Positions 1-54,248 of a stretch of DNA of 54,248 nucleotides are shown one piece after another; positions within the stretch are counted from its first letter, which is position 1; every line of letters starts with the position of its first letter. The stretch covers positions 1 through 54,248 of the forward strand of contig JAAYBJ010000327.1 of the NCBI GenBank assembly GCA_012730105.1, given 5' to 3'. A model generated the notes under the pieces. That model worked only from the letters and a program-made list of their open reading frames with translations, was not told the origin of the DNA and made no database searches. A program made the translations under genes and the position numbers. The stretch comes from Candidatus Hydrogenedentota bacterium. GTDB lineage: Bacteria > Hydrogenedentota > Hydrogenedentia > Hydrogenedentales > CAITNO01.

Positions 1-17
1 CTTTTCCGAACCAATCC

Positions 18-1058
18 TCACAAAATTCCTGCGAGAAAAACTCGATTTACGCCAGACAAGGGCAAAAGGGCTGGCTGCATGATGAATAACAACCCCACAT
101 AGATCACAATACGGTACTCACAAGTTAATATTTCTGTCAGGGCACCTGAAAATTCACAAGTTATTGTATCCCAGTCTGTTCCTGCCATCCATGCATTAAA
201 AATGCGTTGAGCGATATTTGCTTCCTTGGCTGATAATGGCGGTCTTCCCTTTCTTTCCTTTTGGGGTATATCGACGATTTCAGGGTGTGAGAATTTTAGG
301 GCGTGGATACCGGTAATGTTTTTTCTCGTATTGTGAAACTCATTTTCGTTGAAATCACGAGAAAGAATGCCTGATTTTATTAAAACGTTGAGTGATTTCT
401 GAGCCTTTTGTTTATCGCCACCCAAAAAAGGAGTTGTCCACCACAATCTCGGATCATCCTCAGCAATGGGGATCGACTCTTCGGGCTTGCTGGATGCATC
501 TCTTGTAGGAATACTTTTTGGATATGCTGGATGTAGTCCGGAATTCGCCGCCCATTGCTGCCATACTGGTGTTAAATCGTAAACTTTTGGGTTTGCAACA
601 TTTCCAAGGTAGGCCCTAACAAAGTGCTCAGGCGTAAAGCTTGAACCGAGTACCAAGTTTTTCAGTTCAGGGGGAAGGTGGTCAACCTTGATATCTTCCA
701 CTTCCCGCCATTCATTCGCGAGTATGGGGTACTGCGTTTGTATTAAACGATGCAGAGAAATCAGCTGGCTACGTCGTATTTCCCCAACAATTTCAGCGGC
801 TCTATCTTTCGCATATGCCTTTAAGGCAAGTGCGTGCAGTCCTTCCGGATTATTATGGTAAAGGTCAGTAAGTATTGCTTCATCATACCCGGATATCAAT
901 AAAAAAGGAATGGGGTTCTCATCCATTTTGAGGCTGGTGTCGAAATCACGCAGACATTCCCGTACAATATTAACTGCAGAGTCCTGAAGATCTATCATGA
1001 AAGGAGCGACTTGATTGTAATATAACATCCTTGTAATGTGACCAATATTTTTAGGCAT
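18..1058 (-). CDS. Hypothetical protein, possible C-terminal helix-turn-helix
   Basis: I do not recognise this 346-residue protein. An ATG at 1070 is also in frame, but the ATG at 1058 has GGAGG five bases upstream and is the better start. The sequence is mostly soluble and helical. A Trp-rich stretch (WWTTPF) lies about two thirds along, and a basic patch followed by RPPLSAKEANIAQRIFNAW near residue 285 could begin a small DNA-binding helical domain. The last ~30 residues turn hydrophobic, unlike the rest, which could reflect a frameshifted or truncated C-terminus; this cannot be decided here. It is divergent from the paralogue cluster that starts at 1545 and sits at the window edge, so its operon partners are unseen. 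Confidence 0.6.
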   Translation of the reverse strand: MPKNIGHITRMLYYNQVAPFMIDLQDSAVNIVRECLRDFDTSLKMDENPIPFLLISGYDEAILTDLYHNNPEGLHALALKAYAKDRAAEIVGEIRRSQLISLHRLIQTQYPILANEWREVEDIKVDHLPPELKNLVLGSSFTPEHFVRAYLGNVANPKVYDLTPVWQQWAANSGLHPAYPKSIPTRDASSKPEESIPIAEDDPRLWWTTPFLGGDKQKAQKSLNVLIKSGILSRDFNENEFHNTRKNITGIHALKFSHPEIVDIPQKERKGRPPLSAKEANIAQRIFNAWMAGTDWDTITCEFSGALTEILTCEYRIVIYVGLLFIMQPALLPLSGVNRVFLAGIL

Positions 1059-1070
1059 GATATCCTCCAT

Positions 1071-1544
1071 GACCTCTGTTCTTTCTGCGTTAAACGAGCC
1101 CTTGCATTATCTCGTCTTTAATCACATCCCGGATAAACTCAACCGGGCAATTCCGAATACCCTCATTCTCTTCTGATATGTTACTATAAATCATATTGGA
1201 ATTGGCACATGCGCCTATGCAAGGGAGGGAATAGTATTGCCGGCAGAAATTCCTTTCCTCTTTTCGGCATGTTTGCCTAGTTGTTGATATTCTACAATGG
1301 AATTATGGGGTAGCGCTTATGTCAACAGAGGGTATTCTCAAGCCCGGGGCGCGGGTGGTGGTCCGGGTGCGGCCCCGGATTTCGGGGATTCGCCGCTGGT
1401 GCGTATGGATTGTGAAGTTTATGAGAACTTGGGGTACACCCTCACGATATAATCGGTCTACAATACTTTCGATTCGATTTATATAGTATGAAGAATTGAT
1501 TAACACAGCATTTTTACGGAAGTATAATCAGGAGGCGAAAGAGT
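1071..1544. other. Intergenic region with a GC-rich possible gene remnant
   Basis: This region separates the divergent genes ending and starting at 1058 and 1545. Most of it is AT-rich. A short GC-rich patch at about 1340-1410 belongs to a 55-codon plus-strand ORF (ATG 1319, stop near 1486) that begins MSTEGILKPGARVVVR. That opening resembles the start of some SNF2-type defence helicases, but everything after it is unrelated, so at most it is a decayed gene start. No complete gene, tRNA or convincing terminator was seen. The paralogue at 1545 has an AGGAGG site just upstream. Confidence 0.3.
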
Positions 1545-2135
1545 ATGATATCTGATGCCGATATGCACGTGTTCGTCTATGACCCGAATGAACTCATTGT
1601 ATTTTGTCGAAGGGCGGTAGCGCGGATTATTGAGGAACACAAAAACGATGGTTATCAGGAAAAGAATCTGCAGCTTACCGAACTTAAAAAAGTGATACGG
1701 CGCTTTGAAAGCCAGGGGATTTCAGTGCCTGATCTTGTTCGCGTACAATGTGAGCAACTGGAGGAAAGCATCAATAACTGCGATTATTCCACGGTAATGG
1801 ACACGCTTATCCAGGGTTTCTCCGAATTGATTGGAGATCTAAGAAGACAAGAGTCCAAAGTATCGCATACGCATAAGGAACCCATTACGACTCGTGAAGA
1901 ATTGAGAAGGGTGTTACTTATCGCCATGAAAGAATTGGGGGAAGGTGCCGAATGGATTAGAATCCTGAACGCGATGGAAAAGAAATTAGAGGGACGTCTT
2001 TTACCGGGCGATTTTCGTCCAGATAAAAGCTACAAGTTTCGCTGGCGGGACAATGCTACCGGCGTGCGCCAAAGGCTTATGAAAGACGGGGTTATAAAAA
2101 AAGATCCAATATCGGGTAAGTGGGAACTGTGTTAG
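1545..2135 (+). CDS. Small winged-helix-like protein, tandem paralogue 1 of 3
   Basis: This 196-residue protein starts MISDADMHVFVYDP and has two close relatives immediately downstream. Visible layout: a conserved N-terminal block (residues 1-40, with MISDAD, YDP and a central FC), a charged probably coiled-coil segment (about 40-105), and a C-terminal block (about 125-196). The C-terminal block holds LLPGD, a basic RWRDNA-like segment and a final GKWELC. It looks like a winged helix of the kind at the N-terminus of Mrr-type restriction proteins, with an L-x-GG-type opening helix and a terminal beta-wing ending W-x-L. AGGAGG upstream fixes the ATG. Position before a BREX-like operon suggests regulation, phage sensing or immunity, but no function is assigned. 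Confidence 0.75.
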   Translation: MISDADMHVFVYDPNELIVFCRRAVARIIEEHKNDGYQEKNLQLTELKKVIRRFESQGISVPDLVRVQCEQLEESINNCDYSTVMDTLIQGFSELIGDLRRQESKVSHTHKEPITTREELRRVLLIAMKELGEGAEWIRILNAMEKKLEGRLLPGDFRPDKSYKFRWRDNATGVRQRLMKDGVIKKDPISGKWELC

Positions 2136-2315
2136 ACGATAGTTTTGTCTGTGTGCACATGGAATTCAATAAATTTAAAAAGTATCCGGATGCTTTATAG
2201 TTGTCGTTATTAGCGCAGCAATTTATCATCGCGATTCCATGAGCGACTTTACTGTCCCTCACATGCTTCATATGAATGGTCGTTTCATAACACTTGGGTG
2301 AGGAGGATTGACCCG

Positions 2316-2918
2316 ATGATTTCTGATGCGGATATTCATGTCTTTATTTACGATCCAAAAGAATTTATAGCCTTTTGCCGTAAAGTAACGAACCGTATTG
2401 TTAATGAGTATGAGGATGACCGTCACCAGCAAAAAGAGCGCAAACTGGAATCAATAGATAAGAAAATACGCGTTCTCGAAAGAAGAGGTGTTGCTGTGCC
2501 CGATGCACTGCTCATGGAGAGGGACGATCTAGAAAAAAGCATAAAGGATTGCGATACGACAAAGGTTATAGAAGACCTTTTCACGGGATTGATTGAAGTT
2601 GCACGGGACCTAAAAAATCACACGTCCGCCATTCCGCTGGGACATCACAGAAAGGCCGTTATTTTGCAGACCTCCCAGGCGGAACTGGGCAAACTATTAG
2701 TCGAAAGCCTGCGGGATTTGGGGGGAAGTGGCAGCACACAGGAGGTATTGGAAGCGATGGGTCAAAAGATGGAAGGGAGATTCCTTCCGGGGGATCTTGA
2801 GCCTTGTGCCTATGACAAGTTGAAATGGCGCAACAACGCGCGTTGGGCTCGTAGCCTGCTGGTGAAGCAAGGTGTTTTAAAGAAGAATTCGCCCCATGGC
2901 ATATGGGAGTTGGCCTAA
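2316..2918 (+). CDS. Small winged-helix-like protein, tandem paralogue 2 of 3
   Basis: A 200-residue paralogue of its neighbours. It shares MISDADIHVF, YDPKEFI, the charged central helix and the C-terminal LPGD...RWRNNARWAR...GIWEL pattern. The ORF can be extended to a GTG at 2298, but ATG 2316 matches the start of the other two copies and has AGGAGG at 2301-2306 nine bases upstream. A 180-base spacer separates it from copy 1 and a 174-base spacer from copy 3. Each copy therefore has its own ribosome-binding site and could have its own promoter. Copies 2 and 3 are more alike at the N-terminus than either is to copy 1. Function unknown. Confidence 0.78.
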   Translation: MISDADIHVFIYDPKEFIAFCRKVTNRIVNEYEDDRHQQKERKLESIDKKIRVLERRGVAVPDALLMERDDLEKSIKDCDTTKVIEDLFTGLIEVARDLKNHTSAIPLGHHRKAVILQTSQAELGKLLVESLRDLGGSGSTQEVLEAMGQKMEGRFLPGDLEPCAYDKLKWRNNARWARSLLVKQGVLKKNSPHGIWELA

Positions 2919-3092
2919 ACTATTCAGGCGGTTCTTACAGAAATAATATGTATTTAAGTTGAAGGCGATATATTTTATGTATACCCTCTCCGAACCGGCT
3001 AGGGTTATCCACATCCTTTTTTTCAATTTCCATGTGGCAGGGGTGTCTGTTACAATAAGCATAGATGAAGTACCGACCGGAGGATAGGGAAC

Positions 3093-3704
3093 ATGATTTC
3101 CGATGCGGATATTCAAGTCTTTGTTTACGACCCGAAAGAATTTATCCAATTTTGCGAGAAAGTGGTCAACAGAATTGTCTTAGAGTATCAAGATGACAAT
3201 CACCAAGAACTGGCAACCCAACTGGACGCACTTAAGCATGCCATGCGCCAAATGGAGCGCAGGGGGGCCCCGATACCTGATTCCATTCAAATAGAATATG
3301 ACAGACTGGAACAGCGACTGAGGGATAGTGAAGCTTCTCAGACCATCGCGGATCTCCGTGACGGCCTAAGGGCTATAGCGAATGATTTGAACAGGCAAAC
3401 GGTTGTTGCGGCACCAACACCGCGACAACCCCGGGGACAAGCGGCAACACCGCAGGCGGACCTGAAACCTGTCCTGGTTGAATCTCTGAGGGAATTGGGT
3501 GGCAGCGCGCCCTGTAATGATGTACTAGCCTTAATGGAAAGAAAACTGGCGGGGCGGTTGTTGCCTGGTGACCACGAGCCAGACGCGAGACATGTTGAAA
3601 GATGGCGTCATAACGCCCATTGGGCGCGGCTTCAGTTGGTGCAGGAAGGTGTAATAAAGGAGAACTCTTCCCGTGGGTGGTGGCAACTCGTAAGAGGTAG
3701 ATAG
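3093..3704 (+). CDS. Small winged-helix-like protein, tandem paralogue 3 of 3
   Basis: A 203-residue third copy, again starting MISDADIQVFVYDPKEF and ending in a winged-helix-like block (LRELGG, LLPGD, RWRHNAHWAR, GWWQL). A Pro/Gln/Ala-rich linker at about residues 107-125 sets it apart from the other two. GGAGG at 3079-3083, nine bases before the ATG, supports the start. A TACAAT at 3051 could serve as a -10 box, but the -35 is poor. It ends 65 bases before the first BREX-like gene on the same strand, so it may be co-transcribed with that operon. That makes a regulatory or accessory role plausible, though unproven. Confidence 0.78.
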   Translation: MISDADIQVFVYDPKEFIQFCEKVVNRIVLEYQDDNHQELATQLDALKHAMRQMERRGAPIPDSIQIEYDRLEQRLRDSEASQTIADLRDGLRAIANDLNRQTVVAAPTPRQPRGQAATPQADLKPVLVESLRELGGSAPCNDVLALMERKLAGRLLPGDHEPDARHVERWRHNAHWARLQLVQEGVIKENSSRGWWQLVRGR

Positions 3705-3769
3705 CGTCTGTTGGGCAGGCCTGTACATCCGGGATTAAGGATATCAGGCCCGGGCATAGAGGCAACTGA

Positions 3770-5167
3770 ATGAAGCAAACGGATAATTCAGGACATAGAC
3801 AACGGCTACGCGACAAGACGCTTGCGGGGAAGCCGGAAGCGTTCAGCGATGAGGCCTTGCTGGAATTACTGCTGACCTATGCCCTCCCAAGGTTGGATGT
3901 CCAATCCCTGGCGAAAGAACTTCTTGAAAAATATGGCAGTCTTGTTGCCGTGTTGTCCGCGCCGCCCATGGACCTTGCGCAATTCAAAGGCATTAAGGAG
4001 TCCGTCCTTGCCTTGTTCAAGGCCGTGGACCGTATTCGTGTCCAGGCGCCCTCAATTGGCCAGCAGTCGTCCGCGCGTCAACTTGAAATAGCCGCGCCTG
4101 CGCGCGAAAAAGTAGCGTGGCCGGAAAAAATGCCCGCTCCGGTACAGCAGGAATTACCTGAAGAAATTATTGAAGTCACAGATAAGCCGCCGGCGCCGGA
4201 ACCGGAGCCGACAAAAGGCAAGAAAAAACGAGCGGCAAAATCAAGGGCTGTAAGCCGGCGCCAACCCAAGAAAATAACGGTGCCGTCGATTATTGTTTCC
4301 AAGGGGGGGAAGCGTAAGTTTCAGGTCTGCAACGGATACCTGCTGGAATTCGATCAGTTGGCCCGAGTCTTGCATTCGTTGCAAGAGATGAGAACGCAAT
4401 CCAAGATCAGCCGGGAAGACCTGATGGAAAGTACAGGCCTGGCGGACAGGCAATTGGAAAGCCTGGTCAGCGTAGGCGCCGCCATGGGGCTTATCGTTCG
4501 GGGCAGGCAGAAACTGACCGTCTTCGGCGAAGTGATTGCCGAACACGATATCTTTCTTGAATTGCGTCCGACCTTGGAGTGGTGCCACTATGCAGGCGCG
4601 GCCTCTTCGGGAAATCTCGTTTGGTACGATATATTCAATGTTGTCGTGGTGGAGAAACCGTTAAGTACACAGGAAGTCTGGAAGGATTTCTTGCGGAGGC
4701 GTCTTGAGGAGCATTACACGCCCAGGACTGTGGGAAAACATCTGAACGAAGAAGTCCGCTTTGTCCTGGACGCCTATCAGAACAGAAACTTCAGAAAACT
4801 GGAATTGTTAAATCAAACCCATGACGATAAACTTTACCGGCGCCGCTATACGGATTTTGAGCCACTGATAGTATGCGCCATGCTTTATGACTACGGATTG
4901 GCCCGAAACACGAGGTTACTGCAGGTGGAAGATGTAGCGGCAACGCCGGGTTCCCCGGCCATGGTGTTCGGTGTCGATGTCGCGGCGCTGCGCCAGTTGG
5001 TTGAAGGCCTTCATCAACGCGGCTGGGTGCGCTACGAAACCACCCACGGACTAGACCAGATACGCTTGAAACCCTCTTTTTCGGCACTTGAGATGCTTCG
5101 GGCTTTCTATGAAGACCGGGATCCAAAAGAAGACGAGGATGCGGGCAAAGGAGACCTGGACTCGTGA
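3770..5167 (+). CDS. RadC N-terminal domain fused to a DUF4007-like domain
   Basis: A 465-residue protein with two recognisable parts. Residues 1-85 match the N-terminal helix-hairpin-helix region of RadC/UPF0758 proteins (GHRQRLRDK, LLELLLTYA, LKELLEKYGSL-like, and the hairpin around FKGIKES). No RadC JAB/MPN metallopeptidase domain follows. A Pro/Lys/Arg-rich linker covers about 90-170. The C-terminal ~280 residues resemble DUF4007: a helical DNA-binding-like start, LTVFGEVIAEHD, then LRPTLEWCHYAGAASSG and a WYDIFN segment. DUF4007 proteins occur with phosphorothioation and BREX-type loci. AGAGG precedes the ATG by seven bases. The stop overlaps the next gene by four bases, so it belongs to the operon. 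Likely a DNA-binding or regulatory subunit; the domain assignments come from pattern memory. Confidence 0.7.
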   Translation: MKQTDNSGHRQRLRDKTLAGKPEAFSDEALLELLLTYALPRLDVQSLAKELLEKYGSLVAVLSAPPMDLAQFKGIKESVLALFKAVDRIRVQAPSIGQQSSARQLEIAAPAREKVAWPEKMPAPVQQELPEEIIEVTDKPPAPEPEPTKGKKKRAAKSRAVSRRQPKKITVPSIIVSKGGKRKFQVCNGYLLEFDQLARVLHSLQEMRTQSKISREDLMESTGLADRQLESLVSVGAAMGLIVRGRQKLTVFGEVIAEHDIFLELRPTLEWCHYAGAASSGNLVWYDIFNVVVVEKPLSTQEVWKDFLRRRLEEHYTPRTVGKHLNEEVRFVLDAYQNRNFRKLELLNQTHDDKLYRRRYTDFEPLIVCAMLYDYGLARNTRLLQVEDVAATPGSPAMVFGVDVAALRQLVEGLHQRGWVRYETTHGLDQIRLKPSFSALEMLRAFYEDRDPKEDEDAGKGDLDS

Positions 5168-5637
5168 ATGCGCCCATAAACATGGCAACCTTGGTCGGGG
5201 AGCTTGCTTCGCGTCCCCGGGGCCGGGCGTGCATTGTGCTTACCCGCGACTTCGCCGGACAAAAAGCGTGGGCCGCGGCCTTGGCCCGTCGAACCGGGGC
5301 CGCCCATCTGGATGTGCTGGAACGGTTCGCCGAAGACGCTTCCCTTGCCGAACAACTAAGCCGCTTCACACCGGCCGCACTCTTCGACTTCCTCAAGGAA
5401 GCGACGGATAAATCCGTGCTCATTGTGTCGGGGCTCGAATTCCTGAAAGCGTCCTGGTCAGGCCAGAGCCAGGCCCTTGAGGAGTTCGCGGCGAAGGTTG
5501 AACTGTGGGCCGAAAAGAATGCCCCCGCCCTGCTCTTCGTAATGCAACAGGACGCGTATATCGCGGGACGCCCCTTTACACGCTTCCGGCAGCATACCTT
5601 TGTGGTGGAACAAGAGGAGACGCTCGCGCTGGAATGA
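5164..5637 (+). CDS. Small BrxF-like protein of the BREX-like operon
   Basis: A 157-residue protein that starts at GTG 5164, overlapping the previous stop by four bases; AAGGAG lies ten bases upstream. It alternates hydrophobic strands and helices in the manner of a P-loop fold: CIVLTR, SVLIVSGLEFL and PALLFVMQQ would be core strands, and VLIVSGLEF sits where a Walker B strand is expected. There is no GKS/GKT Walker A, so it would be a degenerate nucleotide-binding protein. BrxF of type 3 BREX is a small protein of about this size placed beside the same kinds of genes, hence the tentative name. Its stop overlaps the next ATG (ATGA), which points to translational coupling with the methyltransferase. 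Confidence 0.5.
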   Translation: MNAPINMATLVGELASRPRGRACIVLTRDFAGQKAWAAALARRTGAAHLDVLERFAEDASLAEQLSRFTPAALFDFLKEATDKSVLIVSGLEFLKASWSGQSQALEEFAAKVELWAEKNAPALLFVMQQDAYIAGRPFTRFRQHTFVVEQEETLALE

Positions 5638-8600
5638 AAAACCACGGTTTGTGCAGCAGTTTCTTTATTGAAGACCTGAAAAGTCAGTCGTGTCTTGACG
5701 ATGCCGCCGGGGGGCGCATGGCTTCCCTCGCCCAAACGTGGCGAACGCGGAGGATGGACAGCGCGGATACGCTCTGGGACACCTTCCTTAAACAGGCGGT
5801 CAGCTACCTGGAATTTGTGCCGCCCAATCAGCCTGACGGTCAGTGCCTATACCTCCTCTACGAGGACTGGAATTACGAGAACTGCATTGCCGTTTTGTAC
5901 ATTGTGCCCCCCGACGGCGATCTGGACGACAGGGCCGTGGGCCGGTTTCATCCCGCCAAACTCCTTGCCCGGCTGGAAGAACGGCGGTTGAACTGGGGTA
6001 TTCTGACCGACGGCGCCCGGTGGCGGCTCTATTCCGCCAAGAGTTCGCGGCCCTTTGAGGATTACGTGGAATTGTCCCTGGCCGAGGCTCTCGGGAACCG
6101 GGACGAAGCCGAATACGGCCTCTTCGAACGTTTTTTCCACAAGGATTCCTTTCTTCCCGAAACGCCGGACGCTATCGCGACCGCGGAAAGTAAGGCCGCG
6201 GCGGGTGTGTATATCTGCCGCCTGGACCGGGACCGGTTACAGTCAGAGGCCGTGCTCGAGGCGCGGGTAAAAAAGCCTTTCCTGTGCCAGGTGGATGAAA
6301 CGCTGCAATACCTGTGCAACGGATTCATTCAGGACACGCCTAAGACCGGTCCGGAATACACCGAGGACGAACGGGCGGAGATTTTTGAAAGCGCCGTCAA
6401 ACTGTTGTACCGCTGTCTCTTCCTGTTCTACGCTGAGGCCCGGCGCCTGTTGCCGTCGGATGCCAACAAGGCGGAGGTCTACCGGCAGCACGGCATCCGC
6501 GCCCTGTGCCGCGAGGCTCACGCCTTCCGATGGGGCAGGCGCCGCGATGTGGACCAGTATGACCTCTGGCAACATCTCAAGGGACTTATTGCGGCCGTAA
6601 ACGAGGGTGACCCCGAATACGGGGTCATGGGCTACAACGGCGGCCTGTTCGACGACAGTGAGGAACGCTTCCTAGGCGCGCACCGCCTGCGCAATGATTT
6701 TATGGCCCGGGCGCTATATCTCATGGCCTATGTGGAGCCCCTGGACAACGCGGACGAGGAATACGAAATCCCTTACGAAGACCTCGAGGTGCGCCACCTG
6801 GGCGAGCTTTATGAGAACATTCTCGAGTATACCGTCATGCTGGCCGACGCCGACCGGATTCGGCGGCGCACCCGGAAAGGCGTGGAACTGCTTCTCGCAA
6901 CGGAGGCCGTGAAACAGCCCGGCGACGCGCTGATACGCAAGGGGGACGTTTTTTTCGGCGCGTCCGCCTTCGAACGCAAGCAAACGGGGTCTTATTATAC
7001 GCCTGAGTCGCTGGTGCGCTTTCTCAACCGTAAAAGTATTGTGGGGCCCTTGCGGGAGCGTTTCGACGCCGCCTGCCGGGAGCGCTTTGAAGCGTTTTTG
7101 GCGCGCGCTAACGCGGGGGGCGGCGAAGAATCTCAATGCGGCGCGGCACAAGCCGCTGCCTCCCTGGTTGATAGTTTCGTGTGGGAAGAGGTGTTGCGTT
7201 TTAAGGTATGCGATCCCGCCATGGGCAGCGGCCACTTCCTGGTGGACGCTTCGAACCAGATGGCCGCGCTGGTGGTGCGCCTGCTCGCCGAAATCCCGGA
7301 CGTGCCGGGGCTGCGCGCGGAGGTATCCAGCGACCCCAACGTGTGGCGCCGTCTTGTTACCCGCCATTGCCTTTACGGCGTGGATCTCAACCCGCTTGCC
7401 GTAACTTTGGCCAAATTGTCGCTCTGGCTGAATTGTTTTGCCTCGGACCACCGTCTCACCTTCCTGGACCACCACCTGCGCCACGGCAACAGCCTTATCG
7501 GTATCCGCTTCCTTGCGCAACTCCGGCGGCTGCCGCCGCGTAAGAAGGACAAGAAACAAGACGACGGCCAGGCGCCGCTCTTTGACTACGACGCCTTTGG
7601 TGACGCCCTGCAACGCGCCGCGCATACCGTAGCCGAAATCGCCGCCATGGCGGAAGACGATACGGAAAAGCAGAAAGGGGCCTTTGAAGAGGCGCGCGAG
7701 GAAACCGCCCGGCGCTTAAGGCCTCTCGCCGACTTGTACACCGCCTATCTCATGGACGGCGCTATGACGCCCGAAACCTACCATCTGCTGTTTCAGGCGC
7801 TGGCAAAGGGCAGGTCCGGCGATGTGCTGACTGACCCGAAACTGCTTCTAGCCTTTGACCGGGTCCAAGATCTGGCGCGGCGCCACCACTTCTTCCACTT
7901 TCCCCTCGAGTTCCCTGATGTCTTCGGCGAGGAGGATGGCGGCGGATTCACGGCAACGGTTGGTAATCCCCCCTGGGATATTGTCAAGCCCAACTCCCAG
8001 GAATTCTTTTCCAACTACGACCCGGACTTCCGCTCCTATGATAAACAGCAAGCCAACGAGGCTGCGGAACGGCTCATGAAAGAACACCCTGCCATCGCCG
8101 AAAAATGGCGGGAATATGGCGCGTCCTTTGAGGAACAAAGCGCCTATTTTAAAGAACCCGGCGCCTATGCCGCCCTGGGCAAGGGCGATATCAATACCTA
8201 TAAGATTTTCCTGGAACGCTTCTTTGCCCTCCTGTGCCCCGGCGGACACATGGGCATCGTAACGCCCAGCGGTCTCTATACTGACGCGGGAACCCTTCCC
8301 CTGCGCAGCCTTTTCTTTGAACAAAGCCAGGTACAGTTTCTCTATTGCTTCGAAAATCGATGGCCAACGATTTTTCCCGCGGTGGACGGTCGTTTTAAAT
8401 TTATCCTTTTCGCTGCGGTCAAAGGCGGTATGACCCGAAAGTTTAAAACCGCTTTCATGGAACATGACCCGGAACGGCTTCCGGCTATTGACGCCCAGGC
8501 GATGGAAATGACCCTGGAACAGGTAAAGAAATTCTCGCCCGACACCTTCAGTATTATGGAATTCAACCACCAACGGGATATAAAAATTACTGAAAAGATT

Positions 8601-9572
8601 TATGGTGATTGGCCGTTATTGGGGGATAAACTGGAAGGCACATGGAATGTGTCTTTTAGGCGCGAACTTGATATGACTAACGATAGCCGTTTGTTTAAGA
8701 TGATTCCAACGGACTGTCCGTTATACGAAGGGAAAATGATTTGGTTGTTTGACAGCCATTATGAGAATCCGCGATATTGGCTAGACAAAAGGCAAATTGA
8801 AGAAGCGCTAGGTGATAGCGCATGGGAGGGCAGTTGCTTTAGATTGGGATTTAGGGACGTGGCTGCCAGTACGAACGAACGTACATTAATTGTTTCAATT
8901 CTCCCACGTGTGTGGTACGGACACACGATGGCAACAGTCCAACCGTATCACCCGGAAAAGATGCGGGGCGGGCCAAATGAGTTTTCTAGCATTTGGCTAG
9001 TCTGTTTCTTGGGCAGTTTCTGTATAGACTATCTGATACGGCAAAAAGTAACGAATCATATGAGTTATCACTACATGAACTCGTTGCCTATTCCGAGAAA
9101 TCAAGATTCTTTAATGTGGAAAACTAACTCTTCATTGGTTTGTCGTGCCTTCAGGTTGTTATGTGTTAGCGATTCGTTTAAATCATTGTGGGATAGCGTG
9201 TTTTCTATTAAGTGGCAGTCTCCTGAATTTTGGTATCCTGCTTCGTCCACCATCGACACTTACGGCCCCTCTCACGAATGTGACATCCGGCGCCGATTGC
9301 GGGATGAAGCGGCAAAGCTTACGCCCGAGTGGGGCCCTCATTGCGGTGTGCATGACCGTCTTCCCGATAGGCGGGATACGGGTGACCGGGCGCAGTTGCG
9401 GGCGGAGATAGATGCCTATGTGGCGCATCTGTACGGCCTGAACCGGGAAGATTTCGCCTACATCCTGGACACCTTCCCGGTATTGTGCCGAAAAGAAGAG
9501 CAGGCCTTTGGCGAGTTTAAGTCGAAACGGAAATGCCTGGAGGAATACGACAGGATAGGGGGAATATTGTAG
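5634..9572 (+). CDS. pglX: PglX-type adenine-specific DNA methyltransferase (BREX-like)
   Basis: A 1,312-residue N6-adenine methyltransferase of the PglX/Eco57I type. In BREX it marks host DNA so that unmodified phage DNA can be told apart. The open frame extends upstream, but ATG 5634 makes an ATGA overlap with the previous gene. The N-terminal ~200 residues contain NWGILTDGARWRLY, typical of type IIG-like proteins, but no clear PD-(D/E)XK triad, so this looks like a methylase without cutting activity. SAM-binding motif I is DPAMGSGHFLV near residue 526; catalytic motif IV is NPPW near 777. The target-recognition region follows (MTNDSRLF, YHYMNSLPIP). From about 8575 to 9240 the DNA is visibly AT-richer than both flanks: one 60-base line inside is 37% GC, against 78% and 60% in lines on either side. 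This suggests an exchanged recognition domain. Confidence 0.88.
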   Translation: MKNHGLCSSFFIEDLKSQSCLDDAAGGRMASLAQTWRTRRMDSADTLWDTFLKQAVSYLEFVPPNQPDGQCLYLLYEDWNYENCIAVLYIVPPDGDLDDRAVGRFHPAKLLARLEERRLNWGILTDGARWRLYSAKSSRPFEDYVELSLAEALGNRDEAEYGLFERFFHKDSFLPETPDAIATAESKAAAGVYICRLDRDRLQSEAVLEARVKKPFLCQVDETLQYLCNGFIQDTPKTGPEYTEDERAEIFESAVKLLYRCLFLFYAEARRLLPSDANKAEVYRQHGIRALCREAHAFRWGRRRDVDQYDLWQHLKGLIAAVNEGDPEYGVMGYNGGLFDDSEERFLGAHRLRNDFMARALYLMAYVEPLDNADEEYEIPYEDLEVRHLGELYENILEYTVMLADADRIRRRTRKGVELLLATEAVKQPGDALIRKGDVFFGASAFERKQTGSYYTPESLVRFLNRKSIVGPLRERFDAACRERFEAFLARANAGGGEESQCGAAQAAASLVDSFVWEEVLRFKVCDPAMGSGHFLVDASNQMAALVVRLLAEIPDVPGLRAEVSSDPNVWRRLVTRHCLYGVDLNPLAVTLAKLSLWLNCFASDHRLTFLDHHLRHGNSLIGIRFLAQLRRLPPRKKDKKQDDGQAPLFDYDAFGDALQRAAHTVAEIAAMAEDDTEKQKGAFEEAREETARRLRPLADLYTAYLMDGAMTPETYHLLFQALAKGRSGDVLTDPKLLLAFDRVQDLARRHHFFHFPLEFPDVFGEEDGGGFTATVGNPPWDIVKPNSQEFFSNYDPDFRSYDKQQANEAAERLMKEHPAIAEKWREYGASFEEQSAYFKEPGAYAALGKGDINTYKIFLERFFALLCPGGHMGIVTPSGLYTDAGTLPLRSLFFEQSQVQFLYCFENRWPTIFPAVDGRFKFILFAAVKGGMTRKFKTAFMEHDPERLPAIDAQAMEMTLEQVKKFSPDTFSIMEFNHQRDIKITEKIYGDWPLLGDKLEGTWNVSFRRELDMTNDSRLFKMIPTDCPLYEGKMIWLFDSHYENPRYWLDKRQIEEALGDSAWEGSCFRLGFRDVAASTNERTLIVSILPRVWYGHTMATVQPYHPEKMRGGPNEFSSIWLVCFLGSFCIDYLIRQKVTNHMSYHYMNSLPIPRNQDSLMWKTNSSLVCRAFRLLCVSDSFKSLWDSVFSIKWQSPEFWYPASSTIDTYGPSHECDIRRRLRDEAAKLTPEWGPHCGVHDRLPDRRDTGDRAQLRAEIDAYVAHLYGLNREDFAYILDTFPVLCRKEEQAFGEFKSKRKCLEEYDRIGGIL

Positions 9573-9748
9573 GATGAAGGATGGATAGCAATTTAACATA
9601 GGGAATGAAGAAAGGATGTCACGCATGGTTGCTTTTGTTATCTGCACTTTTAGACGGGCGGATGTTTGTAACGGCAATGGATGAATGACATTAGGACAAG
9701 ACGCACTTCGACGCGCCTTTTATGCGATGAACTGATAGAGGTAGCGAC

Positions 9749-12700
9749 ATGGCAACAATAGCGGAAGTAGTGAAACTGAAGTCGGGCTATGCGAACTTCG
9801 TACACTTGAAGAGCGCTTTTGAAGAGACCCGGGAGAATGCGGATAGGATGGCGATGTACCGTCCGACAACAGCGCACCGCCGCGCTTTTGAACGGATATG
9901 CCGGGGCTTGTTTAATCCGGCCGACAAGAAGTTCTATCTGCTTAGCGGCTCTTACGGCACGGGCAAGTCGCATTTGTGCCTGATGTTGGCCAATTTTCTG
10001 AGCCGGTCCAGCGCGGACCCGGAGATCAAGGGGTTTTACGAGAACTATACCCGGTTGGACGCGGAGCAGGCACAACTGCTCCGGAACATCCGCAAGGACG
10101 GCCAATACCTGGTGGCTATCTGCGATTTTTATTCGGGGCGGCGTTTTGAGGATGTGGTGCTCAAAGCCGTGTTTGACGCCTGCGCCGCCCGCGGCCTGGA
10201 CACGGGTATCGCCACGGAATACGACGAGGCGGAGCGTCAACTGGAGGCCTGGGAAAAAGCGGGGAAAGCGGGCGGCATCCGCAACTTCTACGAGGATTTC
10301 GGCAAGGCGCTGGAGGCGGTGCAACCGGGGATTTCAACGGCGCAGTTGCGGACGGGGCTGCGGGACTTTAATTCGGAATCGCTGGAACAGTTCCGGACCG
10401 CCTTCAAGGCCGCCATGGGGGGCCTCGAGTTCCAGCCCCAGTCAGGCAACCTCATTCCCATTCTGCAGCGGCTGGTGCGCAGCGATTCCTTCAAGAAGCG
10501 CTTCAAGGGCCTGGCCGTGTTTTTTGACGAATTCGGTTTTACCCTCGAACGCGCCGCCTATTCCAAGGACGTGCTGCAGGGGTTCATGGAAACCTTGTGC
10601 AAGAACGAGGCGAACGTGATGTTCGTGGGTTGCATCCACAAGGACTTCAAGGCCTACGCGGACCGCCTGAACCAGGCGGATGCGGCGGTCATGAGCGCCC
10701 GTCTTACCCAGGTGGACTTGCTCAACGAGGGCATCGAGGAGATTATCGGCGCGATTGTAGAGACCGAAAAGACATCGCCTGTCTGGACACAGCAGATCGT
10801 GCCCAAGATCGGGGTGTTCGACCAACTGGTGCCCGTCTGCAAATCGCTGAACCTGTTCCCATGGATTGAGGATGCGAAACGGATTCGGAAGCGGGTGCTC
10901 GAGGACATCTACGGTGTGCACCCCATGGCCCTGTCGTGCCTGCTGAAACTGTCCTCGGAGATCGGTTCCGACGCGCGCAGCGCCTTTTCCTTCTTCTCGG
11001 GCGATGTGGGAAAGGAAGCGGGCTCGTATGCGGCGTTTATCGAATCGGCCGACATCATCGCCGCCGGAGGACAACTAAACCTGTATACGGTGGACCGCTT
11101 GTTCGCCTTTTTCGAGAAGGAACTGTCGCCCAAATCCCATGATCTGCGGGACAGACAGCGGCGTTGCGTGAACGGGTATTACGCGAGTTTGGACGCGTTG
11201 CTGAAAGCGTCAAGCCAGGAATTGTTCGACGCCGAACAGGGCCCGCGGGTCTTGCTGCTCAAGATGGTGCTTCTCTACGACCTGTGTTCGGTTCCGGCCA
11301 CGGTCGAAAACATCCAGTTCGGCCGCTACTGCCTGAGCGCCGCGGAAAAGAACGCGGTGAAAGCGGGCCTGGATGACTTGGTGAAGAAGGGCGCCCTCTT
11401 TTTCCGCCGCCAATCAAAGACCTATGAGTTGGCGGTCAGCACGGGGGAGGACTGTTATGAAATGATCGAGCAGTATATCGCCGTGCCCGAGAACGCGCCG
11501 GATGTCCTGCGGGCCATGCAGATCGAGGGACGCGCCGAGCTGTTGCAGGACGCCAAGGGCTACAACCTGCCTTTCAGCGAGGACAAGAAGTATAAAATCC
11601 ATCTGGCGCTGGCCAGAGACCTTGGGACGGACTATTGGGAAAGCCTGTTGAGCCAATGGATAACCTATAACGGCGGCAATCAGGGATATGACGTGATAGT
11701 GGTGCATGTCCTTTGCGAGGAGGAGCCGGACATTGCCCAGGCCCGGGCGGCCGTGGCGTCCATTCCGTCGCCCCATATTGCCGTGGCGGTTCCCCACGAA
11801 CCCCTGCCCTTTATGGACACCCTGCTGCGCGCGCGGGCTTGCCGGCATTATCTTGAAGGGGGGCATGGCAGTCAATTGGCGGTGCAGACGGAATCGCGCT
11901 TTCGGGACTTGCTTGAAAGTGGTCAAGATGGCTATGCAACGCAGATCCAACGGTATATGAGAGACCTTCTGGAAGGGGAAAACGCCTGTTGGTATACGGA
12001 GGCGGGCAGGGTGCTCGTGGATCGTCCCAAACAGGCGCACAAGCCTGCTGATATGCTGTGCGAACAGTTGTATACCCGGCGTTGCCGCATAAAGCACCCG
12101 GATCTCAATTGGTGCCATGATACAAAATGGCGCACAGGCAAGAATATTGCGCTGAAGCAAGCCGTAAACCACCTGCTGGATGCGGACCGGGTTTTCATCG
12201 ACAACGGCAATCCCGATAATCACGGGGAAAAACGGTATCTTGAAAAGGTGTTACTCAAGGGGGCGGGCGCCCTGCGCAAGACCGGCGCCGAGGGACAGCT
12301 CACCTACTTTGCCTGCGATTGCGACCCCGATAAAATCTCGGATGATTTCCCGGTGTTGCGGGAATTGTGCTTGCGCCTGTCAAGGCTGCCCGCGGGGGAA
12401 GCCTTGAACTTGGGCGGTTTCCTGGCCGAAATGCGGATGCCGCCTTTCGGTGCCGGAGGGAATGCCCTTATGCTGGCGCTGGCCCATGTTGTTCGGGGAT
12501 ATGGCGAGAGGCTCACCCTATATACGGATTCCACCCGTGCCGATCTCTGTGTGATTCGTTCCTATGAAAATCTGGCGGCGATTGTCGGTGATCCTGCGTC
12601 AAAGGCGGTAATGGGAGTGCGCCGTGTCACCCAAGCCCAAATGGCCTATGTTGACCTGATCGCCAAGGCGGTGGACGCCCCGCCCCTCAGGCATGGCGAA

Positions 12701-13768
12701 GCCCGAACCCTGAACCAGGTCTATGACGCCCTGCAGGGATGGTGGAATGCCATACCGCCGGTGGCGCGGATACCGGAACTCTACGCGCCCCAGGAGCAAA
12801 AGGAGATCAAAGCATTTGTGTCGGCAATGACGTCCGGGCTGTGTGCCGGGGAAGACCGGTTCGAATTCCTGCTGGTCCGGCTGCCGGCCCTGTATGCCGG
12901 GGCGGCGGTGGACAACGCAATGACTGAAGAGCACGCGAAAAGGTACGCCGAGGCTTTCGCGGCAGATGTGAAACGTCTGGCCGACGGCCGCCGGCGGGCC
13001 TGCACACGGCTGGCGGAAGTCGTGTGCCCGGTCTTTGGCGCTAAAGGCGACATGGTCGCCTGCGGAAGGGCCATAACCACGTGGTATGAGCGCCTCAATC
13101 CGGGACAGCGCGATCCGAATCGCTACACACTTGAAGAGGCCGGTCATTTGCTCCGGCGCCTGGAAAGCCACGGCATGGACTTTGAAACGATGCTAACCTG
13201 CCAGTTATCCGCCGATTACGGCTTCTCGCACATGAATGAGTGGACCCGGTTGTATATTGATGAATTCGCTGCCAAGATCAAGCAGGCCAAGGAAGAGATA
13301 GACAATGCAAAGCCCCTGGTGCCCAAGCCGGACATCAAGAAAAGTGTTATCGAGATTCAGGCGGCGGCGCCCAAACCGGTAGAGGTGCCTGAAGGAGCGA
13401 AAACATTATGCTATACAACAGAAGACAATGATACCGAAACGCGGGTCTTGCGGGAAGAGGCGCCTCTCGACCTGGCCGGGGTATTGGGCGGCCAACCCTC
13501 GTGTACCGTCACAATGTGGGCTGAAGACAATGAAGGCAACCGCAGCGAACAAGTGGTTGTAAAACTGGAAAGCAAGGAACGAAAATACGATATTCAGGTC
13601 AAGAAGGATCTTTTTGACGAGGAAGTAACCTTTAAGTGTCCCGGAGACATCGGTTCGTTTGTCGCTGCGCTCAAGTCGCTCTTGAAATTCGGCTGCGATA
13701 GAAAAATCATCTCCAAAGCCCAACGCGAGGCGGTGGAAGCGGCCATTAACAATCAGTTGACAAAGTGA
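9749..13768 (+). CDS. brxC: BrxC/PglY-family large P-loop ATPase
   Basis: A 1,339-residue ATPase. A Walker A motif, GSYGTGKSHLCL, lies at about residues 65-76, followed by the conserved family stretch VAICDFYSGRRFEDVVL. A hydrophobic strand ending in FFDEFGF near residue 256 is the likely Walker B (DE). The rest is a long helical body, with a Lys/Pro-rich linker near 1190 and a beta-rich C-terminal tail. Size and Walker A position fit BrxC/PglY, the large ATPase thought to assemble with methylase and PglZ in BREX. The start is ATG 9749 with GAGGTAG just upstream. A 176-base gap separates it from PglX, the only sizeable gap in the operon, so an internal promoter is possible. The next gene begins ten bases after its stop. 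Confidence 0.82.
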   Translation: MATIAEVVKLKSGYANFVHLKSAFEETRENADRMAMYRPTTAHRRAFERICRGLFNPADKKFYLLSGSYGTGKSHLCLMLANFLSRSSADPEIKGFYENYTRLDAEQAQLLRNIRKDGQYLVAICDFYSGRRFEDVVLKAVFDACAARGLDTGIATEYDEAERQLEAWEKAGKAGGIRNFYEDFGKALEAVQPGISTAQLRTGLRDFNSESLEQFRTAFKAAMGGLEFQPQSGNLIPILQRLVRSDSFKKRFKGLAVFFDEFGFTLERAAYSKDVLQGFMETLCKNEANVMFVGCIHKDFKAYADRLNQADAAVMSARLTQVDLLNEGIEEIIGAIVETEKTSPVWTQQIVPKIGVFDQLVPVCKSLNLFPWIEDAKRIRKRVLEDIYGVHPMALSCLLKLSSEIGSDARSAFSFFSGDVGKEAGSYAAFIESADIIAAGGQLNLYTVDRLFAFFEKELSPKSHDLRDRQRRCVNGYYASLDALLKASSQELFDAEQGPRVLLLKMVLLYDLCSVPATVENIQFGRYCLSAAEKNAVKAGLDDLVKKGALFFRRQSKTYELAVSTGEDCYEMIEQYIAVPENAPDVLRAMQIEGRAELLQDAKGYNLPFSEDKKYKIHLALARDLGTDYWESLLSQWITYNGGNQGYDVIVVHVLCEEEPDIAQARAAVASIPSPHIAVAVPHEPLPFMDTLLRARACRHYLEGGHGSQLAVQTESRFRDLLESGQDGYATQIQRYMRDLLEGENACWYTEAGRVLVDRPKQAHKPADMLCEQLYTRRCRIKHPDLNWCHDTKWRTGKNIALKQAVNHLLDADRVFIDNGNPDNHGEKRYLEKVLLKGAGALRKTGAEGQLTYFACDCDPDKISDDFPVLRELCLRLSRLPAGEALNLGGFLAEMRMPPFGAGGNALMLALAHVVRGYGERLTLYTDSTRADLCVIRSYENLAAIVGDPASKAVMGVRRVTQAQMAYVDLIAKAVDAPPLRHGEARTLNQVYDALQGWWNAIPPVARIPELYAPQEQKEIKAFVSAMTSGLCAGEDRFEFLLVRLPALYAGAAVDNAMTEEHAKRYAEAFAADVKRLADGRRRACTRLAEVVCPVFGAKGDMVACGRAITTWYERLNPGQRDPNRYTLEEAGHLLRRLESHGMDFETMLTCQLSADYGFSHMNEWTRLYIDEFAAKIKQAKEEIDNAKPLVPKPDIKKSVIEIQAAAPKPVEVPEGAKTLCYTTEDNDTETRVLREEAPLDLAGVLGGQPSCTVTMWAEDNEGNRSEQVVVKLESKERKYDIQVKKDLFDEEVTFKCPGDIGSFVAALKSLLKFGCDRKIISKAQREAVEAAINNQLTK

Positions 13769-13778
13769 GTAACAGTCT

Positions 13779-16181
13779 GTGAACAGGACAAATCCAAATC
13801 CCGTAGAGGTTGCCTACATTGGTGATTTCGATGGCTCACCGCTGCCGGACACCCTGGTTGTGGCGACAGACACCGATTATGTAAAGGTGTGCGCGGCTCT
13901 GGCCCGTGTTGAAGACATGCCCGCGACGGTGTGGGTGCGGAAAAAAAACTATCACGCCTGGTTACGCAATTTCTTGGAACAGACGTGTATTCCTGCCGTT
14001 TTTTCGGAAAAGACGGCCAGAATACTTCTTGCGGAACAATGGCGCGTTTCATTGCCGGAATGGCTGACGGATGCGCTGGTAGTCCAGGATAAATTGTTGT
14101 CTGTTGCGGTTGATGCTGACGCGCCCGCTTCCTTTGAAAACCGCATCCTTTTCCACTTTCTGGGCGGTGCCTTTGAAAACCAAAAGTGTGGCCCGGGCGA
14201 CTTGGCGGCGCTGGCGACACGGCTGGCAGAACCGGAGTCAACGTATTCGCTGAAACAGTACGGAAGCCTGCGCATGGCCTTGAGGGCTAAATGCGAGGGA
14301 TGGGTCCATGCGGCGGTAGAACCCTGGGCGGAGAAACTCATCCCTTTGTTGGTAAACGAGGCGGCTTTGCTCTGGAAGGAATTGACCTGTCTGGCGCTCC
14401 TTCACGGCTATCCGGAGGCGTTGTTGGAATTTGTCATTCCCACGGATCGGCGCCCGGTTCTTCGTAACTTTCCGGTTTCTGCCCTTGACGGCATGGCGTT
14501 GCATCCCGAGGGAGTGGATGAAGCGGTAACACAGATGACCCTCTATTTCCGGGATATTGCCGACGAGGTCTCCAGTCTTGCGGCGTTTCAGATGGTGCTC
14601 GCTTACGTGTCCGGCCGAACACGCCAGGAGTTTCAGCAGATGCGGGCGTTGCTTGATCGCGGGCGTTTCGAAGTCGATATGAAAACAATTCAAGCGTTCC
14701 AGGACCGCTTTAAGCAATGCCCGGGCCTCTCAGAAGGGCAATTGCGCTCGTTGCGCCTGTATGTCGTTCCGAATTCGCCCCGGTTGCAGGAATCGGAGGA
14801 AGTGTGGGACGGGCGGCAGTGGCTGGCGTGGGCGGTGGAAGAATACTTGCCTTACCGGCACTGGCAAGTGGCCCGAAAACATTATGACAGCGCCGTGGAG
14901 CAAACCGTGCAGGCCTTCACGGACTGGTACATAGCGGAATACCTTGCCGTCCACCATGACCCTGATTTAAGCCTGGTGTATGGCCTTGATTCGCTGGCCC
15001 CGCCTAATGAGGCGCCGGGGTTGACGCTGCTGTTGATTATAGACTGCCTGCCGGTGTCGTTCTTCCCCTTGCTGGAAGGCGCGTTGCGGGAGGCGGGATT
15101 CAACCGCCATGCGCTTGGCTATCGTTTTGCGCCGCTGCCTACCGCGACGGCTTACAGCAAGCCCCGCCTGGTGCGGGGGGACTGGTTATTGGACGGGAAA
15201 GACTATCGGAAACTGCTTCAGGAGCGGTCTGACAGCGCGTGGGGCGGCAAGCCAATACTGTATGTGTCGACGTTGAAGGAGCTGGAAGCGTTGCCTCCTC
15301 CCAAGTCCGGGGCTGTGGTGGCGCTTAATCTCTTGGGCGCCGACGAGATCATGCACCGGTGCCTGGAGTCCGATAATCTTACCTATGAAGAGGAATTGGA
15401 ACGATTCTTCGGGCGTGTGGCGGACGGGATTACAGGATTCCTGGAAACAGGGCATTATGACAAAGAGCAGATTGCCCTTCATGTGATTACAGATCATGGC
15501 GCCGCCTGTATTTTGGAGGACGAAAGACGCACGCTGGATTCCTCGGTCATGGCTGCGCTTTTTGCCGACGAGAAGCACCGGTTTGCCCGGATACCAAAAT
15601 CGGAAGCATATAAAACGCCTGCTAACTTGTGGAATCTCGGTTACCGGTTCGAGGATCCTTTTGCGCCTCAAGAAACGGTATTTTTCCTTCCCCGGGGTCA
15701 CAATACCGTGAAGCCACAAAAAAAAGCCTCTTCTTATGCGCATGGCGGCGTGACGCCCGAGGAAGTGATAACGCCCTGTGCCCTCTATAAACTGACTAAA
15801 GCGCAATGGGTAAAACCCGTAGCGCGGTTCATTAATTTGACACAGGATGCATCCAGCGGGCATGCGCGGTTTTATATTCAACGTGTTGTCACGATTGAAA
15901 TAGATATTCAGAACCCCAATCCCGTGGAAGTCCGGCTCGTCCGGGCGAGCGTTACCCGCCCCGAATGTGATTTGCGGGATGTGGCCCTGGCAACCATCCC
16001 GGGGGAAAAGCGGGGTGTGGTACGGCTGGAATGTTTTTTCCAGAGGAAAGCGCTTGGCGAACAGGATATGGAGATCGAGGTAGTCTATGAAATCGGCATT
16101 GAGACCAAAACACTGGCGCTGACATTAAAGAGTGATTTTGTTTCCGCGTTGTCCGGCGGCTTTAGCATCAAAGACCTATAA
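13779..16181 (+). CDS. pglZ: PglZ, alkaline-phosphatase-superfamily BREX protein
   Basis: An 800-residue PglZ-type protein, the signature component of BREX. The metal-site pattern of the phosphatase superfamily is visible in order: IIDCLP (Asp near 422), TATAYSKP (Thr nucleophile candidate near 450), ITDHGA (Asp and His near 571-573) and AHGGVTPEEVITP (metal-binding His near 653). The C-terminal ~130 residues after the phosphatase domain are beta-rich, as in many PglZ proteins. The start is a GTG ten bases after the preceding stop, consistent with one transcript. PglZ is required for BREX activity, but its substrate is unsettled. All expected metal ligands appear present, so the protein is probably functional. 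Confidence 0.9.
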   Translation: MNRTNPNPVEVAYIGDFDGSPLPDTLVVATDTDYVKVCAALARVEDMPATVWVRKKNYHAWLRNFLEQTCIPAVFSEKTARILLAEQWRVSLPEWLTDALVVQDKLLSVAVDADAPASFENRILFHFLGGAFENQKCGPGDLAALATRLAEPESTYSLKQYGSLRMALRAKCEGWVHAAVEPWAEKLIPLLVNEAALLWKELTCLALLHGYPEALLEFVIPTDRRPVLRNFPVSALDGMALHPEGVDEAVTQMTLYFRDIADEVSSLAAFQMVLAYVSGRTRQEFQQMRALLDRGRFEVDMKTIQAFQDRFKQCPGLSEGQLRSLRLYVVPNSPRLQESEEVWDGRQWLAWAVEEYLPYRHWQVARKHYDSAVEQTVQAFTDWYIAEYLAVHHDPDLSLVYGLDSLAPPNEAPGLTLLLIIDCLPVSFFPLLEGALREAGFNRHALGYRFAPLPTATAYSKPRLVRGDWLLDGKDYRKLLQERSDSAWGGKPILYVSTLKELEALPPPKSGAVVALNLLGADEIMHRCLESDNLTYEEELERFFGRVADGITGFLETGHYDKEQIALHVITDHGAACILEDERRTLDSSVMAALFADEKHRFARIPKSEAYKTPANLWNLGYRFEDPFAPQETVFFLPRGHNTVKPQKKASSYAHGGVTPEEVITPCALYKLTKAQWVKPVARFINLTQDASSGHARFYIQRVVTIEIDIQNPNPVEVRLVRASVTRPECDLRDVALATIPGEKRGVVRLECFFQRKALGEQDMEIEVVYEIGIETKTLALTLKSDFVSALSGGFSIKDL

Positions 16182-16195
16182 ATAGGATCAAACCC

Positions 16196-18169
16196 ATGAA
16201 AAGTTTTGAAAAGAAAGCAAAAGATTATTACGGCGAAGTTGTCATCAACAAAGGACTCATGGGCAAAGCGGGCTTTGGCGCGCGCGCCATTCCCGTGTAT
16301 GTGGGTGAATGGATCATAGGCCAGTTTATGGAAGGCGAAGAACTTAATGATGACGGACGCGCGAGTATTGTGGATACGGTGACCAAGTTTCTGCCGCAGA
16401 AAGCCGATAAGAACACCATTTTGAACCGGTTGATGCAGCAGGAGGAGGTTCGCATTCTGGATGATTTCCGGGTAAACGTGAATCTCGATAGAAATACCCA
16501 TGAACTTGGCATTCCCATATTGGATTTGGATCATGGCTGCATTCAGCGCGGGATTATCGAAAGCAACCCTATGCTGTTGAAAACGGGCATGTGGGGCTTG
16601 GGCACATTGCGTTATGTGCCGCCGGACGGCGAGGATGTAAAAAAAGGACAAGTATGGATGGTGGACTTCAAACCCTTCCAAAGTCCCGGTGTAGACTTGG
16701 CGTATTACAAGAGTTCACGAAAGTATTTCGATGTAGAGGAATGGATTGATCTGCTGGTTTCGAGCTGTCAGTTTAACCCGGATATGCTCAAACTTTCTCA
16801 GAAATTACTGTTGCTGAGCCGCATGATCCCCCTGGTAGAGCCTCGGGCAAATCTGTGTGAACTGGCGCCGAAAGGCACGGGGAAGTCTTTCGTGTTCGAC
16901 AACATCAGCCGGTACGCGGCGGTAATCCCGGGCGGGAAACTGTCCGCGCCTGCGCTCTTTTTCAACAGCAATACCCGGCAATTAGGACTGATACCGCGTT
17001 ACGATGTGGTTGTGGTGGATGAGATTCAAAAGATACACACGGACACCGCGGGCGAAGCCATGGCCGCGCTGAAAATGTACCTGGAAAGCGGACGCTATCG
17101 CCGCGCCACCGGTAACATGGGCACGTCTGAATCGGGATTCGCCATGCTGGGCAATATTACGCTGGGCGCGAATAGAATGCCCCTGTATGAATCGAACGGC
17201 ATCTTCAAGGAACTGCCCGCGGCCCTGCAGGAATCAGCCTTTATTGACAGGATTCACGGCATCATAGAGGGCTGGTATATGCCGCGCATTTCGCGACGGA
17301 CGCCTTCGGAGACCATCGGTTTCAAGGGGGACTTCTTTAGTGAAGTTCTTCATGAACTGCGCACGGATTTGCAGTACGCTGATTATGTGTCACAAAGCCT
17401 GCATTTACCGGAGTGCGAGGATATGCGCGACAACAAAGCCATCGCACGGCTGGCTGAGGGATTTTTGAAACTGCTCTTTCCGGACGTGCAATTGACCGAA
17501 GAGGAGTTTATTCAGTTCTGCGTGAATCCTGCCGTGCGCATGCGCCAGCAAATCCGTGACGAGTTATCCAAAATAGACCAGGAATACAAATGGGTCAGCA
17601 TTCGGAGCGAACGGCCGGACGAGTTCCAACTGTCCCATCCGGCGGAAAAGCCTAACGAAGATACAGATGAAGTGCGGGCTGACCCCCTATCGCAAGAGCG
17701 CCCGCCTGATGAGGGCACAGTAACCATCACTGATGGACAGCGCGGCATTTCCTATGAAAAATTGTTTTTGCCGTACCTGCGTGGCGCGAAATCCATTACC
17801 CTGTATGATCCCTACATTCGTCATCAATATCAGTTATTCAATCTTATCAGCTTCTGCGAGGTAATCGCGCCGGAGGAAGGTGAATTGCATCTCGTGCTTG
17901 TTACGGGTTGTGATCCGGGTCAGGAGAATGAACTGTTGGCCAAATTGGAGGAAGTCAAAAACGGATTGATACGGGATCGTATTGTATTGGAATATAGACT
18001 GGACAATACCCTGCACGATAGATGGATTGAAAGCGATACGGGGTGGCGGATAAACCTGGGGCGCGGTCTCGATATTTTTCAAAGACCGGAGGACAAATTT
18101 ACGCTTGGATTTATGGATCAGACCAAGAGGAAGTGTAAAAGTACTACAATAACTTACATCAAAATATAG
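16196..18169 (+). CDS. brxL: BrxL-type AAA ATPase with C-terminal MIT_C domain
   Basis: A 657-residue protein closing the operon, 14 bases after PglZ. The N-terminal ~480 residues match BrxL: an N-terminal domain, Walker A PKGTGKSFVF near 224-233 and Walker B DVVVVDEIQKI near 270-280. Canonical BrxL ends in a Lon-like serine protease domain. Here, after a Pro/Glu-rich linker (about 480-512), the last ~145 residues instead match MIT_C, the phospholipase-D-like domain at the C-terminus of MITD1. The diagnostic run is HDRWIES, then GWRINLGRGLDIFQ, preceded by SITLYDPYI. In MITD1 this domain binds phospholipid; whether it binds membrane or nucleic acid here is unknown. No Ser-Lys protease dyad context was seen. 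Expected role: an ATP-driven effector of the BREX-like system. Confidence 0.85.
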   Translation: MKSFEKKAKDYYGEVVINKGLMGKAGFGARAIPVYVGEWIIGQFMEGEELNDDGRASIVDTVTKFLPQKADKNTILNRLMQQEEVRILDDFRVNVNLDRNTHELGIPILDLDHGCIQRGIIESNPMLLKTGMWGLGTLRYVPPDGEDVKKGQVWMVDFKPFQSPGVDLAYYKSSRKYFDVEEWIDLLVSSCQFNPDMLKLSQKLLLLSRMIPLVEPRANLCELAPKGTGKSFVFDNISRYAAVIPGGKLSAPALFFNSNTRQLGLIPRYDVVVVDEIQKIHTDTAGEAMAALKMYLESGRYRRATGNMGTSESGFAMLGNITLGANRMPLYESNGIFKELPAALQESAFIDRIHGIIEGWYMPRISRRTPSETIGFKGDFFSEVLHELRTDLQYADYVSQSLHLPECEDMRDNKAIARLAEGFLKLLFPDVQLTEEEFIQFCVNPAVRMRQQIRDELSKIDQEYKWVSIRSERPDEFQLSHPAEKPNEDTDEVRADPLSQERPPDEGTVTITDGQRGISYEKLFLPYLRGAKSITLYDPYIRHQYQLFNLISFCEVIAPEEGELHLVLVTGCDPGQENELLAKLEEVKNGLIRDRIVLEYRLDNTLHDRWIESDTGWRINLGRGLDIFQRPEDKFTLGFMDQTKRKCKSTTITYIKI

Positions 18170-18681
18170 TCTTATTCCGGCTATCCTGGCAACTAATTGG
18201 GCTGCGATAAAACACAATAATACTGGGGGGGCTAAGTCGGTATGCCTGAGTGTAGGGTCTTCTGTCCAGAGTAAAAAGACGAATATTTCAGTGAATACTA
18301 GGCGATGCTTGCTACGATGGCATTGGGAAAGATATACCGGAAATGTCTTTCATCTCATCTTGGTATAACCCATGGTCCTCTTTAGGGTAAAGTTAAAGGA
18401 GAATACCTTTAAAATACATAAAGTTTCTTGCGCCGTATTGTAGATATCACCCTCTGAGAAAACGTATTTTATGATGTTCAACCGCATCAAAGACACCGTC
18501 CTCGACATCTACGACGCCATGCAGCGCGCCATCGCCACGGGCGAACCCTACCAGACCCGCCTCGACCCAGTCCCCAGTGGATCCCCGCTGCTGCCACCCA
18601 CCGAAAGGAGATGCATAATGTTTTCAAATAACTCTATGTGGTAACAAGATAGTTCCCTTGGACTTAATGAAAGGGTGATAA
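18170..18681. other. Intergenic region with a GC-rich coding remnant at 18471-18644
   Basis: This 512-base stretch follows the BREX-like operon. Most is AT-rich without recognisable signals. At 18471-18644 a 57-codon ORF (MMFNRIKDTVLDIYDAMQRA at its start) has strong GC-rich codon bias, unlike its surroundings, and loses it abruptly after a GAAAGGAG ribosome-binding-like site at 18600-18607. A second ATG follows that site (18618) and runs only eight codons to a stop. This looks like the 3' end of one gene plus the ribosome-binding site and first codons of the next, left behind by a deletion or insertion. The parent gene is not recognised. Confidence 0.35.
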
Positions 18682-19290
18682 GTGAAATACACTGTTGATG
18701 GAAAGGAGACTTATGTGACTATAGATAGACTTCGAATAATCATAACCTTCGTAGCCCTCTTCGGAATATTATTACACATGGTATTTCCGTGTTTGATAAT
18801 AGACAATATCACCCTCGGGCTTTTGCTTATCGCTATGATTCCGTGGTTGTCTCCGTTTCTTAAATCTCTTGAATTGCCGGGCGTGTTGAAAGTTGAGCTT
18901 CAGGATATCGGTGAACGTGTCAAGAATGTAGGCTTGCTTTCTCCGGATGGCCCTGATTCAAAGAAACAAGACTATTCATTTCAATTAGTTGCAGAAAGTG
19001 ACCCCAATCTTGCTCTCGCAGGACTCCGGATTGAAATCGAGAAACGTTTGATTCTCTTGGCGGAGGCCTATGATATCAAAATATATAACAGAGGTCTGGG
19101 GGCCCTCTTGCGTGAATTGGCACATCGTAGCATTTTGAGTGTGGAAGAACGGTCAATTCTTAGTGATTTAATTAGCCAATTGAATTCGGCAGTACATGGC
19201 GCGATTGTTACCAAACATTCGTGTGACTGGGCACTTGACGTGGGGCCTAAGTTGTTAGAGGCACTGGATGAACGGATTGCCAAGAAATAG
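18682..19290 (+). CDS. Two-helix membrane protein with HEPN-like C-terminal domain
   Basis: A 202-residue protein starting at GTG 18682 (AAAGGG upstream). Residues ~12-60 contain two hydrophobic membrane segments (IIITFVALFGILLHMVF and ITLGLLLIAMIPWLSPFL) separated by a short loop. The soluble part (about 95-202) is helical. It has LRIEIEKRLILLAEAY, GLGALLRELAH, a central acidic segment and LNSAVHGA, a pattern like HEPN/DUF4145-type domains found in many conflict systems. HEPN proteins often act as RNases, but the catalytic RxxxxH motif is not clearly present, so no activity is claimed. It lies in its own small unit, separated from the TcmP gene by a palindromic repeat. Confidence 0.6.
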   Translation: MKYTVDGKETYVTIDRLRIIITFVALFGILLHMVFPCLIIDNITLGLLLIAMIPWLSPFLKSLELPGVLKVELQDIGERVKNVGLLSPDGPDSKKQDYSFQLVAESDPNLALAGLRIEIEKRLILLAEAYDIKIYNRGLGALLRELAHRSILSVEERSILSDLISQLNSAVHGAIVTKHSCDWALDVGPKLLEALDERIAKK

Positions 19291-19304
19291 TCTACATTAG
19301 TCAC

Positions 19305-19356
19305 CGGGAAAACAGGGACTGACACAAGCCTGGCAAAACGGGTCTGTCCCCGCTTT
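19305..19356. repeat. Dispersed palindromic repeat, intergenic copy
   Basis: The element has imperfect inverted ends: AAAACAGGGACTGAC on the left and GGTCTGTCCCCGCTTTC on the right. The right end reads GAAAGCGGGGACAGACC on the other strand. A second copy with the same ends lies at 52407-52465, inside a coding sequence on the host side of the att site. It resembles the short mobile palindromes scattered in many bacterial genomes. Confidence 0.65.
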
Positions 19357-19388
19357 CGCGGCTTTTGCAGCACTTGGAGTAGTAGAAA

Positions 19389-20534
19389 ATGAACAATAGC
19401 CATTTTCATGACCAACCCTTTGATGATGCCACGCTCCTGAAGCTGGAAATCTTCAGGGGGTATATCCGACAGTGGCTTCCTGTGTTCTTGTCGAAGCAGA
19501 CGTACTCCGAAGTTCATATATATGATTTCTTCGCGGGCCCGGGAACGGATGCAACGGGAAACTGCGGTTCCCCACTCGTTATTATTGAGGAACTGGAACA
19601 ATATCTGAAGGACGCTCGTGCACCTGTTGCGCCTGGCGTCGACATATTTCTGCACTTCAATGATAATGACTGTGATAAGGTTGCGAAACTACAGCAACTT
19701 GTTAGTGAAAGAAAAACTACACTCTCTTATGACGTAGACTTCACAAGCACGGACTTCAGGATGGCATTGTTTGCGAACTTGGATTTAATCCAGCGCAATG
19801 ACACTGCGAATCTGATAATCATGGATCAATACGGATTCAAGGAAGTTGATGAGCGAATATTTCAGACACTTATACAATGTGATACGACTGACATCCTGTT
19901 TTTTGTTTCCTCTACCCATGTGCGGAGATTCGCAAAAGAGGACGCTGTGCAAAGGTTCATCAATATTTCCCCGGAGAAGATTGAAGCCATTTCAGCAAAA
20001 GAAATTCATCGCTTCATCTGCAGGGAGTTCTATCAGAAACTTGTTCCAGACAATTACCAGTACTATGTGGTTCCATTCTCGATAGAAAAGGACAGCAGCA
20101 CCAACATTTACGGAATCATCTTCGGAACAAGTAACCTTCTGGGACTGGATAAGTTCCTGCAGGTATGCTGGAACACGGACGACGTAACCGGAGAGGCAAA
20201 TTACAACATTGATGAGGAAATAATACATGGCGGGCAGATGTCATTGCTTGATGAATGTGCGGTCAGCAAGAAGCAGGACAAGTTTCAGAAAGAGATGAAA
20301 GTATTTATAGAGCAGCGGCAGCCGGACAATCGAGAACTGTATCGGTATATTATTGAAAATGGCTTCTTGCCTAAACATGCCAACCCAATGCTAAAGACCA
20401 TGTGCGAGGAGGGCACCCTGTGCGTTCTTGAAATAGATCCTGAAAAAGAGGCGCGAAAAAATGCCTTTTATCTAGGTTGGCCCAATTATTCTGGAGTCCC
20501 TCCGAAAGTGCAATTTAAATTGAGAGTAACTTGA
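19389..20534 (+). CDS. tcmP: Three-Cys-motif partner protein TcmP
   Basis: A 381-residue TcmP-family protein. The diagnostic N-terminal block is present: HFHDQPFDDATLLKLEIFRG, then YIRQWLPVFLS, and YDFFAGPG with a small-molecule methyltransferase-like glycine segment. Further matches are HFNDND and NLIIMDQYGFKEV, in the position of a Rossmann-fold acidic strand. TcmP is known as the constant genomic partner of the three-Cys-motif protein, and here that partner begins two bases after its stop. The role is not established. A winged-helix-like tail covers the last ~90 residues. The ribosome-binding site is weak (GGAGTAG). Identification is strong because of the two-gene context. Confidence 0.85.
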   Translation: MNNSHFHDQPFDDATLLKLEIFRGYIRQWLPVFLSKQTYSEVHIYDFFAGPGTDATGNCGSPLVIIEELEQYLKDARAPVAPGVDIFLHFNDNDCDKVAKLQQLVSERKTTLSYDVDFTSTDFRMALFANLDLIQRNDTANLIIMDQYGFKEVDERIFQTLIQCDTTDILFFVSSTHVRRFAKEDAVQRFINISPEKIEAISAKEIHRFICREFYQKLVPDNYQYYVVPFSIEKDSSTNIYGIIFGTSNLLGLDKFLQVCWNTDDVTGEANYNIDEEIIHGGQMSLLDECAVSKKQDKFQKEMKVFIEQRQPDNRELYRYIIENGFLPKHANPMLKTMCEEGTLCVLEIDPEKEARKNAFYLGWPNYSGVPPKVQFKLRVT

Positions 20535-20535
20535 T

Positions 20536-21264
20536 ATGTCCTATAGCCGCATAGAGTGGACCGAATCAACCTGGAATCCCGTTACCGGCTGTTCTAAAGT
20601 TAGCCCAGGATGTCAGAACTGTTATGCCGAGCGCATGGCAAGACGTTTACAGTCCATGGGACAGATTAACTATAAGCATGGATTCAAAGTGGCGGTACAC
20701 GAAGAAACACTTTTGCTGCCTTTGTCATGGAAAAAGCCGAGGCTGATATTCGTAAATTCCATGAGTGATCTCTTCCATAGAAATGTGCCGACATCATTTA
20801 TACTCCGTGTATTCGAGGTTATGTTGGCGGCTGACTGGCACCAATACCAAATACTGACAAAGCGCTCTGAACGACTATTGGAATTGGATTCTAGACTGCC
20901 TTGGACGCCACACATCTGGATGGGAGTCAGTGTCGAAGATAGAGACTATGTCAGCCGCATACGCGATCTACAGAAGACCCACGCCCACCTGAAATATGTT
21001 TCCTTTGAACCGTTGCTAGGTCCTGTAGGCAGAATCCCCCTGAAAGGAATTGGCTGGGTGATCGTCGGAGGCGAATCAGGTCCCGGTGCTCGATCCATGA
21101 GTTCAGAATGGGTAATCAGTATTCGAGACCAGTGCCAACGGACCGAAGTCCCGTTCTTCTTCAAACAATGGGGCGGCGTGAACAAAAAGAAAGCCGGGCG
21201 CCTTCTTGAGGGGAAAACATACGATGAAATGCCAAATGGGCAGTCAAAAAAAATGGATTCATAA
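20536..21264 (+). CDS. Three-Cys-motif protein, phage Gp37/Gp68-like (DUF5131)
   Basis: A 242-residue protein of the Gp37_Gp68/DUF5131 family. Its N-terminus reads IEWTESTWNPVTGC followed by SPGCQNCYAERMA, giving cysteines 19, 26 and 29 (C-x6-C-x2-C). This arrangement suggests an iron-sulphur cluster of radical-SAM type. Later family landmarks are FVNSMSDLFH, WMGVSVED, YVSFEPLLG, WVIVGGESGPGARSM and PFFFKQWGG. It starts two bases after the TcmP stop, so the pair is translated together. These pairs occur in phages and mobile islands. The reaction is unknown; a radical-SAM-type modification of nucleic acid or protein is an inference. Confidence 0.87.
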   Translation: MSYSRIEWTESTWNPVTGCSKVSPGCQNCYAERMARRLQSMGQINYKHGFKVAVHEETLLLPLSWKKPRLIFVNSMSDLFHRNVPTSFILRVFEVMLAADWHQYQILTKRSERLLELDSRLPWTPHIWMGVSVEDRDYVSRIRDLQKTHAHLKYVSFEPLLGPVGRIPLKGIGWVIVGGESGPGARSMSSEWVISIRDQCQRTEVPFFFKQWGGVNKKKAGRLLEGKTYDEMPNGQSKKMDS

Positions 21265-21342
21265 AACGATTAATTTACCCAAATTTCTCTAGGATATTCT
21301 ATATTATAAAAAATGAACTCCATTATATGAAAGGCGAACCAC

Positions 21343-22335
21343 ATGATAATAACCATAAATGATTATATCGTTGTTCTTGGAGACTTTGAGGGAAACCTTC
21401 CCGTGCGTGTACTTCAGAATAATGTTCTTGAATCTTTTTTAAATGCAAATACTCGGGCAATTGATGATTGGGAGGCGATGGTTTTGAGTGGGCGCATTCG
21501 TCGGGAAGTGTCTCGCGATATTGCGCCTAGGGCTGTACAAAGTCCATCCGTAGACTACGATACCGGCACGATAGTAATCCAAGAGGTTTTTGAAGCAGCA
21601 CTTTGGGCAACTTCTTACGGAATCATGGTTCTTCATGACTGTTGGGCTGAAAGATACGCACGAGGAGAAGAATTAACGCAATTAGATGATACAGACTCGC
21701 GTATCAGAGATGCATTCGGATTCCTTGCATATACAGAGTCTCTTTTCCGGAGCTATCAGCCATGGCCTCTTGCATTGCCTAATCCACAGAAATATTTGCT
21801 TGAGAAAAAAGATCTCGTTGAGAAGGCAAATAACCTCTATGTAAGCGCGGCATCATTCTCACTAGCCCACGAGTTTGCGCATGTTTATCTTGGACACGGG
21901 AATGCTTCTTTTAGAAGCCTCTTGCTAAAGGCCCGTACAAGCCCCATGACACTAACAGAGATCGAACAATCTCAACTAAAACAGATGGAGAACGAGGCTG
22001 ATCGCTTCGCAGTTGACCATTTTGTGACCGAACTTGATAGCGATTCAGAAAAAACGGTCCGACTGTATGGCATAGTCATCACGTATTTATGCTTCCTAAT
22101 TGGCACAAAGAAAAGTTCTCAACTCAGGTCGTCTACTCATCCCGATATGGGCACCCGTATACTCAACGTTTTGTCTCAAGATATTTCAGATCAGGGATTC
22201 AGGGATTCTTTACGCGGTGCTGTGATACTAGCGCTGACGTACTTCTTGAACCGACAAGGTATAAGCCTTAGAGGCCAAGCATTCAATGATGCAGAAGATG
22301 CTCTAGAGTATTGTCTCATTTCTTTGCCCAGTTAA
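21343..22335 (+). CDS. HExxH zinc metallopeptidase-like protein (Lit/U49-like?)
   Basis: A 330-residue protein with a gluzincin-type zinc site. AHEFAHVYLGHG near residue 177 gives the HExxH pair, and ENEADRFAVDHFV about 40 residues later supplies a likely third ligand (Glu in NEAD). The spacing and the E-x-x-A-D-R-x-A helix recall the Lit exclusion peptidase (family U49, which cleaves EF-Tu during T4 infection) and the ImmA/IrrE group. Overall similarity to either cannot be judged by eye. No signal peptide or membrane segment was seen, so it is probably cytoplasmic. AAAGG precedes the ATG. It stands alone, 78 bases after the TcmP pair and 48 before a secreted protein. Confidence 0.65.
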   Translation: MIITINDYIVVLGDFEGNLPVRVLQNNVLESFLNANTRAIDDWEAMVLSGRIRREVSRDIAPRAVQSPSVDYDTGTIVIQEVFEAALWATSYGIMVLHDCWAERYARGEELTQLDDTDSRIRDAFGFLAYTESLFRSYQPWPLALPNPQKYLLEKKDLVEKANNLYVSAASFSLAHEFAHVYLGHGNASFRSLLLKARTSPMTLTEIEQSQLKQMENEADRFAVDHFVTELDSDSEKTVRLYGIVITYLCFLIGTKKSSQLRSSTHPDMGTRILNVLSQDISDQGFRDSLRGAVILALTYFLNRQGISLRGQAFNDAEDALEYCLISLPS

Positions 22336-22383
22336 GGCACTCTTTGCCTCTTTAAAGCTGAGCTTGAGTAAAGGGGAACTTCA

Positions 22384-23379
22384 ATGCAACTGACAGTATT
22401 AGTGTTTATGGCGGCGGCGCTTCTCGGGGCACCTGAAACGGTAACATCGCTGGCCCCGGCGCCGACGACGATCGGCATGTACACGAATTATTGGCACGGT
22501 TGGGCCCGTGACGACGCGCCGGTTGACTGTGTATTGATACCGGTGGCTGCCTACCAGGAGGGGAAATGGCAGCCCAGCGCGTTCTTTGCGATGGAGATAC
22601 CGGGGGGACCGAACGTTTTGGCGGAAACCTTTAGACCGGAACAGGAAGCGTTTCTGGATGTGTTGATGACACAGACTTTTTACCTGTGCTCAAACCTCGC
22701 GACTACCTTCACGCCGGAAAAGAAAAAGATTCCGTGGAAAGTGGAGCAGCAATACATCGGACTCGCGGGGACGGTGAAGGGCAATCTGGATGTAGAGGAC
22801 AAGTATTTCGACCTTCCCATGACCAATGTGCCAGACGTAATCATTCCCTTGGAGAAGGCTTCACTATCCGTGAAAGAGAAGGCGCTCTTGGCGGATCGGG
22901 CAAAAGAGTTAATCAGCGCCGAGGTGATTGAGCGGGAGTCAGAGATCCCCAAGGACAAGGAGCGCCCGGCTTTTCAGCCGGAACGCTACGATCCGCCGGA
23001 ATACGTGCATCTCCTGAAGTTTAAGCTCCCAAACGATCGTGAAGGGTTGTGGGTCCATGCGACCATGGCCTATCCTTTTAAAGAGGGCCCGGAGGAATTC
23101 GGCTTTTTTAAACGGTCTTACTGGTGCGGGTATTACCACGCTCTTGTGGAAAGGGGCGGAGAGAAATCCGAGGACAAGATCCTGTGGGAGTATGCCAGTT
23201 TCATCGGAAGGGAAACGGAAAGCAGGTATTACGATTTAAAGGGTGTTTTTGACGCTGATAAGGATGACAAACCGGAATTTCTATTTGATGTTGGCGGGTG
23301 GGAATACGGAGAGTATATGCTTGTGCATGCCGAGAATTGGGAACTGGTCAAGGTGTCGTCTTTATTCGGCGCGCTGTAA
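22384..23379 (+). CDS. Hypothetical secreted protein
   Basis: A 331-residue protein with a short hydrophobic N-terminus (LTVLVFMAAALLGAP) that fits a signal peptide. The mature part is acidic and rich in aromatic residues. Near the C-terminus, FDADKDDKPEFLFDV resembles the Asp-rich loop of calcium-binding FG-GAP/VCBS-type repeats, followed by GGWEYGEYMLV. No enzyme motif was recognised. It is preceded by a modest site (AAGGGGAA, about five bases before the ATG). A secreted protein is unusual among these cytoplasmic defence genes, so it may be a passenger gene. Confidence 0.6.
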   Translation: MQLTVLVFMAAALLGAPETVTSLAPAPTTIGMYTNYWHGWARDDAPVDCVLIPVAAYQEGKWQPSAFFAMEIPGGPNVLAETFRPEQEAFLDVLMTQTFYLCSNLATTFTPEKKKIPWKVEQQYIGLAGTVKGNLDVEDKYFDLPMTNVPDVIIPLEKASLSVKEKALLADRAKELISAEVIERESEIPKDKERPAFQPERYDPPEYVHLLKFKLPNDREGLWVHATMAYPFKEGPEEFGFFKRSYWCGYYHALVERGGEKSEDKILWEYASFIGRETESRYYDLKGVFDADKDDKPEFLFDVGGWEYGEYMLVHAENWELVKVSSLFGAL

Positions 23380-23550
23380 ATAATAGAACGCTCGTTCTCT
23401 TTCCGTTACCAGGGTGCGCTTGGTAACTCAATTGCCATAGAAGTTGAACTTCCCGCGTGTGGTTGATTGCAATCATTCCGGAATCTGGAAAGACGGTTTC
23501 CTATACTATACTCTATCTGAAACCCGTTGATACGGAGAAAGGCACACGAC

Positions 23551-24732
23551 ATGGGCAAAACAGGTGGCATTATCGACAGCGAGCGCAATCCCTTTGTCTT
23601 GGATAGCTGGATTGACCAAGGGTATGGCCTGACGGCAAAGCGGCGTGGGGATCTGGCGTTACTGTTTGGGCAAACACGCGAGGAAATCCTGAAGAGCGAC
23701 GAGAATAAATGCCGTTACCCTTCCTTTGTGGGCATACGCTGGGGCTTCGCTGAATTACAGGACGCCACCCTTGTTCCCACGGAGAAATGGGCGAACAGGC
23801 AGAATTACGATACGTACGGAGAACTGAAGACGGGAGGCGCGACTCGTTCTTATCCCCGGCAAATGGATACCCCTCCCAAAACAGTAACGGTGAACGTCTC
23901 CGCAAGGGTACAGGAAATCAGTGGCGGTAGTACATCTGCCGGAATAGATATCCCGAATCTGCGCGAAGAGATGGAGCGGCGCAGGCTGAAACTCGTTGCC
24001 CTTGCCCATCGTGACGATGTGCCGATGGTACCTGTTGAACGGGAACACATTATCGAGTACCTGGAACATACAAAGCTCCCCGAAAAACCGGCAGACGAAA
24101 TTCGGATCATGAAGGAATTCGTGAGTAGCGCCCTAAGCATCAACCAGCCTCCGCACAGAATCCGAAGCAGAATGCAGAAGATCCTCGGTGACATCCCTTT
24201 GGCGGGCACAATACCCCTATGCCTGGAGCGGCTCTATGAATGCACGGACTTCATGGACGACACAAATTGGACACCTGCCGGGCTGACACAGTTGCTTGAA
24301 GAGCTAACGGAATATCCGGATGACCCATTTAAAGAGCATATCCGAAGGACCCTGCTGGGGTTGGCCGTGGTGATGACTAAAGCGTTACGAGAGGGCATCT
24401 CGCTCTTCTATAAAAGTGTTGAGAAGGCCGTCGCGTCAGGCCCGGAACAGGCATGGCAATTCATGGTGCAGTTTACGCAACCGATACCCAATGTGGGCCC
24501 GGGACTGATGTCCGACTTCCTGAAAAATATCGGTTTCCCGGAATTCGTCAAAATAGACCAGCGCCTGAAAAAGGAATTTCCGGCACTGGTTCCCGGCCTG
24601 CCCACGGATCCCCGAGAGATGTTTATCTTTGCTGTAAAACTTTGTCGGCAACTCGGGATGACTCCTTTCCTTTTCGACCATATCCTCTATCAATGGGGCA
24701 ACGTGAAACTGAAGGCCTATTTAGACCTATAA
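23551..24732 (+). CDS. HhH-GPD-like protein, possible DNA glycosylase relative
   Basis: A 393-residue protein. The frame can start at TTG 23527, but ATG 23551 has GGAG nine to ten bases upstream. The N-terminal half is not recognised. The C-terminal ~120 residues look like the HhH-GPD fold of base-excision glycosylases. A hairpin NVGPGLMSDFLKNIGF starts near residue 313. FVKIDQRL follows, whose Asp 336 sits where the catalytic Asp of that superfamily lies. A later LGMTPFLFDHILYQWG resembles the terminal P-x-x-L-D-x-x-L-W-x-x-G pattern. If correct it would recognise or excise a base. The next gene, 81 bases downstream, is a NucS-like nuclease, so the two may act together. The fold call rests on short motifs only. 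Confidence 0.5.
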   Translation: MGKTGGIIDSERNPFVLDSWIDQGYGLTAKRRGDLALLFGQTREEILKSDENKCRYPSFVGIRWGFAELQDATLVPTEKWANRQNYDTYGELKTGGATRSYPRQMDTPPKTVTVNVSARVQEISGGSTSAGIDIPNLREEMERRRLKLVALAHRDDVPMVPVEREHIIEYLEHTKLPEKPADEIRIMKEFVSSALSINQPPHRIRSRMQKILGDIPLAGTIPLCLERLYECTDFMDDTNWTPAGLTQLLEELTEYPDDPFKEHIRRTLLGLAVVMTKALREGISLFYKSVEKAVASGPEQAWQFMVQFTQPIPNVGPGLMSDFLKNIGFPEFVKIDQRLKKEFPALVPGLPTDPREMFIFAVKLCRQLGMTPFLFDHILYQWGNVKLKAYLDL

Positions 24733-24813
24733 TGTGGGTGGAATGGTCTCAGGGATGTCCCTGCTCTGGCTTACTTGTTATTTAAATCGTTAAGAGATAC
24801 GGGAGAATCGGCC

Positions 24814-25593
24814 GTGAAAGAAAGTAAACGTCCGCCGGTATGGAAAATGGTGAAGGAGGCTGTGGAAGCCTTTGGCGGCAAGACCACCAACATAGCGGTA
24901 CGTGACTGGATACTCAAGAAGTACCCGGGTACCAATACCTCCACCATCGCCTGCCAGATTATCGTTTGTACCGTGAATCACAGTTCGCGCATCCATTACC
25001 CGGAGAACCGTAAGCCGCGCAAGGCGGACGGGCAATATGATTTCCTGTTTCGTCCTGCCACAGGCGCACTTGTCCGGTACGACCCGGTTCTGCATGGTGC
25101 CTGGGAAATTGCTGAACAGGAAGACGGCACATTGTTGGTCAGGGAAGGCGGTGAGAAACCAGGACCGGAAGGACAGGAACAAAGCGGTTTCGCGGCCGAA
25201 GCGCATTTGCGGGATTACCTGGCAAAAAACTTGGGGATTATTGAAAACGGCCTGCAGCTCTATGTGGATGAGATAGGAACCGTAGGTGTGGAATACAGCA
25301 CTGAAATCGGCAGGATAGATCTGCTGGCAGTCGATAAGAAGGAGGGCTTACTGGTTATCGAACTAAAAGTGGCTCGCGGTCCGGATGAAGTCTGCGGCCA
25401 GATCATGCGCTACGTGGGTTGGGTCAAACGCCATCTGGCCAACCGAAAACCTGTCCGCGGCCTTATTATTGCCCGGCATATTTCTGACCGCATCCGCTAC
25501 GCCCTTGCCGATATTGCCAATGTTACGGCCCGGGAATATGAACTCCACATTACCCTGAAAGCCACACCGCACATAGATGAGGATCTGAAATAG
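24814..25593 (+). CDS. NucS-like PD-(D/E)XK endonuclease with N-terminal winged helix
   Basis: A 259-residue protein starting at GTG 24814 (GGGAG eight bases upstream; an upstream TTG is possible but has no site). Residues ~1-75 form a small helical domain (VWKMVKEAVEAFGGK, IAVRDWILKKYPG), probably a winged helix. The C-terminal half matches the nuclease domain of NucS (DUF91). Asp 169 in GRIDLLAVD and Glu 183-x-Lys 185 in VIELKV form the PD-(D/E)XK site, followed by VCGQIMRYVGWVKRHLA and GLIIA. NucS enzymes cut mismatched or branched DNA in archaea and actinobacteria; this domain fusion is more typical of restriction-like proteins. The active site appears intact. Confidence 0.78.
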   Translation: MKESKRPPVWKMVKEAVEAFGGKTTNIAVRDWILKKYPGTNTSTIACQIIVCTVNHSSRIHYPENRKPRKADGQYDFLFRPATGALVRYDPVLHGAWEIAEQEDGTLLVREGGEKPGPEGQEQSGFAAEAHLRDYLAKNLGIIENGLQLYVDEIGTVGVEYSTEIGRIDLLAVDKKEGLLVIELKVARGPDEVCGQIMRYVGWVKRHLANRKPVRGLIIARHISDRIRYALADIANVTAREYELHITLKATPHIDEDLK

Positions 25594-25739
25594 GGTTTTG
25601 GATCAGAACGGCAGCAAAAAAAAGCACAGTGGTCTGATTGATGTAGGATTGGTGAACAAAAACTGTATTTGTGCAGGTGCTGTTTGTATTGGAGAGTTTC
25701 GGCCCTTGTTCATTTAGAAACCTGCAAAGAGGATTCATA

Positions 25740-26951
25740 ATGACTTCAAGTATCACTTGGATTGATCATGATCCAGCCGCACGGGACCGGGCGCTGCGTA
25801 TATTGTCGCTCTTTCAGGAGAAGGACAGCCGTGATGAACTAGGCCTGGGCGCTGTGCGGGATTCTTTCGCCGACCAACTTTTTCCCGGGACCAGCACGAT
25901 TCAGACCCGCCTGCGCTATATGCTGTTCATTCCCTGGATTTATACATCGCTTGAATCCGCGCGGGTAGAGGCGCCGAAATTCGCCGTCCGGGCGCGCCGG
26001 ATGGAGACGGCGTTGATTGCACCGCTTCTGAAAAACGAGGATGATGCCGGCGTGTTCGGCAAGACCGCGGGAGACAAACTGAAACGGTTGCCCAGCTCCG
26101 TCTACTGGAACGGTCTGGGCGTTTGGGGTATTCGTCAGATCGAGTGTTCCCAGGACGAATATCACCGCCACATAAACAGTATATATCGCCGTCGTGAAAG
26201 GGCGAGGGACAGCCTGGAAGATGATGAGGATACACGGGTTCGGACCCGCACCTGGCATCCGAAACTTCCCGGACCACCTGATGGTTTTCCCGACAAAGTA
26301 ACAGAACTCAGTTTTCAGCTGGAACGCGAAGAGGCTGAATATTTGCTGGAACGTTTGCGTTTTTCACAGAAGGAAAGCCTGCTCGCCTGGCTGGCTTTAA
26401 ACAGGAAACTGGCGATATGTGATTTCCCCTGGGAGCATCCGCAGCGCATGCGTTTTCCGGATCAGCACCAAACGTTGCTGGAGTATGCGGAATTCTTTTC
26501 AACCCTCATGCACGGGGCCGCCTACCTGTATAATCTAATGCTGGCTGAACAGGCAAAACGCAAAGGTCTGGTGGGTTTTCACCGTGAAGCATTGGAGGAT
26601 TGGAGGGTAAGATTAAAAACCTGCCGGCCCGCACGCCTGCCCCTGAACGGATTATGGGCACAGACGGAGGGAAAAGGACATGTGATAACCCCGCGCACAC
26701 AGGCTTTTGTCCGAGAGTGGCACAACCGCGTTGTTGCCATGCGGGGTCGAGTAATCGAAGACAAGGAATGCCGGTTGCTGGTCAAGCGCCGGGAACAGCA
26801 ACTCAAGGGAGCACGTTCCCGTTTTGAAAATGCCCGGGCTCTGGACCAGTGGAACGGATATGCAGGGGTTAACCCGCTGTCTTACCGATGGCCGCAGGTC
26901 CAACGCTTGCTTGCGGATTTGTATGCGGGCCTGGGGAGGGGGCGGCCATGA
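25740..26951 (+). CDS. DUF6361-family protein of a PLD/helicase cassette
   Basis: A 403-residue protein matching DUF6361 in its opening: ITWIDHDPAARDRALRIL, then KDSRDELGLGAVRDSFAD and LFPGTSTIQTRLRYMLFIPW. The open frame extends to 25671, but ATG 25740 has AGAGGA six bases upstream and matches the family start. Biochemical function is unknown. In other genomes the family travels with a PLD-like protein and a large helicase, exactly as here: its stop overlaps the next ATG by four bases (ATGA). Conserved tryptophans and basic residues suggest a structural or DNA-binding subunit, which is inference only. Confidence 0.75.
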   Translation: MTSSITWIDHDPAARDRALRILSLFQEKDSRDELGLGAVRDSFADQLFPGTSTIQTRLRYMLFIPWIYTSLESARVEAPKFAVRARRMETALIAPLLKNEDDAGVFGKTAGDKLKRLPSSVYWNGLGVWGIRQIECSQDEYHRHINSIYRRRERARDSLEDDEDTRVRTRTWHPKLPGPPDGFPDKVTELSFQLEREEAEYLLERLRFSQKESLLAWLALNRKLAICDFPWEHPQRMRFPDQHQTLLEYAEFFSTLMHGAAYLYNLMLAEQAKRKGLVGFHREALEDWRVRLKTCRPARLPLNGLWAQTEGKGHVITPRTQAFVREWHNRVVAMRGRVIEDKECRLLVKRREQQLKGARSRFENARALDQWNGYAGVNPLSYRWPQVQRLLADLYAGLGRGRP

Positions 26952-28753
26952 TAACGCCCGAAGACCGAAGTCTCTATATAAACGCGGTCACACCGCCGCC
27001 GGGTTATGTGTTTGACCAGGCGCTTGCTACCACGTATACCCTCGACCCGGATACTCTGCTGTCATTACCCACCCATATCGCGTTGGGACAGGGTGCCGCC
27101 GGCGGGGATGTTGATCCTATCATCATCCTTGAATCACTGCGTCGTCTGGCTGGACGCTTCAGTGTTTACGCGGACTACGCAGGTCTGAAAGTGCCCGCCA
27201 GCAAAAATGTATTGTTCGGACTGCTGGAGGACATGATTATTCCTGTGAAAGCGAGGAAGGGAGGCGTCTTTCACCCCAAACTCTGGATATTACGCTTTGT
27301 CCGTCCTGAAAAAGATACCGAAGAACCGGCAATGATGCGCTTGCTGGTGTTATCCCGCAACATCACTTATGACCGTTCCTGGGATCTGTGCCTGCAGCTT
27401 GAAGGGCAGACATGCGGCCGAAATGTTGCCACCAATCACCCGTTAAGTAATTTTATTCGCGCGCTGCCTACTTTTGCCGTACGGCGCACGTCTCCTGAGA
27501 AACGCCGCCAGGCACGATTTATGGCCGAAGAAGTCCGGAAAACCCGGTGGGAATTCCCAGAAGGCTTCGAAGAATTAGCCTTCCACTGTATCGGCACGGA
27601 CGACCGGACCTGGCGGCCCGTGATGTCGAAACGTATGGCGGTGGTTTCCCCCTTTATTTCAGACGGGGCTCTTCAGTTCCTGAGTAAATACACGAATTCG
27701 CTTGTTGCCGTGATTTCGCGGCCCGAAGAATTGAATACCCTTGAACGGGAAACTTTTGACTGCTGCACTAATTGGTACGTATTAGAGGATGCCGCAGAAA
27801 CCGAGGACGGGGAGGAAACAGAGCGGCGGGATACGGTCGGACTGCATGCCAAGATGTATATTTGTGAGGAAAACGGCAGAACACACCTCTACATGGGTTC
27901 CGCGAATGCCACTGCCGCGGCGCTTTGCAACGGTAATAATGTCGAGGTGCTGGTCGAACTGATCGGTCCCAAACACCGTGTGGGCGGTATTAATACATTT
28001 TTGGCCAAGGACGGCCTCGGCCCGTTGCTGTCACCTTATGAACCGCCAGAACAGGGGCCTGCCCAGGAAACAAAGGAACAAAAAGCCCGCAAAGTGCTGG
28101 ATACGGCCAAACGCTTGCTGGCCGGATCCGGATTGCGGCTTCGTTGCAAGAAGAAAGGCGAAGCCTGGGAGTTAGCGCTGGCTGCTAAGGGGCCCCTGAA
28201 TCTTCCGGGAATCATAAAAATCAAGGCGTGGCCCGTTACCGTGTCGGAAAATCTCGCGGCGGATGCGGAGAAACTGCGCCTCGCTGGTTCCGCCGGGCTG
28301 GGTACCTATGCGGTGGAGTCGATTACCGGGCTTATCGCCTTTGAACTTACCGAGGGGACCTTAAGGCTGAAAATACAACTCGCACTGAATCTTCCCGTTG
28401 AAGGCCTTCCCAAATATCGGGAAGAGGCCATTTTCAAAATGATAATAAAAAACCGGGACGATTTCATGCGTTATATTCTGCTGCTTCTCGAAGAAACGGT
28501 GGAAGACGTATTTGATACCCGGCGACTTGGGGGCGCGGCCGATAAAACCGCGTGGCAGGTGGGTCATAACAAGGCTGTGCCAGTATTGGAAGAACTGGTA
28601 CGGGCTTTCAGCCGACACCCTGATAAACTGTCAAGATTAAGAGAGATCATACAGAAACTTTCCGGTGAAAAGGCCGGCAATCGAATTGTTCCCGGCGAAT
28701 TCCTTGAACTGTGGAAGGTATTTGACCGGGCGTATACGGGGAAAAACAAATGA
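26948..28753 (+). CDS. Phospholipase-D-like (HKD) protein
   Basis: A 601-residue protein. ATG 26948 overlaps the previous stop and is preceded by GGGAGGGGG; longer in-frame starts lie inside the upstream gene and are rejected. Two HKD-type half-sites are visible: HPKLWILRF with SRNITYDRSWD beginning near residue 108, and HAKMYICEE with GSANATAAAL from about 299. PLD-like proteins in defence systems are usually nucleases rather than lipases. The second half-site is close to canonical (H-x-K...N-x-G-S-A-N). The first ends in SRNIT...D, also acceptable, so it may be catalytically complete. The C-terminal ~200 residues are unassigned. The stop overlaps the helicase start by four bases. Confidence 0.8.
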   Translation: MITPEDRSLYINAVTPPPGYVFDQALATTYTLDPDTLLSLPTHIALGQGAAGGDVDPIIILESLRRLAGRFSVYADYAGLKVPASKNVLFGLLEDMIIPVKARKGGVFHPKLWILRFVRPEKDTEEPAMMRLLVLSRNITYDRSWDLCLQLEGQTCGRNVATNHPLSNFIRALPTFAVRRTSPEKRRQARFMAEEVRKTRWEFPEGFEELAFHCIGTDDRTWRPVMSKRMAVVSPFISDGALQFLSKYTNSLVAVISRPEELNTLERETFDCCTNWYVLEDAAETEDGEETERRDTVGLHAKMYICEENGRTHLYMGSANATAAALCNGNNVEVLVELIGPKHRVGGINTFLAKDGLGPLLSPYEPPEQGPAQETKEQKARKVLDTAKRLLAGSGLRLRCKKKGEAWELALAAKGPLNLPGIIKIKAWPVTVSENLAADAEKLRLAGSAGLGTYAVESITGLIAFELTEGTLRLKIQLALNLPVEGLPKYREEAIFKMIIKNRDDFMRYILLLLEETVEDVFDTRRLGGAADKTAWQVGHNKAVPVLEELVRAFSRHPDKLSRLREIIQKLSGEKAGNRIVPGEFLELWKVFDRAYTGKNK

Positions 28754-31700
28754 GCAGGAGGAAGAAAGAAACGGAAAAGGTTCTTGCGAGCCTCAAAGAT
28801 TTCCAGCGCAGAACAGTCGATTATGTGTTCCGTAGATTTTACACGGACCAAAATACTACCGACCGTTTCCTTGTGGCGGACGAAGTGGGGCTGGGCAAAA
28901 CAATGGTGGCGAAAGGGATTATTGCCAGGGCAATCGAACACCTCAAAACCAGGGTAAAACGCGTAGACATCGTCTATGTATGCTCCAACATTAGTATCGC
29001 CTCTCAGAACATCAGCAGGTTAACCGTTTCCGGTGTTCAGGAATTTATATACCCAACGCGCCTTACGTTGCTGCCCGCGCATCTGGCGGATATCAGAAAT
29101 AATAAGATTAATTATGTGAGTCTTACGCCAGGAACTAGTTTTGACCCAGTATCCCGTGACGGACACGTGGAAGAACGCGCCTTGATCTATCACATTCTTC
29201 AACGAAATTCAGGATTGTCGCGGGCTGGGTTGCGCCATCTACTCCAGTGCAAGGTGGGCGACGACAATTGGCGAAACCAGTTGAATAAAAGGCGGTCGGA
29301 GGGTACGGATGTAGCTATTTCAAAGGTGTTCTTAAGAAATATCAAGGCGGACAGGAAATTTTTTCAGCGGCTGGAAACATTTTGTCGACGGTCAACGCGT
29401 CGTATTTTATGGGACGATCCTGACAGGCTGGGTCTTGTCTTTGAATTGCGGATGCGGCTAGCTGAAGTGAGCGTTGCCGCCCTGGAGCCGGACCTGGTCA
29501 TTCTGGATGAATTCCAGCGTTTCAGGAACCTGTTGGATGAAAACAATCCGGATGCGCGTATTGCCAAGAAACTTTTCAGCTATCCTGACGCGAAGGTCCT
29601 GCTGCTCTCGGCGACACCTTATAAAATGCTTTCCCTGGACGATGAACAGGAAGAGGACCACTATTGTGACTTCCTGAAAACCTTGACCTTTCTTTTTGGA
29701 TCAGAGGCGGCTGTTGAAGCGATAAGGAAGGAACTTCAGGAATTCCGAAACGCATTGTATTCTCTGGGAGAAGCGGAAGAAGGCTATGCCGCCCATTTGC
29801 GCGATTCCTTGCAACGGAAACTGCTGCAAGTCATGTGCCGAACGGAAAGGGCGCACATGGCCCGCGCGCAGGACGCGATGATGAAAGAGTATGTTGCCAG
29901 GCCTGAAATGCTGGAAAATGACCTGCATGCGGCCGCCTTCGCAGACAGTATTGCGACTCGCGTCGGGGCAAGGGATGTGGTTGAATATTGGAAGTCCAGC
30001 CCATACCTGCTCAATTTCCTGAAAAAATATGAGTTGCGTCGGATACTGGAAAAGCAGCGCGGAAAAGTCGGCCCAGAAGTGATGGGGATCCTTTCGAAAA
30101 ATAACCGGCATATGCTTCGAAAACAGGACATCATGGCCTACCGTGAGGTCGATCCGGCCAACCCCCGTATGCGGCATCTTTTTAAAAACACACTGGATCA
30201 AGGGCTTTGGAAAATCTTGTGGATGCCTCCGTCAATGCCCTATACCTGTCCGGGTGGCGCCTACGCCGAGATTCGCGATGTTACGAAATCACTTGTGTTT
30301 TCCGCATGGTCGGCCGTTCCGGATGCCATTGCGACCCTGTGTTCGTATGCAGCGGAGCGCCGGATGCTTGACGTGTACCGTAAAAAAGTGCGCAGGGTCC
30401 GGCATGAGGTGCTTTACGACAAGATACACCCCTTGTTGCGTTTTGCCCGCGGGAGAGACGACCGGGTTACCGGCATGCCGGTACTGCTGCTGATGTATCC
30501 GAGCCCGGCGCTGGCTTCCCTTATCGATCCGCTGAAAATCGCCCTGAATCTGGGCCCCGGCGGTCCTGTGTCTATGGAAACAATGCTTCAAAAAGCCGAG
30601 GCAATCATCACTCCGTACGTGAATGAGTTTACCCGTGGCGTGCCCAAACGAGGTATCGAAGACCAGCGTTGGTATTGGGCGCTTCCTGCCTTGTTGGATG
30701 GTAGAAAATTTAAAGAAGCCTATTCCTGGGTGGAGGACGGAGAAGAAGGATGGCCTTCTTTGTCCATGGACGGCCAGGAAGACCGCGGCTATCATTTCAG
30801 GGAACACCTTGAAATCTTGAGTCGGGCCATGGAGCATGCTTTCGATACGCCCTTGGGGCGGCCGCCAAAAGACCTCGCGCGAATTGTCGCACTGGTTGCC
30901 GTCGCAGCGCCGGGCACGTGCATGTTGCGCGCATTGAAACGGGTAGCGCCTAATCCGGCGTGGGATGCACCGGCATTGCTTACGGGGGCCGCAACGGTCT
31001 CCGAAGGCTTCCGAACCCTGTTTAATCTGCCGGAAACCATCGCGCTGCTACAGGGGAAAGATCAGCGAACGCCCTTCTGGCAGTTGTGTTTACGCCATTG
31101 CCTGGAGGGTAACATGCAGTCCCTCCTTGACGAGCAGGTGCATTGTCTTGTGGAATCACTGGGGCTACAGGATGAGTCGGAAACGGCGCGATGTTCCAAG
31201 ATCGGCGCGGACCTTGGAAAATCCCTGTCTATTCGAACAGCCCCAATTTATATAGACCAAGTGCGTCTGCGTCCGAACGCGCAAAAGATTCTGTTTGAAG
31301 AATATGCTTCACGGTGCCGTTTCGCGTTGCGCTTCGGGGACATGAGGGAGCAGGAAGAGGCCGCTGTCAAGCGCAAGGATGTTGTACTAAAAGCCTTTAA
31401 TTCCCCCTTCAGGCCGTTTATACTCGCATCTACTTCGATTGGTCAGGAAGGCCTAGACTTCCACACCTGGTGTCATGCCGTTACCCACTGGAACCTGCCC
31501 GCTAATCCTGTGGACCTGGAGCAGCGGGAGGGACGCATACACCGCTACAAGGGGCATGCTATAAGGAAAAACATTGCAAAAGAGTACGGGCTGAAGGCAT
31601 TGTGCAAGCGCAGGAATGATGTTGGCGATCCGTGGCACTACATGTTTGAACTTGCCCGGAAAGAATACGCTAATGCCAGCAACGAGCTGGTCCCCTACTG

Positions 31701-31938
31701 GCTGTTTGAGGTGAAGGGCGGCGCAAAAATCGAACGTCATGTGCCCATGCTGCCATTCAGCAGGGAGGAAGGGCACTTCGAACGCCTGAAAAAGATGCTT
31801 GCCATCTATCGACTTATATTCGGTCAACCCCGCCAGGAGGACCTGCTGCAGTACCTTATCGATAAGACAGAAGAAAAATCGTGTCTACAAAACCTGGATA
31901 ACTGGCGTATTATCCTGGAACCACCCCGTGATAAATGA
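28750..31938 (+). CDS. SF2 (SNF2-like) helicase of a PLD/helicase cassette
   Basis: A 1,062-residue superfamily 2 helicase/translocase. Motif I is DEVGLGKTMVAKG near residue 46, motif II is VILDEFQRF near 250 (DEFQ instead of DEAH), motif III is LLLSATPYKML near 285. Motifs V-VI are STSIGQEGLDFHTW and LEQREGRIHRYKG near 900-925. A large insertion (about 330-800) separates the two RecA-like lobes. The ATG overlaps the PLD gene stop, so the three genes are translationally coupled. The likely role is DNA translocation feeding the PLD-type nuclease. From memory, the three-gene order resembles the Azaca defence system, but I cannot confirm that name here. Confidence 0.85.
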   Translation: MSRRKKETEKVLASLKDFQRRTVDYVFRRFYTDQNTTDRFLVADEVGLGKTMVAKGIIARAIEHLKTRVKRVDIVYVCSNISIASQNISRLTVSGVQEFIYPTRLTLLPAHLADIRNNKINYVSLTPGTSFDPVSRDGHVEERALIYHILQRNSGLSRAGLRHLLQCKVGDDNWRNQLNKRRSEGTDVAISKVFLRNIKADRKFFQRLETFCRRSTRRILWDDPDRLGLVFELRMRLAEVSVAALEPDLVILDEFQRFRNLLDENNPDARIAKKLFSYPDAKVLLLSATPYKMLSLDDEQEEDHYCDFLKTLTFLFGSEAAVEAIRKELQEFRNALYSLGEAEEGYAAHLRDSLQRKLLQVMCRTERAHMARAQDAMMKEYVARPEMLENDLHAAAFADSIATRVGARDVVEYWKSSPYLLNFLKKYELRRILEKQRGKVGPEVMGILSKNNRHMLRKQDIMAYREVDPANPRMRHLFKNTLDQGLWKILWMPPSMPYTCPGGAYAEIRDVTKSLVFSAWSAVPDAIATLCSYAAERRMLDVYRKKVRRVRHEVLYDKIHPLLRFARGRDDRVTGMPVLLLMYPSPALASLIDPLKIALNLGPGGPVSMETMLQKAEAIITPYVNEFTRGVPKRGIEDQRWYWALPALLDGRKFKEAYSWVEDGEEGWPSLSMDGQEDRGYHFREHLEILSRAMEHAFDTPLGRPPKDLARIVALVAVAAPGTCMLRALKRVAPNPAWDAPALLTGAATVSEGFRTLFNLPETIALLQGKDQRTPFWQLCLRHCLEGNMQSLLDEQVHCLVESLGLQDESETARCSKIGADLGKSLSIRTAPIYIDQVRLRPNAQKILFEEYASRCRFALRFGDMREQEEAAVKRKDVVLKAFNSPFRPFILASTSIGQEGLDFHTWCHAVTHWNLPANPVDLEQREGRIHRYKGHAIRKNIAKEYGLKALCKRRNDVGDPWHYMFELARKEYANASNELVPYWLFEVKGGAKIERHVPMLPFSREEGHFERLKKMLAIYRLIFGQPRQEDLLQYLIDKTEEKSCLQNLDNWRIILEPPRDK

Positions 31939-32027
31939 AGCGTTTGATTTTTATTTGCAGGGAGAGTAGTGTAAAAATAGGTGAATCGAATACGCACAAA
32001 TATTTGGTTAAATTATAGGGTGTGGTT

Positions 32028-32519
32028 ATGGTGAAAAAATATCACTGTCCAAATTGTGGTCGAAAATTCATTGAAGAAGGCGCAAGGAAACTGAATTTCA
32101 AATGTCCAACAGAAGGTTGTAATCATGCAACACTGATATTACCGGGTATTGGACATCAGGATACCGGAGTGCAGCATGACTTGACCGGTGCTAATGCAAC
32201 AGAAACGCCTGAGATAAAGGCCTTGCGTACTAAATGGGAACAAGAACTTCGAATTAAAGGAGGTATTAATACGCAAGGCATGGAGGAAAAGGCGGATTAT
32301 CTAATCACAATTGCCCAAAACTATGGGGGAAGAATTCCGCTTGTCATGCTTTGCGATCAGCAAAAAAGAATGGAGTTGAGTTTGCGTTTGTTTGACAATG
32401 CACATGAATATAATTTCATCCGGTATGTTGTGAGCAAAGGACAGGACCTGGGTGTGCTTGAATACGAAGGGGATTGTCTTGTCTTAAAGTACCCAGAGAA
32501 ACTTGATCGGTGGAAGTAA
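32028..32519 (+). CDS. Small zinc-ribbon protein
   Basis: A 163-residue protein with an N-terminal zinc ribbon: CPNC at residues 7-10 and CPTEGC at 26-31 give four cysteines. The start is ATG 32028, with AGGG seven bases upstream; GTG codons just before and after are alternatives. The remaining ~120 residues are acidic and helical with no recognised motif. It stands between the helicase cassette and the RecQ-UvrD fusion, with gaps of 89 and 280 bases, so it probably forms its own unit. Role unknown; a nucleic-acid-binding adaptor is possible. Confidence 0.6.
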   Translation: MVKKYHCPNCGRKFIEEGARKLNFKCPTEGCNHATLILPGIGHQDTGVQHDLTGANATETPEIKALRTKWEQELRIKGGINTQGMEEKADYLITIAQNYGGRIPLVMLCDQQKRMELSLRLFDNAHEYNFIRYVVSKGQDLGVLEYEGDCLVLKYPEKLDRWK

Positions 32520-32799
32520 ACGCCCTTTCGAGTAAACGGGCACCTGCAATTGTTCGGAGGATATTCTCTCATTCCTCATGTTCCATAAAAGGATTTCTGT
32601 GTTGCATTGATGTTTCAATCTAATTGTCATAAAAAATAGGGAATAGCATGACCCGAAGATTTTAAACCCTGCTGGAAACCGGAGATGAAGGCCCGGTTAA
32701 CAAAGCGCTGAACTTTCTCGGGAGAAGAAAGACTCATACGAATGGGGAGTATAAAGGAATACGTGTTTCCCCGAACAAGATGGTTTTGGAATTTAATTA

Positions 32800-35700
32800 G
32801 TGGACAAACTGATTCAGTCGTGTCATATCGAGAAATGCATAGCGATCGATCTTGAAGTCAATCGTGAATCAGGCCAAATCTATCGCATGGCTGCCCTGCG
32901 GAGAAATTGTATCGACAAACCTTTTTTATTATCGGGCGGTCATTTTCCTGATGCGTTGAAGGAATTGGATGCATTTGCTGTGGGGATGGAGTTTCTGGTG
33001 GGGCATAATGTTATCGCCTTTGATATTCCCCATCTTCAGGCCGCTGCGCCTGAACTCCGGCTCCTGGACTTGCCCGTTATTGATACGCTTCGCTTAAGCC
33101 CGCTTGCATTTCCCCGAAACCCCTATCACAAACTGGTCAAGCATTATAAGGATGGCGGACTTCTGCGATTTAATGCGAATGATCCTGAACTGGATGCACG
33201 CATTTGTCTTGATTTATTCCAAGATGAGGAAAAGGCGTTCTATCGTTTAAGGGAGGAAAATCCCGATCTGCTCACCGCCTTCCACTGGCTGACGGCGTCC
33301 TGTTCTGAAGAAAAGGGCTTTGACCATTTCTTCCGCATGGTCCGAGAGGCGGCGATACCAACGGATGAAGAGGGATGCGCCGCGGTTGCCGCGTGTTTGG
33401 CCCCTTCCGCCTGTGTGAATCACGGCAAGGCGGTGCTCGAGCAACCATCCCTTAGTGGATGGCCCATGGCATATGCGCTGGCATGGTTGTCAGTTGCCGG
33501 CGGCAACTCGGTGATGCCTCCCTGGGTGCGTCATGAGTTCCCTGATGCGCCAAGACTCATTAAACTGCTTCGGGACACGCGTTGTAAGGATCCGTTGTGT
33601 GACTGGTGTCAGGAGCATCATAACTCCAAGCGGGTGCTTAAGCATTGGTTCGGATTTTCAGACTTTCGTTCGGCGCCTCTTTGTGAAGATGGCATGCCTA
33701 TGCAGGAAGCCATTGTAAACTCCGCAATGAACCGCAGCCACGTTCTGGGGATTCTGCCCACGGGTACGGGCAAGTCCGTGTGTTACCAGGTGCCCGCCCT
33801 TTCCCGTTATGAAAATACCGGGGCCCTCACGCTAGTTGTTTCTCCGCTTGTAGCGCTGATGGAGGACCAGGTGCGCGGCTTGCGGGAACGGGGAATCACC
33901 TCATGTCTTGCTCTCAATGGACTATTGTCAATGCCCGAACGCGCCGATGTGCTGGAACGGATTCGTTTGGGTGATTGCGCGATATTGTTGGTGTCCCCAG
34001 AGCAGTTGCGTAACCGCGGGTTCCGCCGGTCTGTTGAACAGCGGGAGATTGGCGCATGGATACTCGATGAGGCGCACTGTCTTTCAAAATGGGGGCAGGA
34101 TTTTCGAACGGATTACCGCTATGTCGGACGGTTTATAAGGGAGTCCGCCGGCAAAGAGCCCCTGCCACCCGTGCTGTGTCTCACAGCGACAGCGAAACCT
34201 GACGTGATACGGGACATAACGGACTATTTCCAACGTACCATGGGTGCAAATCTTCTGGTCTTCAATGGGGGCGCCAATCGGGATAACCTGGATTTTTCGG
34301 TTGTTGAGACGACTCCTGAGCACAAGTTTTCTGATATCCACCAACTTCTCGAAAGTCAACTGTCCCAAGATGGCAGTGGCGGCGCAATCGTTTACTGTGC
34401 CACACGAAAACAAACGGAAAAAGTGGCTGCCTTTCTTGTCAGTATGGGGTGGCCTGCCGCCCATTTTCATGCTGGCCTCACACCGGAAGTAAAAAAGACC
34501 ACCCAGAAGCAATTCATAGAGGGGGAAATTCGTGTCATTGCCGCCACAAACGCTTTTGGTATGGGCATAGACAAACCGGATGTGCGTCTGGTGATTCACG
34601 CGGAAATACCGGGTTCACTGGAAAACTATCTGCAGGAAGCGGGGCGTGCGGGACGGGACCAATTGCCTGCAAGATGTGTGTTGCTTTATTGTGAAAAAGA
34701 TATTGAGCAACAGTTTGGCTTGTCTGCAAAATCACAACTGCCGTTGCATGAAATTCAGGCTGTATTGCGGGCGCTTCGCAGGATGGCAGGTAGGCACAGG
34801 CCTCCTGATAAACCGGTGGAAGTAAATGCCACTCCCGGCGAAATCCTGTCCAATGACGATGAAAATGAAGTCGAACGCGATAAGAATACTGAAGATACGC
34901 GCGTGCGCACCGCTGTGGCCTGGTTGGAAGAACCGCATCTGGTGTCCCGGGAAGAGAACGTGTACCAGGTTTTCCCTTCCAGTTTGCGCGTTCCTTCCCT
35001 TGAGGAAGCTGATGTTCGTCTTGAAAAGTTTCCAATGCCCTATCGTGGCCAACTTCGGTCCATTTTAAAACTGCTTATCAGTGCCGATCCCCGGGAAGGC
35101 GTGACGACAGATGAACTTATGGGTGCCTCACGCCTGTCTTCATCCGGGGTGGCCCGTGCGATGAATGACCTGGAAAGATGCGGTATTCTTTCCAATGATT
35201 CCATTTTTACCGCGCTGGTTCATAGCGGTGTAGAAAATGCATCCCGAAAAAGAATGGAAGCCACTACCGCGCTGGAGTCGGCATTCATAGGGCTTCTTCA
35301 AGAAACCGAACCGGACCTTCAAAAAGGCGAGTCATCGGTATTGTTCCTGCGGCGTGTCGCCCAGCGTCTCAAGGATGACGGTTATGAGCAGGCCCTCCCC
35401 GAACGGCTTTATCGTCTGCTGCAAAGCATAGAATCCGATGGAAAGTCGGAAGACCTGGGTATTGGTAGTGTTCGATTGCGCAAAATAGACCCGGAAACTG
35501 TTCAGGTGTTATTGCAGCGGGACTGGGAGTCTCTGAAGAAAACGGCGGAACTGAGAAGAACCGGCGCGCGTTTGCTTGTGGCCCACCTGCTTGCCTGTCT
35601 TTCTCCGGATGTACGCGGCAACGATCTTCTTGTAACAACAACGCTCGGAAACTTATATGCCGCCCTGGAAGCGGATCTCGATATCAAGGCCCAAGCAAAA

Positions 35701-37914
35701 GATATCCCGCGTCTTGTAGAAAGGGCATTGCTATGGTTGCATGAACAAGAGATTGTTCGGCTGGGTAAAGGCATGATTGTTTTTCGTCCTGCCATGCGAA
35801 TCCTGGTAAAACCCGGTAACCGTTCTTTCGCGCGGGATGATTACGCTGAACTAAAGGATCATTATGACGAACAGGTCGTCCAAATTCATGTGATGGCCGA
35901 GTATGCCCGCCAAGGACTTGCAGACTCCAGAAATGCCCGGCAACTAGCCAATGACTATTTCGGTCTCAGCAGGGAGGACTTTATTTCGCGCTGGTTTCCG
36001 AAGGACACAAAAGCGCTGAAACGAAAAACCGGTGATGCGTCATGGAAGGCTATTGTCGGAGGGCTTAACCGGGAACAACATGCAATTGTTTCAGATGAAC
36101 GAGAAAAGACAAATGTACTGGTTTTGGCGGGACCCGGTTCTGGCAAGACGCGGGTTCTTGTGCATCGTATCGCTTATCTGATTCGGGTAAATCGTGAGAA
36201 TCCACGAGGCATACTTGCGTTGGCTTATAACCGTCATGCCGCGGTGGAGATCAGGCGCAGACTACGGGAACTGATTTATGACGACGCAAACGGGGTAACG
36301 GTGCTGACTTGCCATGCGCTGGCTATGCGGCTTATTGGAGCCAGTTTTGTCGAGACCATGGTGCAGGAACCCGATTTTAAACGTGTGCTTATTGATGCCG
36401 TGCGGTTGCTCAGGGGCGAAGGCATGCCTCCGGAGGACGCTGATGAGCAGCGGGAGCGCTTACTCTCGGGATTCAGGTGGATTCTCGTGGATGAATATCA
36501 GGACATTGGTCCGGAACAGTATGAACTGATTGCTGCACTGGCAGGTCGTACACTGAACGACCCCGAAAGAAAACTGTCCCTGTTCGCTGTTGGTGATGAC
36601 GATCAGAACGTTTATGCCTTTGCAGGCGCCTCGGTAAGATATATACGTCAATTCCAGAAGGATTATCAGGCCAGGCTTTTTTACCTTACCCAAAACTATC
36701 GGTCGACGATAAATATCATTCGCACCGCGAACGCCCTTATTGATGGCGCCAGAAACAGAATGAAGTCCGGCCACCCGATTGTGATAGACGGATCGCGCCA
36801 AAAGGAGCCTGCAGGCGGTTTGTGGGAAGACTTGGACCCCATGGGCCGGGGGCGCGTGCAGATCCTGAACGTGGACGGTGCAGAAACCGCCCAGGCGGAA
36901 CAGGTCATGTCAGAAATGCTTAGGCTCTCGAAACTGGATCCCCTGTGGGAATGGAGTAATGCTGCCGTCATTGCCCGGCAGTGGAAGCTATTAGATCCGG
37001 TTTATGCCTATTGCCAGGCCAACAATATCCCAGCGCAATTGGCCGATCGTGATCCTCTGCAGTTTTGGAGATTACGTGAAACACAACTGCTTGTGGAATG
37101 GCTGTCCGAACGTGGTTCTAATCCTTTGAAACCCACGGAACTTGATACCTTTCTGAAACGACAGTCCGACGGGCCATGGTGGGAACTCTTGCGAGAAGCC
37201 ATTGATAGTTATCGTCTTGAATGTGGTGACGGACCGCTTCCTGCCATTCATTTAAAGGAATGGCTCGCGGAGTGGGGGCGCGAGATACGAAAACGCCAGC
37301 AGGGCCTGCTCCTGGTTACAGCACACCGGGTCAAAGGTTTGGAATTTGACCATGTCGCAGTGCTTGACGGAAATTGGCAAGATCGAGGGGATGACGAAGA
37401 CCCAGATGCGGCATGCCGGTTATATTATGTCGCCATGACCCGTGCAAGAAAGACGTTGACACTCGCACGCAGGGCACTGTCAAACGGACCTGCTTACAGC
37501 TTATTGACACTGCCTTCTGTATGCATGCGAAATGCACCTTCACCCGGTATGCCTTCCCATATACTGGAACGAGAATACATGACATTGACTCCAGCCAATG
37601 TTGATATTGGATTTGCGGGTAGGTTTCACCCACGCAATCGCGTTCACGCTATACTGAAACGCCTGCAACCCGGTGATGCCCTCCAATTAACACGGGCGAA
37701 GGAGCAGTGGCTTTTTGAGTATAACGGACAGGTCGTTGGCAGGCTTGCCCGGAGTTTTAACCCGCCCCAAAATATGTACTGTATTCAAGCCCGTGTTCAT
37801 GCAATGCTCGTCAGGTTTCGTATGGACAGCGATCCTTTGTATGCGGATTCAATCGAATGCGACCGCTGGGAAGTGGTTATTCCAGAACTCGTATTTGCGC
37901 CCCCCATCGGTTAA
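32800..37914 (+). CDS. Exonuclease-RecQ-UvrD fusion helicase
   Basis: A 1,704-residue protein with three enzyme modules. Residues ~10-150: an RNase-H-like 3'-5' exonuclease (AIDLEVN, VGHNVIAFDIPH, and an Asp in NDPELDAR). Residues ~300-640: a RecQ helicase (Walker A PTGTGKSVCYQVP near 319, DEAHCLSKWGQDFR near 422, SATAKP-type LTATAKPDV, and AFGMGIDKPDVR with QEAGRAGRD). A winged-helix region follows, with no obvious RecQ zinc cysteines. Residues ~1090-1600: a UvrD/Rep helicase (AGPGSGKTRVL near 1109, VDEYQDIGPEQYEL near 1230, GDDDQNVYAFAGAS, TAHRVKGLEFDHV, YVAMTRARKTL). The GTG start at 32800 has no strong ribosome-binding site, so the exact N-terminus is uncertain. Probably a self-contained DNA-processing defence or repair enzyme. 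Confidence 0.88.
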   Translation: MDKLIQSCHIEKCIAIDLEVNRESGQIYRMAALRRNCIDKPFLLSGGHFPDALKELDAFAVGMEFLVGHNVIAFDIPHLQAAAPELRLLDLPVIDTLRLSPLAFPRNPYHKLVKHYKDGGLLRFNANDPELDARICLDLFQDEEKAFYRLREENPDLLTAFHWLTASCSEEKGFDHFFRMVREAAIPTDEEGCAAVAACLAPSACVNHGKAVLEQPSLSGWPMAYALAWLSVAGGNSVMPPWVRHEFPDAPRLIKLLRDTRCKDPLCDWCQEHHNSKRVLKHWFGFSDFRSAPLCEDGMPMQEAIVNSAMNRSHVLGILPTGTGKSVCYQVPALSRYENTGALTLVVSPLVALMEDQVRGLRERGITSCLALNGLLSMPERADVLERIRLGDCAILLVSPEQLRNRGFRRSVEQREIGAWILDEAHCLSKWGQDFRTDYRYVGRFIRESAGKEPLPPVLCLTATAKPDVIRDITDYFQRTMGANLLVFNGGANRDNLDFSVVETTPEHKFSDIHQLLESQLSQDGSGGAIVYCATRKQTEKVAAFLVSMGWPAAHFHAGLTPEVKKTTQKQFIEGEIRVIAATNAFGMGIDKPDVRLVIHAEIPGSLENYLQEAGRAGRDQLPARCVLLYCEKDIEQQFGLSAKSQLPLHEIQAVLRALRRMAGRHRPPDKPVEVNATPGEILSNDDENEVERDKNTEDTRVRTAVAWLEEPHLVSREENVYQVFPSSLRVPSLEEADVRLEKFPMPYRGQLRSILKLLISADPREGVTTDELMGASRLSSSGVARAMNDLERCGILSNDSIFTALVHSGVENASRKRMEATTALESAFIGLLQETEPDLQKGESSVLFLRRVAQRLKDDGYEQALPERLYRLLQSIESDGKSEDLGIGSVRLRKIDPETVQVLLQRDWESLKKTAELRRTGARLLVAHLLACLSPDVRGNDLLVTTTLGNLYAALEADLDIKAQAKDIPRLVERALLWLHEQEIVRLGKGMIVFRPAMRILVKPGNRSFARDDYAELKDHYDEQVVQIHVMAEYARQGLADSRNARQLANDYFGLSREDFISRWFPKDTKALKRKTGDASWKAIVGGLNREQHAIVSDEREKTNVLVLAGPGSGKTRVLVHRIAYLIRVNRENPRGILALAYNRHAAVEIRRRLRELIYDDANGVTVLTCHALAMRLIGASFVETMVQEPDFKRVLIDAVRLLRGEGMPPEDADEQRERLLSGFRWILVDEYQDIGPEQYELIAALAGRTLNDPERKLSLFAVGDDDQNVYAFAGASVRYIRQFQKDYQARLFYLTQNYRSTINIIRTANALIDGARNRMKSGHPIVIDGSRQKEPAGGLWEDLDPMGRGRVQILNVDGAETAQAEQVMSEMLRLSKLDPLWEWSNAAVIARQWKLLDPVYAYCQANNIPAQLADRDPLQFWRLRETQLLVEWLSERGSNPLKPTELDTFLKRQSDGPWWELLREAIDSYRLECGDGPLPAIHLKEWLAEWGREIRKRQQGLLLVTAHRVKGLEFDHVAVLDGNWQDRGDDEDPDAACRLYYVAMTRARKTLTLARRALSNGPAYSLLTLPSVCMRNAPSPGMPSHILEREYMTLTPANVDIGFAGRFHPRNRVHAILKRLQPGDALQLTRAKEQWLFEYNGQVVGRLARSFNPPQNMYCIQARVHAMLVRFRMDSDPLYADSIECDRWEVVIPELVFAPPIG

Positions 37915-38038
37915 TCGGTAACCGCGATGCGCGTGTTATTGCTCCTCAAACGATACGGACCGTACACCGATCAGTATGTTGAACAATAAGTGGCCCGTGG
38001 TTGTTTATGCTTTTATGATGCGCTCTGATAGGACCTTA

Positions 38039-39010
38039 TTACTGCCTGGATTTGTGCTGCCGCACATTGAGCGCTTTCCATTCCAGAAGGGGCTGGGATT
38101 GTATGCGTTGTTGAAGGGAGATGTCATCCGTCAAGAGTGTCGCGTCAATTACACCCCGGTCCAACAGCAGGTCAAGAAACATCCGCTCAGAATCCGTAAA
38201 AGGCAGCAAGGCGGCAAGCCTTTCACGACACTCTCTGACAAGGCCTTCCCCGTATTCGGCTGGTTTTTCCAGGATTGCCGGCGAATTGACACGTAGCATG
38301 GGGACCAACTGTCGGGTGAAGTCCATAATATCGAAATTCACCTCATCAGCGGATACCGTTCTCCAGTCCTTTCTGCTCATTGCCCCATAGACCACAAATC
38401 CCATGCGAAGGCGGTTGTAATCAAGGTCGGCCATGTGGAGAATCTGGTGACTGTCAAAGAGGTCACGGACCTGTTTGCGGGCAAGTAATGCGGTTAGTTT
38501 ACCCGCGGCAAGTTCATGGAGGTCAAGTACAGGAATCCCTGTGGCTTTACAGAAACCAACGGGATAAGAGTTTTTGACGGTTACTGGCCATAAGGGAATA
38601 CGGAACATAAAATTAATATCGACTTCGAGGTTTCCTGTGTGACCTGAATCCCGTTCATACCGCAGCATCCATTTGCCGCCGGCATGTTCTTGGGGTATTC
38701 GTCTTGGGGTGAACCCTTCCCTGGCAAAAACAGCCTGAATAGCCTGCTCGACTTCGGGACGCTCGGCGAGCATATCATCGCGGCTTATGGCCCCGACATA
38801 GTTCAAGTCAATGTCAACGGAAAGGCGAGGGGTATTAAATACAAATAGGTTTAGGGCGGTGCCACCCTTGAGCACCATTTTCCCTTTTAGAAACGGGTGG
38901 CTTTGAATGGCTTCCAATAGTCCCAGCAGATGGGCGACTTTTTCGAGTATATCCTCTCTGAAACCCGTCGCTGCTGCTTCCGTTGCCAGTTTTTCTCGAG
39001 ATATCCTCAT
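38039..39010 (-). CDS. abiEii: AbiEii-type nucleotidyltransferase toxin
   Basis: A 323-residue protein of the AbiEii/nucleotidyltransferase family. The signature GGTALNLFVFNTPRLSVDID gives the Gly-rich loop near residue 49 and the catalytic Asp pair at 66 and 68. A further acidic or basic site lies around ELAAGKLTALLARKQVRDLFD (Lys and Asp motifs III-IV). Its start overlaps the antitoxin stop by four bases, the usual AbiE arrangement. In family members the toxin adds nucleotides to target RNA and halts growth during phage infection. All core motifs look intact. The C-terminus converges with the RecQ-UvrD gene, leaving 124 bases between them. Confidence 0.88.
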   Translation of the reverse strand: MRISREKLATEAAATGFREDILEKVAHLLGLLEAIQSHPFLKGKMVLKGGTALNLFVFNTPRLSVDIDLNYVGAISRDDMLAERPEVEQAIQAVFAREGFTPRRIPQEHAGGKWMLRYERDSGHTGNLEVDINFMFRIPLWPVTVKNSYPVGFCKATGIPVLDLHELAAGKLTALLARKQVRDLFDSHQILHMADLDYNRLRMGFVVYGAMSRKDWRTVSADEVNFDIMDFTRQLVPMLRVNSPAILEKPAEYGEGLVRECRERLAALLPFTDSERMFLDLLLDRGVIDATLLTDDISLQQRIQSQPLLEWKALNVRQHKSRQ

Positions 39011-39813
39011 AATACCTCTGCCCAGCTTCGTTCAAAGACCTCTTCCGGAACCACAAGGTTCCATCCCGATACGAGTCGGCCTGATTTGCGTTTAGAGCGA
39101 TCCAGGTAATGAGGCTGTCGCGGCCGCATGTCCCGGAGCATGCTGAGATGAAGATCATCGACCATCAGGGTCTCGCGGTGCTGTTCAAGGAAATAGCCGA
39201 CCTTTGCGGCCGTGGTCGCATTGTTGAGCAGACGGACGTATTCCACTACCTTGTCAAGGTCAAAGAATTCTATCGACTCAAGGGAACGCCAGATCTCCTC
39301 CCAGCTTCCCGTCAAGTCCGGGCGGTCCAGCACATCCACTAAGGTCCGTTCCAGGGAGGTAACCCGCAGCTCTTGACCGGAACGTTCTGCAGTAGAAACG
39401 CCGAAACGCTCTTCTCCAAGTTGCAGTAACATTTCATGAAACTTTGCGCCGCGGAAAACATGATCCCGGAATGAAAAAGTGCTGACAGGACGTGATGCGG
39501 AATAGATGAAGTGAATATGAACGGAATATGCCCTCCCGTGGAACTCCAACGCGGTATGGTGTGACAAAACCGCGTCAGGCGTTAATTTCGCCGCAACGAG
39601 GAAAGGGTCGATTGGATAAGAATCGGGATTCGCCCCTGAAGGAATGACAGCGTACAATCCTCGCCGGATCAGTACGACACGACCTGTCTTCCGGTAATAG
39701 GACAAAAGTGCCTCTTGAGTTCTATTGCCGACTTTTCCCGTGGCCAATAGATAGTCGGCCAATTCTTTTCCAGTAAAAACCGGATGTCGCAAAAAGAACA
39801 CATCGTGCTTCAT
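39007..39813 (-). CDS. abiEi: AbiEi-type antitoxin/transcriptional repressor
   Basis: A 268-residue antitoxin. The longer frame to 39930 is rejected because ATG 39813 has AAGGA eight bases upstream and lies downstream of a clear promoter. The N-terminal winged helix fits AbiEi (FLRHPVFTGKELADYL, LLSYYRKTGRVVLIRRGLYAVIP). The middle shows ALEFHGRAY and the RTLVDVL block typical of the family. AbiEi both neutralises AbiEii and represses the operon by binding inverted repeats at the promoter; such a palindrome overlaps the -10 box here (39844-39862). Confidence 0.88.
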   Translation of the reverse strand: MKHDVFFLRHPVFTGKELADYLLATGKVGNRTQEALLSYYRKTGRVVLIRRGLYAVIPSGANPDSYPIDPFLVAAKLTPDAVLSHHTALEFHGRAYSVHIHFIYSASRPVSTFSFRDHVFRGAKFHEMLLQLGEERFGVSTAERSGQELRVTSLERTLVDVLDRPDLTGSWEEIWRSLESIEFFDLDKVVEYVRLLNNATTAAKVGYFLEQHRETLMVDDLHLSMLRDMRPRQPHYLDRSKRKSGRLVSGWNLVVPEEVFERSWAEVL

Positions 39814-39843
39814 AATTGGTATCCTTGACGCCGGTGCGCAATA

Positions 39844-39862
39844 CCCATAATAATAATATGGG
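39844..39862. promoter_or_regulatory. Palindromic operator over the abiE -10 box
   Basis: Perfect inverted repeat CCCATA (39844-39849) and TATGGG (39857-39862) with seven AT bases between, covering the -10 hexamer. Position and symmetry fit the negative autoregulation known for AbiEi; binding itself is inferred. Confidence 0.6.
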
Positions 39863-39881
39863 AAACGCGCATAGTTGTCAA
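39853..39881 (-). promoter_or_regulatory. Sigma-70 promoter of the abiE operon
   Basis: On the minus strand, TTGACA (39881-39876) and TATTAT (39858-39853) are separated by exactly 17 bases. This predicts a transcription start near 39846 and a leader of about 33 bases before ATG 39813. Confidence 0.8.
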
Positions 39882-40033
39882 GTATAATTTGTATGTACTT
39901 CTTGACTTGACACGGTTCTTTGTAACCCATCTTCTGGAATGGATAGGGTACATTAATGTCAACATCTGAACAATAGGGAATGCCCCTGGTCTGTTTACAT
40001 CTTTTGTATCTGCTTTATACCTGAGACGGTAAG

Positions 40034-40085
40034 GAGGTTTTGTGGGTTTTGACGGTGAATTCCTTAAGCAAAAAAATGTATGAAA
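40034..40085 (+). repeat. Dispersed repeat type 1, copy A
   Basis: Contains GGGTTTTGACGGTGAATTCC followed by TTAAGCAAAAAAATGTATGA. Related copies at about 40732 and 42679 share GGGTTTTG-x-GGGTG, then a (T)TAAGCAA-like and A-rich segment ending ATGA. Function unknown. Confidence 0.5.
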
Positions 40086-40118
40086 CCCACCCGGGTGGCA
40101 ACAAAAAAAATACTATAC

Positions 40119-40182
40119 TTTTTGTGCGTGCCTGATGTATCCCGTGTGGTGAGGCGTTTCCCCCCCTTGCCCCCCCCCGGTG
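40119..40182. repeat. Dispersed repeat type 2 (C-tract), copy A
   Basis: About 64 bases: TTTTTGTGCGTGCCTGATGT, a GTGTGGTGAGG segment, then TTTC8-like and C9-like runs around TTG. The partner at 42563-42626 is nearly identical along its whole length, including both C tracts. It lies just right of repeat type 1 copy A. Confidence 0.6.
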
Positions 40183-40235
40183 GCGTGGACAGGAAAGGAG
40201 AGCGTCGCATTCCATTTACGCTTTGGACATCTAGG

Positions 40236-40430
40236 TTAAACAATGTCCTTATCCAGAAGCCATTCGATAGCGGGAACCCAGCGGATTGGTTTTGGTAAGG
40301 CTTCGGTAGGGGCCATTGCGTCAAGGGTTATTAGCAAGGCCTCGCGCGGGCTGCCGGCGGCTATTCTTGCTCCGAGGTTTTGCCCGGGAAAGGTTGTTTT
40401 TCCGGTTCGGTGAATCCCTATAACGACCAT
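40236..40430 (-). pseudogene. Remnant of an AAA_14-type P-loop ATPase
   Basis: A 64-codon minus-strand fragment reads MVVIGIHRTGKTTF, then RIAAGSPREALLITLD. This closely resembles the Walker A region of AAA_14/DUF4143-type ATPases (the usual form is IGIRRAGKTTFLWQ and PREALLYFNFEDER). The conserved Glu-Asp-Glu-Arg that should follow is missing, the frame ends after 64 codons, and no upstream part is in frame. It is probably a decayed copy from a mobile or toxin-like gene. Confidence 0.4.
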
Positions 40431-40531
40431 GGTCTTTCCAGGAATTTAAGGAAAATGGATATCCCGCTTTATAAAAGCCGGCAGGGGCATAGCAAGGGAG
40501 TCTGCAATTTTCTGTCGAATAACCGGCCTGA

Positions 40532-40587
40532 ATTGTCTTTCTAAAAGAGACATAATCTGTCTTTTTTATCTTTTTAAGAAAGACAAT
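40532..40587. repeat. Nested inverted repeats
   Basis: Outer arms ATTGTCTTTCT (40532-40542) and AGAAAGACAAT (40577-40587) are perfect over 11 bases. Inside, GACATAATCTGTC forms a second hairpin followed by a T run. This could be a weak terminator, a paired operator or the end of a small element. It lies upstream (on the minus strand) of the ATPase remnant. Confidence 0.4.
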
Positions 40588-40731
40588 ATAACAAATACGG
40601 CCACATAGCAAGTAGTTAATTTGTCGTTGCTACCAACAGTACAATTGAACATTTGATATTCAATCTTACGAACGGTACAAAGAGGAATGGTTAAGCGACA
40701 CATGGAAAAAGTCCTTGTGGCGGGTGAGTTT

Positions 40732-40775
40732 CGCGGGTTTTGCGGGTGCGGTCCTTAAGCAAGAAAATACATGAG
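40732..40775 (+). repeat. Dispersed repeat type 1, copy B
   Basis: Reads GCGGGTTTTGCGGGTGCGGT, then CCTTAAGCAAGAAAATACATGA. It matches copy A (40034) in the TTAAGCAA segment and copy C (42678) in the GCGGGTTTTGCGGGTGC segment. It lies just before the GT-C gene. Confidence 0.5.
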
Positions 40776-40883
40776 TTTTTAACTGGCGGGAAGAAGCAAA
40801 ATATTTTTTATACTTTCTGAAATGCTAGAATGTTGCAGGCATCGTTCTAGTATACACATGCTATTGGGAATGGGAAGAGTGTC

Positions 40884-42500
40884 ATGGATAAGCAAAGGCG
40901 CTTCAAACAGATTAAAGTGGCAGTTTCCCTGGCCTTATTGGTTTGTATCGCTGCGCTGGATTCCTGGATATGCTTCAAACGGATACAGGAAACAATGCCT
41001 TATCCCCGGCATATGGACGAGGTCTTCATTACTCAACGGGCTCTTGCCATTCTGAAAAGTAATGATTGGAATCCACACGAATTCAACTATTCTTCTTATC
41101 CAGTGTATCTCACGACAGGTATGCTTGCATTGGGATATCTTCATCATGCCGGGGCAGGCAATAAAGTAGATATTAACGCTATTAAATCCGTTTCGTACCC
41201 TTATTATGATCCTCCTCAAATTCTTCTGCCCGCCCGTATTCTTTTCGCGTTATTAATGGTTATGGCTTTCGTTTGTATGGGCTTGGCAGCATGGCGTTTT
41301 TTCGACATTCCGGAGGCAATGTTCTTGACGCCAATAACACTCACCCTCTCAATATTTCTGTTGCAGCATGGGTGGCGATATATTAATGTGGATACCCTGG
41401 CGGTAAGTATGGCCGCACTTACATTAACTATTGTGGCGTTCCATGCAGGTTCCTCCAGTTTTGGTTTGACTGCCATCCTGCCCGGAATGCTATGCGGTTT
41501 GACTGTGGCGGGAAAGTATACTTATGTGGGCATTATGCTGCCCGCGGTACTGGCAATATGGATATACGGCGGACGGTGGCGTTTCTATCGCACGCTGGCG
41601 CTTCTCGCATCGGCCATTCTGATGTTCGTTATCGTTGTGCCGTATTCCATCTTGGATGTGCGCACGTTTGTTGAGGAATTGGGCAGATTGGCATATTCCT
41701 ATACACAAGGCCGAACGGGCAGGACGTACGCGCCGGGCTGGGACCACGCGCGACACTATATATTTTTCACGCTTAAGGATTATGGTTATTATTCAGTGTT
41801 TCCTGCAGTCGCGGGGCTTGTGTATATGAGTTTTAAAAACTGGCGCGGGGCATTTATTCTATCCTCTTTCCCAATACTGCTTCTTGTGCACCTGAGTTTG
41901 AGCCGGCTTTATTATGAACGGAATGCGGCATTTTGCTTTCTTTATTATGGATTGCTTGTTGCTGTCGGCCTTTTTGCGGCATACAAATTACTTTTTATAA
42001 TTTTGGGGAAAATAGGATATCTTGGCACAAGGAAGGTGTTACGGGCTGTGGGCGCCTCATGCGCGATAATTGGAGTGGCGTATCTTGTGTTACCGCTGCA
42101 GCGGCCTGGCCAGATGGTTTCCGCACTCCCGGACACACGAAATCTTGCCACGGAATGGATTAAAAGCAACCTCCCATCCGGTGCCACCATATTGATGCCT
42201 GCGGAACTGTCTTTCTATGCGACCCCATTGGCACGAAAGTATAAGACGCTTGTACGGGACTATGCGCTTTTCAAGCCGGAAACCTTTGTAAATGATGCGT
42301 TGGCACTGGGGGCGGACTACGTCATGATGCCTGTTTGGGCGTCTGAAAATGGGAAAACGAAAACTTTGTCGGATATCAAAAATGCCGTAAATAACAAGAT
42401 ACGGCCCCTGGTCTCCTATAAAGGAAATCCGGTGGGCGCGAACTCAACCTATCCAGTATTTTATGGAGACCCCGCGTTTTCGATAGGCGCGTTGAAATGA
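40884..42500 (+). CDS. GT-C-fold membrane glycosyltransferase (PMT/ArnT-like)
   Basis: A 538-residue integral membrane protein with about ten hydrophobic segments. After the first membrane helix the periplasmic loop has PYPRHMDEVFITQRALAIL; an acidic pair at this place is the GT-C catalytic signature (DE near residue 48). The C-terminal ~130 residues are soluble and periplasmic-like. The family uses lipid-linked sugars to glycosylate lipids or proteins at the outer face of the inner membrane. GGAAGAG precedes the ATG by four to five bases. The gene is isolated, bracketed by dispersed repeats on both sides, and is the last complete gene before the att site. It could alter a surface glycan used as a phage receptor, which is inference. 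Confidence 0.75.
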   Translation: MDKQRRFKQIKVAVSLALLVCIAALDSWICFKRIQETMPYPRHMDEVFITQRALAILKSNDWNPHEFNYSSYPVYLTTGMLALGYLHHAGAGNKVDINAIKSVSYPYYDPPQILLPARILFALLMVMAFVCMGLAAWRFFDIPEAMFLTPITLTLSIFLLQHGWRYINVDTLAVSMAALTLTIVAFHAGSSSFGLTAILPGMLCGLTVAGKYTYVGIMLPAVLAIWIYGGRWRFYRTLALLASAILMFVIVVPYSILDVRTFVEELGRLAYSYTQGRTGRTYAPGWDHARHYIFFTLKDYGYYSVFPAVAGLVYMSFKNWRGAFILSSFPILLLVHLSLSRLYYERNAAFCFLYYGLLVAVGLFAAYKLLFIILGKIGYLGTRKVLRAVGASCAIIGVAYLVLPLQRPGQMVSALPDTRNLATEWIKSNLPSGATILMPAELSFYATPLARKYKTLVRDYALFKPETFVNDALALGADYVMMPVWASENGKTKTLSDIKNAVNNKIRPLVSYKGNPVGANSTYPVFYGDPAFSIGALK

Positions 42501-42562
42501 TGAGCAATCTATTCCTGTCGTCCGGAAAACATAATCTTCATGTCATAAAAATTTTTACCACA

Positions 42563-42626
42563 CTTTTTGTGTGTGCCTGACGTATGCTGTGTGGCGAGGT
42601 GTTTCCCCCCCTTGCCCCCCCCGGTT
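42563..42626. repeat. Dispersed repeat type 2 (C-tract), copy B
   Basis: Near-identical to 40119-40182: TTTTTGTGTGTGCCTGACGT, a GTGTGGCGAGG segment, then two C runs around TTG. Differences are scattered single bases, mostly transitions. The two copies face the same way on either side of the GT-C gene, so they are direct repeats. Confidence 0.6.
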
Positions 42627-42677
42627 GTTGAAGAATGGAATGGAGCCAAGGTTGGGTTTGGGCGTCCAGAAGAATAT

Positions 42678-42720
42678 TGCGGGTTTTGCGGGTGCATTTC
42701 TAAAGCAAAAGAAACGCATG
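42678..42720 (+). repeat. Dispersed repeat type 1, copy C
   Basis: Reads TGCGGGTTTTGCGGGTGCAT, then a TTCTAAAGCAAAAGAAACGC segment followed by ATGA. It follows the type 2 repeat, as copy A precedes one at 40034-40182. Confidence 0.5.
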
Positions 42721-42747
42721 AAAGAGGTGGGGACCGGCGGCAGCCCT

Positions 42748-42945
42748 CTAGGCCTTTGTATGATTGCCTTCATAACTGATGGCAGCTGCCAACAGCGTGA
42801 CCAGTTCCTCTTTGGGCATGTTTTTCAATGTCTGCAAAAGGGCCTGCCTTATAGCGTTTTCTGTATTTGAAGTGACACTTTGAGTGACACTCAATTCTTC
42901 TGTATCGTTTTCATCCAATGTTTTCAGGCTTTTTTGAGTTACGGA
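42748..42945 (-). pseudogene. Possible detached integrase C-terminal tail
   Basis: Reading leftwards from the tRNA fragment on the minus strand, an open frame passes through the antisense tRNA (the familiar GPCWNRTSDQ reading) and continues for about 66 codons to a stop at 42748: VTQKSLKTLDENDTEE, then ENAIRQALLQTLKNMPKEEL. Many tyrosine recombinases read through their attP in this way, and integration separates the last codons from the rest of the gene. The tail is amphipathic and gene-like, but with no homology search the assignment is tentative. Confidence 0.4.
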
Positions 42946-42997
42946 CAGGTGACTCATAATCACTTGGTCGCTGGTTCGATTCCAGCAGGGCCCACCA
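42946..42997 (+). other. 3' fragment of tRNA-Met(CAU): integration attachment site
   Basis: The anticodon arm is GGTGA (42948-42952), loop CTCATAA with anticodon CAT, and TCACT (42960-42964). The variable loop is TGGTC. The T arm is GCTGG-TTCGATT-CCAGC (42970-42986). The acceptor 3' strand is AGGGCCC, then discriminator A and CCA to 42997. No matching 5' half (GGGCCCT and a D arm) lies upstream. A fragment with the native terminator on its right is what remains at the distal end of an element integrated into a tRNA gene. Confidence 0.85.
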
Positions 42998-43014
42998 TCC
43001 TTTTGCCCCGTTTT

Positions 43015-43038
43015 AGCCTGATTTTTCAGGCTTTTTTT
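43015..43038 (+). terminator. Rho-independent terminator of the original tRNA-Met gene
   Basis: Stem AGCCTG (43015-43020) and CAGGCT (43027-43032) with a six-base loop, running straight into a seven-T tract. It lies 18 bases after the CCA end. Confidence 0.75.
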
Positions 43039-43202
43039 GTTGTTTCCCGCCTCTTCCGGATGCCGACTACCGGCATCTTCATCTTTGTCATCAAATATAA
43101 AACAGCAGGTAGGCGAAATGTTTATTTTCATCCCTGTGCCACGAGTGTGCGAAGATGGTTGCGGGGCTTGAGTGTACCCTGGGGGTGCGGAAGGCCGCAT
43201 AG

Positions 43203-44672
43203 TTATTGCCGGCAATGATTCCTTCGAACACGGGCACTTAAGGAATTAAGCATATTAAGCAACACTCGGGCTTGGGCGTCTGAAGAAAGTCCTGTTTGAA
43301 ACGTTGTCGGGTTCAGGTGCAGTACGACACTCTTGATTTGGGCTACGGTCGTTTCGGATCGGGAGAGTTCGCCGGCCAATACCGTTTCCCCGAATATATC
43401 GCCTCGTTCGAAGGTGGCAACTTGTTTGCCATCTTCCAGGGCGCCGATTTTACCAGTAAGCACAACGTACACAAAATCTCCCGGATCGCCCTGCTCGTAT
43501 ATGGTCTCGTTCACCTCATAGACGGCCAGGTTTTCTCTTGAATATATTCTTGCCATGTCTTCCGGGTCGAGTCCTTTAAAGAATGGGATTTTGCGTGTCA
43601 GTAGCACATACGTTTCATGCATGCTGTCAAGCATGATATCGGCGACCTTCAGCAGCAGGCCGCCCGCATCGCTGTATTGGGAGACAATATCATCGGCCTG
43701 GCTTTGTTTTTCAAGAGATTCCTCATTTCGGACATTTGCAGGTCCTGTGGATTCAGGGCTGGTCACTTGTGGGGCCGGGGCGGCATCGTTCGGTCTGGAA
43801 GGCGCCCCATCGCCTGCGAACAGGGTTGCCAACAGAAGATTACTGTCTAAAAGAACATTTTTCGGAGAGGGTGGGGGCGTCTGTTCTGGAGATGATTTGC
43901 GGGTTTTGGCCTTCAGCGCTTTTTCATGGGGGTGCAGTGGTACATGGGCAACCGAAAAGCGTTGCAGGACCATCGGATTCACCCCTTCTGAACCGGGATC
44001 CAGTTCCTGGATATGGGTCCACGTGATATCATCATGCCCTTCCCGGGGCCCGAAAAGTCTTCCTGCCGCAGTCTCAAATTCACGATGCTCGCAAAGTATG
44101 GGTTTGATTTTCAAGCCGGGACACAGGGATCTGACTGTGTTAAGCGCTTCCTGATTCAAAGGGTTTACCATGGCCAGCGTAAGGCTGCTTCCCATTTTGT
44201 CGATGGGCAACACATGGTATTTCCAGCAGATATCGCCTGGGATCAGAGACGCCACCGATGCATCGATAAGGTAGTCAAGCAGGCTGAGATAGGGGATGCG
44301 GCAATTGCTGACCAGGAAGGGGACCAGGCTCTTTTCGCCCAGTATTCCCCATTCACAAAGAATCTCCCCGATGAAACGCCCTGTCTTTTCCTGTTCCTTG
44401 AGCGCCTGTTTAATCTGTTCTGGTGAGGCCTGTTCTTCCCGCACCAGAAGCTCTGGAAGTAAATCCCTCAACTTATTGGCATCAGGATTTGCGGAATGAC
44501 TATCTGCCTTTACACAAGAAGCCTGTTTGTCGTAGGGTTTCTTCTCCGTCCCTACGGGTTGGTCTTGACAGCCACCTTTGTCCGTTGGAATTCGAACACC
44601 GTCAGCGCAAGGCAAGGCGCACTCGTCTTTAGTGGCGACATCTTCGCAGGTTCTGTTTATCGGAAAAAACAT
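43203..44672 (-). CDS. GspE/MshE N-terminal domain plus cyclic-nucleotide-binding domain
   Basis: A 489-residue protein. The frame extends to 44813, but ATG 44672 has GGAAAGG seven bases upstream. A Cys-rich N-terminus (C-x8-C-x3-C within the first 35 residues) precedes a GspE_N/MshEN-type domain at about 65-215 (LVREEQASPEQIKQALKEQ, FIGEILCEWGILGEK, IPYLSLLDY, KYHVLPIDKMGSSLTLAMVNP). MshEN domains can bind cyclic di-GMP. A Pro/Ser-rich linker follows, then a cyclic-nucleotide-binding domain at about 355-475 (FFKGLDPEDMARI, YEQGDPGDFVYVVLTG, GDIFGETVLAGE). It is divergent from a protein kinase gene, so the two may form a signalling pair. It is the first gene on the host side of the att site. 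Confidence 0.8.
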   Translation of the reverse strand: MFFPINRTCEDVATKDECALPCADGVRIPTDKGGCQDQPVGTEKKPYDKQASCVKADSHSANPDANKLRDLLPELLVREEQASPEQIKQALKEQEKTGRFIGEILCEWGILGEKSLVPFLVSNCRIPYLSLLDYLIDASVASLIPGDICWKYHVLPIDKMGSSLTLAMVNPLNQEALNTVRSLCPGLKIKPILCEHREFETAAGRLFGPREGHDDITWTHIQELDPGSEGVNPMVLQRFSVAHVPLHPHEKALKAKTRKSSPEQTPPPSPKNVLLDSNLLLATLFAGDGAPSRPNDAAPAPQVTSPESTGPANVRNEESLEKQSQADDIVSQYSDAGGLLLKVADIMLDSMHETYVLLTRKIPFFKGLDPEDMARIYSRENLAVYEVNETIYEQGDPGDFVYVVLTGKIGALEDGKQVATFERGDIFGETVLAGELSRSETTVAQIKSVVLHLNPTTFQTGLSSDAQARVLLNMLNSLSARVRRNHCRQ

Positions 44673-45024
44673 AAAGTACCTTTCCAAGGTTGACCGTTCT
44701 TTTCCGTCATTGGCTCCTTTTAACGCTATAAAGCAAGAACAATGGCGGAATTGGTATTTTCGCGCATTCCGCCCTTTGCCCGACGGATATACTGCATTAA
44801 CAATCTGCAACACTGAAGAAATTCCGGCCTGAAAAATCCTGTTGCGCCCCGTAAATAAGAGGGCCTCAGCCTTTTTATTGACTGATCTATCATCATTTGT
44901 CTCAACATTTGGTTAGTATTCTCTTGTGGGCAGGTTATGTTTATTTTGCGGGTCCGAAAGATATATACTAAAAAATCGGTGGCGGCACCGGTAATGAACC
45001 GTGTAATCGGGAAGGGTGCGTAGG
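44673..45024. other. Divergent intergenic region, no gene
   Basis: It separates the minus-strand GspE_N/cNMP gene and the plus-strand kinase, so it should hold promoters for both. A TTGACT at 44878 on the plus strand lacks a good -10 at the right distance. I see no convincing promoter, RNA gene or small ORF. Confidence 0.5.
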
Positions 45025-45828
45025 ATGGAACAAACAAACTTTGCGCGGGGGGAACTATTCGGGGATCGGTATATCATTCAGGGGAAAATCGGGCGCGGTG
45101 GCATGGGGTCCGTTTTTCTCGCCCTGGATAAAAAAACGGGGCGGCAGGTGGCCTTGAAAACACTCCATAAAAGATATGCGGACAACAGGAGCGCCATTGC
45201 CCGTTTTATCCGCGAGATCGCCACGGTGCGCCGGCTCAATCATCCGGGGATCGTCAAAATTCTCGATGCTCAAAAACTGGATGACATGTTCTTTTATACC
45301 ATGGAATATGTCGAAGGCAAATCGTTGCGGAGTCTGTTACAACTTCGACAAAAGCTCGAGTTTCCGTCCGTTGTGCGCATTCTTTGCCTGGTGGCGGATG
45401 CGTTGAGCCATGCCCATACCATCACCATTCATCGGGACCTTTCCCCCGAAAACATCATGGTGGTTCGGGACGGCACCATCCGGCTGCTGGATTTCGGGCT
45501 GGCCAAACTGGAGGACGGGTTTAAGGATCTCACGGTTACGGGGGTGGATCTTGGCAAGGTGCAATACATGGCGCCCGAACAGCAGGTTAACGCCGGCAAG
45601 GTGGATTGCAGGGCCGATCTGTATCCCCTGGGGGTGATGTTTTTTGAACTGTTGACCGGGCGCGCGCCCCAGGAAGGGAGAAAACTCACCGAACTCCGTC
45701 CCGACCTTCCGCCCGAGGCCGATGTCTTTCTGGAAAAGGCCATGGCTCGTGATCCGGACCAGAGGTTTCAGTCGGCTGTTGCGTTCCGTGACGCGTTGTT
45801 CGCGCTGTATCGGGATACACTGCAGTAA
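45025..45828 (+). CDS. Minimal Hanks-type Ser/Thr protein kinase
   Basis: A 267-residue kinase domain with almost nothing else. Glycine loop IGRGGMGSVF at 22-31, ATP-anchoring Lys 45 in VALK, catalytic HRDLSPENIM near 138, DFGLAK near 160 and MAPEQ in the activation segment. The start is ATG 45025 (GAAGGG upstream), three codons inside the longest frame. There is no membrane segment or sensor domain, so it should be cytoplasmic and depend on a partner for input. The divergent cNMP/GspE_N protein is a candidate. All catalytic residues appear present. Confidence 0.9.
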   Translation: MEQTNFARGELFGDRYIIQGKIGRGGMGSVFLALDKKTGRQVALKTLHKRYADNRSAIARFIREIATVRRLNHPGIVKILDAQKLDDMFFYTMEYVEGKSLRSLLQLRQKLEFPSVVRILCLVADALSHAHTITIHRDLSPENIMVVRDGTIRLLDFGLAKLEDGFKDLTVTGVDLGKVQYMAPEQQVNAGKVDCRADLYPLGVMFFELLTGRAPQEGRKLTELRPDLPPEADVFLEKAMARDPDQRFQSAVAFRDALFALYRDTLQ

Positions 45829-46260
45829 GTCTTAATAATACGGGGATGTATTCAGACATAACGCTTGTAAATCCCGGTCTTTCCCTGACCTTTGTTGAAT
45901 GCTCCGATGTTACCTCGCTTTTCTTGTCTTCTCCGTAATGTACGCCATGGGCAAGAAATCCTCATTTTTTTTATTGCATTTATCTCGCATTTCGATTATA
46001 ATTTATACTATTGCATATATTTTCGAGGCCCTATTGTCTGCTTTGAACTGATTTAGTCGTAGATAAATACGATAAACAACGTTTTTAATATTTATGGGAA
46101 AGTAATGAAGACACGCAAGTGGCTGGGCTGAGGGTATGGGTGCTATTCCGTTTCGATACGCAAAGATACGTATATGAAATCTAAGGAATGTATAGTTCAA
46201 GTGTTTTAACGTGATCATGGGCATGGTGGTTTAACAAAAAAAAGAAGAGGAGAAAAAATT
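45829..46260. other. AT-rich intergenic region with long leader
   Basis: No gene was seen in these 432 bases. They become strongly AT-rich after about 45960 and hold the promoter at 45974-46002. About 250 bases lie between that promoter and the ATG at 46261, long enough for a structured leader, though no riboswitch family was recognised. A purine-rich site (AAGAAGAGGAG) sits just before the ATG. Confidence 0.45.
45974..46002 (+). promoter_or_regulatory. Sigma-70-type promoter upstream of the 46261 gene
   Basis: TTGCAT (45974-45979) and TATAAT (45997-46002) with exactly 17 bases between them. The predicted start is near 46009. The -10 is perfect and the -35 matches four of six bases. Confidence 0.55.
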
Positions 46261-46929
46261 ATGAGTACCGAACCAATTAATAACGACATAAAATTTGTTG
46301 ATAATGAAACAAATGCTGTCGGCCTGGAGACCCTTGCCCACGGTGCCGTAGTGTGGGGCACATCGATAAGTTTAAAGAATGATAACGCCCAAGTGCCTCC
46401 TTCATTCTCGGGCGCAGATTGTTATATCGCGAACAATTTTAGTACGCAAAACGTGCCTGAAGATGGGATTGCGACAAGGTTCGTATCTGTGACTTCAAGA
46501 ACGGACACAAACAATATCAAACAGTTTCACAAAGCAGGCGAAAATATGACGTTGTTTGGTTCCGAAGTGTTTTCAGGATATGAAAACGGAACTTACAATA
46601 CCAATGCGGTGGGGGGAATCCTTTTACAGGCTTCCCAGGATCACGAACCTGGAAAACTGGGAACCCGTTTGATTTTCTGTTACACCCCGGATGGCAGCAA
46701 CGCTGTTATTCCCGGGGCGATATTGGACAGTGATGGATCTTTCATCTCGGGACATCAGCAGATTATGGGGAATCTTAGTCATAAAGGCCAGGCAATTGGC
46801 TTCTTCAACGCCGATCCGATATCGAGACCAGAAGTTGAAGTACTACAGGCAGAAGAACAGACCACAGTCGGGAAATTGATTACTGAATTGGCACAACTCG
46901 GTTTGATAAGCAAGAAAGTGGTTAAATAA
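46261..46929 (+). CDS. Hypothetical protein with phage tail-fibre-like C-terminus
   Basis: A 222-residue protein. The N-terminal ~160 residues are Asn/Thr/Gly-rich and probably beta-structured. The C-terminal part, GQAIGFFNADPISRPEV followed by LITELAQLGLISKK, follows a pattern found at the end of many phage virion or tail-associated proteins (GFFG-x-x-PV, a variable stretch, then a helix ending LGLI). No signal peptide. AAGAAGAGGAG precedes the ATG. A Lys-rich 80-residue gene follows after 11 bases. The two could be a domesticated phage relic, or an exported structural protein with its partner. Confidence 0.6.
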   Translation: MSTEPINNDIKFVDNETNAVGLETLAHGAVVWGTSISLKNDNAQVPPSFSGADCYIANNFSTQNVPEDGIATRFVSVTSRTDTNNIKQFHKAGENMTLFGSEVFSGYENGTYNTNAVGGILLQASQDHEPGKLGTRLIFCYTPDGSNAVIPGAILDSDGSFISGHQQIMGNLSHKGQAIGFFNADPISRPEVEVLQAEEQTTVGKLITELAQLGLISKKVVK

Positions 46930-46940
46930 GGAATCCGGTC

Positions 46941-47183
46941 ATGAAGAAACCTCCGAAGCCTATAAAAAAAATTGCAACGAAAGCAACAGGTTCATCACAG
47001 TCTAAAACCAAAAAGATGCAGTTGCCTGCCGAGGTCCAAGATTTATTGAGACTAGTTGAAGAACAAAGAAAAGAGCAGTATCCCAGTCTCACAAGGGACG
47101 GGTTGCTCGGACAGTATGTTCCAAAAGGGAAAAAAGCGGGAACGGCTCCATCGAAGAAAATAGCACAGAAGAAGAAAGTGTAG
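46941..47183 (+). CDS. Small Lys-rich basic protein
   Basis: An 80-residue, strongly basic protein. A Lys/Pro-rich N-terminal tail and a Lys-rich C-terminal tail flank a short helical core (LPAEVQDLLRLVEEQRKEQ). AAGGA lies about eight bases before the ATG. It starts 11 bases after the preceding gene, so the two are probably co-transcribed. The composition suggests nucleic-acid binding, but no family was recognised. Confidence 0.55.
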   Translation: MKKPPKPIKKIATKATGSSQSKTKKMQLPAEVQDLLRLVEEQRKEQYPSLTRDGLLGQYVPKGKKAGTAPSKKIAQKKKV

Positions 47184-47436
47184 TAATCCGAAAACTAGCG
47201 TGGCTATCGTTGATTGAAATCTGTACCCGCGGGGCGTGCCCGTATGTGTGCGTCCCGTAATTTAACATAAGCTGAGGTATCGCCGGGCCTGGTATTCGTG
47301 GACGTGCTCGGGATGCTTGAAAGAGACGACATTAATCATGAGAGGGCACGTGTCGGGTTTTCGCCGAGGCGTTGGAGAATTCATCTGTACAACTAAAACA
47401 GAGGGATGAAGGACAGGCAGGAAGGAGGGCCTGATA

Positions 47437-50400
47437 ATGCGTGTCTGTGTGCGTTCGGTTCTGTTGTTCCTTCCAGCAGTGTTTTTTGCCGTTACCGCGA
47501 TTGCGGAGGGCCCTGCCGCTTCTTTCACTGCGGAGTCGGTGTCGGGCGTGAGCGCCTTGTCCGTCTGGTTTAGGGATACTTCCGATCCTGGATCTTCAGT
47601 CATTACCGCCTGGGCATGGGATTTTGGCGATGGTTCGGAAGAAGATCCCTTCGCGGCGCTTCCCGACCCGGTCCACCACTATGAGACGCCCGGGACCTAC
47701 ACGGTTTCCCTTACGGTCACCACCACTGAAGGGACGGATACGGTAATTCAGACGGGACTCGTTACGGTGCTTGCGACGACAGTTTTTCGTGTGGCTAGCG
47801 CCAACACCTCCGGAACGGAGGATGGCCTGAGTTGGGCTACCGCATTTAATACCATTCAGGAGGGGGTTGACGCCGCTTTTGGGGCCGGCGGTGGGGAAGT
47901 CTGGGTGGCCCGGGGCAGTTATACAGACAGCATCAATGCCGGGACGGTGGACAGCAACCTGGGGGACGATTACTGCGTGGTCTGGATGCGGAATAACGTT
48001 GCCCTTTTCGGCGGTTTTTCCGGCGTGGAAAATACCCGTCAAGAACGCGACCCGGTGTCTAATCCAGTTATCATCAACGGTGAAAATATCCGGCGCTGCA
48101 TCATTGTGAATGCCGATTCATCCTCGATGCTTGACGGGTTCACATTGCAAAACGGTTATGTTACCGGAAATCCCGCCGAAGGGGGGGGGCATGTATGTAT
48201 CGTCTGTTCTCTCCATGGGCGTCCGCCGATGTCTGTTTACGGAAAACACCGTACTGGGTAGTAACGGCAGCAGTGGTTCCCGGACTGGAAAGGCGGGCGA
48301 GGGCGGGGCACTGGCGGTAGCGGGTGGCAGGATTCATATTTTAGAAACCGCTTTTATCGATAATAACGTTACAGGAGGGATCGGCTATAATTCGACCTTT
48401 TCGGGCCTTGCCGGGGTTGGTGGTGCGGCGTCCGGTGGGGCCGTGTCCGTTTCCAATGCCGCCTTGGCGGCATGGGATGTCGGTTTTAATGGTAATACTG
48501 CGAACGGCGGGAAGGGCGGCAACCGTACGGACGATAACGCCGGTATGGGGGGAGGGGCCGTTGGAGGCGGGCTTTCTTTGAATACTTCTTCGGCGTGGCT
48601 GATTCAGTGTAACTTTACAAATAATGATTCTCTGGGCGGATTAGGCGGTAGTTGCACGATCGTGAACGGCGCGGGCGGCGCGGGTGGTGCGGCGGAAGGA
48701 GGCGGCATTTATAACACCACATCCGAACTGTGGATGCAGGATACGGCCTTGGAGTTGAATACGGTTCGCGGCGGACAGGGTGGCAGCGGCATTGTCGCGG
48801 GCGGCGTGGGTGGCGCCGGCCGAGGCGGCGGTCTCTATGATGAGGGCATGGCCCTTTCATTCACTAGTTGCGAAATTGACTTCAACAGTGTAACAGGCGG
48901 CACCGGCGGCGCAAACAATGCTTCTGTCAAGGCCGCAGGCGGCGAAGCGACCGGTGGCGGCCTGTACCTTTGTGGAGCCGGCTATGACTGCGCTTCGTCC
49001 TTTGCATCCTTTTACGGAAACCAGACGCAGGGCGGTGACGGACAACCGGTCGGCGACGCTGCCGGGCGCAGCGTTTATCTCTGTGCCGGTTCCGGCGTAT
49101 TGGATGAAGACGGTGACGGTCTGCCTTGTTGGTTCGAGGCGGCGCAGGGTTGTGACCCGGAGGTCACGGACGCGTCGCTCTGGGTGTCGCTGGAGTTTCC
49201 CAGCCCCGGTGCCTCGTTCCGAACCCTGCCCATTCCGTTTTCAGGCCGGACGGCTTCCCCCGAGGTCACGCCCTTGTTCCGCAGTGACGACAACGGGAAC
49301 ACCTTCACCGGTATCGGCGTGCCGACGTCCTCGTTGACTTGGGCTGATGCCTGGTCGCCCGGTGCGCCTGGCGCATACGATGTGGTCATCCGCGGCTTGA
49401 ACGGCTTTGGCGGCAACATGGATACCGAAGCCAGGGTACTACAGTATCAACCGGCAAACCCGGTGGCGTATATCATTTCGCCCCTGCACCAACAGCATGT
49501 CAACGGCCAGGTTTCCGTTATCGGCACCGCTTCGGCGGGCCTGGCGGGTTTTGGCGGATACACGCTCGAATATCGTGCCGGCGAGGACCCTGAGGCCGCG
49601 GGCGCCTGGACGCCGGTTTCAGTGGCGCCGGGAGAGGTGACGGATAGTCTGCTGGGCACATGGAACGTGGTGGCCCTGCCCGTGGGCTGGTACGTGCTGC
49701 GCCTTCGCGCGAATGACGGCGCCGGTATCGAATCGAAAACCTGGGTGGCCGTCTATGTTGACCAGGATACGACGCCGCCCACCGCGCCCGCGGTCCTGGG
49801 CATTGAGGGCGTGCCGCAGCCGGGCCTTACATCGGACAACGGCGCCATCAATGTGATCGGCCAGGGTGATGCCGCCTGTTATCTGCACCTCGCGGAACTG
49901 GTCAATGAGAACGGCGCGGTTATTAAGACGGTGACTTCGGAATTGACCCTGCATGCCAATGGTTCGCTGCGCGGGACCTGCGTCCTGCCTGCGGGTTCGG
50001 GCGCGTCCAGGGTGGCGCTGCGGGTACGTCTGCGCGACGGGGTGGGTAACATAGGCCTGGCGTCCACATCCAATTACCTGGTTGTGGACAACGCCCCGCC
50101 CACTGTAAGCATTACCTATTTGCCGGACAACGCCCAACTCTATCTGAACGGCGCGGCGCCGGAAACGTATACGCTTCACGGCACGGCCGTGGATTCCGGG
50201 GACTCCGGGGTGGAGCGGGTGGAACTTCGGAGTAACGGGGGTTCCTGGTTGCCGGTGACGGGAACGGCTGCCTGGACCCATGCCTGGACACCGACAGCGG
50301 CGGGGACGTGTGTCCTGGAGGCGCGCGCCCTGGATTACCAGGGCAACAGTTCCGCGACCGCCTCCATAACGGTCACCGTGGCAAGCGACAAGCCCGCCGC

Positions 50401-53400
50401 CTATATTTTGGCGCCGGTTTCGGGTTCGAGTTTTTTCACCGGAACCGTCGTGGATATTATGGGAACGGTATGGGACGATGCCGATTTTCAGGACTACCAG
50501 GTGCAGTACAAGAATGTGGGCGATCCGGACTGGACCCTGATCACGCCTGTGCCGGTGACCACGCCCGTCCGTGAAGGGCTGCTGGCCCAGTGGCACACCA
50601 CGTCCCTGACTTCGCCGGAATATCTGCTGCAGGTGGTGGCGCGCGACACCTCAGCCAATGTGAGCACCCACACCATTTCCGTGGGCATCCTGGCGGACCT
50701 GAGCCTGTCGGGCATTCCGGATGTTGCCTTTTACGAGGGCAGCCAATTTTATCGGTACGTGTACCTGCCCGAGTATGCGCTCCCGTGCGACGGGGCGGAG
50801 GCACATTCCTACGCGGTGGCCGCGCCCTTGCCGCCGACGGGCATGGGCGTTTCGATTGACGGGGACAAGTGGCTTCATATTCTCCCGGAAACGGACTGGT
50901 TCGGCTGGGCCGATGTGACGGTGACCGTCGATGACGGCGCTGGCCATATCGCCACGGACACCTTCCGCGTGCAGATCACGAATCTGAATGATCCGCCCAC
51001 GGCGCCAGCTATTACACTGACGCCGGCACAGCCGGACGATACGGATGAACTCATCTGCGAGGTCTCCAGCCATGCCTCCGATCCGGATGCTGATCCGTTC
51101 TTGTACTATTTCGACTGGTACCGTTCCACGGACGGCTTTGACTATGGCGCCGTTCAGCGTTCCGTTTCCCAACAGGTCGATTTGATCAACGGCAACCGGG
51201 ACAGCTTGTCTTCCCTGTTGACCACGCCGGGCGACTACTGGCGTTGTGTGGTGCGCGCCTACGACGGGTATGCCTTCAGTGCGCCTCCCGCTACCCTGGC
51301 GACGCGCATTCTATACGAGTCGTCCATCACGGCCGCGGTATCGCCCCAGTCGGTGACCCTCGGGTCGACCGTAACGCTGACCGGTCAGATCACCGGGCTG
51401 TCCGGCATCGCGCCGGTGGGTTTTACCAGCGTATCTCCGGGGGGCATTTCGGACACCCTTTACCCGGAGGGCACGGTGTGTAATGCTTCCGGGGAATATA
51501 CCCGCACCTTCCATCCCCGCGAGGCGACTGAGGGCCGCAACTTCTGGGAGGTGCGCGCGGCCTGGTCGGGAGATGCGGCCTATCGGGGCGCGGAGAGCGA
51601 CGGAGCGTTCTTTTCCGTAATGAAGGCGCAGCCGGTGCTGACACTGGCCGTTTCCCATTCCTCGGCGCTGCTGCTGCTCCAGGGCACGGAAACCTTTACT
51701 GTGGACGCAGCTTTCTACGTACCCGGATTTCCGAGCGACCCGGATTTGCTCGCGCTGTATGACGGTGTCCCGATGCGCTTATCGGTGCAGACCCCGGACG
51801 GCCAGACGCCTTACGCGCCGCTGATAAAAGTGACTTCAGGCGCGGGGCATGTTTCGTTTACCAAAGCGGATTTTGATACTGCGGGCATTTTGTTTGACCA
51901 GGCGAGTGTTTGGCGCTTCAAAGCGGATTTCCTGGGGGATGATAGTTTCCGGCCTGTGGCCACGGCGGACTACGACCTCACCGACGCGCGCCTGACGATC
52001 AAGGAAGGGGCGGGCTATGCCATCCTCGTGTTGGGTCGCTTGGACGAAAACGCCGAGGGCCATGCCGAACACGCGCAGACGGCCGACTATGTCTATTCCG
52101 TCCTGCGCGAGCGGGGCCTGGCAGATGAAGATATTTACTATCTGCGCGAATTCCTTCCGGGCGAGGTCGACCGGGGATTCCCGGTGGACGGCGCGGCGAC
52201 GGCCGCGAATCTGCAGGTTGCCATTGAGACTTGGGCTCGGGACAAGATGCTGGCTTCGCCGGCGCCGCTCTATGTAATCCTTGCGGACCACGGCAGCCCG
52301 GGTCTCTTCCACATGGACGTAGGGGGCTCGCCCGCACAGGAGGCAGTGGCGGCGGCGGATCTTGACCAGTGGCTGCACGTGCTGGAGACCAGCCTGGATA
52401 CCAAGGCAACAGGGACTGACGCAAGCGAGTCCGCCCCAGCGGACGAGACGGGTCTGTCCCTGCTTGCAGAGAAATCTTCCGCCGCCGAACAGGAAATCGT
52501 GGTGATTTACGGCGCCTGTTATTCCGGCTCGTTTCTCCCGGTGCTCTCCGGTCCGGGCCGGGTCATCATCACCAGCACGTCCGCTGACGAAATATCCTAT
52601 CGCGGTGTGCTGAACCAGGACACGGGCGTCCGGGACGGCGAGTTTTTCCTGATGGAGCTATTCCGCAATCTCGGAGCAGGACGAAGCCTGAAACAGGGCT
52701 TTGAACTGGCCTACGTGAAGACGGGCGACTATGTGAACAACCGCAGCAACGGCGGAGCCGGCGATATTCCGCAGCATCCGCAGCTGGACGACAACGGGGA
52801 CGGGTCGGGCACGACTGGCCTGCTGTCCGCGGTGCCGGGCTGGGATGGCGCCGTTACGGCGGGTATGGACCTTGGTCTTGGCGTAAACGCGGGCACGGGC
52901 ATATCCTGGTTCAACGCCTCGCCGCCGAAATTCATTGGCGTCGGGGAAAGCATCGGGGAAGTGCTGGCGCAGACGACAGGCCGCGTTCCGGAACCGGGTG
53001 ACACGGCGTGGTTGGAAATCAAGACGCCTGGCTACGATAGCGGCGAAACGGCCGCGCCGGGCTACGAGGCCTTCCAGCGCGTGGCGGCGATGGTAGGGCC
53101 GATTGCGCCGACGGAACTGCGCGACCTGGGCGGCGGCGCTTGGGCTTATGCGTGGACGCAGGCAACGCTGGAAGGACATCCGGATTTTGACGGGTTCACC
53201 GAGTCGGGCACCTACAAACTTTATTATTTCCTGCGCGACGGCGACACGGGCCAGGTGTGCGCGTATCTCATCACGAACATCTATGTGAGCCAGCCGGGCA
53301 ACACGTCCCCGAACCCGGTAACGCTCCTCTACCTACCCGACGGCGCGGTCGTCCATACGCGTCCGCTTTTCGCCTGGAATGCCGCAGTGGACCCGGACGG

Positions 53401-54248
53401 GGATACGGTCACCTATCATCTGCAGATCAGCCAGGATCCGGGCTTTAACGAAGCATCCACCCTGGTCTTCACGACCATGGCGGCCATGTATTATGTGGAG
53501 GAAGACCGGGCGCTGCAGGACTTGACACAATATTATTGGCGTGTGGTGCCCGTGGACTCCTTCGGAGCCCGGCCCGTCCTGAACGAAGTGCGCTCCTTCA
53601 CGACGGACAACGCCAATCCCGAGGTGCCCGGCGTGGTACTGGGCAGTGTCCGGGAAGGTGCGACACAGGCGGCCATCGCGGGTGCCGCCTTGCAGGTGTT
53701 ACCCACCGGCGCGACGGCCAGCACCACGGTTACGGGCGATTATTTCTTGGGCAGCCTTCCCCAGGGCGTGTATGCCCTGGAAGTGACCGCGGCCGGGTAC
53801 GATACCGCCTTCATAGGAAACGTTACGGTGCAGAGCGGGCGGTTCACGGTGCAGGATGTATTGCTTACCTACGCCGGGGGCAATCGACCGCCGGTGCTGC
53901 AGCCCATCGGCAGTCGCCAGGTGGTCGCGGGCGACCGGCTTGAAATTCAATGTTCCGCAACGGACCCGGACGTGGGGGACGTGCTGACGTGGAGCGTGTT
54001 GAACGCGCCAACCCGCATGACCATCGACCCGAGCACGGGCCTGTTGGTATACGAACCGATCGAGGGCGACGAGGGGGATCACCCCATTGTCGTGCAGGTA
54101 TGGGACAACGGTGACTCGCCGCTGATGGCCCAGGAGGCGCTGACCATTACGGTGAAGGGCGTCAATCACGCCCCGGTGCTGGAACCGATCGGCAGTCTTG
54201 AACTTTTGGCCGGAGAACGGCTGGAGTATCAATGCCTGGCGTCCGACC
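47437..54248 (+). CDS. Giant secreted PKD/beta-helix/peptidase protein, frameshifted, partial
   Basis: The gene runs off the window (more than 2,260 residues). A signal peptide (SVLLFLPAVFFAVTAIA) is followed by a PKD domain (AWAWDFGDGS). A right-handed beta-helix region comes next (GLSWATAFNTIQ, ALFGGFSGVENT, many GG-rich turns). Then come several Ig-like/cadherin-like domains and repeated carboxypeptidase- and putative-Ig-like units to the end. Around 52010-52730 there is a clan-CD peptidase domain (legumain/caspase-like): catalytic His in LADHGSPG (52289) and Cys in IYGACYSGS (52517). The frame shifts at a nine-G tract (48181-48189). Frame 1 ends at 48261, while frame 2 is open from 48191 to the window end; eight Gs would join them as EGGGMYVS. 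This is either a sequencing slip or phase variation. A palindromic repeat sits in frame at 52407-52465. Confidence 0.85.
52407..52465. repeat. Dispersed palindromic repeat inserted in a coding sequence
   Basis: Ends GCAACAGGGACTGAC and GTCTGTCCCTGCTTGC are imperfect inverted repeats matching the copy at 19305-19356. An inner hairpin GTCCGC-CCCA-GCGGAC is perfect. The element keeps the reading frame of the giant protein and lies between its catalytic His and Cys codons. Confidence 0.7.

Follow-up and report, generated by a model that had tools for sequence, protein, structure and literature searches.

A defence island at a tRNA-Met gene of a Hydrogenedentes genome and an integrase family whose genes are probably split at their own attachment sites

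Gene content of the window

The stretch of DNA analysed here (the window, 54,248 bp) represents the entire contig C308 of the Hydrogenedentes genome G000. The assignment to Candidatus Hydrogenedentes follows from a named relative, the one match of a single-protein search. Its features, and those of a second contig of the same genome (C283), were as follows, with coordinates referring to the window unless C283 is named.

1..42945: right part of an integrated element, as placed by att polarity and arm repeat; the contig begins at 1
3770..18169, plus strand: BREX/Ssp-like cluster
13779-16181: 800-aa protein in the PglZ position of the BREX/Ssp-like cluster
19389..21264, plus strand: PDC-M30 A and B, a candidate defence pair
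21343-22335: Lit-like metallopeptidase (PADLOC Lit, 2.6e-27), inside the island
25671..31938, plus strand: ZacA-ZacB-ZacC
32800..37914, plus strand: 1704-aa fusion of a RecQ-like (DpdF-type) and a UvrD-like helicase
38039..39930, minus strand: AbiEi-AbiEii abortive-infection pair
42748..42945, minus strand: detached 65-residue integrase C-terminal tail and stop codon, in frame with the antisense core; predicted helical hairpin AIRQALLQTLKNMPKEELVTLLAAAI
42871..42891, minus strand: putative arm-type repeat AGTGTCACTCAAAGTGTCACT, inside the tail
42946..42997, plus strand: 3' fragment of tRNA-Met(CAU), from the anticodon stem (5' strand) through CCA, lacking the D-arm and the 5' acceptor strand
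42946..43061, plus strand: probable attR core, 116 bp, exactly identical to C283:5598-5713 (probable attL)
43015..43040, plus strand: intrinsic terminator of the tRNA (AGCCTGA-TTTT-TCAGGCT-TTTTTT at 43015-43038), inside the duplicated core and identical in C283
43062..54248: chromosomal flank outside the element by att polarity, including PKD-domain and long repeat proteins
43203-44813, minus strand: MshEN(GspE_N)/cNMP protein, outside the element
45016-45828, plus strand: protein kinase, outside the element
C283:1-5597: probable left end of the element, with int and the Prim-Pol/DUF3987 gene
C283:4130-5719: integrase gene (int), tyrosine recombinase of 529 aa (Pfam Phage_integrase, 4.5e-16)
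C283:5524-5544: putative partner arm-type repeat AGTGTCACCTAAAGTGTCACT

The BREX/Ssp-like cluster encoded a DUF4007 protein (SspB/BrxP-like), a type IIG/DrmMI-like methyltransferase, an SspC/BrxC-like ATPase, the 800-aa protein and BrxL. The 800-aa protein had no match in Pfam or PADLOC. From its position and our own reading we take it to be PglZ-like, and it may be either a divergent PglZ or a new component. Just upstream of the cluster (1545-3704) we observed three tandem paralogues of about 200 aa each (MISDADxxVFxYDPKEF...), for which no Pfam or PADLOC match was found where tested. With the BREX/Ssp-like genes and BrxL, PDC-M30A/B, ZacABC, the RecQ-UvrD fusion and AbiE aboard, the term defence island, which had been used in a preliminary description of this DNA, is therefore apt.

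The tRNA-Met fragment and its intact counterpart

The preliminary description had reported the 3' part of a tRNA-Met(CAU) gene with its own terminator, but without a 5' half, at 42946-42997, and we were able to confirm this. Both ARAGORN and Rfam called a tRNA at 42927-42997, the 5' half of which consisted of unrelated sequence, and the call scored 32.4 bits versus 73.9 bits for the intact tRNA-Met gene. The intact gene was located on C283 (5662-5738, minus strand) and contained the C283 copy of the 116-bp core. Only two copies of this core were present genome-wide (5.63 Mb in 343 contigs); a search of the window's own genome recovered the C283 copy with an E-value of 6e-33 and the next best match with 0.04. 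The identity broke off abruptly at both ends, on the left at the anticodon stem, and 64 of the 116 bases did not belong to the tRNA.

Between the intact tRNA and its contig end, C283 encoded the 529-aa tyrosine recombinase, two small genes and an 805-aa Prim-Pol/DUF3987 protein. On the other, chromosomal side of the tRNA we found a trypsin-like gene (weak by Pfam), together with what we take by eye to be an isoleucyl-tRNA synthetase and a radical-SAM gene. The preliminary description had suggested looking for an intact tRNA-Met whose 3' half is identical to the fragment and which has an integrase next to it. Because precisely such a gene lies beside an integrase on C283, this check came out in its favour.

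An integrase gene divided between the two ends

The int frame on C283 was read antisense into the tRNA gene and stopped inside it (...GGPCWNRTSDQVIMSHLL-stop). In the window, the same frame on the minus strand reads GGPCWNRTSDQVIMSHL and then continues SVTQKSLKTLDENDTEELSVTQSVTSNTENAIRQALLQTLKNMPKEELVTLLAAAISYEGNHTKA-stop. When int and the tail were joined across the core, as they would be in a circle, a protein of 593 residues resulted, and this joined query matched C308:42751-43065 at 98%. Since the tRNA 3' fragment on C308 carries the int frame onward, attP is, judging from these reading frames, located inside int, and insertion is expected to swap the C-terminus of the integrase. The position of the att site within the integrase gene was absent from the preliminary description.

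All catalytic residues (R271, K300, H395, R398, H421 and Y431) were invariant in 17 relatives and are located N-terminal to the core. They are followed by a C-terminal linker (residues 432-529) that was predicted to be unstructured, and the tail was predicted to form a two-helix hairpin (pLDDT ~90). Sequence neighbours in the PDB were transposon Int and Xer proteins, matched via the recombinase domain only. The closest tail pairs showed dN/dS ratios of ~0.16-0.36, well below 1, so the tail is under selection at the protein level, although all genomes seen had it separated from the rest of int. None of 30 tail loci had the tail fused to a complete integrase, and the longest tail ORF measured 252 aa. 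Plasmid and phage collections held no relatives of the integrase, and the relatives in IMG/VR ended at or near tRNA-like ends without tails; an unsplit circular int-plus-tail gene was seen in none of these three kinds of collection.

Polarity and extent of the element

Genome-wide, the 21-bp repeat AGTGTCACNNAAAGTGTCACT was found exactly twice: at C283:5524-5544, within int, and at C308:42871-42891. Each copy flanks its core on the side of the element. Polarity and this repeat together make it very probable that the cores on C283 and C308 are attL and attR of one element. Its size would then be at least 48,658 bp (5,597 on C283 and 43,061 on C308). The two contigs are unjoined in the assembly, and a search for an overlap between them found none. 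Both the integrase tail and its arm repeat are found to the left of the core; the element therefore lies left of 42946, which puts the GspE_N/cNMP and kinase genes outside. The preliminary description had likewise placed the defence genes inside an element integrated at this tRNA and the GspE_N/cNMP and kinase genes beyond it. Both placements are supported.

No empty site was found in close relatives (same-genus genomes G001-G008), where the same tRNA-Met had different neighbours on both sides, and the right-flank GspE_N/cNMP gene had no orthologue within the genus. In two of these genomes (G002 and G003), the tRNA-Met was immediately followed by a gene homologous to that of the 1704-aa helicase in the window, and neither integrase nor tail was present (L077:4597-9666, minus strand, and L078:10145-12307, plus strand). 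These RecQ-UvrD fusion homologues shared ~80% DNA identity with that of the window over the compared stretch, and ~45 bp past the core resembled the element side of C283. This layout suggests either a decayed element or a defence hotspot at tRNA-Met.

Distribution of the integrase family

We searched 68 genomes of the same class and found relatives of the integrase in 27 of them. Most ran antisense into a tRNA gene (His, Lys, Arg, Ala, Val, Met, Pro, Asp, Gly or Glu) and ended in or beside it. Eight elements with both ends, at seven tRNA types in six genomes, could be compared: those at tRNA-Met (the window) and tRNA-Phe (contig C168 of the same genome), and others at tRNA-Arg (two), Asp, Lys, Glu and Ala in five other genomes. 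Seven elements were measured whole and spanned 5.4-22.5 kb. In all eight the int stop was located in or beside the tRNA, and a homologous in-frame tail followed past the attR core. These tails comprised 58-82 residues and ended in a common motif of approximately AILEALRGLSKDELLALLADVLA.

Every one of the eight elements also contained a short, element-specific direct repeat, with one copy in the integrase linker before the core and another in the tail, 44-71 bp after it. The repeats outscored the best of 60 shuffles in all eight cases, by narrow margins for the window's element (16 vs 14) and G053C73 (13 vs 11). They look like putative P and P' arm sites embedded in the integrase coding sequence.

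Profiles were built from seven tails with the eighth held out, and each held-out tail was found at its own attR (8/8). It was the best match in seven cases (E-values 1.6e-5 to 8e-19, runner-up 0.05 or worse) and ranked second (E-value 6.4e-10) for G004C40, behind a further tail remnant a few hundred bases away. This second remnant (L133:8079-8186, plus strand), close to the attR of the tRNA-Glu element of G004, may date from a previous insertion. Used by itself, the tail profile detected tails in 19 of the 68 genomes. In 25 of 30 loci examined, a perfect antisense T-arm with CCA immediately preceded the tail; 17 of these belonged to the 22 loci that had not been used for training. The background rate, real tRNAs included, was ~0.02 per kb.

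The tRNA-Phe element (L123:6833-12380, 5.4 kb) represents a second complete element of the family in G000, with a split integrase, a tail and a 36-bp arm-repeat match. At least one split-integrase element, on contig C140 of genome G009 (L122, L194), had ends that shared the 18-bp repeat CGGGAGCGATTTCATCTC and at which no tRNA was recognised; the split-integrase design is thus not tied to tRNA targets.

Alternative explanations

Islands at tRNA genes are ordinary (PMC4383910), and the locus might be nothing more than a usual tRNA-targeting island in which integrase and tRNA overlap by chance and the ORF left of the fragment is meaningless. Integrases that target an adjacent tRNA are indeed common (PMC4383910), and antisense frames through tRNA genes are often open. 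Chance is nevertheless very unlikely to explain why eight of eight attR sites have the same tail and why it always keeps its frame with respect to int. It would also have to account for a search with the tail alone that met antisense tRNA ends in 25 of 30 loci, and for tail dN/dS ratios well below 1. We regard it as unlikely, too, that the two ends stem from two different elements at the same tRNA-Met, in tandem or as remnants, in which case the C283 integrase did not bring the defence genes. Tandem islands at one tRNA are known (PMC4383910), a second tail was located near one attR in G004, the minimum of 48.6 kb exceeds the size of the seven other elements, and C283 and C308 are unjoined. Against this, only two cores exist in the genome, and the arm repeats of C283 and C308 match each other and nothing else, those of the other elements being quite different. 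Even with two elements, the defence genes would be inside some element ending at 42946.

A reversed polarity, in which the element would lie rightward of 43061 and the defence genes would be chromosomal, agrees with the right flank having no orthologue in the same genus. It is exceedingly improbable, as tail and arm repeat are found left of the core here and at all other attR sites, and a 3' tRNA fragment marks the end away from the intact tRNA, the element separating the two. The chance that the fragment is a decayed tRNA duplicate unrelated to integration seems to us close to nil: the identity comprises 116 bases, 64 of them non-tRNA, with a sharp left edge at the anticodon stem, and it is accompanied by an integrase beside the intact copy and by the tail and arm repeats. 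With considerable confidence we read 42946-43061 as the attR of an element inserted at the 3' half of tRNA-Met, with attP inside int and a presumed switch between a long and a short form of the protein.

Comparison with known systems

Anticodon-sublocation islands of the Islander type resemble this element in having an intact tRNA and a 3' fragment, a tyrosine integrase and a repeat starting from the anticodon stem, but standard islands of this type lack an integrase frame across attP (PMC4383910). Phage Mx8 and SSV are named there as the known exceptions that have one. In Mx8 of Myxococcus (AF396866), attP is reported to be inside int, where integration gives the gene a new 3' end (IntP to IntX) and the altered integrase is active with changed specificity rather than dead (PMC6070905). 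The Hydrogenedentes family is similar in that attP is apparently located in the int coding sequence and the C-terminus is exchanged, and the Mx8 ORF likewise continued into an antisense-tRNA-like peptide and then ~100 residues of tail. Homology to Mx8 was not detected: there was no significant BLAST match and no match to the tail profile, and hhalign gave a probability of 2%. The Hydrogenedentes tail further differs in being conserved at more than 25 loci, which involve many different tRNAs, and the islands are non-phage-like, with Prim-Pol/DUF3987 and defence cargo. What is new here, as far as sequence comparison can tell, is an Mx8-like mode of action in an integrase family not detectably close to that of Mx8.

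The SSV-type 'suicidal' integrases of archaea also have attP inside int and parts of int at both element ends (PMC8371274). Their split parts the N-terminal portion from the catalytic domain and is inactivating (PMC8371274), whereas the Hydrogenedentes integrase loses its C-terminal tail only and keeps a whole catalytic domain (residues 271-431 precede the core). In mycobacteriophages with integration-dependent immunity, attP is also located in a gene and a C-terminal tag stays behind at attR, but in those phages it is the repressor gene that is split, and the tag acts as an ssrA-like degradation signal (PMC9934374, citing Broussard 2013). In the present family the integrase itself is split, and the tail is a predicted helical hairpin without a terminal degron-like AA.

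Proposed mechanism and implications

In the circular form int would encode the long protein of 593 residues, and this form would perform integration. Upon insertion the tail is left at the other end of the element and a peptide encoded antisense to the tRNA takes its place. The tail-less protein of the integrated form might be altered, being weaker or acting with another direction or specificity. As the altered Mx8 enzyme is still active, full inactivation of the short integrase should not be assumed. The tail might thus serve as a built-in integration sensor, and its loss could help to keep the defence island integrated until a further factor, or an intact copy, comes into play. We infer such an on/off or directionality switch from the gene structure. 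A more general model for the Hydrogenedentes integrases is offered tentatively: loss of the hairpin would provide directionality control, with the circle encoding a long, integrating enzyme and the integrated form a short one, and tRNA target, P and P' arms in coding sequence and tail might form a single exchangeable module.

A review has described self-disrupting recombinases as exclusive to archaea (PMC8371274); the Hydrogenedentes family together with Mx8 would represent a C-terminal form of self-disruption in bacteria. Self-split integrase genes would thereby be a recurrent and conserved design in one bacterial phylum, beyond a peculiarity of Mx8. Even when an assembly is fragmented, the tail profile locates the distant ends of islands; in the window it delimits which defence genes travel together. 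The finding also raises the testable question of whether cutting off a small C-terminal tail suffices to give an integrase its direction.
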